From Phoenix dactylifera (taxonomy: Eukaryota; Streptophyta; Magnoliopsida; Arecales; Arecaceae), in contig NC_052399.1 in the NCBI RefSeq assembly GCF_009389715.1, forward strand, positions 5,768,585 to 5,832,584: a stretch of 64,000 nucleotides of DNA, given 5' to 3'. Below are positions 1-64,000 of the stretch, one piece after another. Under the pieces are notes generated by a model, which saw only the letters and a list, made by a program, of their open reading frames with translations, was not told the origin of the DNA and did no database searches. The stretch's first letter is position 1; each line of letters opens with the position of its first letter. The position numbers and the translations under genes were made by a program.

Positions 1-1
1 T

Positions 2-301
2 GCCGCGTTCCACAGCGGGCTGGGCGACGCCGCCGAACGGGAGGGGGAGCTGAGGGACGCCTTCGCGATATACGATCTGGACAAGAACGGGCTGATCTCC
101 GCGAAGGAGCTTCATCTGGTGCTGACGAGATTGGGCGAGAAGTGCTCTGTTCAGGACTGCTCCCGGATGATCCGGTCTGTCGATTTGGACGGCGATGGTA
201 GCGTGAACTTTGAGGAGTTCAAGAAGATGATGGGCAACGGCGGGGGAAGGAAGGCATCTGACGGCAGTGGATCTCCGTTGCCGTCTTCATCCTCTAAGTG
301 A
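2..301 (+). CDS. Calmodulin-like calcium-binding protein (CML), 3' end
   Basis: Partial coding region whose start lies before the window; the frame is open from base 2 to the TGA at 299-301. It reads about 99 residues with two EF-hands. Their calcium loops are [12 protein letters not shown] and [12 protein letters not shown], each with acidic residues at loop positions 1, 3 and 12. The linker [13 protein letters not shown] is typical of plant CML proteins of the CML25/26 type. The tail after the last helix ([20 protein letters not shown]) is short and Ser-rich. Family role: a cytosolic or nuclear Ca2+ sensor without catalytic activity. The N-terminal EF-hands, if present, lie outside. No intron is seen in this part. 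The exact CML number cannot be assigned. Confidence 0.9.
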
Positions 302-458
302 TGTGGGATATTGTTCATTCTTAGACGTTCTTTGGATGGAGATGAGGGCTTAATTAGTCTATCAAATTTCTTATCTCATTTGAGACGTCTTTATAGCTTG
401 CGACCTGTAGTTGTGTGTTCTGGGATGCGTCTGAGAACTGACAATTACTAATTAGAGG

Positions 459-464
459 AATAAA
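459..464 (+). terminator. Candidate polyadenylation signal of the CML gene
   Basis: AATAAA about 160 bp after the CML stop codon, followed by T-rich sequence. This is the right spacing for a plant near-upstream element. It rests on motif and position only. Confidence 0.45.
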
Positions 465-877
465 TAAGCTTTTTCTTTCTTTTGCTTTGTGTTTTCTTCT
501 TTTTTTTCTTCTTTTTTTTTGCGGAGAAGACGAGCTGGTACTCTATTCAGATTCGTTTTATAGTTTACTCTTATAACTTTTTCTTTATGTTTAACTAGTC
601 TTGCGAGAGGGTTAAGGTAGGGACTCAGGGCTTAAATTATCTTTGATATTGGAATTCTCTTGATGGGATTTAAGAAGATATAGGTAGGAAGTAGATTTGT
701 CCGTGTTCTTTGTTTTTTCTTCTTTCTTTTTTAGTTTCCGCAAGAGAGTGAAGAACCAAAGGGGGTTTCAATTGGTAATCCACTGGGCAGTGCGCTCTTT
801 TCTTCTAATTTAAACTTTAGAGATTTTTTTGGCACGCGTAAAAGAAGTGGACCATTGTAACTGTACTGTATTTCATA
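465..877. other. Intergenic, no gene seen
   Basis: T/C-rich sequence between the CML 3' end and a TRIM relic. I see no supported coding frame or RNA gene. Confidence 0.6.
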
Positions 878-1195
878 TGTAATGACTCAGAATCTTTAAG
901 ATCTATCCAGCGAATAACCGATGTGGGACTAAACACACGTCCGCACGGATCCTCACATACTCCCTCCGTTCAGGCCCTGACGTCCTCGTCAGGCTAAGGG
1001 TTCAAATCTATTCAAATCTAATCACAAACACCACGATTAGTCCATGGTCAGCCCCAATGGATTCGTGCTGCAGTATACTCGGGTCCACATAGGTTATGGG
1101 CCGGATTGGCTCTGATACCATTTGTAATGACTTAGGATCTCACCTAAAATGACTAGCCGAAAGATATTATTTGGATTTCTTGAAGATATTAATCT
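878..1195 (-). mobile_element. TRIM retroelement relic (copy 1 of 3)
   Basis: Non-coding LTR element read on the minus strand. The 3' LTR is 878-957 (TGTGAGGATCC start, ...TCATTACA end). It is preceded by a purine tract (complement of 958-968). The primer-binding site is the complement of 1109-1120 (TGGTATCAGAGC, initiator Met tRNA). The 5' LTR begins at 1123 and is truncated near 1195. The LTR shares long blocks with the copies at 31.7 and 37.9 kb, including GTCCCACATCGGTTATTCGC and CCAAATAATATC. There is no coding capacity, as expected for a TRIM. The 3' LTR carries the same internal LTR deletion as the 3' LTR at 31885-31970. Confidence 0.8.
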
Positions 1196-3100
1196 GTCAT
1201 TTAATGTAAAGTCATAATTTTTTCATGGCACCAAGAAATCCCATCCGTCCAGTAAAGACAGAGTATTAATTATATTTATTTTAAAATATTTAATTTTATT
1301 TAAACTAAAAAAATTTGATTCAAATTGTTACGACCTCACATTATTATAACTATATATTTTAATTTAAAAAGTAAAGAAAGATCAATAAAAAAAAAGTTTT
1401 GATTTCAAATTTTTTTTATGAGAGATTTAAGCTGAATTTTTTTTTCTTTTCGACCAGATCAATTCAAAAGTTACATTTTTCTTAGAGTGGAGATTGAATT
1501 CTTAAAAAAAAAAAATCTAATTATTAACCTTTCTAATGTACAAAATAATAGATGATATACATGATATAAGTCATTTATTCTTAATTATGATATAAAATAA
1601 AATAAGTAATTTAACTAATATCTAACCAATAAAAATATGGTGATGATGTCAAAACTTAAAAGTATCAAATAGTATATATTTTAATAATATATTAATTATT
1701 AGTTACATTTGCGTGTTGTGAGAATTGCTATCCGAAATAATTTATATTTATATTCAAATTATTAAAAATAACAATATGTTATACAAATACTAAGAAATTT
1801 AATTCAAGAAATATATGGGGATGAAGATATATAATAGAAATTTAGGAAAATCAAGAGCAATAGAATATCTCATTAAAATACTAGAAATATAAATTTTGAA
1901 GTTACTAAAAATGACAATGTATGAATAAAATAAGAATAAAAAGTTTAATAAAAATATATAAATAAATTTTAAAATTTAATAATTATTAGATAGGAATGTT
2001 GCAAAAATGATTAAAAATAGAAAGTAAAACTATATATATTATAAAAAACTTATAAATCACAATAATAAATGAAAAATAACCAGTCAACCTAAATAATAAA
2101 TTTGACTTATATTTCTTTTATTTTTTGCATTTCTCCATCGCATCTACACAATGAAGTCAAAATCTTGAATTCTATGCTTTCTTATTTGCAGTCTGTTTTG
2201 ATTCCATTTCGATTCTTTTTTATTCCTGAGAACCAAATATGTTGTTAATCTAACTAAAAGTTTTTTCAAAAGAAAAAAAATTAAAAATATAAAAAAGGGG
2301 AAGCTTGATATGTTGCCCTTACAAAATGGAACAAAAAAAATATAATTACATAGTAGTGCAAATACATTATCATTTTGACATCATATTTACGTCAAAATTA
2401 TAACAATAAAGATAATGCTCGCAGAATTGGTTGGGTAACATTTATTCAGGTAGAAATATCTTCTAAGAATATTTAAATTTTTTTATAATTGCTATTGATG
2501 CCTATAATCAAAAAATTGGTAATTTCTTGGGACAATAATAATAATAACAGCGCTGCCTATCATTTTCAAGAAAGTAGTATGGTACACATGATACAAAGAC
2601 ACGGAAGGTTGCAAGTGAGCTGATAGGCTTTGGGCTTTCTCTCTATTTATTATGCTTCTTTTATGTTCTTTCCCCTCTCTGTCAATTACATTATGTCCCT
2701 TAACTTCCCCTTTTCTGGTTTTGTAGTTTGAAAAAAAAAAAACAGATTTATTTCTAAGTGATTTTAAATTTTTCTTGATATATAGTTTTACCAACTTGTA
2801 CTTTTCTCCATCCGCAAAATATTTGCAATTGTGGAATCACACGTCCCTTTCTTGCCAAATTCTTCCTCATTCTACCTCTAAGACTAAAAAGCATGAACCG
2901 TTAGATGCTAGAAGTTACTCGGCGGGAGCTGCTAAATGGCAGATACCCATCTGGGCCAAGGATGCAAACATGGTCGATACATGAATGACAAACCCAGGTC
3001 CAGGGTACGTCACTAGCAATCCCTACACCATCAGATGGAACTTGAAACAGGCCCATGGGCCACAAAGCCGGGCCAGCCCAGGATTTCCTTGTCAACTAGA
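1196..3100. other. AT-rich intergenic DNA
   Basis: Very AT-rich sequence with many homopolymer runs. No supported gene; the short open frames have no recognisable content. Confidence 0.6.
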
Positions 3101-3103
3101 GGC

Positions 3104-3207
3104 TTCCGGAATTCTGGCGTTCCTTCGCGCTCCTACACGCATGGAGAATATTAGGAAGAGCGGAAACTGGAAACTTCAAGACCTCTCCTCCTCCTCACTT
3201 ATAAATA
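3104..3207 (+). promoter_or_regulatory. HSP20 promoter: heat-shock elements and TATA box
   Basis: Two heat-shock-element-like motifs, TTCCGGAA at 3104-3111 and GAAACTTC at 3170-3177, lie upstream of a TATA box (TATAAATA) at 3200-3207. The TATA box is 112 bp before the HSP20 ATG at 3319. This is the usual arrangement for heat-inducible plant small heat-shock genes. Heat control is inferred from the motifs. Confidence 0.6.
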
Positions 3208-3318
3208 CTCCAGTATCCGATCCCGAACACATCATCGAGAAGCCATTCAAACGTCTCCAAGTGAAGAGATCCTTAGCCAAATTTATTGTCGCCAACCGGT
3301 AGAGTTTCATTTAGAAGA

Positions 3319-3537
3319 ATGTCGGTTGTCAGGCGGAGCAACATCTTTGACCCCTTCTCCCTCGACGTCTGGGATCCTTTCCACAGCTTCCCTTTCGACA
3401 CCTTCCGCGCCCTCGCGGAGTCCCGCCCCAGCTTCGTCAGCGAGACCTCCGCCTTTGCCAACACCCGCATCGACTGGAAGGAGACCCCGGAGGCCCACAT
3501 CTTCAAAGCCGACCTCCCCGGGGTTAAGAAAGAGGAG
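3319..3537 (+). pseudogene. Class I small heat-shock protein (HSP20), truncated 5' part
   Basis: ATG at 3319 opens a 73-residue match to the cytosolic class I HSP20 N-terminus. It runs [20 protein letters not shown], then [16 protein letters not shown], then the start of the alpha-crystallin domain ([20 protein letters not shown]). Homology stops after VKKEE at about 3537. The frame continues into unrelated sequence to a stop near 3630. The family is normally about 150-160 residues, so more than half, including nearly the whole chaperone domain, is missing. The promoter looks intact, so a short transcript is possible. An ATP-independent holdase cannot be made from this remnant. The junction at about 3538 probably marks an insertion or deletion, and a CACTA element follows 400 bp later. 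Confidence 0.85.
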
Positions 3538-3873
3538 ACTTCAACCGCATTGATGGTTCGGATGAGAAGAGAGGGGGGGAAGCCCTACACTAACAAGATT
3601 GAAGTTAGGAAGTTCAGGAGTTCCTCATGACTAATGGGCTAGTCGACCCTAGGTTCATTGGCTCGCATTTCACTTGTTGCAACAATAGGTTTTGAAGGGC
3701 TTGTGTCTGGGAGAGGATAGACAGAGCATTCCCAGCTGGGTCCAGCGGTTCTCCGACTTCCGGGTGTGACATCTTGGATAGCCTCAGACCACTGTTCGAT
3801 TCTGGTGAGTAATATTGAGATGCTACTTCTAGGGCAAATCTTCTATTCGCACAAGTAATTTATTGTGGCATTA

Positions 3874-3914
3874 ATTTATTATTATTATTATTATCATTAT
3901 TATTATTATTATTT
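3874..3914. repeat. (TTA)n microsatellite
   Basis: About 13 imperfect ATT/TTA units with one interruption, ending 20 bp before the CACTA terminus. Confidence 0.85.
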
Positions 3915-3934
3915 GTAAAAGTTGGCGTTGAAGT

Positions 3935-5390
3935 CACTACAAGAAAAGTGAGATTTCCCGACACTTGTTTCCCGACGCTATGGAGAAGCGTCGTAAAAGT
4001 TTAGTTTAGCGCCTGAATTTGCCGACGCTTATAAAAAGCGTGGGTAAATTTTGAGAATCGACGACGCTTTAGAGCGTCGGAAAAAGTCTGGACCTAAGAC
4101 GACGCTTATAAGCGTCGTCAGAGGCCAAATCCCTTCAAAACCGCTCGCTTCCCTCCCGATGCCCTAGCTGATCCTGCGCCGACATAATTCCTTAAAAATC
4201 TCTCCTCTCCCTCGTCCGAAGAGCGGATCCGCGGAAGACGATGGAGGGCGCCTCGGAGGAGCTCGAGTGTTGAAGCCGCTACCTCAGCTCCCGACGAGAG
4301 AGGAGCGGAAGATAATGGAGGGTGCCTCGGAGGAGCTCGAGCACCGAAGCCGCTACCTCAGCTCCCTCATCCAGCGCACCAAGCTCAAGCCCGACGGCGA
4401 GCCGGAGAAGAGTCGCCAGCAGCCGGCGAAGCCCGACAAGGAGAAGCATCGCCCCACCGTCAGCGGCGGGAGAAGGAGGAAAGGGTTGGGGTTGTCGATG
4501 GCGGCGAGGATGATGCGCAGGAGCAGTGGCAGAACGTGCGGGTGAGGGCTCGCGCTAGCCCTCAAGAAGGCACGCTATCTCCCCCTCCTCTATTTCTCAG
4601 ATTCGTTTTTTCCGCAGGAATTTGCTAGCCAGCTTTTACCTCTGCTTCCCAAACCCTAATCCTCTGTGGGGACGGAGAGTGTTACATAAGGTTTTTTTTC
4701 GTGGGGACTCTGATTCTTTATTTTTTGGTTACTAATTATGTTCGGATTAGCAGCTGAGGATGGAATTGGTTACTAATCAAGTGGCTCGGAGGTAGCTGGA
4801 GAAGGAGATCGTGAGAGAGGAGAGGGAGTTGGGTCCTCTCCAGAGAAAGAAGGGGAGCCAGAGAGCTGAGAGAGAGAGGCTTTTCATTTCTGAGAGAGAC
4901 TCTCCTCTCTCGGCAGGAGCCGCAGGACATCTCCCATCGGGGCTGGGGCGCGACTCGCGAGGGCGAACCGGCGAAGAACGCTTCTCGCGCCGGCAGGTGG
5001 AAGTAGCTGTTCTTGGCCTCTTGGGCGAAGCCCCCGCCGGCTCCTCTTCCCGTAGGCCCCCGCCGGCGACTTCTTCTCCCAGTCCATTGCCGAGTATGCT
5101 CTGATTCTTTATGGAAAAATAATTTTTTTTAAAAAATTTATGGCTAACGCCGACGCTTTTAAGCGTTGGCTTTGGTACTTTTAGCGACGCTTAAAAGCGT
5201 CGCTAAACACCGTCGTCAAAAATCAACCTTTTACGACGCTTTTCAAAAGCGTCGGGAAAAATTTTTCCCACTCAGGTATAGGCAACGCTTCGGCGACGCT
5301 TTGCATAGCGTGGGGTGGGTCTTTACCGACGCTTATAAGCGTCGGCAAAAGATATCAAAAACGTCGGGAAAGATCACTTTTTTTGTAGTG
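3935..5390. mobile_element. Non-autonomous CACTA (En/Spm) DNA transposon
   Basis: The left end is CACTACAAGAAAAGTGAGAT and the right end is CTTTTTTTGTAGTG. The inverted termini agree over about 29 bp with a few mismatches. The target duplication is a perfect 3 bp AGT (3932-3934 and 5391-5393), diagnostic of CACTA elements. Both subterminal regions are packed with inverted copies of a motif like CCGACGCTTATAAGCGTCGG, the expected transposase-binding arrays. The 1456 bp element has no transposase frame, so it depends on an autonomous partner. The centre (about 4130-5100) is GC-rich and carries a host-gene-like fragment. Confidence 0.93.
4315..4545 (+). pseudogene. Gene fragment inside CACTA, dynein light chain-like first exon
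   Basis: The frame from the ATG at 4315 reads MEGASEELEHRSRYLSSLIQ, then a charged Lys/Glu/Pro stretch, to a stop near 4545. The opening resembles N-termini of plant dynein light chain-like (LC6/LC8-related) proteins as I recall them. In a shifted frame the end reads NVRVRA, also expected there. Its opening is duplicated in tandem with a 74 bp period: a near-identical copy starts at 4241 and is broken by a stop codon. It sits wholly within CACTA ends, so it looks like a transduplicated host exon. The family name rests on memory and is uncertain; that it is a captured GC-rich coding fragment is better supported. Confidence 0.45.
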
Positions 5391-6431
5391 AGTGAAAGGC
5401 AACCCCATATTCCAATGGGACTTATGGTGAAATGAAAATTCTTTATGAGATATATACCAGCATCAGGTACATTCATTAGTCACAAGGATATTGGCATTTT
5501 GTTTATTCGTTGATTTCCTTTTCGACTGGATGATGCCTGCTGCGTGAAAGAACAGTTAACGAGCGTGATGCTTGATCAAGGGCAAAATAGCATCGTTAGG
5601 TGGACGGCCTTAATAGTTTGCTTGGAGAGGTGAACTCCCGTAGCGTTCATGTATCAGTCTTCCATATGGGTCGATATCGCTTTCATCACTAATATTGTCA
5701 CCATCCCCTAGTCTAATATTTGATTTAATTTTTTAGAACAAAATAATAAACCGCTAATGATAGTCATACTGATCATAATAATAGAAAATAATGAAAGAAA
5801 AAGGTGGCCTTAGTTGATTATGCTGTGATGTGACTTATCCAAATGATAAAGAAATACATTTAAAAAGTATTAGTTTTGGACGATTTGGATGCTGAAAAGT
5901 TAACTGCTATTCTATCATAGCAGCAGGTGCCTTTATGTGTAACATTGTTGGTTTGGATGCTCTGGAGTTTCAACCGAGCACATATTTTTAAATAATTCTT
6001 CTATATCTTTGACATTCTGATATTTTCAAAATTATTACTATGGCTTAGAATGTGACACTCGACACTTAGTCTACAGATGGACGGCCATAATTGATGGCTT
6101 GAAGTGAAAACCGCCTCCCTTTTTGAACTGGGCTTCTCTCTGAAAAAAATAAAAGCAAAATAGAATTAGTTTATCACCTGATATTGATGGGACGTCTGAG
6201 CTGCCGAATTCCGCTCGCGTTTTAGTATGTTGTCATTTCTTTAAAACAATAAAAATAAAAATTTTATTGTTATTTTTTAAATTTATAAAAAAATATTTGA
6301 TGAGGATGGAGCCAGATATGGTCAAGGATAAAAAAAAAAATTAGATATTGGATGAAGAGGCAATGGGAAAAATGGTAGAAGTAAAAAAATATATATAAAT
6401 TTTATATATCTATTTAAACAATATAAAAAAG

Positions 6432-6433
<2 letters not shown>
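5391..6433. other. Intergenic, no gene seen
   Basis: AT-rich DNA between the CACTA element and a TA microsatellite. No supported gene. Confidence 0.55.

Positions 6434-6483
<50 letters not shown>
6434..6483. repeat. (TA)n microsatellite
   Basis: About 24 perfect TA dinucleotides. Confidence 0.95.
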
Positions 6484-6486
<3 letters not shown>

Positions 6487-6785
6487 GTTGTTCTGTCTTG
6501 GGAGGTTGAGGGCTGAAATAGCGCTGGATGTATTCATTTATGAAATGATTCTCGTACAGCTGCTTTCCCCGCCTCAAATGAAAATAACTTTTAGCTGATA
6601 TAGAATTTGAACTATAATGCAGTGAAAATGTTAATATTAGTAAATATTTTTATAGAAAATTTTATAAATAACGTTATGTTCGAGAAAGGATTACTTAGCA
6701 TAATTTGTAGATAGGAAAAATAAAAGGGTAGAAAATATTTACACTCAATAAAACAGGAAAATATACCCTGCCTCAGAAATTTTAC

Positions 6786-7256
6786 TCACTCAGGAATAGC
6801 AACCAGTACGGGTCGCCAAGCCCTCCTAAGCAACCGATACCGGAGCCGCGCCACCGACCCAAACCTCCTCGCGCCTCCGACGCTCCGCCCCTCGAACCCC
6901 CACATCCTCGCCAAACCACCGCGTTCCCTTTCCAATTCAACTCCTCCCCCGCCACCACCCCAATTAACCTCTTCTTCCCCTTCCGTCGGCGGCGGGGACG
7001 ACGAGAATAAATCCTTCAGGCTGTGGCTCAGCAGCGCCTTTTTCTCCCCAAATTCCAAAGAATCCTCGCCGGATTGATTCCCCCGGCAGAGAAACCGGCG
7101 AAGGGACAAGATCTTGTGGGGCTTCTTCGGGGCTCTCCGTCGCCGGAAGTGGAATGACCGGGTTGCGCTGCCGCCTCCAGCGGCGGGGCTTCCGGGAGGG
7201 GTACTCGCCGCCACGCATTTCATCGCCAGCAGCCTAAATTTTCGCAGTGCTCTCAT
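6786..7256 (-). CDS. Small basic protein of unknown function
   Basis: An uninterrupted 156-codon frame in a GC-rich island, from the ATG complement at 7254-7256 to TGA at 6786-6788. It begins MRALRKFRLLAMKCVAASTP. It is rich in Arg, Gly and Ser and has two basic patches (FHFRRRRAPKKPHK and RLRYRLLRRAWRP). An acidic-Gly stretch (EGEEEVNWGGGGGG) lies between them. No signal peptide, transmembrane helix or catalytic motif is seen. Codon third positions are GC-rich, unlike the AT-rich surroundings, which favours a real gene. A CT repeat lies just upstream of the start, typical of a plant 5' leader. I do not recognise the family. The second Met (residue 12) could be the true start. Confidence 0.55.
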   Translation of the reverse strand: MRALRKFRLLAMKCVAASTPPGSPAAGGGSATRSFHFRRRRAPKKPHKILSLRRFLCRGNQSGEDSLEFGEKKALLSHSLKDLFSSSPPPTEGEEEVNWGGGGGGVELERERGGLARMWGFEGRSVGGARRFGSVARLRYRLLRRAWRPVLVAIPE

Positions 7257-7275
7257 CTCTCTCTCTCTCTCTCTT
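7257..7275. repeat. (CT)n tract upstream of the small basic gene
   Basis: Pure CT dinucleotides directly 5' of the minus-strand start codon, read as GA on the gene strand. Such tracts are common in plant 5' leaders and core promoters. Confidence 0.7.
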
Positions 7276-10200
7276 TCTAAGGTTGGATAGCTTGCTTCTT
7301 CTTCTTCTTCTTCTCTACATGTTCTTTTGCTTTCATCAATGGAGTCCTTTTCACTCTTTGGTTGTTTTTTTTTTTAATAGTTGGGTTTGTGTGTTAATCT
7401 ATTGGATTTTTCTCTTGTTAAGGAGATAGGGGTGAATTTGCGCCACGTGGGCACGAGGAGGGCATCATGATGGGGGATTTGCTTTTGGGAAAGAAAGATG
7501 CTAAAAGGAGCAGTGGAGGTCAGGTCGCGGATGTTGGGTGCGTTGGGATCGCTAGAAAACACAGATGTTAAGGCCAGTGTCTCACGTAATTTGTTAAGGA
7601 AGGATCAGGCCATCTCAGGATTTCAGGAGATGATGATGATGGGAATGGTGGCATCTTCTGGAAAGTGGCCTTTGGTTCAAGTTCAGCTCAATCCACCCTT
7701 CTAATAGGTCAGCACTTTTCTGTCTTGTTAGTTGTTTCTATCAGTGGGCCAATCTCTGTAGTTAGAGGTGGAAATCAAATCATAATAAATTGACTTGTTC
7801 CATGAAGAAATTTTTATATGCAATGTGTTACATATCCGAGCTTCTTATCAAATGCTTACAAGTATTATTTTTTTTTTATTGAAATGGAATGGAGGAAGTG
7901 GGATGCTTCTCCCAGATGTTCTTTGCTGTGTGCACGAAACATTTCTACACTCTAGAGTTCTCTAGGACCCAGTTAAATTAATAATATTAGTAAAACTGTT
8001 TACTTCATATAAAAAAGTCGAAATTATTCTTGAGCTGGGAGGAGGATACACACATTTTTTTATATTATTGGATGGATATTATGTCACTTAAGGTTATTTT
8101 GATCATTTTATAAATTTTTTCGATGTGTCATTTGGATTCCATTTAAAGTTAATGGTTTGACTAACATTCTGTTAAGTTATGGGTTGAAGTGTTAGATAAA
8201 AATAAACCTCAGGTAAGTATAGATATTTCAAACTATTGGGTGTAAGTGTAATTCACACCTAATCTCTACAGGGTTTTTGTAATTTACTCTTTAAAGAATT
8301 GTAAAAATGGAGTTAAACTCGAGTGTTGATTGCAAATCTAAGCATTTCTATTGTAATAGAAGATGGAGATGTAGGTAAAGATGTTTACCAATTTGGTGGT
8401 TGGTGGAGAAATTTATGTCGCGTCAAAGTGTTGAAGCACATGAAAACAATAGTACAACAGCTAAAAGATAAGGCAGGTCCGTGGTAGAGATTCTATAAAA
8501 AGGGCATGGAGCTGCTAACGAACCATGAAAGCTGCAAAGAAAGGGCATACATATATTCCTTCTGCAACAAGCAAATACAGATAGGCTTCAATCATTCATG
8601 TTAATAAAGTTTTGAAGCATAAAGTTATAAGAGTTTCTGCAAAAAAGCATGGGATAATAAGAGAAGCAAAATAATATATGAGGTTCTTGGATACGAATGG
8701 TAGAACATCAATACACACAGACACATTCTCTCTGTGCAGCACGCACGTGTGGACACACATGTTCCTGCACGTGTGAGTGCATGTTTGTGCATGTGTGTGC
8801 ATGTTTCTGCTGTTTCACAGTTCCTAGGAATATAAAATCAGAAGTGTAAGATTTCTTAAATTTGTTAGAGTTGATACTTTCTTCAAGATTTATCAAGTTT
8901 CCCCTCAAGAGATCTTTAATTTTTGCTTCTGAGGTTGAGACTAGGCTTCTGGGACATGAGTTTTGAGACTCTTGTGATCAAAGGGAAAAATAAGTGTTTT
9001 CTCCGGGGAAAAAAAACACACTTCATATTTCCACAACAAAGACAAGGGATTGAACTCCTTACAAGCTACCATTTTTTTTTTTACTAGTCTTAAAAGGGTT
9101 GAGCAATCATAACCCCTACCAGACCCCTTTCTTTTTTGATTTCTGCCTCCATCCACAACTCAGTCCAACCACTTAACCTTCCGATAGTTGCTCTAATTTC
9201 CCCCCTTTTTTTTGATGAAAGATAGTTGTTCCAATTTCACTAGCTCGATTTGACATATCCAACTTGATCTGATTTGCTAACGTCAAAAAAAAGGAAGTCT
9301 CTTGAAAAATAATTATATTTAGTGGAGTTATTAGTTACGGATGTGATTAGGAGAAATATAACTATGCCCTTTACCAAGAGGGTCCAAACCACCAACTTCA
9401 TGCCATTCACCTTAAAAAACATAAAACCACCAAGAAAGCTTGGAGAGAATAGTAAGATAAAAGGAGAAGAATTCTTCACATACATTCAGTGGAGATTATG
9501 CTACCAAGGCATAGAAGAGGAAATTTACCTATGAACAAGGAAGTGGAGAGTATTGTATATAGTGATTGTGAATAGATTCTATAGTTTTAGTTATTTGAAA
9601 ACTGAGGTGCTAGAATAACTTGTAAAATATATATTTATGCTAAGTTAAATACATCAAACTTATGAAGCACATGGTTGCACATCATTATTTTATTTGATTG
9701 ATTCCTATGTGCCCATTGATTTAGAATTTCATTCTTTTTATCTACCCTCACTTTACAGGTTTCTGTTATATTTCATCAGAATGACTTTGCAATCAAACTT
9801 CATACAGTGTAAGTAATTGACAGCAATGTTTCAGTTTAAGTTTGTATGATCCTGTACTATTATTAGTTACTATTGGGCAGAAACAAGTAGAATGCTAGAA
9901 ACCTAGACTCATGCTAGCTAGATGTGCCCTAGAAACCTTAAATAGCTGAGAACCATCTATCTTCTCCAGAATCAAAAGTTTCTTTTACAGTCTCTTGTCA
10001 TCTCTTCATTGAAGAAAATTTCTTGTTCTTTCTTACAGAGACATGTTACTTTGTTTACCTGTTTTCTTTCTACCCGCTCTCATAATGATAATAATTATCT
10101 TCACATCGGTTGAACAAGGCTGCAATTTAATTTGGGTTGGACATGTAAAATGTACTCCATTGTGGTTTCTCTTTGTTTGCATTTTTTGTCCAATCCACAT

Positions 10201-10480
10201 GGTAAAGTATCATTTGTTCAATAGCTGCATTACAGTCCTTTGTCATCAAAAGGGAAATGTTATCTAAAACCTGTTTTACAGATATTGGCGAAATGTCAAC
10301 CAAAACATCACATTGTTTGTGGATAACATTATCTGTATTTCACATTTCCTATATATTATGACCTATAAGATAATGATGCTGTTTCTTGATCCACTATAAA
10401 CAAGATACACTCATATTAAGATAAAGTTTCCCAGAGAGCTGAAGCTGTTGGAACAAGATGAATTGCCTACAGGTTGACTC
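7276..10480. other. Intergenic; no supported gene
   Basis: Mostly AT-rich. It contains an imperfect CA/TG-rich repeat at about 8710-8810 (CACGTGTG/TGTGCATG motifs). Short frames here show no family signature. The 3' untranslated region of receptor kinase A probably lies just right of this stretch. Confidence 0.5.
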
Positions 10481-10816
10481 CAAAACATCACTAGAGCAAC
10501 AGAAATCAGACTAAACTGGGAGTGCCCTGTGTTTTGGAAGTCACGCTACTTACATCAGGGATCAAATTGTACTCAACAAAGAACATAATTATTTCAATTT
10601 CACACAACAGATACTGGAATATAAAGAACAGAGAAAGTAATAGCCTAATCCATGACATTCTATCCCTGAAATGTGGATATATTTATAGCATAAGAAGACT
10701 CTATATACATGTACAATCCCGTCAATTATAAAATGCAAGGGTAAAACAGCTCCAGCTCTCTCTACGTTGATCCACACAGAATACACACTATTTAGAGCAT
10801 CCAGAATAATAGTACC

Positions 10817-13762
10817 TCACCCACTAGTGTTAGGCGTCGTCGACCTGCTTTCCCATCTCTCTGTGACAGCATCCGGCGAATAAGGTAGAATATTTTTCAG
10901 TAAGCTGGCATCTTCCTTCGCTGGAACATCAGTGTCCACCACTTTCTTGGTCTTGTACTCTCCACTCTCTATCTCTCTCAGCACCTCTAGAGCCTCCTTA
11001 ATGGAAGGTCTCATCTCCCTCTCTAGCTGCAAGCACCTGAATGCAAGTTCAGCCACCAGGGTGATCATTGTCTTCATCTCCCAATCTGTCTGATATCCAA
11101 GACTTGGATCCACCAACTGGTCAAGCTGGCAATTCTGGATCTTAGTTGTTGCCATGTTAGCCAAATTGATCTCATGACGGGTCCTATTGGTATCGACAGC
11201 CGGTTTTGATGATATGAGCTCTGCCAGTACCACCCCAAAGCTGTAGACATCACTTTTGTCGGTGAGCTGGTAGCACTGATGGTACTCCGGATCAACGTAG
11301 CCAGGGGTGCCCTGCGGAGCGGTGGATACATGGGTTGCGTCAAGCGGGAAGAGTCGTGACAGCCCGAAATCAGCTACTTTCACATGGAAGCTGTCGTCAA
11401 GCAAGATGTTGTTGGTCTTGACATCCCGGTGGATAATTTGTGGTTCAACTGCATGGAGGTAGCCAAGCGCATCAGCTGTTTCGATGGCGATGCTCAACCG
11501 GATAGGCCATGTAAGGCCTCCTTCCTGTGCTCGAGGGCCATGGAGGTGATCTGAAACGGTGCCATTGGACACGTACTCATACACAAGTAGGAGTTCGCGG
11601 CTGTGGCGCGAGGTGCAGCCGTAGAGGGACACAAGGTTCTGGTGGCGAAGGCAGGAGAGGATTTTGACCTCATTCATGAACTGCTCCACACGCCTGTAGT
11701 TGTGTTCATACAGTCGCTTGACCGCAACTACACGCCCATCTCGGAGCTTTCCTGTACAAAGGCAAGGCATCAGTTTCAATGGATACATTTCTGCAATATA
11801 TAGAGTCTTATAGACAAAGGAAGGGAGAAGATGAATTAGTTTGAATAAGAAGGGCAGCTAAATTAGCCTCAGATCTGGAACCAAACTGTTTATATGACGT
11901 CAGATACCAAGTTGTTTGTACCTTTGTAGACGGTACCAAAGCCTCCATCACCTAGTTCTTTGGAGGCACTAAAGCAATTAGTGGCCTCCTCAAGTTCCTC
12001 ATAGGTGAAGATGGTGGTCTGGTACTCACTTTTGCCCAATTCAGGGTCGTTCTTGAAGCATGGCTCGGAAGAGGCGGTTCGACCGAGCAGGATTGAAGAC
12101 GTCGAACGCTGCTTCCTCTTTCTGTGCTTGTACCAGGCAAGGCAGAGTAAGCTTGCAACGATGATGGCTCCCACGCCTGCACCAACTCCTGCTCATGATA
12201 ACAACAGGAACTACATAACTACATGATTATTTCATAAAAATAGGAGAATTTTGAGGTATCAGAATGCTTAAAAAATTTGTTCAGAAAAAAAGAGAAAAAA
12301 AACTAATATTCCACTTATACAATATGAGTACGTAGAATGGTGTGATGGATTCTGCTTTGCTTCAAAGGTGTTAATTATGACATACAACTTATAGGCAGGG
12401 ATTTGTATTAATTTATATAGCTGCTCAGCTGAGTTGAATAGTGATAGGTTTTTTAGCATTATGATTATTCTACAACAATTTATAGTGATTTTGTTTGAAA
12501 AGCGAAGGTAACTTAAATAGAGATCTTGATACCATGTGAGCCAATCCGAGATTATGTTTTGAAGAACTGATTTCCAGTTATCATAAGTAACTGTTACTCT
12601 ATAAACCTTGAAATACTGTACCAAAAAACGACTTCTCATGATGTTTAGAAAGTTGAAAAACATTTGAAGAGATTGGGTTGGTGTTCAGTACCTATTGCAA
12701 TCTTCCTCCATGACTTGCTTTTTTTTTCTGCACGAGATAATCCATCACAAACAGAGTTTAGTACAAAAAGAAAATGATTTTACCAGTTTAATCAGAAATT
12801 AAAACTCTCAGAAATATCTGTTTCCTTTAAAATTTGCCCATTTTCCTTTAGTAAAATTTACAAGTTTCTAAATAATTGCCAGTAATCTAAACCTTAAACT
12901 TCTAGATGCAACTTCATAAGCTAATTTGATTGGTTAATGCAAGTAGCTATCCGTAATACTTTGATGCATAAAAATATTGTAAAAATCGGCAAAAATTCTA
13001 CAGAAATATACTTTGACATTCGTTGTTGCATAGGCACGTGGAATCTCCTCCAGTGTCATGTTTGAAGCATCCCCACTTCTCCCCCTGTAAATGCGAGTAA
13101 ATGGCAGATGATAGGGAAAGGTTATCACGATCTTCCCCGAATGATAGCTTCCATTTGAACAATGGGCTGGGACTGGCCCAGCACGCTGCATGATGAGGTC
13201 CTTCATCCTCTAATCTATTGGAAAAGTGAAGCTGGTACTCTGTGCAAAGACTACGATTATAGATTTCGTGGAAGATGTCGGTAGAACAATTATAATCACT
13301 CAGGTTGCAATTGAAGAATGATTGGTTCTGGCCGACAGACTGAGGAAGGAACAAATTCTCAGATAGATGAACTGGAGGATCAAAATCATAACGTAAATTG
13401 CAGTCTGGTATCTGCAAGCCATTGCCGAACTCTTGGTCTTGAATTATGGTAAAATTTTGAGCGTAGTCAATTATTTCTAAGACGTACCAGTGCTCATGCC
13501 CATGAAATTGAATGATAGGTGTGGAGCCATTACAGGAGACCTTATGATGCCCTACGCATTCAGAAGTGGTGGTGTTTGTGCAGAAAGGAGACCTTATTCC
13601 TACAGAGGAAGGACTGCCGCATGGTAGACTCTTTGGATTCGATGGGGACGAGCAAGAAAGATTGGGGAAAACAAGGAAGATGAAGGGGATTATGAGGCAG
13701 GAAAAGGAAAGAGCCATAGTAAGTAACACCACGAGCTTTGCAGCACAACACACTAACAACAA
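10817..13762 (-). CDS. LRK10L1.2: LRK10L1.2-type receptor-like kinase (gene A), complete
   Basis: Four exons on the minus strand: 13762-13012, 12727-12692, 12188-11922 and 11751-10817. They total 1989 nt, closing in frame at 662 residues. All introns are GT-AG. Residues about 17-38 form a signal peptide. The Cys-rich ectodomain runs to about 250 and is a divergent GUB_WAK_bind/WAK_assoc type ending CLCNNECQ. The 36 nt mini-exon encodes the basic linker KKSKSWRKIAI. The transmembrane helix is about 264-281. The kinase has glycine loop GDGGFG (about 342), VAVK lysine (about 363), HRD (about 459-461) and DFG (about 479). STAPQGTPGYVDPEY and the C-tail match Arabidopsis LRK10L1.2. Expected role: plasma-membrane receptor Ser/Thr kinase with the ectodomain facing the wall. 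Internal Met17 (13714) is an alternative start. Confidence 0.88.
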
Positions 13763-14769
13763 CCAGCCCTCTTATACCACGGCCCTTTTTTTTGAAGGGA
13801 TCTCATTCCCCTGCCCTGATTGCTGAGAGTCTGTGGTTTCATAGATTCCATGCAAGACCATCTGTTTGACTTGGACTGGAGGACTAAGACGCGTGGTAAA
13901 ACCAAAACGTTGAACCCCACCGCGCCCATGTGAAATGAACTGGGAGAGGGAGAGGAGCTTCCATTCAGTTTGTCCTTGCGTTCAGACCTCTCCAAGACTG
14001 CCCAAGAAGTTGGGGAAAAGTGGGGAAAAATAAATTTTGTCCTTCTACTTGACTTCCACAAGCCTGTCGAAGAAGCTGGGGAAAGTGGGAAACAAAAAGA
14101 GGACCGACAGAGAGTGTAAACAATCTTTCTTGCTTGGCACGTCGGAGTTAGAAAGAAAGAAGAGGCGAGCTTCCTGGAAATTTCGGCAATGCTTTTAAAA
14201 ATTCTTGAACTTTGGTAAGGGGAGATAAACAGCATTCAGAAATCCTGCAGATTTCTGGGCAATTGAAAAGACTTGGAAAATGTCAAAGCCTTTCACATCA
14301 ATAGAGCAAAAGCGGCGGTACACCGTAATGCAGGGAACGCGTGGATACCATGGAGAAACTGTTTGTCATCTTTACTACCAACCAGGCATTAAAACAAATC
14401 AAAACAGAATCATGAGTGGTCAGTGGGCAATCATGGAATGGAAGTCTTTAGTCAAAGTCTTCCTAGTTGTCCATAAGCTCCTGGTCTCCTCACATCATTT
14501 TCCAGAGGAAAAACTTGCACCCAATTTGATGCATGATGGGACGTTCAGAGAAAACCTTGCACCCAATTTGTCCTGACAGGAAAGTCTGACTACCATAATT
14601 GTCACCTTAAAATCAGAGTCTTTGTCTATTTGAAATTAGAAAAAAATGGAACTTAATAGCATAATAGGATATCTATTCATTGAAGCCTTTGATGATGCCA
14701 TAAAAATGTGGAGAGAATGATCTGAGGGAAGAGTCATCTGGGGGATGCTGTTCTTACATCCAAGAACGA
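13763..14769. other. Upstream region of gene A
   Basis: Leader/promoter side of gene A on the minus strand. Open frames here have no family features. No clear TATA box was assigned. Confidence 0.4.
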
Positions 14770-15850
14770 CAAAGGTTAGTCGCTGCTTATGTTTGCGAAT
14801 TCCAGCACTATGTAGTAGTAGTTGTAGTTTTATTTTATTATGTAACTATTATAAGCTGTACTTGAGCAGTAGTAGGATGGAGCAATTTCTGGGATGTTCT
14901 GGGCTTCGCGGAGGGAAAGAAGCGTGAGGACCTTATGGACCTTGCCAGGTTTCTTCTAAGCAATTCATCCAAAAAATAGAAAGGTTTCTTCTAAGTAGTT
15001 GAAGTCCTTGCAGTGTGCTGGTTGGGCTGCTGGATGAAGTATCTTCCTATCTATCATTTCTCTTTTCATGTTCTAAATAGTTATTCTATCTTTCAGAAAT
15101 TTTCCCAAAGCTGTTTACATAACCGTAACCTGCTTTCTTTAGGAAAATAGGAGAGTATAAGGCAGGAAAGACCAGCATAGAGAAGAGTCTGAAAGAAAAG
15201 AGAGTGAAACAGGGAGAGGCAAGGAGGAGAATAGAAAGAGATAGGGAGATAGGGAGAATAGAAAGAGATAGAGACTGTCTTCCTATTCTCTTGATTTTTT
15301 TGACAGGATGGCTAATCTACCTTTTCTCTTAACAGTTTTGTGCAAGGATCTGCTGGTAAACAATGCTGGAAGTAAAACAGAGATGTTTATATGGTTCAAA
15401 GATAAAAGGACCCCTCAGCATTGTTTTACAGATAACAATATATGGTGAAAGTAGCTATTGTCAAATAGAACATGATTTATAAAACAAAGACAAGATTTAC
15501 GGTCTAATTGTTAAAGTAGCTGTGAAGATTTTGCTGCGTAGAGAAAGAACAAACAAAAAACACCCAAAAGACATCAATTTATCTTTCATCATCAGCTAAG
15601 TTGATTTCTTCATATAAAAATGTCAAAGTAATTTTCATCAAAAAACAGAAAATGTCAAAGTACTAAACCCTTTCTATTATATTTCTTGACGTGCACATTA
15701 TTTCCTCATAAAAAAGAAAGCTATGAAAGAAATGAATGCACAAGAATTGAAGCAACTGAAAAACATTGACTTCCAAAAGGAGCTCTGCTTGAGCAAAACA
15801 AGGAGAGCTCACCATCAATTCATTAAGATAATGAAAGGATAAATGTGCTT
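14770..15850 (-). repeat. Inverted segmental duplicate, partner at 58325-59615
   Basis: Read on the minus strand, this segment follows 58325-59615 block by block. Shared blocks include CATTATCTTAATGAATTGAT, TCATAGCTTTCT, the stretch around CCCTCAGCATTGTTTTAC, and TACAGCTTATA near the far end. At 58 kb the homologous sequence directly follows a receptor-kinase mini-exon, so this is duplicated intron DNA of an LRK10L gene. Here the mini-exon side is not recognisable. No coding content is seen. Confidence 0.75.
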
Positions 15851-16488
15851 TACTCATCTAACCACCAAAAATCCTAGCAGAGTTGATAGAAAGTAGAGGA
15901 TTACAAAAAAAATTTAGTCTGTTTTAAAAATTCAACAAGATTGGGCCGAATTTTCTGTATCAATTGGGCCTGTTGGGCATCCAAACCTATAGTCTTATAA
16001 AGGCCTATCCTAATCTTAGTCTAAATCCTATTTGTAAGCCTGTTGGACTGCAGAAAGAAAAAAGATCCATGAAAGTTTTCTTATTTCTTCTACAGAATTT
16101 GAGCTAAGGGGTGTATTTGTCTACATGGGCTCTATTCAAATAGACTGCCCACTCCATAAATTCAATAAGAAATCTATTCTAATCCTGCTGGATTTTTTAA
16201 ACAGGCTCTTAAGAGAAACAATAAGTATAGCATGTAACATAAATTAAAAATGTTAAGTATTATAGTTGATCAGTGTCGCTCCAATGCTTATCTCCTTACT
16301 TCTAAAATTCTCCGGTCATACTTGAAAAAAAATTATTTTTTATCTAAGTTTTGAATAATTGGTAGAGGGCTTGATGGTTATATCATTGTGAACTGCTAAT
16401 AAAATGCACAAAACCGAGCAAAACCTAGAACCTAATTGGCCGTTATCTTGGTATTAAAATGGAACTCAAAGTTGTCTGAAAAACTCAC
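15851..16488. other. Sequence downstream of ectodomain exon B
   Basis: AT-rich. If exon B is spliced, this is intron. I searched its minus strand by eye for the conserved mini-exon and found none. Confidence 0.45.
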
Positions 16489-17227
16489 TACAACTTATCC
16501 GATGGATCCGGTCGCGGCAAATACACATGAACGCGTTCTCGCTATGATCATATCCACACTGGCCTTTGCTTGCTCTGCACTCCGTGCAATTCGGTGCTTC
16601 CCAATCCAACAGATATCCATGCTCCAGAAGTGCCTTATAATCGCGGCTTTCCGCTCCTGCAAACCCCAAGACTGGTACCTTCGTGGTCGGACAATCCCCT
16701 GATATCTGGGGGTCTGGCTTGGAGTAATCGTCGCCGATATAAGCAGCATAACTTTTATTAGGATTGCAAGGTAATTCGAAGGAACCGGTCTGCTCTCTCC
16801 GGCAATTGTGGAGGAGGAGAAGTTTCTTGTTGACAGCACTGATACTGAAAGGTGTGCCAGCGAAGGAAAAATCGTCAATAGAAGATGAATTCGAGCAAAC
16901 GTAGTCTGAGAGCTTGGCCTCTGAAAGCCAAATGGATTCGTTGTTGTAGAAGATGCCTAGGATCTGCCTATCTCCGTAGGCCGTTTGGAGATAAGGGATG
17001 TCATCAGAACAGTTCACAATAAAAGTGGGAAAGCCACAGTAGTCTGGTTGCTGCCCTTCAATCCAAAACGGGTAGCTAATGTTCTTGATGCTCCCACAAC
17101 TCTTTGGCTCGCAATCCCCTATCTTTGGATCGGCAGCTATAGCTGTTCTCTCCAAACAGTAGATGTTGATGAAGAAAAAGGAGATGGAGAAGATCCCTCT
17201 GAATTGTAGCAGCAGGTTGGGATTCAT
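16489..17227 (-). CDS. Ectodomain exon B (GUB_WAK_bind + WAK_assoc), no own kinase
   Basis: An open exon of 739 nt from ATG at 17227 to a strong donor (A|GTGAGT) at 16489, leaving phase 1. It has a signal peptide (about residues 1-31). The GUB_WAK_bind domain opens CEPKSCGSIKNISYPFW with CGFPTFIVNC. The WAK_assoc tail is CTECRASKGQCGY ... CICRDRIHRISC. It is closest in the window to the ectodomain of gene F (CEPKICG, YPFW, CGFPSF). Neither mini-exon nor kinase follows before gene A. It may be (i) an alternative first exon spliced to the mini-exon at 12727, which accepts phase 1; (ii) a secreted ectodomain made by read-through, with a stop 23 nt past the donor; or (iii) a relic. The coding sequence shows no damage. 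Confidence 0.75.
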
Positions 17228-19721
17228 TTGGGATGAGCGTAGCGATACAGAGACCTAGGGGGCTGGAGAAAGAGCGAAGTTTAAAAGGTGGGTGATGGTT
17301 GAGTGGTTTGACCAGTCTCTGGAAGTCTAATTTTTCAATTCGATGACTAACAAGTCGTATTTTGAATGGGACAGCAGACAAATGGTTCTCTGGATGCAAT
17401 TCATCTATCAAAGTCAGACAAGTAACTCAGGGCCAAGCTGTGGGATCTTGAAAGTAATAAAGATGAGTGGTTTGACTTCTCTTTGGAGCTGGACCACGGG
17501 ACCGGCCAGAAGGATGGCAGAATACCCTATTTTTTCTCCTAGTGCGTCGGTGGGGCTGCGACTCACCAAGACAGACGCCTTTTATTGTCATGGAAGAATC
17601 CATTCTCCGCATTGTTGCGAGTTTGACCATTCATGTCATCGTCGCTGAGCTAGGATTTGGAAACCTCCGTTAAACATGCTTCACGCGCATGGCAAGCGCA
17701 GCCCCTTGGTGGGCTGGATCATGATATTAAATAACCACATCAAACATGCTTCATGGACATAGGCCGGTGTTATACCCTTTTTTTTTTTTTTTTTTTTTTC
17801 CTTCTTCTTTTTTTTAGTTACATTTTGTATCTTGACTTAGTTGATTGTACTTACGCCAGATTAACTTGAGCGACCGTTTAATCAAAAAAAAAATACACAC
17901 ACATTATAACTGTTATAACAGTTGTCATAACAGTTTCGATCACCTCACGTTATATCATTGAAATAAATAATATAAAAATAATAACAATCATTATTTTCAC
18001 TTAGACTTTCTTTATATACAATAATATTTATTTCAAATTTTAATTTTTTTAAAAAAATTTTCTCAAATTTTTCTCCCAAAATAGTTGCATGGTCCAAAAT
18101 ATAATTATTTTATCTAGTAAAAACAAAACAAAAGAAAGCACCATTATTTCTTTTGTTAATATCAGTTATTTTTCATTATAACACTGTTATAACATTCATT
18201 GTATTAATAATTATTTCAATATTAACATTTTAAAATAGAAAATGGCTGATATAAGTATTATGACTCTCGTTAAGGTTTCATTGGTTGGATGTTTGACAAG
18301 TCAAGTGAGGGAAAAAATCATCTGGGCTTATAATAATTAAGATGGTTGTAACGATTATAGCATGTTTTAATTAATTAATCGCAGTCAAAATACCTCTAAA
18401 TAAAATATGGAAATAATGCTGAGAAGTATTTAGTAAATAAAATGCAGTAATGATAAGGTTGTACATATTTTAAATAATGATGGAATATTTAACTAAAGGG
18501 CATCCTAATGTACCAAGCTTTTGGTACAATTGAACCTAGAGAGGATAAAATGTATGTAGCCCCATTACTGTATGTATGCAAAGAAAGTTTTCCGTGTTCT
18601 AGACCCGTGACACTCTTGCTATGCAGCCTTATTATTGTACTACTGCCTACCCTTCAATAATGGAAGACTTAATTAACAAATAAAAATCATGGCAAATTAG
18701 TTGGACAGTGACCCTTCTTGTACTTTTTAAAGGAACATTGACAATAACTTTATGAAATTTTTAAAGCTGCTAATTTATCTTACCATAAATATGAGCTAAC
18801 GACGTAAGAAGAAATAAAGATGGCAAAAGAAGACAGACAGGACAAATCCAAAGATAGCTGCTTAAGACGATTTACATAAAGATATTGCACAAAATAATCC
18901 ATGCAAAGGACAAAATTTCCCCCCTCTTTCTATGTGTATGCGCATGCGGTTTTGCACACCTTTGCATCCGTAAGAGCATGCAGGTGTGTCTTTTATTACT
19001 TCCCAAGGTTAGCCACAATTCTGAGAATTTCCATCCCAATTGTTATATCTTTTGTCCGAGAATCATTACTCGGACTTTCTACCCTTGTAATTTCAGTTAC
19101 ATTGTTCGTGAGGAGAAACAAAATTTATTAAGGCCAATTCATATGCCAATGTCTCCTACAACTTTGTTCTCTTGAAAACTTATCTTTCAAGTGCTTCAAC
19201 TGCTATTCGGAAAATTGTACTCTGAAATTGATTGTCAGCTATGCATACCTACCAAAATATCATGCGTAAGTTTGCTCGTCATAATAGGAACTTCACCTAC
19301 CGTCGCGTTGTGAATAAGTTATTCAAGTCCGTAAGCTTCATTTTCTTTTTAACTGCCCCTGCCAGCGGTCTCTATTTAAAATGACACCGGTCAGTCTCAA
19401 CGAACTGTTTCAATAAAAAACTACTCCAATGTCAAACTCATGCTCCTTTTAAAAGCCTTTCAAAAGCATCATCTGTTTCTGTTAGGAAGGAACTAATACT
19501 CTCCTAACGCATCAGAAATATCTAATCCTATCAAATAATCTAGGATTCCTAATTCACCTCCACACGCTCCATCACGCCCAAATCAAATACACCTAACCAT
19601 AAACGTTGGCTGGACGCTGACCCAACCCAGATGACACGTCCTGGGCCGAACCAACTTTGTGTTCCAACTAATTGAAAAGATGAAAAACCAAGACAGGGAG
19701 AAGAAAGAAGGGAAGACATAC
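17228..19721. other. Between ectodomain exons B and C
   Basis: The first 100 bp would hold the promoter/leader of B. The rest is AT-rich with a T tract near 17781-17799. No kinase exon or mini-exon was found. Confidence 0.45.
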
Positions 19722-20457
19722 CCCTACAGCCGTCAGGACAGTTGCCGACCACCGTCGGGGCATTGCGATAGACATCGCCGGAACCTTGACAACCTTCGCA
19801 CACTCCCTGCTCCACCGTCCACGTTACGCTGATTCCCTCCTGCATCGCCTCCCCAAAATTCTTCCCGAACAATAACAAATCATACATCGTCCGGTTTATA
19901 GGAATGATCCCAATCGAGCTGCACCTCCCAAGCGGGTTCGACCGCTCCTGAAGAGGCTGCTCGAGCAAACTATAGTATGAATCCAGCTGAATCCCTCCGG
20001 TTGGGCAGGCGATTTTATAGAAGCCGTCCGGAAAGGAGTCCAAGGTGCAGTTGAAGTAGAAAGAGAGATTGAAGTCGAGCCTGGCATAGCTGAAGAGGGA
20101 GGAGTTGATGATGGTGTTGGTGAAGGTGCGAGGACAGCCTTCTCCCGTGAGATCCGGGTCGATGATTGTGAGGATTCTATTCACGTAGTCGATGCTCTTG
20201 ATCTGGTAGGACTTCTTGCTTATGTTAATTGTCAGAATGGATCGATCCTTGTTGCAAGCGAGCTCGAACCCTGGAAAGCCGCAGGACTCGGGCCCGTCAA
20301 GTGGCCGGAACGGGAAGGTGATGTTGTAACGATTGCGTCCGCAGTCGTATGAAGTAGCGGGAGCGCACTCCTTGAATAGAGTGCTGCTATCGGCTTTGGA
20401 AAGCAAGGAAAGCATGAGGAGAAGGATGGGTGAGAGGAGAGAGTATGAAGGGGACAT
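19722..20457 (-). CDS. Ectodomain exon C (GUB_WAK_bind + WAK_assoc), no own kinase
   Basis: Open from ATG at 20457 to a donor (GTATGT) after 19722; 736 nt, phase 1. Signal peptide MSPSYSLLSPILLLMLSLLS. The GUB_WAK_bind region has YDCGRNRYNITFPFR, CGFPGFELAC and IKSIDYVNRILTIIDPDL. The WAK_assoc part has EGISVTWTVEQGVCEGCQGS. The Cys cluster near the 3' end is partly lost: after CEGCQGSGD the usual C-G-Y step reads VYRNAPTVVGNCPDGC. There are several N-glycosylation sites (NIT, NIS, NSS, NLS, NCT, NRT). No kinase follows. The frame runs on past the donor for another 57 codons to a stop at 19549, so an unspliced secreted form is also possible. Confidence 0.72.
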
Positions 20458-21732
20458 CCTGGCCGGGTTCTCTTACTGAATGTTGGGAACCTCGGCATGG
20501 GAAGAAAGTTATTAAGACTTTAGAGGAGACGATTAGATGAGTAGATGGGGTTGGAGAATCCTAGTCAATTGTTGGGGAATCTTAATCAATTGGAAAGAGA
20601 TAGGATTTAGGGACGAAGAAAGAAAAGGGTATGTTGATTCGTTCAAAGCAGGTGATGAGTGACGAGAGATGTTTAATATTTCTTGTTCCTCTAGAGAGTT
20701 GCCGGTTGAGAAATTGACTAGCGCAGTGCTCCGGTCCAGGCCGGCAGGCCGCCACCAATAGAACACCTGGCAGGTGATGGTTGGGTGGATTTGGAGAATT
20801 ATCAAATGGACGACCGGGAGCATTAATTCTAGGCCATTAACTGGAGCACATCAATTTTGGATTGGTCCTGGGTAAAGGGGCCTGGTGATCTAGTGTTGCT
20901 TGGGGTGGGAGAAACCTTGGGCGTCCAAAAGCGTTACACACGCCAGAAAGGGCAAGTTGAAGATGGATTTAATTTAATTTTTTGTAAGTACCTACATGAA
21001 TGTGTATTTAGTCTTATATCAATTATGTGCTTAAAAGATCTTGATATTTATATAGAACTAAAAAAATATAAATAACACCATTTAATTAACTTTTTTAAGT
21101 TAAATTCTAGATTATTATACTTTTTTCTATTGCATCACATCCATTAACATTACTCTTTTTTGTCTTTCCTCGAGACGATATGTAAGAACAACTGATAGCA
21201 AATGAAATTGGCTTTAGATAATTCTTTGTGCTCAGAAACATTGCTTGCTTCATGGCAATATGCTCATAAACCCCATCTTGAAACTCTAATTATCATCACT
21301 CAATCTCCCTAAAATACTTTTCCTAGCAATTCAACATTTGTTTTTGATTCACTCCAATATCTTTTCTATATATAATAAGCTCCAGGAGTGGAGCCCACGC
21401 ATCTCCGTCCCCCTCTTTGTTTCATCTCTACCAACCCATGTGTCAGGTTTTCAAGAAAAAGATTTCTCGAGGCAAATTGCATTTTTTCTAAAGTGAACTA
21501 CTTCAAATCAACCTAATTCACTAGACCTGATCTGTAGCATACCTAAATTCCATGGCTTCTTGGCTCTTTCCTGAAACTATTTTTATCTTTTTTATATAAA
21601 TTTGGCACCTATAACAAAGCTGATGTTTCTCGAATCTTAAAGCTGTGTGATTTGCCTTAGATCTTCAAGTTCTTTCGAATTGAGTAGCTACTTGAAAGAG
21701 AACAACTTGCAGGGTACGGTCCGAATACATAC
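20458..21732. other. Between ectodomain exons C and D
   Basis: Promoter side of C, then AT-rich sequence. The stretch just below 21733 resembles the sequence after the donor of pseudogene P at 30023-30110, so it is old intron DNA of the same gene type. No kinase exon. Confidence 0.5.
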
Positions 21733-22519
21733 CTTCATGACACGAGCCGTTATGCAATCCGTCGGGACAGAAGCAGGGACGATCATCGTCTGAATCGTAC
21801 CCACAAATCCCACCAGAGCCGACGCAGCCTCCGCACCACGCGCTTCCCACCATCCACCTCAAGGCGAACCCCTCCTGCAGCGCGCCCTCGAAGGATATAC
21901 CGCCGCTCACCAATTGCCCCACAACCGTCTTATTCATCGGAAGAATCACAGTTGATTGACACCCGGCTGGCAAACTAAAGTTGTCGAGCCAATAATACCA
22001 GTACAGCCTGGTGATGTCGTCAAAGAGGCAGCCGATATCATGTAGCGGAGGATTTTTTAAGCTGCTGCAGTTGATCAACACGGTGATGTTCAGGTCAAGG
22101 TCGGAGTACTCGAAGAGGAGGTGATCGAAGGTGGTGTTCTCGTCTGGCCTGGGGCAGGACTGGCCGACATAATTCTGGTTTACGATGGTCAGGAGTCTGT
22201 TCGAGTAGTCGACGCCCTTCACTTGGTACTCAATATTTTCCATTTTGATCATGGGTTCTTGGTCGACGCAAGTGAGGTTAAAACCTGGGTAGCCGCAATA
22301 GTCGGGACGGCCATCCACAAGAAACGGATAAGACACATCGATCGACAAGTTTCCGCAGGTAAAAGGTGTCCGAGCAGCACAATCCAAGTATTGTTTGGAG
22401 GTTGCATCGGCGAAAGAAGGCGGCAGCGACGACAAAGTGAAGAAGAGAGCGAGGAGGAAGGGAAGAAACATTTGTTGAAGGAGAAGCTGTAGATGTATTT
22501 TGTCCTGCTTTTGGCTCAT
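21733..22519 (-). CDS. Ectodomain exon D (GUB_WAK_bind + WAK_assoc), no own kinase
   Basis: The ATG at 22519 (MSQKQDK...) precedes a leader ending LPPSFADATS; a second Met 17 residues on starts a cleaner signal peptide (MFLPFLLALFFTLSSLPPSF). The exon ends at 21733 before GTATGTATTC, phase 1 (787 nt). The GUB_WAK_bind domain has FTCGNLSIDVSYPFLVDG, CGYPGFNLTC and [18 protein letters not shown]. The WAK_assoc domain has ALQEGFALRWMVGSAWCGGC and GGICGYDSDDDRPCFCPDG. It is a close paralogue of the ectodomain of gene G and of pseudogene P. The frame is open further upstream, but the added residues have no signal-peptide character. No kinase follows. Status as for exon B. Confidence 0.77.
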
Positions 22520-23614
22520 TGGTTCGGCAGCTTTAAGGAATTTATAGAGCAACCTCGAAGAGAAGGAATGGAAGGAAAATGAGATGAATTGGTTCTTACG
22601 TTGTTTGGTACGTGGCATTTTATCAATGGTTAAAGAGAAATGAAGGGAAAGTGGAACAGAAGATGGCGGCTGGAAGAAATTATTCATAAAATGACAAGCA
22701 TGCCGGTCAAGGCATGGTCGGGCACGCCCCCCCCCCCCCAAAAAAAAGCAGCGTTGGCTCTAAGATATTTCTTCTCTGACTAGTTAAACCGAATGTGCCG
22801 TGCGTTGCCCGTCCGTCAATCGACACAGCCACTGCGCGGCGGTCTTGTTTGTGCACAACATTGGCACGCACCTAGCCAGCCGCTGACGACCCGGTATCTT
22901 GCTTCTAGACGAATTGTATGTTCCACGATATCATTACAATTGAATAGGAGTTGATAAAAAACATTGCAGGATGAGTTAGGCTTAAACTTGCAGGGAAAAA
23001 AAAAACCTCTGTCGGCAATAGCTGGCACGTTGGGACTTCTACAAACAAAGGCTAGCTGGAGCTCAGATATCTAATAATTGATCAATCCAAATTAGTGACT
23101 CTAATAAGTTAACTTAGAACCTTGTCAATCATAAATAGATAAATATTTTATATGAATAGTATTGAAAAATACAAGTTTAGTATGATTTATTCTATATTGA
23201 AAAAGGTGTTGGGGGAGTTTTGGATGTCAGATTTGTCGACGAGTGAAATTTAACTTGTTCCCGTAAAAAAATATACAGAAGCGGATGGAACTCCCAACCG
23301 GTGATCTGTTTCGAGGAGACTGGCAATAAATCCCAGATAATTACTCCATCTTAGTTTCTAATTGTACGTTACATCCATGTTTGAACGAAATCTACAACCT
23401 AATCAATTAAGAACAGTTAATTAACACTATAATAATAAAATTTGTTGTTATTTTGGGTCCATTTTTTAGCATGGAAACATGAGTTTTGCTGACTGATCAT
23501 TGGAAGTCCAACTAGCTAAACTTTTTTTTTTAAAAAAAAGAAATAACTAGCCAAAAATTGTGAAACTTTGAATGCATGTTAAAAAGAGAAGTTTTGAGGG
23601 AAGTAGTCACGTAC
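22520..23614. other. Between ectodomain exons D and E
   Basis: Contains a C-run/A-run near 22728-22747. No kinase exon or mini-exon was recognised. Confidence 0.45.
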
Positions 23615-24458
23615 CGGATTTCCGGACCTCGGCCCCTGCCCTATAAGCTTCCTCCTGCGATCCGTCCATGTGATGGCATACAAAAGCCCGGTCTCCGGCA
23701 CCGGTCTCGCTGTAGCCGCACAAGCCGCTAATCCTCTCGCAGCTCCGGCACTCGTCCCCACCCTCCGTCTCCCAACCCAGTTCGAACCCCCTCTGCAAGA
23801 TCCGCCCGAACGCGTCCGAGAGCACCCCCACGTTCTCCTCCAGCGCCGCCTGCAGCACCGGCACCACCACGACCTCCTCGCACCTCGACACCAATTCATA
23901 GTCTACTGGGATCTCCGACCCATTCCAGAAGATGTAAGAAAGTCCGGCGCCCCTCCCCAAACAGTCAATCAGACGGATTGGCAGAACAAAAGAGCAGTTG
24001 ATGTAGAAGGTGAGGTTGGTGTCGTTGGAGGTGAAGTGCAGTGAAGAATTGGCCCCGAAGGAAACGTTTCCGTGGGCCGTGGGGCAGGTGGCAGGGCCTT
24101 GAAGGACGCTGGGGTCAGTGAGGGAGATGGTGCGGCTCGAGTAGTTGATGTCGGTCACGGCATAATCCCCGGAGGGGAGGCGGAGGACCGGGGTCTGGTC
24201 TCGGCACACCAGCTGCAACCTTGGGTAGCCACAGTAGGAGGAGGTGTTTGTGTTTGTTTTTATTGCTGTTGAGTTCTGGGCGATCCAGAAAGGGTAATGG
24301 ATGTCGGGGCCTTTGCCGCCGCAGCTGAAGGACGTGCAGCTTGAGATGCTGGTGTCGTTTGGGGGGATTGCAATACTGGTTGTGATACTGGAGAGAAAGA
24401 AGAAGAGAAAGAGGAGGGCGACGTGCGGAAGAGGAGGGGTTCTAGGGCTGCGAGGCAT
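23615..24458 (-). CDS. Ectodomain exon E (GUB_WAK_bind + WAK_assoc), no own kinase
   Basis: ATG at 24458 (MPRSPRTPPLPHVALLFLFF, signal peptide) to a donor (GTACGT) after 23615; 844 nt, phase 1. The GUB_WAK_bind domain has FSCGGKGPDIHYPFWIAQ, YCGYPRLQLVC and VTDINYSSRTISLTDPSV. The WAK_assoc domain has ILQRGFELGWETEGGDECRS and CERISGLCGYSETG. The last Cys motif (usually C-x-C-x-DG) reads VCHHMDG, then a short extension EAYRAGAEVRKSG, so the 3' end has diverged. It is markedly GC-rich compared with B and D. An upstream in-frame Met at 24518 adds 20 non-signal residues and was not chosen. It is the most distal member of the minus-strand array, about 11 kb from the only kinase module. Confidence 0.73.
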
Positions 24459-24741
24459 TGTTTTAGAGGAAAAGGAGGGACAACAAAAGGCTGGGGAGGG
24501 AAAAAGAGATGGACGCAAGGAGGGAGAGGAACAAAAATACCTTGGTGAGAGCTAGCTTTCTTTTTTGCCCCATCTCTTATAGGGTACTTCTTAATATTGA
24601 AACTTACAACTATATTAGGATAGTACTCCACTTACTAATCGAGTTTGTGGCATCTCGTAAATTTAAAATAAAAAAATAAAAAAAGAAATTGCAAAATGCA
24701 GATGAGGAGTTGAGGCTGTTTGTCCGCATCCTCCTCTCTCT

Positions 24742-25955
24742 CTTTTTTTTTTCTTGGTAAAACGGTGATTCATATTGCTCTTAAATAAGTACAACGAGCT
24801 ACATCAGCAGAAAGAAAATAAAACAGAGCATCAGGGGCATCAGTATTCCTAGTCCAAATAACCTTTCCAGAATGCCGAGCAACAAAGGAGGCAACCCAAT
24901 CGACCGCTCTGTTTGTCTCCCGATACACATGTGCTGCATGAAAGAAATCTATCTCCCTAACCAATCTGTGGGTCTCCCGAATCAGTGGGTGGCCATCCCC
25001 AAATCTATCCACTCCTCATATCCAATCAATCACCGTAGAGGAGTCACCCTCCAGGTAGACCCCATCTGCACCAAGTACCCTCCTCGCATAGAAGACGCCC
25101 TCCTAGGATGCCCGAAGCTCCGCCTCAATAGTGGTCGAACCAGGGGTGCATCGGCCTCCTGTCGCAATCAGCCTGCCCTAGTAATCTTTGATCACAAAGC
25201 CTGCTCCTCTATAAACTCCATCCGCCGACCTGCCACCATCAAAATTAACTTTGAGATGACCAAGGGATGGGGGCACCCAAAAAAATAGGGTGAATCTGGA
25301 CGTTGTGACAGCGGAACAGGTACCTCAGATGTCCCTGGCCATCTCATAGGATCTCGACGCGGTTGCCGTGGTGATCTCCGCAGCATGCCGAAAATCCCTG
25401 TCCGCCACCGTCCTCGGAGTCGAACCACTGCCCTCAAAGAGGCATGCATTCTTGTCCAACCATGTGTGATAGGCCAGGTATGCCCTTCTAACTCTTATAA
25501 ATGATGCAATAGATCCTCCACTGACTTCCATGTATGTGGGAGAGGAACAGACGACCTCTCCCAAATCTGCACTGCCCTAGGACAGCTAAGGATGATGTGG
25601 GTCACGATCTCCTCAGTGTCCGAACAAGCCTCGCAGAATGGAGTGGTCCGAACACCTCTCCCTGGTAACATCCTCCAGGTCAGTAAGCAGCCCCAAGTCA
25701 CCTTCCATAAGAATAAGGCCACCCGCGGGTGGACCGCATCCACCAGATCCAACCTCTATCCATCTGTCGAGCTGGCTCCCTACTAATCAACGCCCGGAGG
25801 TCCCTAGCATGTACCCTGGATCGCCCCGTCGGCACCCATACCAGTCGGTCCGACTCCTCCCTGAACGGAATGGGAAGAGTTAGAATCCTCTTCTCTTTGA
25901 TGTTTACTTTCTTTCCATCTATCCATCCACGAGGCTTTCCTTCTCCACCGTCCAT
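24742..25955 (-). mobile_element. LINE retrotransposon 3' fragment (zf-RVT and RNase H parts)
   Basis: Minus-strand reading in broken frames. The reverse-transcriptase zinc-binding domain reads VALFLWKVTWGCL ... CEACSDTEEIVTHIILSCPR (25752-25495). A linker follows, YLAYHTWLDKNACLFEG (25564-25325). The RNase H-like end reads HPLIRETHRLVREIDF ... VYRETNRAVDWVASFVARHS (25012-24770). It ends in an A tract on the minus strand (T run at about 24744-24752), the LINE 3' end. The reverse transcriptase and endonuclease are absent, so it is a 5'-truncated, inactive copy. Confidence 0.85.
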
Positions 25956-26099
25956 AGGATTTTTGATTCAAATGGAAATAGCAAGGTTATTTTGAGGATC
26001 GCAAAAGTTTTGCATTCCTTTTTAGATATAGAACTTGGAATTATGTGATGCAGAGTTTGAGACTAATTCATATTCTATAATTTGCTGATCTATACTTTA

Positions 26100-26440
26100 A
26101 GCTTTTTTGATACATACTTAGTAGCGACTCAATATATACTTTTAGATGAATCAATACATACTTACCGAAACATGGTATTTACTAGTACACAGTATATGGC
26201 CACACAATAGATATCTTCAGGCAAATCGATACATAATTTCGAAAATATCATTTCACTGGTATATAGTACATGGCCAGATGATACATACTCATTAACTTTA
26301 TATATGTTGTGAATTTTTTGAATATATACTCAACAACGACCCAATATATATATATATATTTCAAGGCAAATCGATAAATAATTTCTAGAACATGATATTC
26401 GCCAATGCATAGTCTATGGTCTGGTGACACACACCTAGCA
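26100..26440. repeat. Degenerate tandem repeat, about 3 units of 110-130 bp
   Basis: Recurring blocks in the same order: GATACATACT, ACTCAATATATA / CCCAATATATA, GGCAAATCGATACATAATTT, then ACATGATATT or a variant, then AGTATATGGCC or a variant. Function unknown. Confidence 0.6.
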
Positions 26441-27181
26441 AATTAGTCAACCAGTAAGCTATACACATCTTGGGAAGGAAGAGAAAAGCTTCGTAGACAG
26501 TTGGAGAGTGGTTTGATGAGGAAGAAGAGAAAGTGGGCAGATGGTCTCTACTCTTCGTGCGTGTATCATATTTTTTGTATTCTTTTAAAGTTACGAGATG
26601 GATGGTTTACGTTAGTAAAAAAGTTTCGTCCTAATATGGCTTTTAAGTTTCCGTATTAACATGCACGTTACAAGAGAGAGACATGGCAAAAAAACAAACC
26701 TTACTTTATATGTTTTTTTTTCGTAAATGCATAAGAGGATTTTGGTTTGGAGGGAGGGTAGTTGGGAGTAATCTTTGCTCTTTAATGAGATGAAGACCTT
26801 GCAGGACCGCGAGGCATAGTTTGGTGAAAGGACAGAGTATTCTTGGTAGTTGATCAAAAAGAACGGATAAGGGTGGACAGGGATCATAAAGATGGTAGTT
26901 GAGGTAATATCAAACTTGGATATTACTAGATTTTAGAGCACGAATTCCTTGTAAATGAACATTGATTGATACCCCCTAGTCAAGTCATATGGATGCTAGA
27001 ATGAAAAGGATGAGCAAAATTTTAAATGCTAGGTCTCCAGGTTCTTAAATTTAGCATCTGTTAAGTCAATGAATTAGGGGCAAGATCCGTGGAGTATAAT
27101 AATTCACTGAATTTATGCAAATTTCTTTAAATCTTCTAAGTGGACAATTTAGATCTTGGCAATGAGTTAGATCGGAGTTAG
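26441..27181. other. Intergenic, no gene seen
   Basis: No supported coding frame, repeat array or RNA gene. Confidence 0.5.
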
Positions 27182-27614
27182 TGTCACGCCCCGAACCTAG
27201 CATCCGGATTTGAAACGCGACACGATTGCACACTCCCTAGGAGAGTGCCTTGAAGAATATGCTAGGCCAGAAAAAATTATCACAACCCGAATATCCGTAA
27301 ACAAAAATGATCTTAATTCATAATAAACAATAAAACTGATCCAAATATAAAATTTAATCATCCAACCAGTATTAGTGATGCTATATTTATTCATCCCTTC
27401 CACCTGTGATCTCAACCATAGCCAAGTTCTATGAACCTGCAACTCTAAAAAAAGAAAAAGATGAAGAGGTTGTGAGCTTTACAATTCGATAAGAATTCCG
27501 AATCACTACACCATAAATAATAAAAAAATAATAAATTAATAATACTAGATAAATGAATATCGTATCAATACTCGGAATGCTCATAAATTCTCATTATGAT
27601 CTTTTTAAAGAACC

Positions 27615-27647
<33 letters not shown>

Positions 27648-27739
27648 AACCAATTGTTTAATAATAGTTTCTTATGCCATGCCATTTGGTTCTCATTAAC
27701 TTGATTTTTAGGTTTCTTATTATTTAACTTCTTGCTTTG

Positions 27740-27869
27740 GACTAACCAAAATTATGACTCAGTCTAAAACTGACATAATACAATGCGTAAGCCCGTAGTG
27801 GCTTGGACTAACCAAAATTATGACTCAGTCTAAAACTGACATAATACAATGCGTAAGCCCGTAGTGGCT
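27740..27869. repeat. 66 bp tandem duplication inside LTR
   Basis: Two essentially identical 66 bp units (GACTAACCAAAATTATGACT ... GCGTAAGCCCGTAGTGGCT). The identity implies a recent duplication. Confidence 0.85.
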
Positions 27870-28066
27870 ATCCCCATGTATCAGCCCAAGGTGCTATAAA
27901 AATTCCACACATAAGCCTGTGGAGGCTATCCCATACATAAGCTTGTGGAGGCTATCTCCATATGTTAGTCTATCGCGCTATAAAGATTCTACGCATAAGC
28001 TTGTGGAGACAATCCCACGCATAAGCTTGTGGAGGCTATCCCATGCATCAACCTATGAGTGCTATA
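27870..28066. repeat. Tandem array of CATAAGCCTGTGGAGGCTAT units in LTR
   Basis: Five or six degenerate units of about 26-33 bp. The same unit occurs inverted at 56420-56578, inside another LTR of this lineage. Confidence 0.75.
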
Positions 28067-28760
28067 TATATATATATGGTGACCGAGTATAGGAATTCTT
28101 ACCTCTATCGCAATCTAATGTACTACAACACTACCAATCCTCACCTGACATGTCTATTCAATTTAATATCAATATAACACTAACTTATCCCTTATCAATC
28201 ACTCACCATATTAATAAATCAATTATTCGTTAATTATCTAATTTTAGTGTTCTAATATTTGAATTTTTCATATTCTCTATTCTCTTTTAATTAAAAAATA
28301 AGTAAAAGATCAGAGCCTTACTTCGATTTACAAACTAGAGTATAAGGTCTTATTGGGCTTCTTCTGGTTTGGATGATTGTAGCCTTATATAAATTTAGGG
28401 CCGACTATAAAAATAGATTCTTATAGGAAGATATATGACGCTAGCTAGATGACAATGCCCAATTATTCGCATCGATCAGCACAATGCAACTCAATTAATC
28501 TGATCAAGAAATATATATCCAATCAAGAAAAAGATAATAGATTAGGGTTATCAATTATGGGTCCAATGATAATTGACAACAATCGGGGTGAAGGAAAGAC
28601 AGGGTTGATTAAATAGTAGTGTCCGATGATCGGGTCGGTCTGCTCTAGCCAATAAAACTATTCAACTCATGAAATAGAAATTAAACTATGGTACAGATAA
28701 TATAATATGGACTAATGATGATAGAGTGCAATAGTACTTGACGATGGTCAGGGCGTGACA

Positions 28761-29619
28761 GAAAGGGAGGTTAAAACCATCCGTATTTTATTGATTGAGT
28801 CGATGAATGCAGAAGTCTGCTGCTACTAAGAGGAAGCAGCAATCAAAAGAGGCTTTGTTGTGCTACAAATAGGAGGAAAAAAAACAGAGTTTGGAACTAT
28901 GGAAACAGAGAAGATGCTGACAAAAATTCAGGGTGTGAAGAAAGATGCTTCAGCACTATAACATCAAGCTCCTCTTCACTTAGGCTACAGATGACAAAAG
29001 AATACGACAATATTAAGTAGCTTCTCAGAGGTAGATGGAATTTAGCAACTTTAATTCTGAAATCATCCAGCAACATTCGTTTTTCTTCGTTTTGAGTAGA
29101 ATTAATAGATCAGCCTGGTATGCCAAGAAGAAAAGCCTGGTACTTCCACATGCCCAAACAAAAATCACTAGATAAGTGATGGGCAACTACTTGTTGGGAA
29201 GTGATTATGGTGGTTAGTATAGATGCTTTCTCTTAGAAAACTCTGCTTAACAATTTAATAATTGAGTCTTGACCGGTAGGAAGTAGTTGTCAACACCTTA
29301 TGATGCCCATTAGTCCTTAATTAGACAATAAAATATCATGCGGGGCCATCATATCGGGATGCAGTTCAGTTCACAAATTCCAGCGAACACCATCATATCG
29401 CATAACAGAGCCTAGATCAAATCCAACATGCCCTGTTTATTACATTTGTTTCACGTGATTTGCAGCCACACACAGGTTGAAGCCATGATCCCCAGATGCT
29501 TGTAGAACCTGAGCTAGATCACATCCTACCAGGTCTTGGATTTTTCCGGATTCCTGTGTCAGGTGTTTATGCTAATTTGGCTTCCCAGAAGCATCCCTCC
29601 ATTTGAGCTAGTCTTAAGC
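28761..29619. other. Intergenic, no gene seen
   Basis: No supported gene. The right part leads into the promoter-like duplicate of gene F. Confidence 0.5.
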
Positions 29620-29846
29620 CGCGTTATGAAAACAGAACAGAAGCAGAAATTCTTGCTGGCGACTGGTCCAAAATCTCACCTATCTCGTTTCAAATTATCT
29701 GAACGAAGCCTTGAAAATTACAAGTCCGATGACCAACTTAAACTGGTCCATTTCCTCTTGCATAATATTAAGCTCCAGCTATGCTGAATGAAACCAGTGT
29801 TGTTTAAACGAAAACAGTGTGTTCGTTCCCCAAAAAGAAAAAAAAC
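29620..29846 (+). promoter_or_regulatory. Promoter module shared with gene F
   Basis: Collinear blocks match 40510-40770 upstream of gene F: GAACAGAAGCAGAAATT versus GAACAGGGGCAGAAATT; TCTCGTTTCAAA versus TCTCGTTTAAA; AACTGGTCCA in both; AACGAAAACAGTGTGTTC versus AACGAAAACAGCGTTC. It ends at the start codon of pseudogene P. So this is a duplicated receptor-kinase promoter with an unknown activity state. Confidence 0.7.
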
Positions 29847-30022
29847 ATGCCCCTCCAGTCCCCTCCTCTACCCTTATTCTTTCTTCTTCCCTTGCTCCTC
29901 GTTCTCCTCTTCACTTTGTCAATGCAATTGCCTTCTTTCGCCAGTGCAACCTATGGTACAATTCAGACGATGATCGACCCTGCTTCTGTCGCAATGGATT
30001 GATAACGGCTCATGTCCTCAAG
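29847..30022 (+). pseudogene. Ectodomain pseudogene P: large internal deletion
   Basis: The ATG at 29847 opens a signal peptide (MPLQSPPLPLFFLLPLLLVL, ending LPSFASAT), like exon D and gene G. The sequence then jumps in a different frame to the last part of the WAK_assoc domain (YNSDDDRPCFCRNGL, the match of YDSDDDRPCFCPDGL in D). It keeps the splice donor CAAG|GTATGTATT at 30022/30023. The whole GUB_WAK_bind domain and most of WAK_assoc (about 600 bp relative to D) are gone and the junction is frameshifted. Downstream intron sequence still matches that of D. It lies on the strand opposite to D. Confidence 0.85.
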
Positions 30023-30117
30023 GTATGTATTCAATCGGACCTTACCGTGCAAGTTGTTTCTTTCATCTGGTTACTCAATTCACTGTCAGAACTTGAATAT
30101 TGACAGCAGATCACATT

Positions 30118-30630
30118 AGGGGTGGCAATTTTGATTGGGTGGGTTAGATATGGATTAGGTCGGATGCAAGTTGGATAAAAAATTTGTCAACTCAAATCCA
30201 ATTTATTTATTAAACAAGTTCAAATTCGCATCTAAATTCGACCTGTTTATCAAATAAATAATCCAACGCCACCTGGATAACCCATTTACTAAATAGGTTG
30301 GATTAGGTTAAACAAACTAAGTAAATTTTTGACGGATTAAATAGATTTCAACCGGTTGAATAAATTAAGTGGATCGGGTTAAATGGGACAAAAATAGGTT
30401 AAATAGATTTAAAAAAAGTTAAACTTGAGTTACGCATGTTAATAGGTCATGATCTGATCTAGTTATTAAATAGATCAAAACAGATTAAATCGGTCGATCT
30501 GTTTAATAAATAGATCTAGATGAATTAGCATATTCATGGCTTAAACTCATTTATGTAAAATCTGAATGTATTTAAAGCAGATCGTTTGCGAGTTGAGATG
30601 ATGGGTCGGATCAAAAATTGCCGCTCATAG
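30118..30630. mobile_element. MITE-like element with imperfect inverted ends
   Basis: The left end is AGGGGTGGCAATTTTGATT and the right end is GATCAAAAATTGCCGCTCAT, inverted over about 15 bp with mismatches. The body consists of repeated AAATAGATT/GGTTAAAT phrases. GGGGTGGCAA ends are common in plant hAT-related MITEs. It is inserted in the remnant intron of pseudogene P. No convincing 8 bp target duplication was found. Confidence 0.5.
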
Positions 30631-31371
30631 TCGCACACTTCAGATTTGAGAACAGCAAGTTTTGTTAGAGGTTCTATAATTATATAAAAAAAATGAAAGA
30701 AGTCCATGAAAGTGGCAAGCGGCCATGGAATTTAAGTATAGTACGGTAATGTCTGGTAAATTATATTGATTTGAAGTGCATCATGAGTTGTAAATCCGCT
30801 GCAACCTTGGCTGCAGGAATTTCTTGTAGCCCGAACCTTAAACGCATATAGCTGAGCTTCACGTGATACGCGTCATGAGTGGCTCACGTGATACGTATAT
30901 GAACACAGGCCATGACTTTGTAACACCCATTAAAAAAGGAACCAGCAAGAGGGGTATTCTACGACGAAGCTCTATTCTCTATTTCTCTCCCTTCACTTCC
31001 GTTAATGGTGCCGGAGTCCATCTTTTGCCCCTACCTCGCCGATCGAATATTGCCACTGGAACTTGCAGTATTAGATGTGACCATCACTAAAACTATAATT
31101 CCAGATCCAATCAACAAAACAAAAAAGAAGCTCCGCTTAAAATCTTGCATTCTCAAATTACATCCAGACAACCAGATGTATTTTGGCTAAGAGGCTTCCA
31201 AAGTGACTCCTAGCAATGAACCCTTTAAGATTCTTAACGCATGAACTTCTCAACTTAGCAACGAACTGTCAAGTTTCTGAAGAGCGCCGGAGCCACAACA
31301 ACATGGACGGAGATGGAATCGTGGAGAGAGGATTGCAAGAACTAAGATAAATATCAATCTACCAGAAAAAA
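30631..31371. other. Intergenic, no gene seen
   Basis: No supported gene. Confidence 0.5.
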
Positions 31372-32520
31372 ACAAGGCTTTATTCTATTTTATTTTTGAT
31401 GAATAGGGAAGCAGAGAAGCTGCCACCCGGCTTTAATTAAAGATGGAAATTTACAGAGAGACTACAACCTTGGCCAACCAAGGAGAGATTACAGGAGAAG
31501 AAGAAGAAGCAAAAAGAAAACAATGCTAGCGGAGATTCAATGCAACAGAGATTCCAGCCATCCATGAAGGAACACGGTTAAAGCAAAGTCCCTTTTCAAA
31601 GCTTCCATGCCCATCGGAGTCGGCATTAGCTTGTGCTGTCGTAGAGGCACCAAACCTGCATGGGGGTAGTTAGAGGCTGCAGAGACGTAGTGTGTTTAGT
31701 CCCACATCGGTTATTCGCTGGATAGATCTTGGATACTTATATAGGATCAAGTAACCCAAATAATATCTTCCAACTAGCTATTTTTGGTGAAGTCTTAGGT
31801 TGTTACAAATGGTATCAGAGCCGATCTGGCCCATAACCTATGTGAACTAGGGGACACTGACGTTAGAACTTGAATGGAAGAGTATGTGAGGATCTATGCG
31901 GGTGTGTGTTTAGTCCCATATCGATTATTCGCTGGGTAGATCATTTTGAGTGAAGTTCTGGGTTGTTACATCGGGGAGGCGCCAATCATCACGGTGCAGC
32001 CTGAGCCAAAGATAGCAATTTGTTCCAAATCTCGACAATTCTTCTGGTGCAAAGGTGCTCCCAAGATTTGAAGGTATGTAGGACTTTTTGGAGCTCGGAG
32101 TAGACAGAGCAGCTCTTACGAAGAAAAATCTTTCTATTTCTCTCTTTCCAAGTTTCCCAGCACATAGCCTGGTCGGCTGCCTTCCTTGTAGAAGAATCAA
32201 AGGAAGATCTCCTCCAATTAGTCCAAGTATTATGCAAATTGGATGGCCCCAACCCCTGATGTTCAGCTGAATTTTTAAGGCTGTCCAAATGCTACGGGAA
32301 AAGGGGAATTTGATGAGCAAGTGATTAATGGAACCACATCCAGAACTGACATGCTAACCATTCTTATCCAGAATTTCCCCAGTATGAAGCCTACTATGGA
32401 AAGTGAGCCCCAAGAATACCTTCACCTTTTCCGGAATAGCTGCCATCCAAATGGTTTTAGCGCTCGTAGTATTGATCCGAAGAAAAGAAACTTCCCACCT
32501 CCATTCTGAGCAGAATTCTC
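31372..32520 (-). mobile_element. LINE retrotransposon 3' fragment interrupted by a TRIM
   Basis: On the minus strand, at 32320-31990, broken frames read KFPFSRSIWTALKIQLN and CWETWKERNRKIFLRKSC, the zinc-binding end of a plant L1 reverse transcriptase. At 31372-31450 the minus strand has a typical L1 tail (AGCCGGGTGGCAGCTTCTCT, then an A-rich end). A TRIM (31688-31970) sits between coding remnant and tail, so the LINE is older than the TRIM. Inactive. Confidence 0.8.
31688..31970 (+). mobile_element. TRIM retroelement (copy 2 of 3), nested in LINE
   Basis: The 5' LTR is about 31688-31807 (its first bases are lost) and ends GGTTGTTACA. The primer-binding site TGGTATCAGAGC is a perfect match to the initiator Met tRNA 3' end (31810-31821). 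The internal region is only about 63 bp. The 3' LTR is 31885-31970, from TGTGAGGATCT to GGTTGTTACA. The 3' LTR lacks about 40 bp that the 5' LTR has, the same deletion as in copy 1. No coding capacity. Confidence 0.88.
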
Positions 32521-35500
32521 CAATCTGTGAACAATGATTTACATTAAATTTTTTTTTGTCTCAAATGAATATTTTCTAAAATGTTTGGCTAGTTTTGTTG
32601 TGGGCTCCGATGAAAAAGTGGAAGAGGATTCAGCTCCGTCAGATAATGAAGAGAATAAAGAAATAGAGTTTTTCTTATTTTTTATAAAATAAAATGTATT
32701 AAAATAGACTAACCAGATGAGACATTCATATATTGCCAACTTGCATGAGCCCCCCGTGATACATGTTACGTGCAAATCAGCAATGGATTTCAAGGTTGGG
32801 GCTGCATAAAATTCTTGCAGCTAGGGTTGCAGAGGTTTTGCAGCCAAAGGGAAAGGGGGCAACCACCCCAAAAGTTGTGGAACTTAAAGGAAAATTCTTG
32901 CACGAATTCACTATTGGATCACCCCATGCACAGATCTCAAGCACTATGAACTCCATCATTTGTGCACTTGCATAGATCCCAATGCGACTGGTAGATGATC
33001 TAATAGTAGATTAGTGTGAAGGAAGGTGAAATCTTCTTTCATGCAAACGATACAACCACGATCCATGGACATTGAAGAAGTAAATAAGGAACATAGAAAA
33101 AGATTCTAAATAAAGAATCTCCTAGAAACCAGATTGAGGATATAAGATACAAGTGCCAATGCTCGTTGGTAGAATTTTTAGCTTCTTGTTACTCAATCAT
33201 GAGTATTTAAATATGGTAAAATAATCTAGAGATCTACACTAACTAACAAAAAAAACTAATTTAGGTTCTCCCCTCTCCTCCAAAGTGAGCAAATAGACAA
33301 CTAAAAGAAAATAGATGAATATTGACTGGATATATCCTTCATACTTGTTTTTGTTTTTTACTTAAAATTTGCATTTACATTTTTAATTCATCACTTTATT
33401 TGTTTTTACCAGAATTGGCTTTATTTTTGTTAATCTTTTCATTTCGAGCCAATTGTTCCTTTCCTATTTCTTAATGTATCGAATTGATGAGTATTTGCCC
33501 ATTTATGTTTTTCCTTTTATTTAGAATTCTCAAAATTACTAATATCTTTTATGCACATATTCTTGCCATCTTATATTACCAAAAAAGTGGTCCTAGCGTA
33601 TAAGGCTTTTGCCATTATAAGATCTAGATAGGGTCCGATGTATACTTGTCATCTTAGATTCTATTATTTATTTACTTAAAAAAATCATGCCCTATCAATA
33701 AAAAATTTGACTAGCATCATTGGTTTTGAACTACTTATTTTAACTTAGGAAATTACTACGGATCTGATATATTTCAAGGTTTATTTATATATTAAATGTT
33801 TATTGGTTGCCCCCCACCCCCCCCCCCCGATGAAGATCCTATCTCTGACGTTGTGGTGAAGTGCATAGGTGGTCGAAATCAAGTGCACTTATAATTTTAT
33901 CAACACCACTCCAAGAGTCAGATTTTCCCCCCCATAATTATGATTTGTTAAATATTAATGTTGATTTCTAGATGCACCTCAATGATCATGGAACTTTAGT
34001 TACTTATTGCTACTATCATTTCACACTTAAAAAAGTCACTTATTAGCACCAACATTAATCTAAAATCTAGTGAGAAGGACCTCATACAAAAACAGGATGA
34101 TATGATGGGCATATGTGCAAATAATGATTTTATAGAAGTACAAATGTAATAAGGATTCAACTGGAAAGAAGAAATGAAATTACTCAATTGGCTCTACTCG
34201 AACCTCTTAAAAAGAATAAAAGAAAATAGGAGAATGTTTTGAAAGTAGGGTTTAGATCTTTTCTTTCATTAATGATGATAAAACTATTATATGGATCCTC
34301 TATTTATACTAGATCGGATTCCTCTCCTAGTTAGAGCCAACATTTTTAAAATAAAAAATATTTGGAATTTGATAGAAGATAGATCTTGATCTTACATTAA
34401 CTTTGAATCGTACTGTATTGCTAAACTCCTTTCAGATTGGAATTTATGGCTTCAAAAGGTTTGGGTTCGAGATTGAATCCTAACTAGATCTTGTTCCCGA
34501 ATCTTGTCTAGACGTATGCAAGATAGCTAATTTGGTATGCAGGGGTCAAGTGTTCCTCCTTGATCAAAAAGCATATATTTACATGGGTATATATGTACAA
34601 CCCTAATTGAAAAATATCATAAATATAATCACTTATAATTATAAATTATATTATTCTAGTATTTACTTATTTTGCATCATATTGGTTATTTCATTAAATA
34701 TACGTTATGAAGTTTACTATGACCACTGGACTGAAAGATCATCAGTGGAAACTCTTTTTAAACAGAGTTAAGGGGAGGGAAACCACTGCTAGCCATGATT
34801 CTACCATGCACAGACAAATTTTTCCTTCTTTGTTCTTTCCTCTTTCTCTTTAATGGTTGCAAGAGGAGTGAGGAGAGGCTTTCTCATTTGTCCATGCTAC
34901 CTTCCCCTCTAATGATGGGGAGCAACATGATATATCTAGCACTGGAGCTCCCCTTGTGATTATTGATCTATTGAGATCTTTGTGGCTCGATTTTGCCTCT
35001 ATCTTTGCCGCTCTATCTCTGCCTCATCTCCTTCCTTGATGGGCTTCCCAAGTGAGCCAATCAGATCTAGCTCGAGCTAGCTTGAATTGAAAATAAGTTG
35101 AACTTTCCCACCTTGTGTTGAGCTTGAGACGTTCTACTTGGTTATCAAGTTGATCTCAAGCTAGCTCAATCTCACTCAAGTTTGGCTTGTTTATATCCCT
35201 AGCTATGGGTAAATCGGCATCCAAAAAATTGAGGTTAAGAGTTCGATATATACATGCCTTTAAATAAGCGATAATGAAAAGTGGATTTCTTGTCTATTTT
35301 TCTGAGAAAAAAGATAATGCAAATATCACCAAGTGATGGTATTTGTTTTCCCACATTGGATTACCAAATAGACATAATTTGAAATTATTATTATTTTGAT
35401 GGAAATATCCTCTCTTTATTATATTAATATTATATTCATAATATTGTATAAATAATATTAATTATATTAATATTATATCAATATATTATAAATATATTAA

Positions 35501-35935
35501 TATATTTATTAACAATAGTTATAAATAATAATATATTTAATATATTAATATATTTATCTATAAATATAATTATTAATAAAAAAAATAAAGAAATATTTAT
35601 TAACTTATGTAAATATATTTAAAAATTTGAAATAGCTAATATTGTTTATATAAGTGAGCTATAAACAGTCAACAAATGGGTTGAGAAAAAAGTATTATTA
35701 CTTAAATTGTTTATTCAAGAGTATTATTAGAATTTGATAATATTTTAATAGAAGATTATAACCTCTAATTCTTTTTGGAATGCCATTTTTAGAATAATTA
35801 TTCCGTACATAATAAAATTTATTTTTCTCCACAATTATTATTTTAGATAAATTATTTTTAAAAATTATCAGATTTTTCTATAATCTGACATCCTAACCAA
35901 ACGAACCACAGAGAGACCTCTATAATGCATCACAT
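32521..35935. other. Long intergenic stretch without a recognised gene
   Basis: AT-rich. It holds a C-run at about 33810-33828, a stretch at 35030-35205 with GAGCTAGCTTGA-type phrases and an AGGGATATAAACAAGCC edge (perhaps a hAT-type MITE end), and an almost pure A/T block at 35400-35600. No supported coding frame. Confidence 0.5.
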
Positions 35936-36654
35936 TAGCCGGTATTTTATAGTTTGCCGCATAAAGAAGCACGACTCTCGAAGCATGACAATGAGAAGCT
36001 AGACGGGGCTAACGCCTTCTCCGTTAGTTCGGTGACAGAGTCGCTCCGGTACTTTCGCCGCCTCCTCTCCTCCCTCCATATTCTAGGTAATGTCCGGCCA
36101 AAGCTCTTGCCTCCTTTGGCCGTCGACAGTTGGTTCCAGCAATAGAGACCCCACCACTCTTTCGTTCGAGCAGCGAAATCCAACCTAAGACCGCACCTCT
36201 CGTCTCTGGCCTCCTCTCTCCCTCCCATACCCCTTGGTTGTCTCCGGCCAAAACCGCGCCACCTCCAGCCGCCTCCGGCATCGCTATCCGGTCGCTCGCT
36301 CGAGGAGTCCATGAGGGAATTTGCGTGGGTGGTGCAGTGGGAAGCGACGAGGCGGCGGAGGAGGATTGAATGTCTTTGAGAAGCGGCCGGAGGGGAGAGT
36401 ATCGGTGGTGCAGGGATGGGTCCCACGAAGGTGGGGTGGTTCATGACCCGCCGCTTCTGAAATCGATCTATCGGGCATTCCCATCCATGGTAACGTGGCC
36501 GCAGTTCCATGATTATGGTGGACATGTTGGCGGCTCGACTGAGGATGCCAGAGGGACTGTGCCGGAAAAGGTTGGAGGAGAAGGAGGGAGGAGAAAGGTG
36601 CTTGTTAGGCGGTGATGGAAGGACGTTGGGCGGCGGTAGGGAGGAGGTGGAGGC
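35936..36654. other. GC-rich stretch of unknown nature beside a solo LTR
   Basis: Overlapping open frames on both strands arise from GC-rich, stop-poor sequence. None has a recognisable family signature. It ends at the target duplication of the LTR at 36655. Confidence 0.4.
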
Positions 36655-37891
36655 TGTAATAACCCGGTTCTTTTGGGCCCGTGGGCCGGCACGGAGTGGC
36701 CAGGCCCAGCCCGACCCCAACTAGAATTGACCTGTGGGCTTATGGACCAGCCCGAATAGGCCAGGTTCGAAGTCGACCTATCCTCGATTTGTCTCCGGAA
36801 AGGGCCGCCGGAACCTCGCCGGACCGAGGTGAGAGCTCTTCGCCTTCTTCTCTTACTTTTTCTGATTTTAGAGTTGTTGCTACATTGATTTGAGCCGGCA
36901 AATCGTTCGAATTTGATCTGAAACAGGGGTGCTTTATTTTGGCTTCCTCTTTCGGGTTTCGCCTCCGCTGGCTGCCGAATAGCCCGAGTTGTGCCAGCCC
37001 TACAGACCTCTATGATCATGCAGCTACGGGTTACGGAGTTAGCCATGGTCCATGTCGAGTTTGATCGGTTCTTTGACAATCTTCTGCTTCTTCCCTTCTT
37101 CGCGTTGGTCGACCACTGTTGTTGGTGGTGCTACAGCTAAAGGCCGACTACCTTGGGCAGCCACTCCCCTTGATCCAAGAAGAAGAGGGTGAGATCGGGC
37201 TCCCCCTATTTGGAGAAAGAAGAAGAGAGTCTTCTCTCTCTTCTTTGTCTCTCCTCTCTCCTCTCTCCTTCACTCTTCTCTCTCTCTCTCTCTCTATTTC
37301 TCTTTCTTTGTTTCTCTCTATCTTTGCATGATTCTATGGTCCTAGCAGGAGAGTCCCAGTGTTCTCATTGTAGGCTCAGGTTGACCCCAGTAGAGAATTC
37401 TGGACTAGCCACCTGTCGCGCTAGCCTTACCTTGACCATCACTGAGCACCATTAGACTCTATTATCATGAATTTCTGTTGTGTTACCTATATCGTGGTCT
37501 AATTCTTGTTTCATAATTTAACTGGCTTGATTTGCCAGAGTGGACCGACCTGGATTGTCGGACGCTGCTACTCAGTCGACTTTGTCCATTCTGCACCCGA
37601 CTGTTGTCAGCTACTATTTGGACCCATAATTGATAACCCCTAATCTATTCTCTTGATTTGATATATGTTTCTTGATCAGATGGATTGAGTTATATTGCGC
37701 TGATCGATTCAAACAATTGTGCATTGTCATCTAACTAGCCTCATATATCTTCCTAAACGAATCTATTTCATAGTCAAGCTCTAGTTTTGTTTGGGGCTAT
37801 AGCCATTCAGATAGAAAGAAGCCCAACGAGATCTTATACTCTAGTTTCTCTCTCTTCCTGTTTCATTCTTTTGGTATTTTCTAGCTTAATC

Positions 37892-38403
37892 TATGAGGAC
37901 CCGTGCGGGCGTGCGTTTAGTCTTACATTGATTATTCGCTGGGTAGATCTTGGGTACTTATACAGAATCAAGAAACCCAAATAATACATTCCGGCTAGCC
38001 ATTTTGGGTGAGGTCCTGGGTTGTTACAAATGGTATCAAAGTAGACCTGACCCATAATCTATATAAACAAGGGGACACGAGCCGATCGTTGTGTTTGTGA
38101 TTAGGTTTAAATGAATTTGAACCCTTAGCCTGACGAGGATATCGGGGACACTGCAACACAGATCTATTGAGGTTGACTATGAGCCAATTATGGTGATTGT
38201 GATTAGATTTAAATGGATTTGAATCCTTAACTTGACGAGGACATCAAGATTTAAATGGGGGAAGTATGTGAGGACCTGTGCGGGCATGTGTTTAGTCTTA
38301 CATTGGTTATTCACTGGGTAGATCTTGGATACTTATACAGGATCAAGGAACTCAAATAATACCTTCCGGCTAGCCATTTTGGGTGAGGTCTTAGGTTGTT
38401 ATA
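37892..38403 (+). mobile_element. TRIM retroelement (copy 3 of 3), complete, nested in solo LTR
   Basis: Two 137 bp LTRs (37892-38028 and 38267-38403). The primer-binding site TGGTATCAAAGT (38031-38042) has one G-to-A change from the canonical site. A polypurine tract (GGGGGAAG) lies before the 3' LTR. The 5 bp target duplication TAATC is perfect (37887-37891 and 38404-38408). The internal region (238 bp) has no open frame but contains a tandem duplication built around TGATTAGRTTTAAATGRATT and ACTTGACGAGGACATC-like phrases. This is the best-preserved copy in the window. Confidence 0.93.
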
Positions 38404-38889
38404 TAATCTGAGGAAATTTTGGTTAAAGGAACTCGGAGGCTAGTCCTAGATTACTACGTGATGGTGGACCCTTTAGTGGACATGTAGAGAGTTCTGGATT
38501 GTCGGATACTTTGGATAATTTTTTATATTGATTTGGTTCTATAGGAGAACAATCTTTTGGACAAGAGGACATTGAGCAGGGTTCTATGCACCTCGGTTCG
38601 TAGATCGCAGTGTGACAAGTGATTAGTTTGTCTAGATTGTCAGCAAAGAGGTAAGAATCCTTGTACACTGATATGAATGATATAGATATTGTTTTACTTA
38701 TAAATGTATGATATTCTAATGATCTAGATAAGTAAGAAGCAAGCATAGTTTTATGATGGTTTCTGTAGTAATCATATTTTGATCTCGTATGCTTGTGATT
38801 GATAGTATGATGGATGCATATATAAGCATAAGTTACACTTGCCTGATTAGACTAATAGATTTGGTGTTCTGGACTTACCATATTGTATT

Positions 38890-39440
38890 GGCTGCCCCAT
38901 CACGGGCGAAAACGTGACCGTGGTTAGTCTAAAGCTGAAAATAAAAAAGAATTGATGTGTGGATGTGAGCTTGATTAAATGAACAAAGACTTTGGGCTTA
39001 TCTCGTTATCATTGGTTGCCCCGTCACAGGCCGAAAATGTGATACTATTGATTGCCCCGTTACAGGCTCGAAATGTGATACTATTGATTTTTCCATTACG
39101 GGCTAGAAATGTGATACTATCGATTGCCTTGACACAAGCTGGAAATGTGATACTATTGATTGCCCCGTCACAGGTTGAAAAATGTGATACTATCGATCGC
39201 CCCGTCACGGGCTGAAAATATGATAATATTGATCGCCCCATCACGGGCTGGAAATGTGATACTATCGATCAGCCTGTCACGGGTTGAAAATGTGATACTA
39301 TCGATCGCCCCATCACGGGCTTGAAATGTGTACTATCGATTGCCCTATCATGGGTTGGAAATCTGATACTACTGATTGCCCCGTCACAAGCTAAAAATGT
39401 GATACTATTGATTGCCTTGTTACGAACTGGAAATGTGACT
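38890..39440. repeat. About 14 tandem units of 36-37 bp within the solo LTR
   Basis: Unit of the form GTGATACTATCGATCGCCCC followed by GTCACGGGCTGAAAAT. The units have diverged by point changes. The same unit, inverted, fills 50510-50800 of the other solo LTR. Confidence 0.88.
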
Positions 39441-40020
39441 GGTATTTGGCCCAAAGTCAAAAAGATAATTGATCCGAATCAAGTTAAAAAGGAATGGAAT
39501 AAAAAGCATTGAAAATACTATTGAATATTTATGAAATATCATATGATATATCACTCTTGAGTGACTGGATTTCTATTGAATTTTGATATACATATTTATA
39601 CTGATTATTTGAGCATTATTGATAGTCGGTTTGTAATTTCATTATGTGTGCAACGATTTCTTACAGTTTTCAAACTTATATTATTGTTATGTTGGTGTGG
39701 ACGTGTGAAAATTCTTACTGGGTTGTAAAGCTCATAACCTCTTTCTCTTTCTCTTTTTTAGAGTTGCAGGTTGCATAGTACATGCTATGGTTGAGATCAC
39801 GAGTGGAGGAATGATTAGACAGAGCATCACTGATACTGGTTGGATGATCAAATTTTGTAATCAGACAAATTTTGTTGTTTGGAATGAATTAAAATTATTA
39901 TTATTCAATAACATTGAGGTTGTAATATATTTTTAGGCCTTGCATTTTTTTTAATGCTTTGTTCTAGGAATTGTGCGGCGTGTCGCGAGCTGGACCCAGG
40001 TGTTGGATTTGGGCGTGATA

Positions 40021-40509
40021 GTGGCGGTCGTGAGGAGGGTGTGGAAGTAAAACAAGGCCAATGAGGTAGATGGAGGACGTTATCAGAAGGTCCCCCACGC
40101 CTCGGCCTACGAGTGACCAGCGGCCAGAGGCACGGAGAGAGGTAGAGCCGTAGAGGCAAATGTGGGGTCTTGGTTGAGATGCGATCTCTCTCCTTGGAAT
40201 CGAGGCTACATTGACTGAAGCCTAGTATTTTCCACTCCTTTTGGGATCCTTCTGGATAGCGTGGCATGCAACGGAGAGCTTTCTACATGATATATGATGC
40301 ATTACAGTGGACCCTCTGTAGATTTTTTATTCTATGATCTGCATCCACACAAAATTTGAAGCAGATACTGTTCAAAAATCCTGCAAGAACGTGTGGACTG
40401 AATCATATCGGATTAGATTTTGAAGAAGTGTCTGCATTCTGTCATGCGCCATATCGTCCTTAATTTGGCTTCCGTGGAGGATCATTTTGTTTCTGCATTA
40501 GTTTAAAAC
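40021..40509. other. Flank of the solo LTR; no gene seen
   Basis: GC-rich for the first 200 bp and probably continuous with 36654 before the LTR inserted. No supported gene. Confidence 0.4.
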
Positions 40510-40881
40510 GGTGATTTGAAAGCAGAACAGGGGCAGAAATTTCTTGCTCGGTTGTCCGAGCTTTCCCTTGTCTCGTTTAAACTCTTCCGGGCAGCGCGCT
40601 GAATATCCGTATCTAACCTGTATCTCTAAGTCCAAATATTGACTCTAACTGGTCCACATCTTACGCCAAGAAGACGACCGTTCCACATTCCTCTAGCACA
40701 ACTAGCCCTCACCAAACGAAACCATTATTGTTTATGAACGAAAACAGCGTTCTTTTCCCAAAGAATACGTACTACAGTCCCTAGTCCACCCTTTTCCTTC
40801 CTACCTACCTCCACCGAGCAATATAAACATTTTTTCTTTTTAATGCAAGAGCAATATAAACATTTTTTTTGATGCAAGAGA
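40510..40881 (+). promoter_or_regulatory. Promoter of gene F with duplicated TATA unit
   Basis: Shares collinear blocks with the module upstream of pseudogene P. Immediately before the gene, a 33 bp unit containing TATAAA is tandemly duplicated (40816-40848 and 40849-40881). This gives two TATA boxes at 40822-40827 and 40855-40860, about 110 and 75 bp before the ATG. Confidence 0.6.
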
Positions 40882-40934
40882 TACATAAATATTTTACTCC
40901 ACTCTCTTCTACTTCAAACTGCCTCTCCTCCACA

Positions 40935-43900
40935 ATGACCTGGGTAGCATTCCCCTCATTCTTCCTCCTCTCCTCTGCACTAGGAGCAACATTAGCTGCC
41001 AGCCAATGGACAGGCCCTCGGATGGAGGACTGTGAGCCAAAAATTTGCGGGCAAACAAACGTCTCATACCCATTCTGGCTCCCCGGACGACAACCATCCT
41101 ACTGTGGCTTTCCCTCCTTCAGCCTTACGTGCGACAACAACGTGCCCACCATCCAAATATCCGGTCAAGATCATTACATCCAGAGCATCTTCTATCAGAA
41201 CCAATCCATGTTGGTTGCCAACGCCGAATACGTAGATGACAGTTGCCCAGTTGCCCATCTAAACCTCTCAGTTGATCCCAAATCATTCACCATCAGCTCG
41301 GCCAATAAGGCTCTACTCTTCTCTTATTGCCCAGAACCACCGCCGAATCAGTATAGAGTACCTTGTGCTTCTACCAATACTTCTGTCTTTCTTGGTGGTA
41401 GCATGATGCCTAGCCACATAAATTTATCAAGCCAATGTGATACTGTCGTTGCACCAGTCTTGGCCTATCCAGGAGCTAATAGTAGCGATTATGCGACCCT
41501 TCTGAAGAACGGATTTCTTTTGGACTGGACAGTCACCGATTGCACAGAGTGCGCAACAAGTGGAGGCAAGTGTGGGTATGCGAACACGACACAGCAATTT
41601 ATCTGCATCTGTGCTGATGGAGCTCATTCCACAATCTGCAGTAAGTCTTCTGTCCTAGATTCCTAAAGAGTTCCTCTACCATAACTATGAAGCAACGATA
41701 TCCTGCATGTACTTAAGAAGAGCACTTCCAGGAAATGTCATCAAAAAAGTTCGGTTGTATCAATTGAGTCCATGATGATATCTTCAAGTTCCATTGTTCT
41801 GTGCTTCTAGGCTTGCTGCCTAATATCAAGAATCTTGCAGCAGTTATGAGATTCCAGTTGCCAGAGTTCTCATTCATCTCCTTGGAGGGAGTGAGGATCT
41901 GCAATTGTAGACCTTCTTCTGTTAACTGAATCCCCCGTTTTTAGGTCCAGTTTTCCTGCATCGCTTCTTCGATGTTGTGTGTCAGTTCCTGCATGTTGAT
42001 GCTCCACTGAGGCCTTCTTCTTACTACTGTCCTCCCTCTCACATGATGCTCCTTAGGATTACCTTAATATTTTTCCCTTTTTTTTCTTTTCTTTTTAAAG
42101 AAAATTGCATACAGCACCACTGTTTCGTAAGGGTGGAGAAAAATCCCTTGTAAACAGCGCAAAAAAAAGGAAAAAGACACTAAAGAAATAAACAAAAAAC
42201 AAAAGAAAGTAGAAAAGAGAGAGACGGAACAAAGAAGCAGATCGCGTGGAGTTGGAATGAACAGGCTGATCGGATTGAGACGCACAACATGGCCTCTCAC
42301 TTCAGCCAAGATGTTCTGACTTCTCTAGCAGCCCTCTTGCAAGGGTCTTGAATGAAATATAGGAGAGCAGGTCAGGGTTACAGAATCTGCACCAACCAAC
42401 CGATCTAATTGATCCAACTCTTTTTATTTTTGAGAAGAACAGTCAAATTGATCCAACTAATCTTTTGTTTCGCTTTCTTCCATTGCTTGTATGCCTCCCA
42501 AAGAGTGACAATAATTTCAACAAACTACAGAAGCTCAAATCTAGTCCATCTATCCATGACCATCTTGAGCAAATTGCATTCTAGATGAATTATTTGATAA
42601 AGTCAATGGTCTCTGACGTTTGGTTGGAATACCAGATTATAATGCCCGAGACCGTTAACATAATTTTGACTTCTTTGAATGTAGAATTTATGCGATTTGG
42701 AGTTTACCTATGTCAAGAAGCAATTTCTTGTTCATTAATTCAGAACAACAGGGTGGAGTCTATAAGAATTAAATTGGGAGAATGCACAGTCTTACCAGTA
42801 ATTATGGCCCTCTTAACTGTAATATTTAAGTAGAAATTTAAACAGAAACAGGCTGCCCTCTTTATGGCTGTAATATGGAATCTATTTCTTATCTTTTCAT
42901 TAGATGAAATCTTGTCTAAATGTTTACTTTACTTCCTCCACATTCCATCAAAAAGAAATTTAAACAAAGCCATAAATTCAATCCTCTAAAACTTTATCGC
43001 TGAACAAGATGCCTCTGAAACGAACCTTAATCTGCACCCTCTTTAACTCTTCCAGGTCCTTTTCCCTCTTTGTTTAGGTTACACAGACTAAGTATTGACA
43101 CCATTTTCATTAGTCTTTGATCTAAGGATGAAATATTGGTTTGACCAGCGTAAGATCAAATAGAACAACAAGATATTAAAAAAGTTGATGGGTGGCATTA
43201 TGGATCCCATTTTACACTACAAGAGAGAAAAAAATTAAATGGTAGCCAAAATTTTGTAGTTACGTTACTAGAACTTTCAAGTCTTCAATCCTTACAATTA
43301 AGAATAGAAATGATATAGGATACTTTGATTGATTTACTATGTGACTTTGTCAATCTTGCACTAACTGTAACATTTACATTCTTGCAGAAGACAATTCCAC
43401 TAAAACGAGAAAGATTGCAATAGGTACATACTCTTCGCCATGGCAACCTTTTAAAGATTTTTCTTCTAAAACTACCTTTTGAAAGTTTTGAATATTGGGC
43501 AGCATGCTATTTGCTTAAGGTATTTGAGATATTCTGGACTTTCTAGCAACAGAAAACAATTTCTCTAATTCTTGATGCCAACTTTTATTGTAAATGAAGA
43601 AATGCATTATGACTAAATTGAATATCTTTCAGCATCTCCGCAACACACTGTTTTATAAAGTAGGCTCTTCTGCATCAGATTAGGCTCTGTTGATGATAAT
43701 GTGAGGAAACCTGGAGTCTCTATATCTGCATAGTCAAAATAATCTTCTTCCATGGCTTTATGGAAGTACATCAGGTGAACCATGTCAGAAATAAGGCACC
43801 CTAATGCATGAATTGACTTCCTAAATATACCCAACGATGTGATGAGAAGTTGAAATAATTGAACCATGTTTTGCACCTAAGAATATGTCAGGCAATAATT

Positions 43901-46420
43901 TTCACTTAAGGGATTTACTATTCACACAGGGTTAGTTAATTTGCTCTGTTTCTTGTTTGTTAATAGTAAAGTATCCATAACTTGTCTATACATTATGTTG
44001 AAGAGTTGTACTAATGTCATTTTGGAAAGAAGTACTTTTTTTTAGTATCCAGGAATCTCTTAGAGTTTTCTCCTTGATATCCCTTGGTCAAGGAAAATAT
44101 TACCATACCTAGACATGGAAACACCACCGGACAAAGATAAACTTTTCCCTTTGCAAGTTTGAGGGTTCCATCTCTTTATCCATACAACCTTTGTTTTTTG
44201 TATTCTGAATTCTCTTTTGGACTGTCAGTGTAATATAATGCTATCCATGGACATTTTATTCCAGAAAAGAGTGCTTATCCATTGACTTTTCATTGCATGT
44301 AAGAACATGTTTTATCTCCTCCATCATTCTTAATAAGGGCCCTTTCATTCAAAAAAAAAAGAGAAAATCTTAAAAGGGAAAAAACATGATGCAAAAAGAA
44401 AATCTTCAAACCAGAAAAAAGAAAGGGAAGAAGAAGAAAAATGAAGGAATTGTGGAAATGTTTGAGACTACTCAGGTTTGGCAAATCCATCCTAATCCAC
44501 AAGCTTTATACAATTCTATGAAGAAATTGCCAACTCTCTCTACAGCAATTGCTATCAAAAAAAACAATGGAACTTTAATAAACCTCAACTTTCCTAATAG
44601 CAGATGTGTACAACCCAAATTAGCTAAAATAAGCAGGAACCACCTTAATTTTATTTGCAGCATTAGCTTTATTAACATCAAACCAAACTCCGTATAGTAT
44701 TATCTATTTTGTCATAATATTCTTGTCCAATCTCTGACGTAGATGATTTTTTTTGAGAGAAAATCCTCTACGTCAGAGATTGGACTAGAATATAACATTT
44801 ATGGAGAAACTTTTTCTGACATAATATCTACTGGATTGTGTCTTATGGTCGGATTAGATAGACAACTTCCTAAGAAAAGGAATTTTTCAACTACTGTAAT
44901 TGATGCAAAACATAACAGAACAGAGTGCTAACATTTTCTTTAAAATTTTGAGTTGACACTATCAGGGGCATGAAATTTTTATAACCAGCATTCTTTTTTC
45001 CCTTTTAACTTAAAGATGAATGCTTTCTCAAAAGAAACTTGAAGGTAAAGCCACCTAATTCTCAGTGGAAAAAAATACTAATCGTGTTACTTTTAGGACC
45101 CCAGATGCATTCTGTGTATTTATGGCCTAATGTTATTTTAAGGTTTTAAAGCTCTTTATTCTTACGTTTCTTCCAATCATGTTAAGCAGTAGATCTGACA
45201 ATTTCAAAGGATGTGGAAAAGAACTTTCGCAGAACTTTCTCACTGCATTTTCCCTCCGTTCCTTTTCAGGTTTAGCGGCAGGAGTTTCAGGTTTCCTACT
45301 GGCGTGCACTGTATTCTTTCTCTATCGGTTTCAGCACAACAGAGCTCCCATGTCGATCCTTTTCTGGAAAAAGAAATCAGATGATGCAAAGAACATCGAA
45401 GCCTTTTTAGAGAGTTATGGATCCCTTGCTCCAAAAAGATACAGGTATTGTGATGTGAAGAAAATAACCAAATCCTTCCGTGACAAGCTTGGCCAAGGTG
45501 GCTATGGAACTGTATACAAAGGTAGTATGGACAATGGTTGTTTGGTAGCTGTGAAGATGTTAAGCAGCTCCAAGGGATATGGCGACGAATTTGTCAATGA
45601 GGTTTCTAGCATCGGTAGGACCTCTCATGTGAACATTGTCAGTCTTCTAGGATTTTGCTCAGAGGGATCCAAAAGAGCTCTCATTTATGAGTTCATGCCT
45701 AATGGATCTCTGGATAAGTACATCTATTCAGAAAGACCAGAAGTAGATCTTGGGTTGGAGAGATTATACCAGATAGCAATCGGCATTGCCCGAGGATTAG
45801 AGTACCTGCATCGAGGGTGCAGCACACGTATAGTACATTTTGATATTAAACCTCATAATATCCTACTAGACCAGGAATTTTGTCCCAAGATAGCCGATTT
45901 CGGGTTGGCTAAGTTGTGTCCGCCTAAAGTTAGCATACTTTCCATGGCAGATACAAGGGGAACGATAGGATATATTGCTCCAGAGGTCTTCTCCAGGAAT
46001 TTTGGAGTGGTCTCCAGTAAATCTGATGTATATAGCTATGGAATGATGGTATTAGAAATGGTTGGAGGACGTCAGAATATAGATGTTGGTGTCAGGAATA
46101 CGAGTGAAGTTTATTTTCCACACTGGATTTACGAACATCTAGATCAAGATGGAGATTTACAAGTTCATGGAATAACAAAGGAAACTGAAGAAATTGCAAG
46201 AAAGATGATCTTAGTTGGCCTGTGGTGCATACAAACAGCACCAGGTAATCGACCTTCTATGAGCAAGGTAGTAGATATGTTGCAGGGTAGTGTCGATGAC
46301 TTGCCAATTCCTCCAAAGCCATATCTCTCTGCTCCTTCAGAACCAATAATTGCTTCATCATCAGAACCGAAATCCTCCTATGGTATTAGGGAGTTGATGA
46401 ACTCTTCAGATCATTTATGA
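40935..46420 (+). CDS. Lr10-like (LRK10L2-type) receptor kinase, gene F, complete
   Basis: Three exons: 40935-41640, 43388-43423 and 45270-46420; 1893 nt, 630 residues, GT-AG introns. The signal peptide is about 1-22. GUB_WAK_bind has CEPKICGQTNVSYPFW and CGFPSFSLTC. WAK_assoc (about 203-235) has CTECATSGGKCGY and CICADG. The mini-exon gives the linker DNSTKTRKIAI. The transmembrane helix is about 248-266. The kinase has GQGGYG (about 322), VAVK lysine (about 343), alpha-C Glu (about 358), the catalytic loop HFDIKPHN with Asp about 439, and DFG (about 457). [10 protein letters not shown] and a Ser-rich tail follow. HFD instead of HRD makes it a non-RD kinase, as usual in this subfamily. Role: plasma-membrane receptor kinase; the ligand is unknown. 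The start at 40935 gives the best signal peptide. The family includes wheat rust-resistance-linked Lr10 kinases; a defence role here is inferred. Confidence 0.92.
41641..43387 (+). other. Intron 1 of gene F
   Basis: GTAAGT donor and TTGCAG acceptor. AT-rich. No gene or clear mobile element was recognised. Confidence 0.75.
43424..45269 (+). other. Intron 2 of gene F
   Basis: GTACAT donor and TTTTCAG acceptor. Contains the foldback at 44725-44785; otherwise unremarkable AT-rich sequence. Confidence 0.75.
44725..44785. repeat. Foldback: 26 bp inverted repeat, 9 nt loop
   Basis: The left arm, 44725-44750, starts GTCCAATCTCTGACGTAGAT. The right arm, 44760-44785, is its reverse complement with one mismatch. 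The loop is TTTTGAGAG. Weaker complementarity continues outward (TATTCTTG versus CTAGAATA). It lies in intron 2 of gene F, so it would form a stable RNA hairpin. Confidence 0.88.
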
Positions 46421-46954
46421 AAACATTCCTGAAGGGGAGTGTCAAGTGTTTTCCAGTCATGTACAAAATCCGGACTCAAGCATGTATCTTATGGTCTAAT
46501 GAGTAGAGGTTGTGATCTCTTCTGGACAAGTGGATGGTATGCTCATGCCCTGACAGAAATTTTTACATAACTTGATAGGCAAGCGCATGCAAAAAGCCAA
46601 TATGGCCGATACATATGAATGCTCCCCCTTTGAAAATTCAGGATTCATTTGGTTCGCGGGGCAAGGAGGGGAAAAAAGTATGGTCACCAAAAAAATAAAA
46701 AAATACCTCATATTTAGTTGGAGCTTTCAAAGAATAAAAATAGTTAAGTAGCTTTCTATAAGAATAAAATTTCTATATTCACAAAAAAGAAAAACCCATC
46801 TAGAGCGTGAGAAAGTCCAACTCCCACTAGTTAAAAATAGGGTAATTTTCTTTAAAAAATATTCTTAGACTTTTAGATAGAATGTGGTGGAATGCATCAC
46901 TTTTTTATAGTCAAACCACTTTTCGAAGTATTATATATGTAGATCCAGACATCA

Positions 46955-47370
46955 ATTTTATGGAAAAAAATATTTCATTAGAATTTTTTTTTCTACAAAT
47001 CAAACGGTCCCGAAATTCAACTTTGTTATTTTTTTTATTTTTTTTTTGAGAGAGATAAGTTTGTGATGTAGGTTACTTGCAAATTCCTGCAAATGCCCTG
47101 TTATTGCACAATGAACAAAAGTTGCGTATCATAGTTTGCAACAAGAAAACGGTCCCGAAATTCAATTTTATAGAAAAAAATATTTCATTAGATTTTTTTT
47201 TCCTACAAATCAAACGGTCCCAAAATTCAACTTTGTTATTTATTTATTTATTTATTTATTTGAGAGAGAGATAAGTTTGTGATGTAGGTTACTTGCAAAT
47301 TCCTGCAAATGTTCTGTTATTGCACGATGAACAAAAGTTGCGTATCATAGTTTGCAACCAGAAAACGTCC
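46955..47370. repeat. Tandem duplication, about 213 bp, upstream of gene G
   Basis: Two copies of a block starting AAAAAAATATTTCATTAGA, through AAATCAAACGGTCCC and GATAAGTTTGTGATGTAGGT, to GTATCATAGTTTGCAAC. They are about 210-216 bp apart because a TATT/T tract differs in length. It ends about 230 bp before the ATG of gene G, so it may affect its promoter. Confidence 0.85.
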
Positions 47371-47599
47371 CGCTAGAGTAGTACAGGTGTCTCTATTTTA
47401 TGCGTTGCGCCTTTCTTTATCTGACTCGGGAGAAATCCCTCACCACTAGTCCGAACTCTGAAGCCAAAGGGAACGTGGTTTTGAAATTTGGGCTCTTACC
47501 TTGAAAGTTTCCTTGTCCCGTTTCAAATCCGACGAACTTGGAGATAAATACCTGGAATTCAACCACCAGTAGAAGCTTACCAGACGAAAGGAGAGAACC

Positions 47600-50500
47600 A
47601 TGTACCTACAATCCCCTCCTCCACCTTTTCCCTTCCTTCTCCTTCTCTTCTCCATAATATCATTCCTGCCGCCTTCTTTCTCCGATGCCTCCTTGCAGCA
47701 ATACAAGGATTGCTCTCCGGTCCCCTTTACCTGCGGAGACCTCAGCATCAATATCTCCTACCCATTCCGAATGGATAGCCGTCCTGACTACTGTGGCTAC
47801 CCGGGCTTCGATCTCACCTGCACCAACAACTCCGCCATGGTGATCCGCATCAACGGCAGGCGCTACCAGGTGAAGGACGTCGATTACTCGAACCGGCTTC
47901 TAACCATCGTCGACCCCGATTTCCTCGGCCAATCCTGCCCCCAGCCATATGAGAACACCACCTTGGATCTCCGCCGCTTCGAGTACTCCGACCGCGACCG
48001 GAACCTCACCGTCTTCCTCAACTGCAGCTCCCCGATGCTACATAGCAACGACTGCTTCGTTAACGATACCGCCGGGGCCGGGCTGCGACTTTATTATGGG
48101 ATCCAGAACGGTAGTTTGGCTGGTCTTGGGGGGATTTGTCGTTCCACTGTGCTCGTTCCGGTGAGTCAGACGGCTGCAGGCCTTCTGATGAACGGCAATT
48201 TGAGCTTCGGGGACGCGCTGCAGCAGGGGTTCGCAGTGAGTTGGAGGGCGGGACGAGCGTGGTGCCGCGAGTGCGTCGACTCTGGTGGGTTTTGTGGGTT
48301 TTATTCCAATTCCACCGCTGATCGGCCCTGCTTCTGCCCCAATGATATGGCTAACGGCTCGTGTTCGGTAGTAGGTAAGTTTGTCGACCCTGCACCGACG
48401 TTCTCTTTCGTCTTGTTTCTTGATTTATAACCGAAGAACAGCTTCGAAATTGGCAATCATGAGATTTATTTTAGACAAGTTTCGATAAGGCCGAGGATAT
48501 CCCCGAATCCTAGAGCTCAGTTCCGACCAAGCTTATACAGGGGAAGCCCTTCTCGGAGGTATTGTTCGTTTTGGAGGAGTTTCATAGTCTCTTCCCCATG
48601 CACAGTTTTGCCCCACAAAAAATGCGTCTAAAGAGGGAGAAAAGTGTGGTCAACGGGAAAGTAATGAAATGCCTCTTGTTTGGTTGGAGTTTTCAAAGGA
48701 GAGAGATGGAAAAGTTGTATTCCCATGGAAATATGATTCCCACATTTCATGAGAAAGTCTTTCCCATGAGAAACATGGGAAAGTTACTTTCCCATGAGGT
48801 GGGAATCACTCCTTTTTTATTTTTTCCCAAAAAGACCCTTCAGCATTAAAGAAGCATTAAAGAGGCATTAAAGACCTAATTTTTATTAAGGGCATAATAG
48901 GAATTATACATAACTTTCCTAGGAAAGTGGATGGTCAACCAAACAAAAGCACTTTGGAAATTTGTCACTTTTCCATGGTTAACCAAACATGCCAAAAGTA
49001 CTTTCCTAGGTATCCTCTTCCTAGGAATCTGATTCCCAGGAATCATATTCCTAGGAGGAAAAATACTTCCCGCGAACCAAACGAGCCCTAAAGAGAAAGG
49101 AGTAGCTCCCCTCCATTTAAGAAACATCTGTTTCTTCCCCACGCACGATTTGCCCCATAAAAAGCGCCTCTAAAGAGAAAGGGGTAGCCTCCTCCATTTA
49201 AGGAACAGACCTCTCCGCTATCTAGTCGATGTGGGACTAAGTTCGGACCCTTTATTTCCACAATAAATTTAATGCTAGATTGGGTGCAATCATGCCAGCA
49301 CTAACTCACCGGATTCCATCAAAATTTTGTGGCTAAGCATGCTTGAACCAGAGCGGTACTAGGATTGGGATTAGGTAGGCAGTTTTTTTGGACAACAATT
49401 AGTGGAAAGATAGAGCAGCCATGCTGTGTTAATGTCGAACTAATATAAACGAGCCGTGTTACTAATTTTTGTTTTCTAATTTTTTTTCTTAAGTTTTAGA
49501 TTTTGAAAATAAAAAATATATTTTATTTTTAAAATTTTCGAAAGAAAAGCAACAGTTTTGGCTTTTCCACACATCTTTAGTTGGTACAAGCCAACAGTTG
49601 GTCATCGGTCATCATGCATGAATATTTCATAATTTTCCTGTGTTTCCTTTCTTAGGAGATTTTGGGTCTTCTGATAATTGTTAGTGTTGTGGGTGCAGAA
49701 TGCAGAGCTTTTAAATATTTTTAAATATGAAATTCTTTTAAAGGTGACTAGAGAATCCCAAAAGTAACTGCGTTTCTCATGTAACTGCGGGTTGCTGCAT
49801 CAAGTATACTTAACCCGGATGGCGTTTTCTAGCCTCCCTTACAATCAAAAATACATCAAGCAGTTAACCGTAGGTTGTAGCTAAGTGAACCTTAGTTACT
49901 GGTTTTGGCTATGTTTTAAGCTTTTCATTGTGTCACGCCCCGAACTCAGCATTCGGGTCCAGCACGTGATATGACCGCACACGCCCTAGGACAGAGCCCT
50001 TGAGAATATGTAAAGCCTAAGATGAACAAAATCTGATAACACCACAATTAATCAATTAATCTAAATAGATAAATCCAAAATATCCAATTAATCAAACTAG
50101 TTCATTTACAATTGTTCATCGAAAAATAAACTAACTGATGACTCTGGTACTCGAACTTCATGCCCAATCTATATGAAATTATACATCCCGCGACTTTGAA
50201 AAAAAAAGAGAAGGGGTTGTGAGCTTTGCATTCCAATAAGAATTCCACACATCTACACCAATCCAATACTAATATAAATTTAAAAACTACAAGAAATCGT
50301 TGCACACATCATAAAAAAATAAACCGATAATCAATAATGCTCGAATAATCACTATAAAGTATGTACATCAAATATCAATAGAAATCCAGCTACATAAGTA
50401 TGATATATCATATAACATCTCATAAATCTTCAATTGTGTTTTTAATGCTTTTCATTCCATTCCTTTTTAACTTGATCTAGATCAATTATCTTTCCGATTT

Positions 50501-53500
50501 TGGGCTAAATTCCAGTCACATTTCTAATCCGTGATGGAACAATCAATAGTATCATATTTTCAGTCTGTGACAGGGCAATCGATGGTATCACATTTTCAGT
50601 CTATAATGGAGCAATCAATAGTATCGCATTTCCAGCCTATAATAGAGCAATCGATTGTATCATATTTTCAGCCTATGACGGAGCAATCGATTGTATCATA
50701 TTTTTAGCTTGTGATGAGACAATCGATAATATCACATTTTTAGCCTATGATGGGGCAATTAATAATATCATATTTTCAGTCTGTGATAGGACAATCAATA
50801 ATAACGAGATAAACCCAAAGTCCAGGTTCATTTAATCCAGTTTATATCTAAAAATTATTTTCTTTTACTTTCGGCTTTAGACAACCATGGTCACGTTTTC
50901 AGCCTGTGACAGGGGAATCAATATAACATAATTGGTCTAGAGCACCACATCCATTAGTTTGATTATGCAAGTTTAAGTTATGCTCATATATGGATTCATC
51001 ATACCATCAATTACAAGCATACTCGATCAAAATACAATCTATTACAGAAACCATTATAAAATTATTCTTGCTTCTTATTTATCTTGATCATTAGCACATC
51101 ATTCATATATAGATACAAAAATATTTATATTATGCATGTCAGTATACAAGAATTCTTACCTTTTTTTTGACGACCAGAAAAACTAATCACCTATCCATAC
51201 CGTGATCTACAAATCGGGGTATGTAGAACCCTGATCAACGTCCTCTTGCTCACAAGATTATTTTTTTATAGAACCAAGTCAGCATAAAAAATTATCCGAC
51301 GTATCCAACAACCCAAAATCCTCTACTGATCCACTAAAGAGGTCCACTATCACATAGCAACCCAAGACTATCTAGCAGTCCTCGCAACCAATTATCCCTC
51401 GGATCAAGTTAGAGAGAGAAAGCACCACAGAAAGAGAGAGAAACTAGATAGAGGAGAGAGAAAGATAAGGAAAGAGGAGAGAACCATAAGGCTCTTCCTC
51501 TCTCTCTCTCTCTCTCTTTCTTCCTTCTTTCCAAAGGAAATATGCTTGGCAGCAGTAGCCGCTTGTGGTCGGCGACCCTAGTGGTCAATGACCCAAGGTG
51601 GTGCCAACCGCATGCCACGCTTAGCGATGACCGGCCGAGCGGGAGACAGAAAACAAAAGCAAAATAGGGGAGTCCTATTAAACACCATTCTGGCGGCTTG
51701 CCAGCCGGATTCAAGGGGAATAGTGGCCCAATGACCGAAGAAAAGATGGAGAAGGAGGTGAAGGGCTCTCACCTCGGTCCGGCAAGGTTCCGGCGGCCCT
51801 CTCTGGTAGCGAATTAAGAAGGAGGGTCGGAGAAGGGGAGTTTAGATCGCGATGATTCTCCGCGTTTTGGGTAGATGAAATCAAAGGAGGAGATGGAGAA
51901 TTAAATAGGCGTAATCCTAGAGTTCGAATCTAATTTGGATTGCCTATGGGAGTCTGCAACTCTACCGAAGTCGGGGTAGAAAGCAGACTCCCAGCTAGGG
52001 TCTTCTTTCCCATTCTCCCCCACGTGTCGAGCACAGGTCAAGTATGGGCCTGGCCACTTCGGGCTGGCCCAAAAGCCCAAACAGAACCGGGCTATTACAT
52101 ATTGCCATTCAACTAATTACCAAATTCTTTTAGATGTGATTGCAGAAGCTTTGGACTCGAACGAAACAACAATTCTACCCGAATAACTATATAAAACTAA
52201 TGAGACATGCTATATGAGACTGGTTTCTCTTATACAAGAAGGATTTTCTAGCTGCTGCATATTTTTGGCTTATTTAATATATCTTTCCCCAACTTCTTTA
52301 ATCATATCCATTCAGATTCTTTTGTGGCTTGATCAGAAAATTTCCTTTTGGAAATCCTCCCACTGTGCTCCAAGCTGATTCATATTTCATAAATTAGTTT
52401 TAGCTTCATTGCTTATTCTGGGAATATCAAAAAAAACACTATGATCAATAGGATTATGCAGTGGGATGTATGTGAATATTAAATTGATAACAAATTCGTG
52501 GAAAAGATATGCCTGCTTGTACTTGATACACAAGGGTCTTTTCACCGATATCACTTTGTGTCATCCCCTGTTTCTGGTTGTTTTTCTCTATATGTTGGGT
52601 GGGATTAGGTATCTTGCTTCTCTATTGTTAGTATTCTTGTTGTTAACTGGAAACCATCCTATCATGATAAGGATGATGGCTTTTCCCTATTTCCTGCCAG
52701 TTACACAATTGGCACTTTGCCCATACTGCTCAAGCATAGCGCTGCAGGAGATTTGAAGTGCATATGCAACTATGGGTATCCTGTTGATAAATTCAACAGT
52801 AGATAACTGAAACCTCTCATATGTGGCTTCGCTAATATTCCTGTAAAATTTTCTTCTTGGATAGATACTTCTATGCTTTTAAGAATCTTAAGAATCATGC
52901 TTAATTTATGATAATGATTCAATAATGATGTATTATTCCGCTCTCATGTGATAGGTTGAATCGGATAAAATCTAAATCTCAGGAAGATTATGTATGATAA
53001 TGCATTGACATTGTTTCGATAAAAAGAATGCATTGATACTTACTAGGCCATTCCTCTTTCTATGTGATCAATTTTGTCTTGTGCTAACCTTGTCCGTTCA
53101 TGGCTCCTATTTGTTGCAGGCAGCAAAAGCAGAACAAAGGGGATTATAATAGGCAAGTATTTCATTCCAGCCAATCCCTTTAGATAGTTATTGTCTTTCT
53201 TCAATTTTCACAAGTCGTACAATAATTTTAGGGGAACAGCTAGGCGAAAACCTGTGAAAAAAACGGACTTTAACAAGTAAATAAGTAGCACGCTATAAGA
53301 CGAGCAATTTGCTGCAACTAATTAATTTAAATCCAGACATACATAGTAACTTTTCTAGGTTTTTAGCTCTGGATAAGAAAGAGAATGTCTACCTTAGAGT
53401 TATTAGTGCTACAAAGTTTCCAATAGGGCAGCCACTCAGTTGTAGTTTCTGGATTTTAGTCTAAGCCCATTCCATTCTAGGCTTGCCCACAAGTCCACAT

Positions 53501-56028
53501 CTTTGTTGAGCTGTTCTGTTTCTGAAAACATATTCTAGTTTGGTGAGGTGGGCAAACAGTAGGCATTAATCTGAAGCAGTTAGCCTTAGATGTTATGGGT
53601 TCTGAGTTTCAACTGGCCAACTCATATGTTTCTTATGTTCAGCTCCCTCAGAAATTGTAGTACACGTGTATGAGCTTCGAAAGTTTTCAATAGGTCAAGA
53701 ATTGCAGATCTAGGCCTCTTTTAACAGGATTCCATGATCTATGGCTTCAAATTCGCTTGCAGATCTGTTGAACAGGCAAAGATTCAAGTTTCCAGGTAGG
53801 GATCTTTATACTCTACTGCCTCTGGTTTTAAATTGAAAGGCTTTTATTGGAAAATATATGAAGACATCAAACTTCTGCAGTGCCAGTGATGGTTTCCAAT
53901 GAACTCAGCCATCCAAGGATCATCATTCACCTAACATTGATTAGTTCCAATGCAAAAACATGAAGTTAAGCTTTATACGTTGGAAATTCTGGGCGAAAAG
54001 GGATGAACACTCAGACGAGGATGTTAGATGTGCTTAACTAATGAGGAAATAGTTGACCATCTTCTCATTGCTTGCCTCTACATTAGAGAAGTCTGGAGAC
54101 CATTGTTTTGATCTTAAAAATGATAACTGATCATCTTCTCATCTTCTCATAGCCACGTCGTCCTTTTGGTGGGTTGTTAGTAGCAAATAAACAAGATAAC
54201 TGATCATGTGTAATGGTAGTTTGGATGTCAAGCATATGAAATTATACTTCCAAGAATACAAAGCAGCAATTATTGATGGTTAAGGATTATAGCATTTAAC
54301 CAACAGAATTGTACTTAAAGATGGCAATATGATAATGTCTTTCATGGCTCAAGTACTTAAGGCTGAGCTACGAGAAACAGAACAGAACAAAGTAATTTGC
54401 ATAAAAACTATAAGAGGCCTTGAATTTTTTGTTTTGTTAACAATATTCAATTTTTTTCTTGCTTTCCTTTTCTTTTATTCCTTTTTCAAAATTGAAGGTT
54501 GAGGTACCTACTTATCAGACAGAAGTGAAAAAAATAGATGAAGTGAAGCTCTTAAGCCTGTTCCCTGAAGCAGAATTTTAATGTTCAAGATGACCATAGG
54601 TATTCTAAAAGCTATTCATTCTCGCATCTCCTTTAATCATATTAATTATTAATTGATAATGTTAAATGTTATCCCTAAAGTTCTTCTTAGCATTGAAGAA
54701 AAAGAAGAGGAAGAAGATGTAATCATGTAGCTCTTAAGCCCATTCCCTGAAGCAGAAGTTAAATTTTCAAGATGACCATAGGCATTCTAGTAGTCATTCA
54801 TTCTCATGTTTCCTTTAGTCTTATTAATTATAAATTGATAATGTTAAAGGTTATTTGTAAATAGCTTCTTAGCATTGGCATTTTTTAGTCATGAATTCAT
54901 ACTCTTTTTGTAGGTTCAGCAGCAGTTACCGGTGGTCTCCTTTTGGCATGCCTTTTATCCTTTCTCTACTTACGCCAGCATGAAAAACTTCCCAACTCAA
55001 TCTTCTTTTGGAGGAAAAAATCAGAAAATTCACAGAATATTAAAGCCTTTCTGGAGAGATGTGGATCTTTTGCTCCAAAAAAATACAGGTACAAAGATGT
55101 GAAAAAGATCACCAGAAAATTTTGCGAAAAACTAGGACAAGGGGGTTATGGCACTGTATTCAAAGGTACTCTCACGGATGGTCGTTTGGTTGCTGTAAAG
55201 ATCTTATCCGAGTCCAAGGGTGATGGAGAGGAATTTGTTAATGAGGTTGCAAGCATAGGTAGGACCTCTCATGTGAACATTGTTAGTCTGCTAGGCTTTT
55301 GTTCAGAGGGGTCCAAAAGAGCTCTTATTTATGAATTCATGCCCAATGGGTCACTAGATAAGTACATATACTCAGAGAAATCAGTTCTTGGACTGGAGAT
55401 GTTATACCAAATAGCAACTGGTGTGGCCCAAGGTTTAGCATACCTGCATCGTGGGTGCAATACACGTATAGTACATTTCGATATTAAACCTCATAATATC
55501 CTACTAGACCAGGAATTTTGTCCAAAGATATCTGATTTTGGGTTGGCTAAGTTATGCCCGCCAAAAGTTAGCATACTTTCCATGGCAGATACCAGAGGAA
55601 CGATCGGCTATATTGCCCCAGAAGTTGTCTCGAGAAATTTTGGAGTTGTCTCTAGTAAATCTGATGTATATAGCTATGGAATGATGTTATTGGAAATGGT
55701 TGGAGGAAGAAAAAATCCTGGATCTGGGGAAACTAGTGAAATTTATTTTCCACATTGGATTTATAAGCATCTTGAGCAAGATGGAGGTCTACAAGCTTAC
55801 GGTGTAACAGTAGAAACTGAAGAAATCGCAAGAAAGATGATATTAGTTGGACTATGGTGCATACAAACAAACCCAGGAAATCGACCTTCCATGAGCAAGG
55901 TGGTAGAGATGTTGCAGGGAAGCCTAAGTGACTTGCAATTGCCTCCAAAGCCAGTTCTATTTTCTTCTCAAGTTCTATCTTCTCCTCAAGGATCATTGAT
56001 TGATTCATCAGCAGAAATGACCCCCTGA
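47600..56028 (+). CDS. Lr10-like (LRK10L2-type) receptor kinase, gene G, complete
   Basis: Exons 47600-48374, 53120-53152 and 54914-56028; 1923 nt, 640 residues. Signal peptide about 1-28 ([20 protein letters not shown]). GUB_WAK_bind has [25 protein letters not shown] and [21 protein letters not shown]_assoc has [20 protein letters not shown] and [20 protein letters not shown]. The mini-exon linker is [10 protein letters not shown]. The transmembrane helix starts about 271. The kinase has GQGGYG (about 344), [12 protein letters not shown] with Asp about 459, DFG about 477 and [10 protein letters not shown]. The kinase is a near twin of gene F, while the ectodomain is closest to exon D. Intron 1 (4.7 kb) has taken up a solo LTR and 5S-derived sequence. 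Intron 2 starts with GC (AG|GCAAGT); only this donor keeps the frame. Non-RD kinase; ligand unknown. Confidence 0.9.
48600..49210. repeat. MITE-like insertion with flanking local duplications, intron 1 of G
   Basis: The central 48640-49088 has internal palindromes (TTTCCTAGGAAAG, CTAGGAAT/ATTCCTAGG) and an edge GCGAACCAAACGAGCCC, a style common in plant MITEs. It is flanked by CTAAAGAG on both sides (possible 8 bp target duplication). The block TAAAGAGAAAGGRGTAGC ... CCATTTAAGRAACA occurs twice, about 82 bp apart, at 49089 and 49171. Element boundaries are uncertain. Confidence 0.45.
49282..49382 (+). pseudogene. 5S rRNA-derived sequence, probably a Cassandra-type TRIM LTR relic
   Basis: GGGTGCAATCATGCCAGCAC, then CACCGGATTCCATCA, then TAAGCATGCTTG, then GGTACTAGGATTGGG follow plant 5S rRNA in order for about 100 of 120 nt, with scattered changes. 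The 3' end is degraded. Upstream is GATGTGGGACTAA, a phrase seen in Cassandra LTRs, so it is more likely a TRIM LTR fragment than a dispersed 5S gene. It lies in intron 1 of gene G. Confidence 0.72.
49931..52099 (-). mobile_element. Solo long LTR in intron 1 of gene G
   Basis: The left edge is TGTCACGCCCCGAACTCAGC and the right edge is AACCGGGCTATTACA. On the minus strand it therefore runs TGTAATAGCCCGG ... GGGGCGTGACA, 2169 bp. Target copies are CATTG (49926-49930) and TATTG (52100-52104), one mismatch. It contains an inverted version of the 36-37 bp tandem unit at 50510-50800 and CT tracts near its start, as in 36655-40020. No gag/pol or second LTR. Confidence 0.85.
50510..50800. repeat. 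About 7-8 tandem units of 36-37 bp in the solo LTR
   Basis: Unit GGGCAATCGATGGTATCACA + TTTTCAGTCTGTGACA, the reverse complement of the array at 38890-39440. Confidence 0.85.
52678..52806 (+). pseudogene. Possible WAK_assoc exon relic in intron 1 of G
   Basis: A frame ends [19 protein letters not shown] shifted frame just upstream reads CPYCSS. Together they resemble the C-x-x-C ... C-x-C-x-x-G end of a WAK_assoc domain with a frameshift. It is short and weak; chance is possible. It lies 314 bp before the mini-exon, where an ectodomain exon remnant would be expected. Confidence 0.25.
53153..54913 (+). other. GC-AG intron 2 of gene G
   Basis: Donor AG|GCAAGT and acceptor TTTTTGTAG. The intron is bounded by the mini-exon and the transmembrane-kinase exon, whose phases fit only this pair. 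It also contains two near-copies of a block with CCCTGAAGCAGAA and TTCAAGATGACCATAGG (about 54550-54610 and 54730-54790). Confidence 0.8.
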
Positions 56029-56091
56029 GATGTTTGACTCCCTGCAGGAAGTATGAATTTTCTTTTGGTGTAGCAAACAACACATGAGTGT

Positions 56092-56212
56092 TGCATCATG
56101 AGATCTGCATCGTGAGTCTTGCATCATGAGATTTGCATCTGGAGATTTGTATCATAAGATTTCATCGTGAGACTTGTATCATAAAGTTTGCATCATGAGA
56201 TTTAAATTGATG
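56092..56212. repeat. Minisatellite of about 15 bp units after gene G
   Basis: About eight degenerate copies of TTGCATCATGAGATT, 64 bp after the stop codon, so probably in the 3' untranslated region. Confidence 0.85.
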
Positions 56213-57237
56213 GATTTGGTTTGATATGAGATGGTATGTTTTGTATGGTTTTCAGTACGAAGATACTTGTACAATTATATAAGTATCAGATATTGAAATA
56301 TAATTATATAAACAATAATACCTTGAATTTGTGAAAAATACATTGTGTAAATGAAAAGTGATATGATAAGAATAACATGCAAATCGGATGGATAAAATAT
56401 AGTTTAGACTAACCTCGTCATAGAATAACCTTCACGAGCTTATATATGGGATAGCCTCCATGAGCTTATATATAGAATAGCCTCCACGGGCATATGCGCA
56501 GGATAGCCTCCACGGGCATATGCGCAGGATAGCCTCCACGGGTTTTTATATGGGACAGCCTCCACGAGCTTATGCGTGATATTTTGTTTAGCAGTCTTAG
56601 ACTGAGTCATGATCTTGGATAGTCCAAAGCCAAAAAATATTACAATTGAACTTAGAATTGAATTAATGAGAAACAGATGATAAGACACATGAAACCGGTG
56701 ATGAATAAAGGTTTACTTGTTGATATTTGCAATATATCTCTTTTGATAAGCCAGATGTCTAATGCATGTGCAAATATTTGTTGGTTTAATTGAGTCATAT
56801 TGGATATTTGAAAAGCAATTTCATAATTTATGTTTTCATATTAGTGTCAATTGCTATTTTTAAATTATATTACATCATTTTATTGGTGTGCATGTACAGA
56901 TATTTTTACTGGGCTATAAGGCCTATAACCTCCTCCTTTTTTCCTTTTTTTTTTTTTCAGTGTCATAGGATGCTTGATGTTTGGTTATGGTTAAGATGGT
57001 AGGTTAAAGGAAGGAATAAATAGGGCATCATTGTTACGGCTTCCATGAATGTATTTTATAATTGTACATATTTTGTTATTTATTGTAAATTGAGATCATT
57101 ATTATTTAATATAAATTAAAATTATTATTATTTAATGTGAATTGAGATCATGTTTAATGATATTAAAGAATATTGAGGGTGTATTCTCTAAAGCTTTATC
57201 TTAGAATACATTTGCGTGATGGGTTTGGGGCGTGAGA
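56213..57237 (+). mobile_element. 3' part of a long LTR (same lineage)
   Basis: Ends GGGTTTGGGGCGTGAGA at 57237. It contains an array of GGGATAGCCTCCACGAGCTT-like units at 56420-56578, the inverse of the array at 27870-28066. At about 56910 it has TTTTTACTGGGCTATAAGGC, then a pyrimidine tract ending CAG, shared with other LTRs of the lineage. The 5' end is not identifiable; the boundary with the 3' region of gene G is approximate. Confidence 0.65.
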
Positions 57238-58204
57238 ATGGAGAGATAGGGAGAGACTTCAAGAGACGGGAAGGGGAGAGATCGAGAGAAGAAGAGAGAG
57301 AGTGAAAGAGATAAAGACGGGAAAAGAAAAGCAAGGCTCGGCCCCCTCCGTCGGAGAGGGAGGGAGAGAGGGAGAGAAAGAGGCAGGCGGTCGGCGCCTT
57401 GGGCGCCGTCAGTGCCACGACCAACGGCCGTCACGCAGGAGAGAGAGCGGGAGAGAGAAGAGAGAAAAGAGGGAGGGAAATAGGGAGAAGGAGAGAGAGA
57501 GAGAGAGAGAACGAGGAAGAGCGGGGAGGAAGAAGGGGTTCAGCTCATCGACGAGGTGGCCGCGGCCCCGTGCGGCGGCTTCCTGCTGCCCTGTCCTATG
57601 GCTGCAACAGGGGAGGAAAAGGGCGATGGCCCACTACCTTGGTGTCTGTTGGCACAGGAGGGGAGAGAGAAGAGGAGAGAGATATGAGGTCGGAAAGGCC
57701 AGCAAGCTCACGGCTGGGAGAGGGCGGCGACAAGATCCAAAAACAGGGGACGGGGAGGTGGTTAGCGTGTGGCGACCGGCCGCGGCCTTTGGCCGTCGCA
57801 TAGAGGGAAGGGAATAGGGGAAAGGTGGCGACTGTGGGGCAAGGGTCACGATGATGAGAGAGGAGAGGTCTTGGCTCGAGCGGGGAAGGAAGAAGGGGGA
57901 TATATCTGGAGGGGGAGATGGGGGCTCCGCCCTTCATCCGGTCATGTCTTCGACGGCGACGGTCGGCCGGAAACTCGAGGGGATATGGCTTTCGGGGGCG
58001 CACTCGATTGTGCGGCGCCGCAGCCAGAGGCCTCCGTTCACACCACGCCGCAACAGAGTGACCCCTGTTCACACGGTGGAGGCGGCGTCCCTCCTCTCGC
58101 TTCTGTGGGCGGTCCAATGTGACCGGCCCCAATTGAGGCAAGCTCAGCCGGTCCTCACAGCTAGCCACTTGCCTTAACCGATCAAATAGCTTATGAAATT
58201 GCAC
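57238..58204. other. GC-rich, GA-repeat-rich stretch
   Basis: GA runs around 57250-57310 and 57435-57510, then GC-rich DNA. Several long overlapping frames on both strands have low complexity (Arg/Glu/Gly) and no domain. I do not call a gene. The composition resembles the GC-rich, CT-rich first part of the long LTRs, in reverse orientation. Confidence 0.45.
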
Positions 58205-58323
58205 CAAGAAGTTTTTCTAATTTCTGATAAAACTTGTTAAATCATTTTCTTTCTGTACTAAACTCTGTGATGGGTTATCTAATGCAGAAGAAAAAAGTAA
58301 GGCATGGAGGAAGATTGGAGTAG
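58205..58323 (+). pseudogene. Orphan receptor-kinase mini-exon with upstream intron end
   Basis: The exon at 58288-58323 (36 nt) lies between TAATGCAG and GTAATG. In the family frame it reads EKSKAWRKIGV, parallel to KKSKSWRKIAI of gene A. The 60 bp before it match the intron before the mini-exon of gene A (CATTTTCTTTCTGTACTAAA versus CATTTTCTTTTTGTACTAAA). No ectodomain exon adjoins it and no transmembrane or kinase exon follows within the window. It is a duplicated gene fragment. Confidence 0.82.
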
Positions 58324-58324
58324 G

Positions 58325-59615
58325 TAATGAACATTATCTTAATGAATTGATGGTGAGGTCTCCTCATTTTGCTCAAACAGAGCTCCATTTGAAAGTGACT
58401 GTTTTTTCAGTTGATTCAATTCTCGTAGATTCATTCTTCTTTCATAGCTTTCTATTTTATGAGGAAACAATGCGCATGTCATGTAATAAAATGGAAAGGA
58501 TTTATTACAATGACAATTTCTTTTTTTGATGAAAATTACTTTGACATTTTCATATGGAGAAATCAACTTAGTTGATGAAAGGCAAACTTTTGTCTTTTGG
58601 GGTTTGTTGTTAGTTCTTTCTCTGCATAGCGAAATCTTCAAAACTACTTTAACAATTAGACGACTTCACTTGCAGTACACCTGATCTTTGTTTTATAACT
58701 AATATTGATAACTTATTATTTATTTCTTCTTTTTTGGACAATAGCTACTTTCACGATATATATTTGTGAGCAAAACAATGCTGAGGGGTCCTTTTATCTA
58801 TGAACCATATAAACATCTCTATTTTACTTCCAGCATTGCTTACCAGCAGATCCTTGCACAAAACTGTTAAGAGAAAAGGTAGATAAGCCATCCTGTCAAA
58901 AAAATCAAGAGAATAGAAAGACAGTCTCCCATCTGTCTCGCTATCTCTTTCTATTCTTCTCCTTTCCTCTCCCTGTTTCACTCTCTTTTCTTTCATGCTC
59001 TTCTCTATGCTGGTCTTTCCTGTCTTACACTCTCCCATGTTCCGAAAGAAAGCAGGTTACGCTTATGTCAACAGCTTGGGGAGAATTTCTGAAAGATAGA
59101 ATAACTCTTCGGACGATAAAAAGAGAAATGATAGATAGGAAGATACTTCATCCAGCAGCCCAACCAGCACACTGCAAGGACTTCAACCGCTTAGAAGAAA
59201 CCTTTCTATTTTTTCGATGAATTACTTGGAAGAAACCTGGCAAGGTCCATGCTACTGTGCTACATCAAGAAACAGAGGTTCATATAACTGAATCATCCCA
59301 TTGATCCGAACACCATTTGATCGAAAACAGAGGAACCTCCAGTTTGGCTTCGTTTCGTGCATAGAAATCCACCCAAAGACATTACCTCCCATTGAACTTG
59401 AGCCTCGGGAGAACCTTTCACAAGTTGCATGAATCACTAAAGCTTGAGCAAGATCCTCGTGCTTCTTTCCCTCCGTGGAGCCCAGAACAACCCAGAATTT
59501 GCTTCATCCTACTCCTGCTCAAGTACAGCTTATAGTAGTTACATAATAAAATAAAACTGCAACTACTGCTACATAGTGCTCGAATTCACAAAACATGGAC
59601 AGCGACTTGTTGGCG
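58325..59615 (+). repeat. Segmental duplicate, inverted partner at 14770-15850
   Basis: Collinear with the reverse complement of 14770-15850, with substitutions and indels. It follows the orphan mini-exon, so it represents intron sequence of the duplicated receptor gene. It ends where the copia LTR starts. Confidence 0.75.
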
Positions 59616-59620
59616 TGAGC

Positions 59621-59842
59621 TGTTAGAATGGTGCAATTATAGGAACCTGTTTATTATTGGCGGTAGCTGTTAGAATGGAGCAATTATAGGAACCTATTTA
59701 TTTGTAAAATCCTATACTTCATGGGTCAACCATAATTCTAGCCTCGTCTAGAATAGGTGCCAAAACTTTCTCTCTGTATCTATATATTACTGTACTTGGT
59801 TCTGAAGATGAGATACGAAAATTAGAAAACTCCCTATTAACA
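59621..59842 (+). repeat. Copia 5' LTR with a 47 bp duplication at its start
   Basis: TGTTAGAATGG and the following 36 bp are repeated at 59621 and 59668. The LTR ends CTATTAACA directly before the primer-binding site. The true start could be either copy. Confidence 0.78.
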
Positions 59843-59994
59843 TGGTATTAGAGTATGGTTCGAAAAACTATGCTCTACCCACCTCTTAATCAAGAAACAC
59901 ACTAGACCTCGTGGAATCCATGGAGGATTCATCTGAGATGGTGCAATACCACAACTCCTAGGCCGAATCCATTCTTAATGACCTGACGTACAAG

Positions 59995-60956
59995 ATGACA
60001 GAAGTTCTGATCAGAGCCCAAACCTCCCCACACCCACCGCTTGCAGATTCTTCAACAGCTCCAATCGGCATTAAGTTGGATGGTTCCAACTATGCCTTAT
60101 GGTCCCAGATTGTCGAGATGTATATCTCTGGCAAAGACAAATTGGGATATACCAATGGAGACTCTCCCCAGCCGAAAATTGACCCATCTTATCGGAGATG
60201 GCGAACCAAGAACACTATTGTCAAAGGATGGCTAATCAACTCGATGGATTCATCCTTGATTGCAAACTTCATTCGCTTCCCTACTGCAAAACAGGTATGG
60301 GATTCTGTTGCTACAACTTATTTTGATGGGACTGATACTTCTCAAGTTTATGATCTCCGACATCATGTAACTCGCATGAGACAAGCCGGTGGATCCATTG
60401 AAAAATACTACAACGACCTTCAAGGATTATGGCGAGAAATCGATTATCGTCGTTCCAATCCTATGGTCTGCCCTGGTAATATCCAGAAATACAACTCAAG
60501 CCTACAGGAAGATAGAGTTTATATCTTTCTTGATGGATTGGACGATTGGCCAGACAAGATTCAGAGTGATGTGCTACAGCTGAAATCGTTCCCTACAGTT
60601 GAGCAGGCCTATGCTCATGTCCGACGGAAAGATGTTCGGCAGACCGTGATGACCTCAGGTGCGGATTCCAGTCTTGGTCCTGTTATGGCATCTAAAGGAA
60701 TCAAGACTAGCCAATCAAACATACAGTCGAAAATAGGGTCACTTCCTCTAAGCAATGAAAAATTGAACCCAACCTTCAAGTCTAAACTGGGCCAATCTGA
60801 TGGTGGGAAATGCACTCACTGTGGCAAAACCAAACATACCCGTGAAACTTGTTTCAAGTTACATGGATACCCAAATTGGTGGAATGAACTTCAGGCACGA
60901 AAAAAGCGTGAGACTACAGCCACTGATGAAGGCACGAGTAGAGCTGCTGTGGTTAA
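59995..60956 (+). CDS. Copia gag polyprotein (truncated by insertion)
   Basis: About 320 codons. It begins MTEVLIRAQTSPHPPLADSS and has the copia gag signature KLDGSNYALWSQIVEMYISG, then FDGTDTSQVYDLRHHVTRMR and EKYYNDLQGLWREIDY. A zinc knuckle follows, CTHCGKTKHTRETC (C-x2-C-x4-H-x4-C), then FKLHGYPNWW. Known role: capsid formation and RNA packaging. The frame enters the inserted LTR at 60957 and stops about 37 codons later. Gag itself is otherwise open, suggesting the insertion is not very old. Confidence 0.9.
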
Positions 60957-63571
60957 TGTCACGCCCCGAATTCGGTTCATAACACGGCTGTGTTATTGCC
61001 AAGTTAAGCATTCAATAACACACAGCCACTTTAAAAAAACTTCAAATTGTAAACAACTATATTCATGAAAGTCATTAAATGTTCATGTATTAAAATCCAT
61101 ACAAAGCTTCTAAAAAAAAGACAATATCAACATTTAACATTCGTCTTTCCCATAATCCTGGAGCATGTTACGCTCCTTGTTTCCTATAATCTCCTATTCA
61201 TCTATAAAAACATAAATAAAATGATGTGAGCTATAAAGCCCAGTAAGTAAACAAGCATAATCTTATCGAATCAAGCATAATGTTTTGTATGCTAATACAC
61301 TATTTGAAGAACAAACATTTTAAATAAAGAAAGCATTTCTATAATAAAACCAGTCATAAAACTATGCATGTCCATTCATGCAACTTCATAAATATGATTA
61401 TGCATCATAAAAACTTTTGCCATTATTCCATGATTTGAAATCCGTACTCTCATATAGTAGTGCAGCTATGGCTGCTCTTATTCCCACGGCAAGGCCTTTA
61501 CCACTGCAGGGTTATCTTCCAGTTACTATTACCCACTGGCAGGGGTCGTAAAGCCAAGTTACTTTTACCCACTGGCGGGGTCATATGCCTAGTTACTCTT
61601 ACCCACTGGCGGGGGTCATACATAGTGATCTGAGAGTTCTTAAAAACATATCGTGCTTTTCATAATTCTTATTTCATAGAAACATTGGAAAATGAATAAT
61701 GGCATCATGATAAATAGAATTCATGATCATACTAAAAACTTTGATTTTCGTGCAATTTATGTACCATCATAAATTTATATACATAATATGATAATCATGA
61801 TGAATGTCATTTAATTAAAATCATGCAACTATTGCTAACTCATGCTTGATCCTAATTTTGTAGAAACATAAATAATCATATACAAATTTCATAATCATGT
61901 AATCACAAGTATTTGATAAACCATAAGATTATCTCAAGGTTACTTACCTTAGTTTGCCCACCAACCTTAGGTTTGAGTGCCAATCCTTCAATCACCTAAA
62001 AACATCATTAAATTACTTGTCAATTGCACGTTCAACTTCATTTATTTACATTCTTTCTTAATTAACCATTTTACAACTCATCTATAGGACTTAATTTCAC
62101 TCTTAGGTCTCAAACCTGGTTCAATTTCTGATTTGGGTCTACTCAAATCATCAATTTGGGTCTAACCCAATGTCTGACTTTGGTCTAAACAATTTCTGGT
62201 TCGAGTCTGACCCAAGTTTCTGGTTCAGGTCTGAGCCAATTGCACACTGGTTCAGATCTGACCCAATTACTGGTTCAGGCCTGGGTCAATTGTATATTGG
62301 TTCGGGTCTGACCCAATTACTGGATTTAAGTTCATTGGGCTCTGACCAAGGCCTAGCCCGGTCTCGGCCTCCTAAAGCTAGATTTATTTGAAGCCCAACC
62401 CGAAATCGGGCCCAATTCAGCCCACCGAAATTTTTATTTTATTTCTTTTCTTTTTTTTTCTTTCTTCTTTTTTCCTTTTCTTTTTCTTTCTTCTTTTTAT
62501 TTTCTTTTCTTTTTCTTTCTTCTTTTTTTTTTCTTCTCCTCCCTTCCCGAATCTTCCTTTCCCCCTTTCTCTCTTCTTCCCTTCCCGAGCTCCTCTTCCT
62601 CTTCTCCTTGGAAGGCGCTCGAGAGAGGCCGGCCCGAAGCCGGTGGCGCGGCCAATCGGCAGCAGCTACGGCGGCCGTGGCCCCTCCTGCAGTGGCCACG
62701 GCCCAAATGGCCGCTCTCCTCCTCCACCTCCGGTGGAGGAGATGGGGTGCGGCACCCATTGAGGAGCAGCGGGGCCCAGCCGAAGCCGGGGGTGCCTGCG
62801 TAGTGCACGGCCGACGTCTGTGGTCGGCCCGATGGCGTCCGCAATGCCGTGAGCCGGCGGCATCCACGGCCAACAGGGAGATCTCCCTTCGGACCGTCTT
62901 CTTCGATCCCCTCCGGCTAAGATCAAACCGGTTCCACCCTTGGAAACCCGATCTGTCCGAGCTGAGGGCCCTTCCGTGCATCAGAGGTAGGTTGCATCTT
63001 TAGATCATTAGATCTAGGGTTTTAATGGGAAGGGGAAGCCACCATCGGATGTAGGAGAAAGGTCCTCGGCCAATGTCGGATCACAGCCGATCATTGCATA
63101 GACCTTTATCCTTCCTCCTCTTCATCTTCTTCCCACCCCTATTCCTCTGTTAATCATCTGTTCGCTAAATTAGATCTAAGCTAATAGCATGTAAATCATG
63201 AGTGGAAGAAAAGTTAAGGGTTTACCTAGCTCCGAGGAGCTGTGAGGTGTTCCGGCGAGCTACCGTGTCGGCTCCGGCGACACTGGGTGGTAACGATCAG
63301 CAAGTCCCTCCTCCTCCGGCGCCGCTGCTCCCGATTCAACTCCTTGCACAGAAGAAAGAAGAGTGAGGAAGATAAGGGGTAGACGATGGAGTCCTCTGTG
63401 ACTCCATGGGCTTTTATAGCCCTCCATCAACTTGAGAGGGGTGGGGGACCGCGGCTGTTAGGTAGTTTTAACTGCCTCAACAGCTGCCGTTTCTCCACCG
63501 CCTTATCTCCAAAATCACCAGATGGACCACGGACTTTGGTCCATGCCGGTCCATCTGGTCCGGGGTTTACA
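60957..63571 (-). mobile_element. Solo long LTR inserted in copia gag-pol
   Basis: The left edge is TGTCACGCCCCGAATTCGG and the right edge is CTGGTCCGGGGTTTACA. On the minus strand it is TGTAAACCCCGG ... GGGGCGTGACA, 2615 bp. The target duplication GTTAA is perfect (60952-60956 and 63572-63576). It contains a tandem array (ACCCACTGGCGGGG units, 61490-61620) and the block around GAGCTATAAAGCCCAGTAAG (61227-61246) shared with the other LTRs. The 62.4-63.3 kb part is pyrimidine-rich then GC-rich, like the start of the other LTRs. No coding domain. Confidence 0.93.
61440..61625. repeat. Tandem array (TTACCCACTGGCGGGGGTCAT units) in LTR
   Basis: Three to four units of about 38-48 bp with GTTACTNTTACCCACTGGC cores. 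It lies at the same relative place in the LTR as the arrays in the sister LTRs. Confidence 0.78.
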
Positions 63572-63576
63572 GTTAA

Positions 63577-64000
63577 TGCTGAACCCCAGTTATCTCTTAT
63601 CTCCCAAAAAGACTCGGAATGATTCTACGGCTCTCAATGATCAAGGTAATTGTGGTCAGGCATTTCTTAGCCCTAATCACTGTGATAATGGCGTCTGGAT
63701 TATCGACTTCGGGGCTACCAATCACATGACGTTTGATTCCAATGATTTCTCTCATGTTACTCCACCAAGACGAAGTCATATTGCTAATGCTAATGGGGTC
63801 ACATATCCAGTTACAGGGGCTGGAACTGTGACCTATACCCTTCTCTCTCTTTATCTCATACTTTACTAGTTCCATCTCTCTCCAATAAACTAATGTTTGT
63901 GAGCCAAGTTATTGCGAATCTCAATTGTGTGGTACTAATATATCCTACCTTTTGTCTTCTTCAGGATGTTCTCACCAAGGAGATTATTGGGCGTGGTACT
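63577..64000 (+). pseudogene. Copia protease to pre-integrase region, degenerate, runs off the window
   Basis: The gag frame meets a stop soon after the insertion site. In another frame the protease reads GVWIIDFGATNHMTF, where the catalytic D-S/T-G triad is D-F-G. Further frames give the typical LLVPSLSNKLMFVSQV and VVLIYPTFCLLQDV ... IIGRGT stretch just before the integrase zinc finger. Frameshifts and the lost Ser/Thr make an active protease unlikely. Confidence 0.82.

Follow-up and report, generated by a model that had tools for sequence, protein, structure and literature searches.

Five ectodomain exons ahead of one LRK10L1-type kinase in Phoenix dactylifera: a probable array of alternative first exons

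How does a single receptor kinase come to stand behind five separate ectodomain exons? The question is raised by a stretch of 64,000 nucleotides of Phoenix dactylifera (hereafter the window), in which a first-pass annotation read five such exons as possible alternative first exons. That reading, in which alternative first exons would feed one kinase, is the best supported by our analysis, and the sequence suggests that the locus is probably one receptor-kinase gene of the LRK10L1 type carrying an array of such exons. LRK10L1 and LRK10L2 are the names that we assume for the two kinase branches discussed here.

The anatomy of the array was confirmed. On the minus strand, from 24458 to 10817, the ectodomain exons A to E lie head to tail and are followed by one mini-exon (borders cag/ and /gt), one transmembrane (TM) exon and one kinase exon of the LRK10L1 type (Table 1). 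Six open frames of at least 230 aa were present on this strand (the five ectodomains and the kinase exon), against 0.003 on average and never more than 1 among 300 shuffled controls. The open exons and single module described by the first-pass annotation stand. The start that it gave for exon A, 13762, is a TTG; the ATG lies at 13717.

Table 1. Features of the ectodomain array in the window
Feature	Position	Strand	Remarks
Ectodomain exon A	13012..13717	-	ATG 13717; phase-1 donor after 13012; A type, nearest kinase; Pfam match absent
Ectodomain exon B	16489..17227	-	GUB_WAK_bind and WAK_assoc; conserved Cys 14/14
Ectodomain exon C	19722..20457	-	GUB_WAK_bind; WAK_assoc under its cut-off; conserved Cys 12/14
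Ectodomain exon D	21733..22519	-	GUB_WAK_bind and WAK_assoc; conserved Cys 14/14; second ATG 22471
Ectodomain exon E	23615..24458	-	GUB_WAK_bind and WAK_assoc; Cys 12/14, last two gone
Mini-exon	12692..12727	-	36 nt; phase 1 to phase 1; 33-nt counterparts at C4 (about C4:20331862-20331830) and C9 loci
TM exon and start of kinase domain	11922..12188	-	
Kinase exon with stop	10817..11751	-	Pkinase

Each exon has its own ATG, a signal peptide (judged by eye) and a frame that continues past the donor to a stop. Joined to the mini-exon, TM exon and kinase exon, all five gave models without a stop, of 647-693 aa (the D model has 654 aa when begun inside its exon and 658 aa from ATG 22471). Both Pfam domains were above cut-off in three of the five exons (B, D, and E), and the cysteines missing from C and from E (2 of 14 conserved positions each) sit near the exon end. 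AlphaFold2 predictions with six window ectodomains had a mean pLDDT of 66.8, too weak for disulfide pairs, and the best match among solved structures (E 0.23, a capsid protein) was not credible. TATA-like boxes were seen at three of the five array exons and at 8 of 17 exons scanned, not convincingly over the background of 0.22-0.24 at random places.

A GT in phase 1 ends all five exons, as had been proposed; the claim that these donors are good held for D (AAG/GTATGT) and C (GGG/GTATGT) only, those of B (GTA/GTGAGT) and E (CCG/GTACGT) being middling and that of A (AAA/GTATAT) weak. The same phase-1 GT was found at the end of all 21 related ectodomain exons read. Matching phase is thus weak evidence for an array, since it is family-wide. 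The tails past the donor differ between distant copies (B, the C4 B type, and F; D, the C4 D type, and G; F and G are the LRK10L2-type genes of the window), and the phase-1 GT is kept there.

The kinase is 80-86% identical to kinases at three other loci and 31-33% identical to those of F and G. Among the matches listed, these four kinases form a clade at >=80% identity, with the next best at <=52%. The kinase count, which does not extend to LRK10L2 kinases, covers all 129 matches, from 127 scored of 1808 first-look candidates; the ectodomain count covers 72 ectodomains from 82 scored candidates. Within these matches, 26 of the 30 kinases having any ectodomain within 60 kb upstream had exactly one. 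All four exceptions among the matches listed belong to this clade, with 5, 5, 3, and 2 ectodomains upstream, one C9 count being doubtful. At C9, an LRK10L2-type kinase exon sits between two A-type exons credited to the second kinase, and a D-type exon 42 kb ahead of the first kinase carries a frameshift, so the counts of 2 and 3 may overstate the usable exons.

The C4 locus has the same order as the window's locus (C8), namely kinase-A-B-D-E, and is apparently an older duplicate of its array. There the A-type exon, nearest the kinase, is broken in all frames, whereas open frames are retained in the mini-exon, TM exon and kinase and in B, D, and three E copies. Going upstream, the first open ectodomain is of the B type and lies 5.4 kb from the kinase exon and 4.2 kb from the mini-exon; the C4 kinase branch had an omega of 0.08. 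Between C8 and C4, the kinase dS of 1.36 resembles the values for the ectodomain pairs, which are all near saturation (B 1.9, D 1.5, E 1.1-1.4), as if the array had been duplicated as one unit. The tree places B beside the C4 B type (support 87/80), but it gathers the D types of C4 and C9 with C, D, and G in one clade whose branching is not settled, so order alone is not used to call D a one-to-one orthologue.

The resemblance of B and D to F and G, suggested earlier, holds for D and G (58% identity, dS 0.57); B shares 39% identity with F and is closer, at 43%, to the C4 B-type exon. In the C4 array, exons E1 and E2 show 88-91% identity to the exons of two LRK10L2 genes, over a match opening 5-10 bp ahead of the ATG and stopping within the intron. 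No kinase was seen in the 6.4, 5.5, and 1.5 kb read downstream of ectodomain copies at C4:20437706, C4:20458156, and C8:5836699, respectively, so such copies arise without an array. A tblastn search at E 0.001 with this kinase and those of F and G revealed no kinase remnants between exons A to E. The loss of four kinases, which the first-pass annotation had named as an alternative needing explanation, is unneeded, because the match between the recent C4 copies and LRK10L2 genes takes in the ectodomain exon and extends no further than some way into the intron.

Are the exons maintained? In neutral simulations (5000 runs each, assuming a constant proportion of frameshifting indels and set dS fractions), B, C, D, and E never stayed free of both stops and frameshifts, and stayed free of stops alone in 0.2-1.1% of runs. 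The proposed dN/dS check on B to E was made with branch models on star trees of three sequences, in which synonymous distances were saturated. Neutrality was rejected for C (omega 0.11-0.25) and E (omega 0.14), on very long codon-model branches (t 5.5-11.7 and 8.3, respectively) where low omega may reflect saturation. For D the test gave p 0.06, and for A p 0.055 with an omega of 0.65; the estimate for B is unusable, its omega having reached the upper limit of 20 in a test that did not reject neutrality (p 0.08). Protein branches were 1.39 for C, 1.05 for E, and 1.01 for B, and 0.35-0.54 for D, F, G, and the C4 B and D types; C and E may be eroding. In the recent copies (C4 E1/E2, the C9 A types, and A versus the C8:5836699 copy), dN was about equal to dS and roughly equal to flank divergence, with no sign of constraint. 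Positive selection on recent copies is not claimed: one of 12 pairs (c9A1-c9A2) reached p 0.049 and 11 were not significant.

Under alternative first exons, each of A to E would bring its own start codon, signal peptide and, presumably, promoter. A transcript begun at one exon would skip those downstream of it, where no 3' splice site is expected if they are first exons, and would be spliced in phase 1, at predicted junctions, to the common mini-exon, TM exon and kinase exon. One kinase would thereby serve several different wall-facing ectodomains, and the array would grow through ectodomain exons copied without kinases. B and D are most likely used besides A, and C and E less surely. The proposal gains from the C4 array, from the confinement of multiple ectodomains to this clade among the matches listed, from the lack of kinase remnants in the tblastn search, and from the Arabidopsis LRK10L3 peptides (described below); the matching phase adds little to it, and the possible erosion of C and E counts against it. 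A wider reading is tentative, somewhat short of an even chance: that promoters select among diversified wall-facing ectodomains, five at C8 and five at C4, for splicing to one kinase, and that new sensor exons are copied in from neighbouring LRK10L2 genes, giving a plant immune or cell-wall receptor an old, duplicated, small protocadherin-like repertoire.

Exons B to E could instead be separate short genes for secreted, kinase-less ectodomains ending at the stop past the donor, acting as decoys or co-receptors in the manner of SLG. The own ATG and the open frame past the donor fit this, as do the copies elsewhere that are kinase-less in the stretch read, and dN/dS below 1 is compatible with protein function of any kind. 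However, the tails vary in distant copies while the phase-1 GT is kept (not decisive, as a secreted tail need not be conserved), and no open ectodomain lies closer to the C4 kinase than the B type; we consider this explanation unlikely. It is also quite improbable that only A is used and that B to E are slowly eroding leftovers of tandem or ectopic duplication, some open by chance or through gene conversion from kinase-bearing genes. The two cysteines lost from each of C and E, the long protein branches of C, E, and B, the neutral look of recent copies and the frameshifted C9 D-type exon agree with such decay, but no intact frame survived in 5000 drift runs for any of B, C, D, and E, the broken exon at C4 is A, with open exons upstream of it, and neutrality was rejected for C and E, subject to the saturation noted above.

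There is little chance that the array is mainly a reservoir, in which LRK10L1 and LRK10L2 loci exchange copies of ectodomain exons that are expressed only directly before a kinase. The identity of C4 E1/E2 to LRK10L2 gene exons and the likeness of D to G are in its favour, and first-exon duplication with a change of kinase is described for cucumber LRK10L1/L2 (PMC7649820). Such a reservoir leaves unexplained both the upkeep of B, C, D, and E and a C4 kinase whose nearest exon is broken. Alternative first exons feeding one kinase remain our preferred explanation.

The first-pass annotation named two proteins from alternative promoters of Arabidopsis AtLRK10L1, presumably At1g18390. In the published account, distinct promoters yield the transcripts LRK10L1.1 and LRK10L1.2 from one gene (PMC10573068). 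The likeness would be several transcripts from one LRK10L1 gene, two there and five candidates here; the account of these promoters describes no exon array. A second case is Arabidopsis LRK10L3, of the same receptor family, where alternative first exons give different ectodomains with identical TM and kinase regions, and peptides are reported for both isoforms (PMC13136898). Two isoforms are described there, and five candidate first exons are known here from sequence. In cucumber CsLRK10L1/CsLRK10L2, domain reshuffling is reported, with ectodomain and kinase relationships that disagree (PMC7649820); there, one ectodomain goes with each kinase, whereas several precede one kinase here. In the literature searched, mostly judged by titles and abstract openings, we found no plant receptor first-exon array longer than two, and we rate this array as an enlarged form of the two-exon arrangement reported in Arabidopsis.

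Vertebrate clustered protocadherins have tandem variable ectodomain first exons and a single constant 3' part common to all of them; their membrane segment is encoded within the variable exon, and promoter choice is stochastic. The array shares the tandem layout of candidate first exons and the common 3' part, but the proteins are unrelated, the exons far fewer, and the membrane segment lies in a separate exon. At the Brassica S locus, SLG lies beside SRK and is a secreted product. An ectodomain exon duplicated without its kinase is common to both cases; SLG is secreted, whereas the exons described here keep their phase-1 donors but not their tails.

It is believed that plants widen their receptor repertoires mainly by whole-gene duplication. 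If alternative first exons are used here, a sensor-exon array on one kinase would be a cheaper way to do so, and one signalling output could answer several wall or pathogen cues. Such arrays could also help to explain the conflict between LRK10L ectodomain and kinase trees reported in cucumber (PMC7649820). Gene-family counts that need whole gene models could miss such exons or split them into false genes.

The window lies at C8:5768585-5832584 of the 773 Mb assembly, and the array found there, five ectodomain exons (A-E, A nearest the kinase) upstream of a single module of mini-exon, transmembrane (TM) exon, and kinase exon, is real. As the first-pass annotation had described, all five exons are open: each of them joins the module without a stop, and the array region contains six open frames of at least 230 aa against a mean of 0.003 in shuffled sequences (n = 300). 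In Pfam, GUB_WAK_bind and WAK_assoc were both above the cut-off in B, D, and E; C reached it for GUB_WAK_bind only, and A for neither domain. The kinases behind the ectodomain exons F and G, which we take to be of LRK10L2 type, share only 31-33% identity with the array kinase. By eye, an apparent remnant of a retroelement reverse transcriptase/RNase H lies upstream of E (25900-24800, minus strand), and an open frame at 59962-61068 (plus strand) resembles a zinc-knuckle gag protein of Copia type.

Array and neighbouring ectodomain exons, in window positions
Feature	Position	Strand	Remark
Ectodomain exons A-E		minus	tandem, upstream of module
Mini-exon, 36 nt	12727-12692	minus	one copy
TM exon	12188-11922	minus	one copy
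Kinase exon	11751-10817	minus	one copy
F	40860-41666	plus	then kinase exon at 45131
G	47573-48430	plus	then kinase exon at 54895

A phase-1 GT was present in 21/21 ectodomain exons read in the window and at related loci (a set with some near-identical copies), located at the last domain cysteine or at most five codons beyond it and, in E, at the domain end. Phase 1 is likewise accepted by the TM exons that follow F and G, so phase agreement is family-wide. The matching phase noted earlier for A-E is therefore present in all five but not specific to the array, and shows only that these ectodomains and kinases could be joined in any combination. The tails after the donor diverge in distant copies (SEFFRQL in B, SESSPHLKEFV in the C4 exon c4B, SKSSVLDS in F), which suits an intron better than coding sequence.

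Among the 127 of 1808 candidates scored, kinase exons of the array type (at least 80% identity) occurred in the window and at C4:20329696, C9:13835133, and C9:13855048; the next-best kinase had at most 52% identity. Kinase dS was 0.36 for C8-C9 and 1.36 for C8-C4. Upstream of the C4 kinase, in the same orientation, come first a broken A and after it B, D, and three E exons, all open; the mini-exon there, of 33 nt, is open too, as is the TM exon, and C has no counterpart. Downstream of the kinase, the C8 and C4 neighbour genes are alike (46% over 101 aa, partly low complexity). The dS values between C8 and C4 (B 1.9, D 1.5, E 1.1-1.4) are near saturation yet within the kinase range. Both the common order, kinase-A-B-D-E, and the similarity of these distances point to an array older than the split of the two loci. 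An inverted E-type exon duplicate on C4 (20350480-20349440, minus; 20360121-20361161, plus; 98% identical, about 10 kb apart) is either a recent duplication or an assembly artefact.

On C9, an A-type exon lies about 2 kb upstream of each kinase and another 20 or 10 kb upstream; the first kinase also has, 42 kb upstream, a D-type exon with a frameshift. We counted ectodomains at most 60 kb upstream on the same strand, using 129 kinase matches (LRK10L2 kinases left out), 72 ectodomain matches, and four added A-type exons. Among the matches listed, 99 kinases had no ectodomain, 26 had exactly one, and the four of the window, C4, and C9 clade had several (5, 5, 3, and 2). Since an LRK10L2-type TM-kinase exon lies between the last two C9 A-type exons, the count of two for the second C9 kinase may really be one. 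At C9:13844762-13847500 (stretch L059), an A-type exon has an LRK10L2-type TM-kinase exon about 1 kb downstream, and a mixed receptor is possible. In front of C9 kinase 13835133, two 33-nt candidates for a mini-exon lie in tandem, each with ag and gt borders (L020:239-271 and L020:575-607), against one mini-exon at the other loci; they are possible alternative juxtamembrane exons.

The first-pass annotation had set against alternative first exons the loss of four kinases. Two opposite-strand LRK10L2 genes match the C4 exons E1 and E2 at 88-91% over a stretch that begins 5-10 bp ahead of the ATG, ends 0.1-0.65 kb past the exon, and does not reach the kinase. Exon A has a copy of 95% identity, 5' flank included, at C8:5836699-5837496 (plus strand, stretch L062); the match covers at least 0.9 kb before the ATG, as far as the query reached, and stops some 10 bp beyond the donor, and no clade kinase is there among the matches listed. 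Because such matches stop short of the kinase, ectodomain exons are copied without kinases, so that no kinase had to be lost and that alternative is unneeded. Some ectodomain copies have no kinase within the stretch read, and copying by itself is thus no proof of use.

Neutral decay was simulated from relatives in 5000 runs each, with D at half its dS to G and B, C, and E at a quarter of their dS. Frames free of stops and frameshifts remained in 0/5000 runs for each of the four, and frames free of stops alone in 0.2-1.1% of runs. In the proposed dN/dS check, done with three-sequence codon models, neutrality was rejected for C (branch omega 0.11-0.25, p ~1e-7) and E (0.14, p ~1e-15), though both on very long, saturated branches; D gave 0.46 (p 0.06), A gave 0.65 (p 0.055), and B was not estimable (at bound, p 0.08). 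Conserved cysteines numbered 14/14 in B, D, F, G, and the open C4 exons and 12/14 in C and E, and the protein tree had long branches for B, C, and E and a branch that was not long for D. From these counts and branch lengths, D looks intact, B keeps its cysteine frame but is fast, and C and E have lost part of the cysteine pattern at the C-terminal end. In recent copies (C4 E1/E2, C9 A types, and the A copy at C8:5836699) dN was close to dS, and of 12 pairs one departed significantly (p 0.049); these copies speak neither for nor against use of the exons.

The array probably works as alternative first exons, a reading favoured by the anatomy, the open frames, the C4 array, and the LRK10L3 precedent; the phase match is weak evidence. 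Each first exon would have its own promoter, transcription would run through the downstream ectodomain exons and then the module, and the phase-1 donor would be spliced to the mini-exon, skipping downstream first exons because these should have no 3' splice site. The resulting introns would range from 0.3 kb for A to 10.9 kb for E. As a principle, alternative first exons are already known in the LRK10L family. AtLRK10L1 is reported to use two promoters (PMC10573068), and Arabidopsis LRK10L3 reportedly does what is proposed here: it has an alternative first exon, and peptides are reported for each of its two isoforms (PMC13136898). Among the titles and abstract starts listed, none pointed to an array of such length, apparent age, and repeated occurrence. 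The C4 kinase is open (branch omega 0.08) and, its nearest exon being broken, would draw on exons farther upstream, the closest of which is 4.2 kb from the mini-exon, or else lack an ectodomain; C4 is therefore the best natural test of the mechanism.
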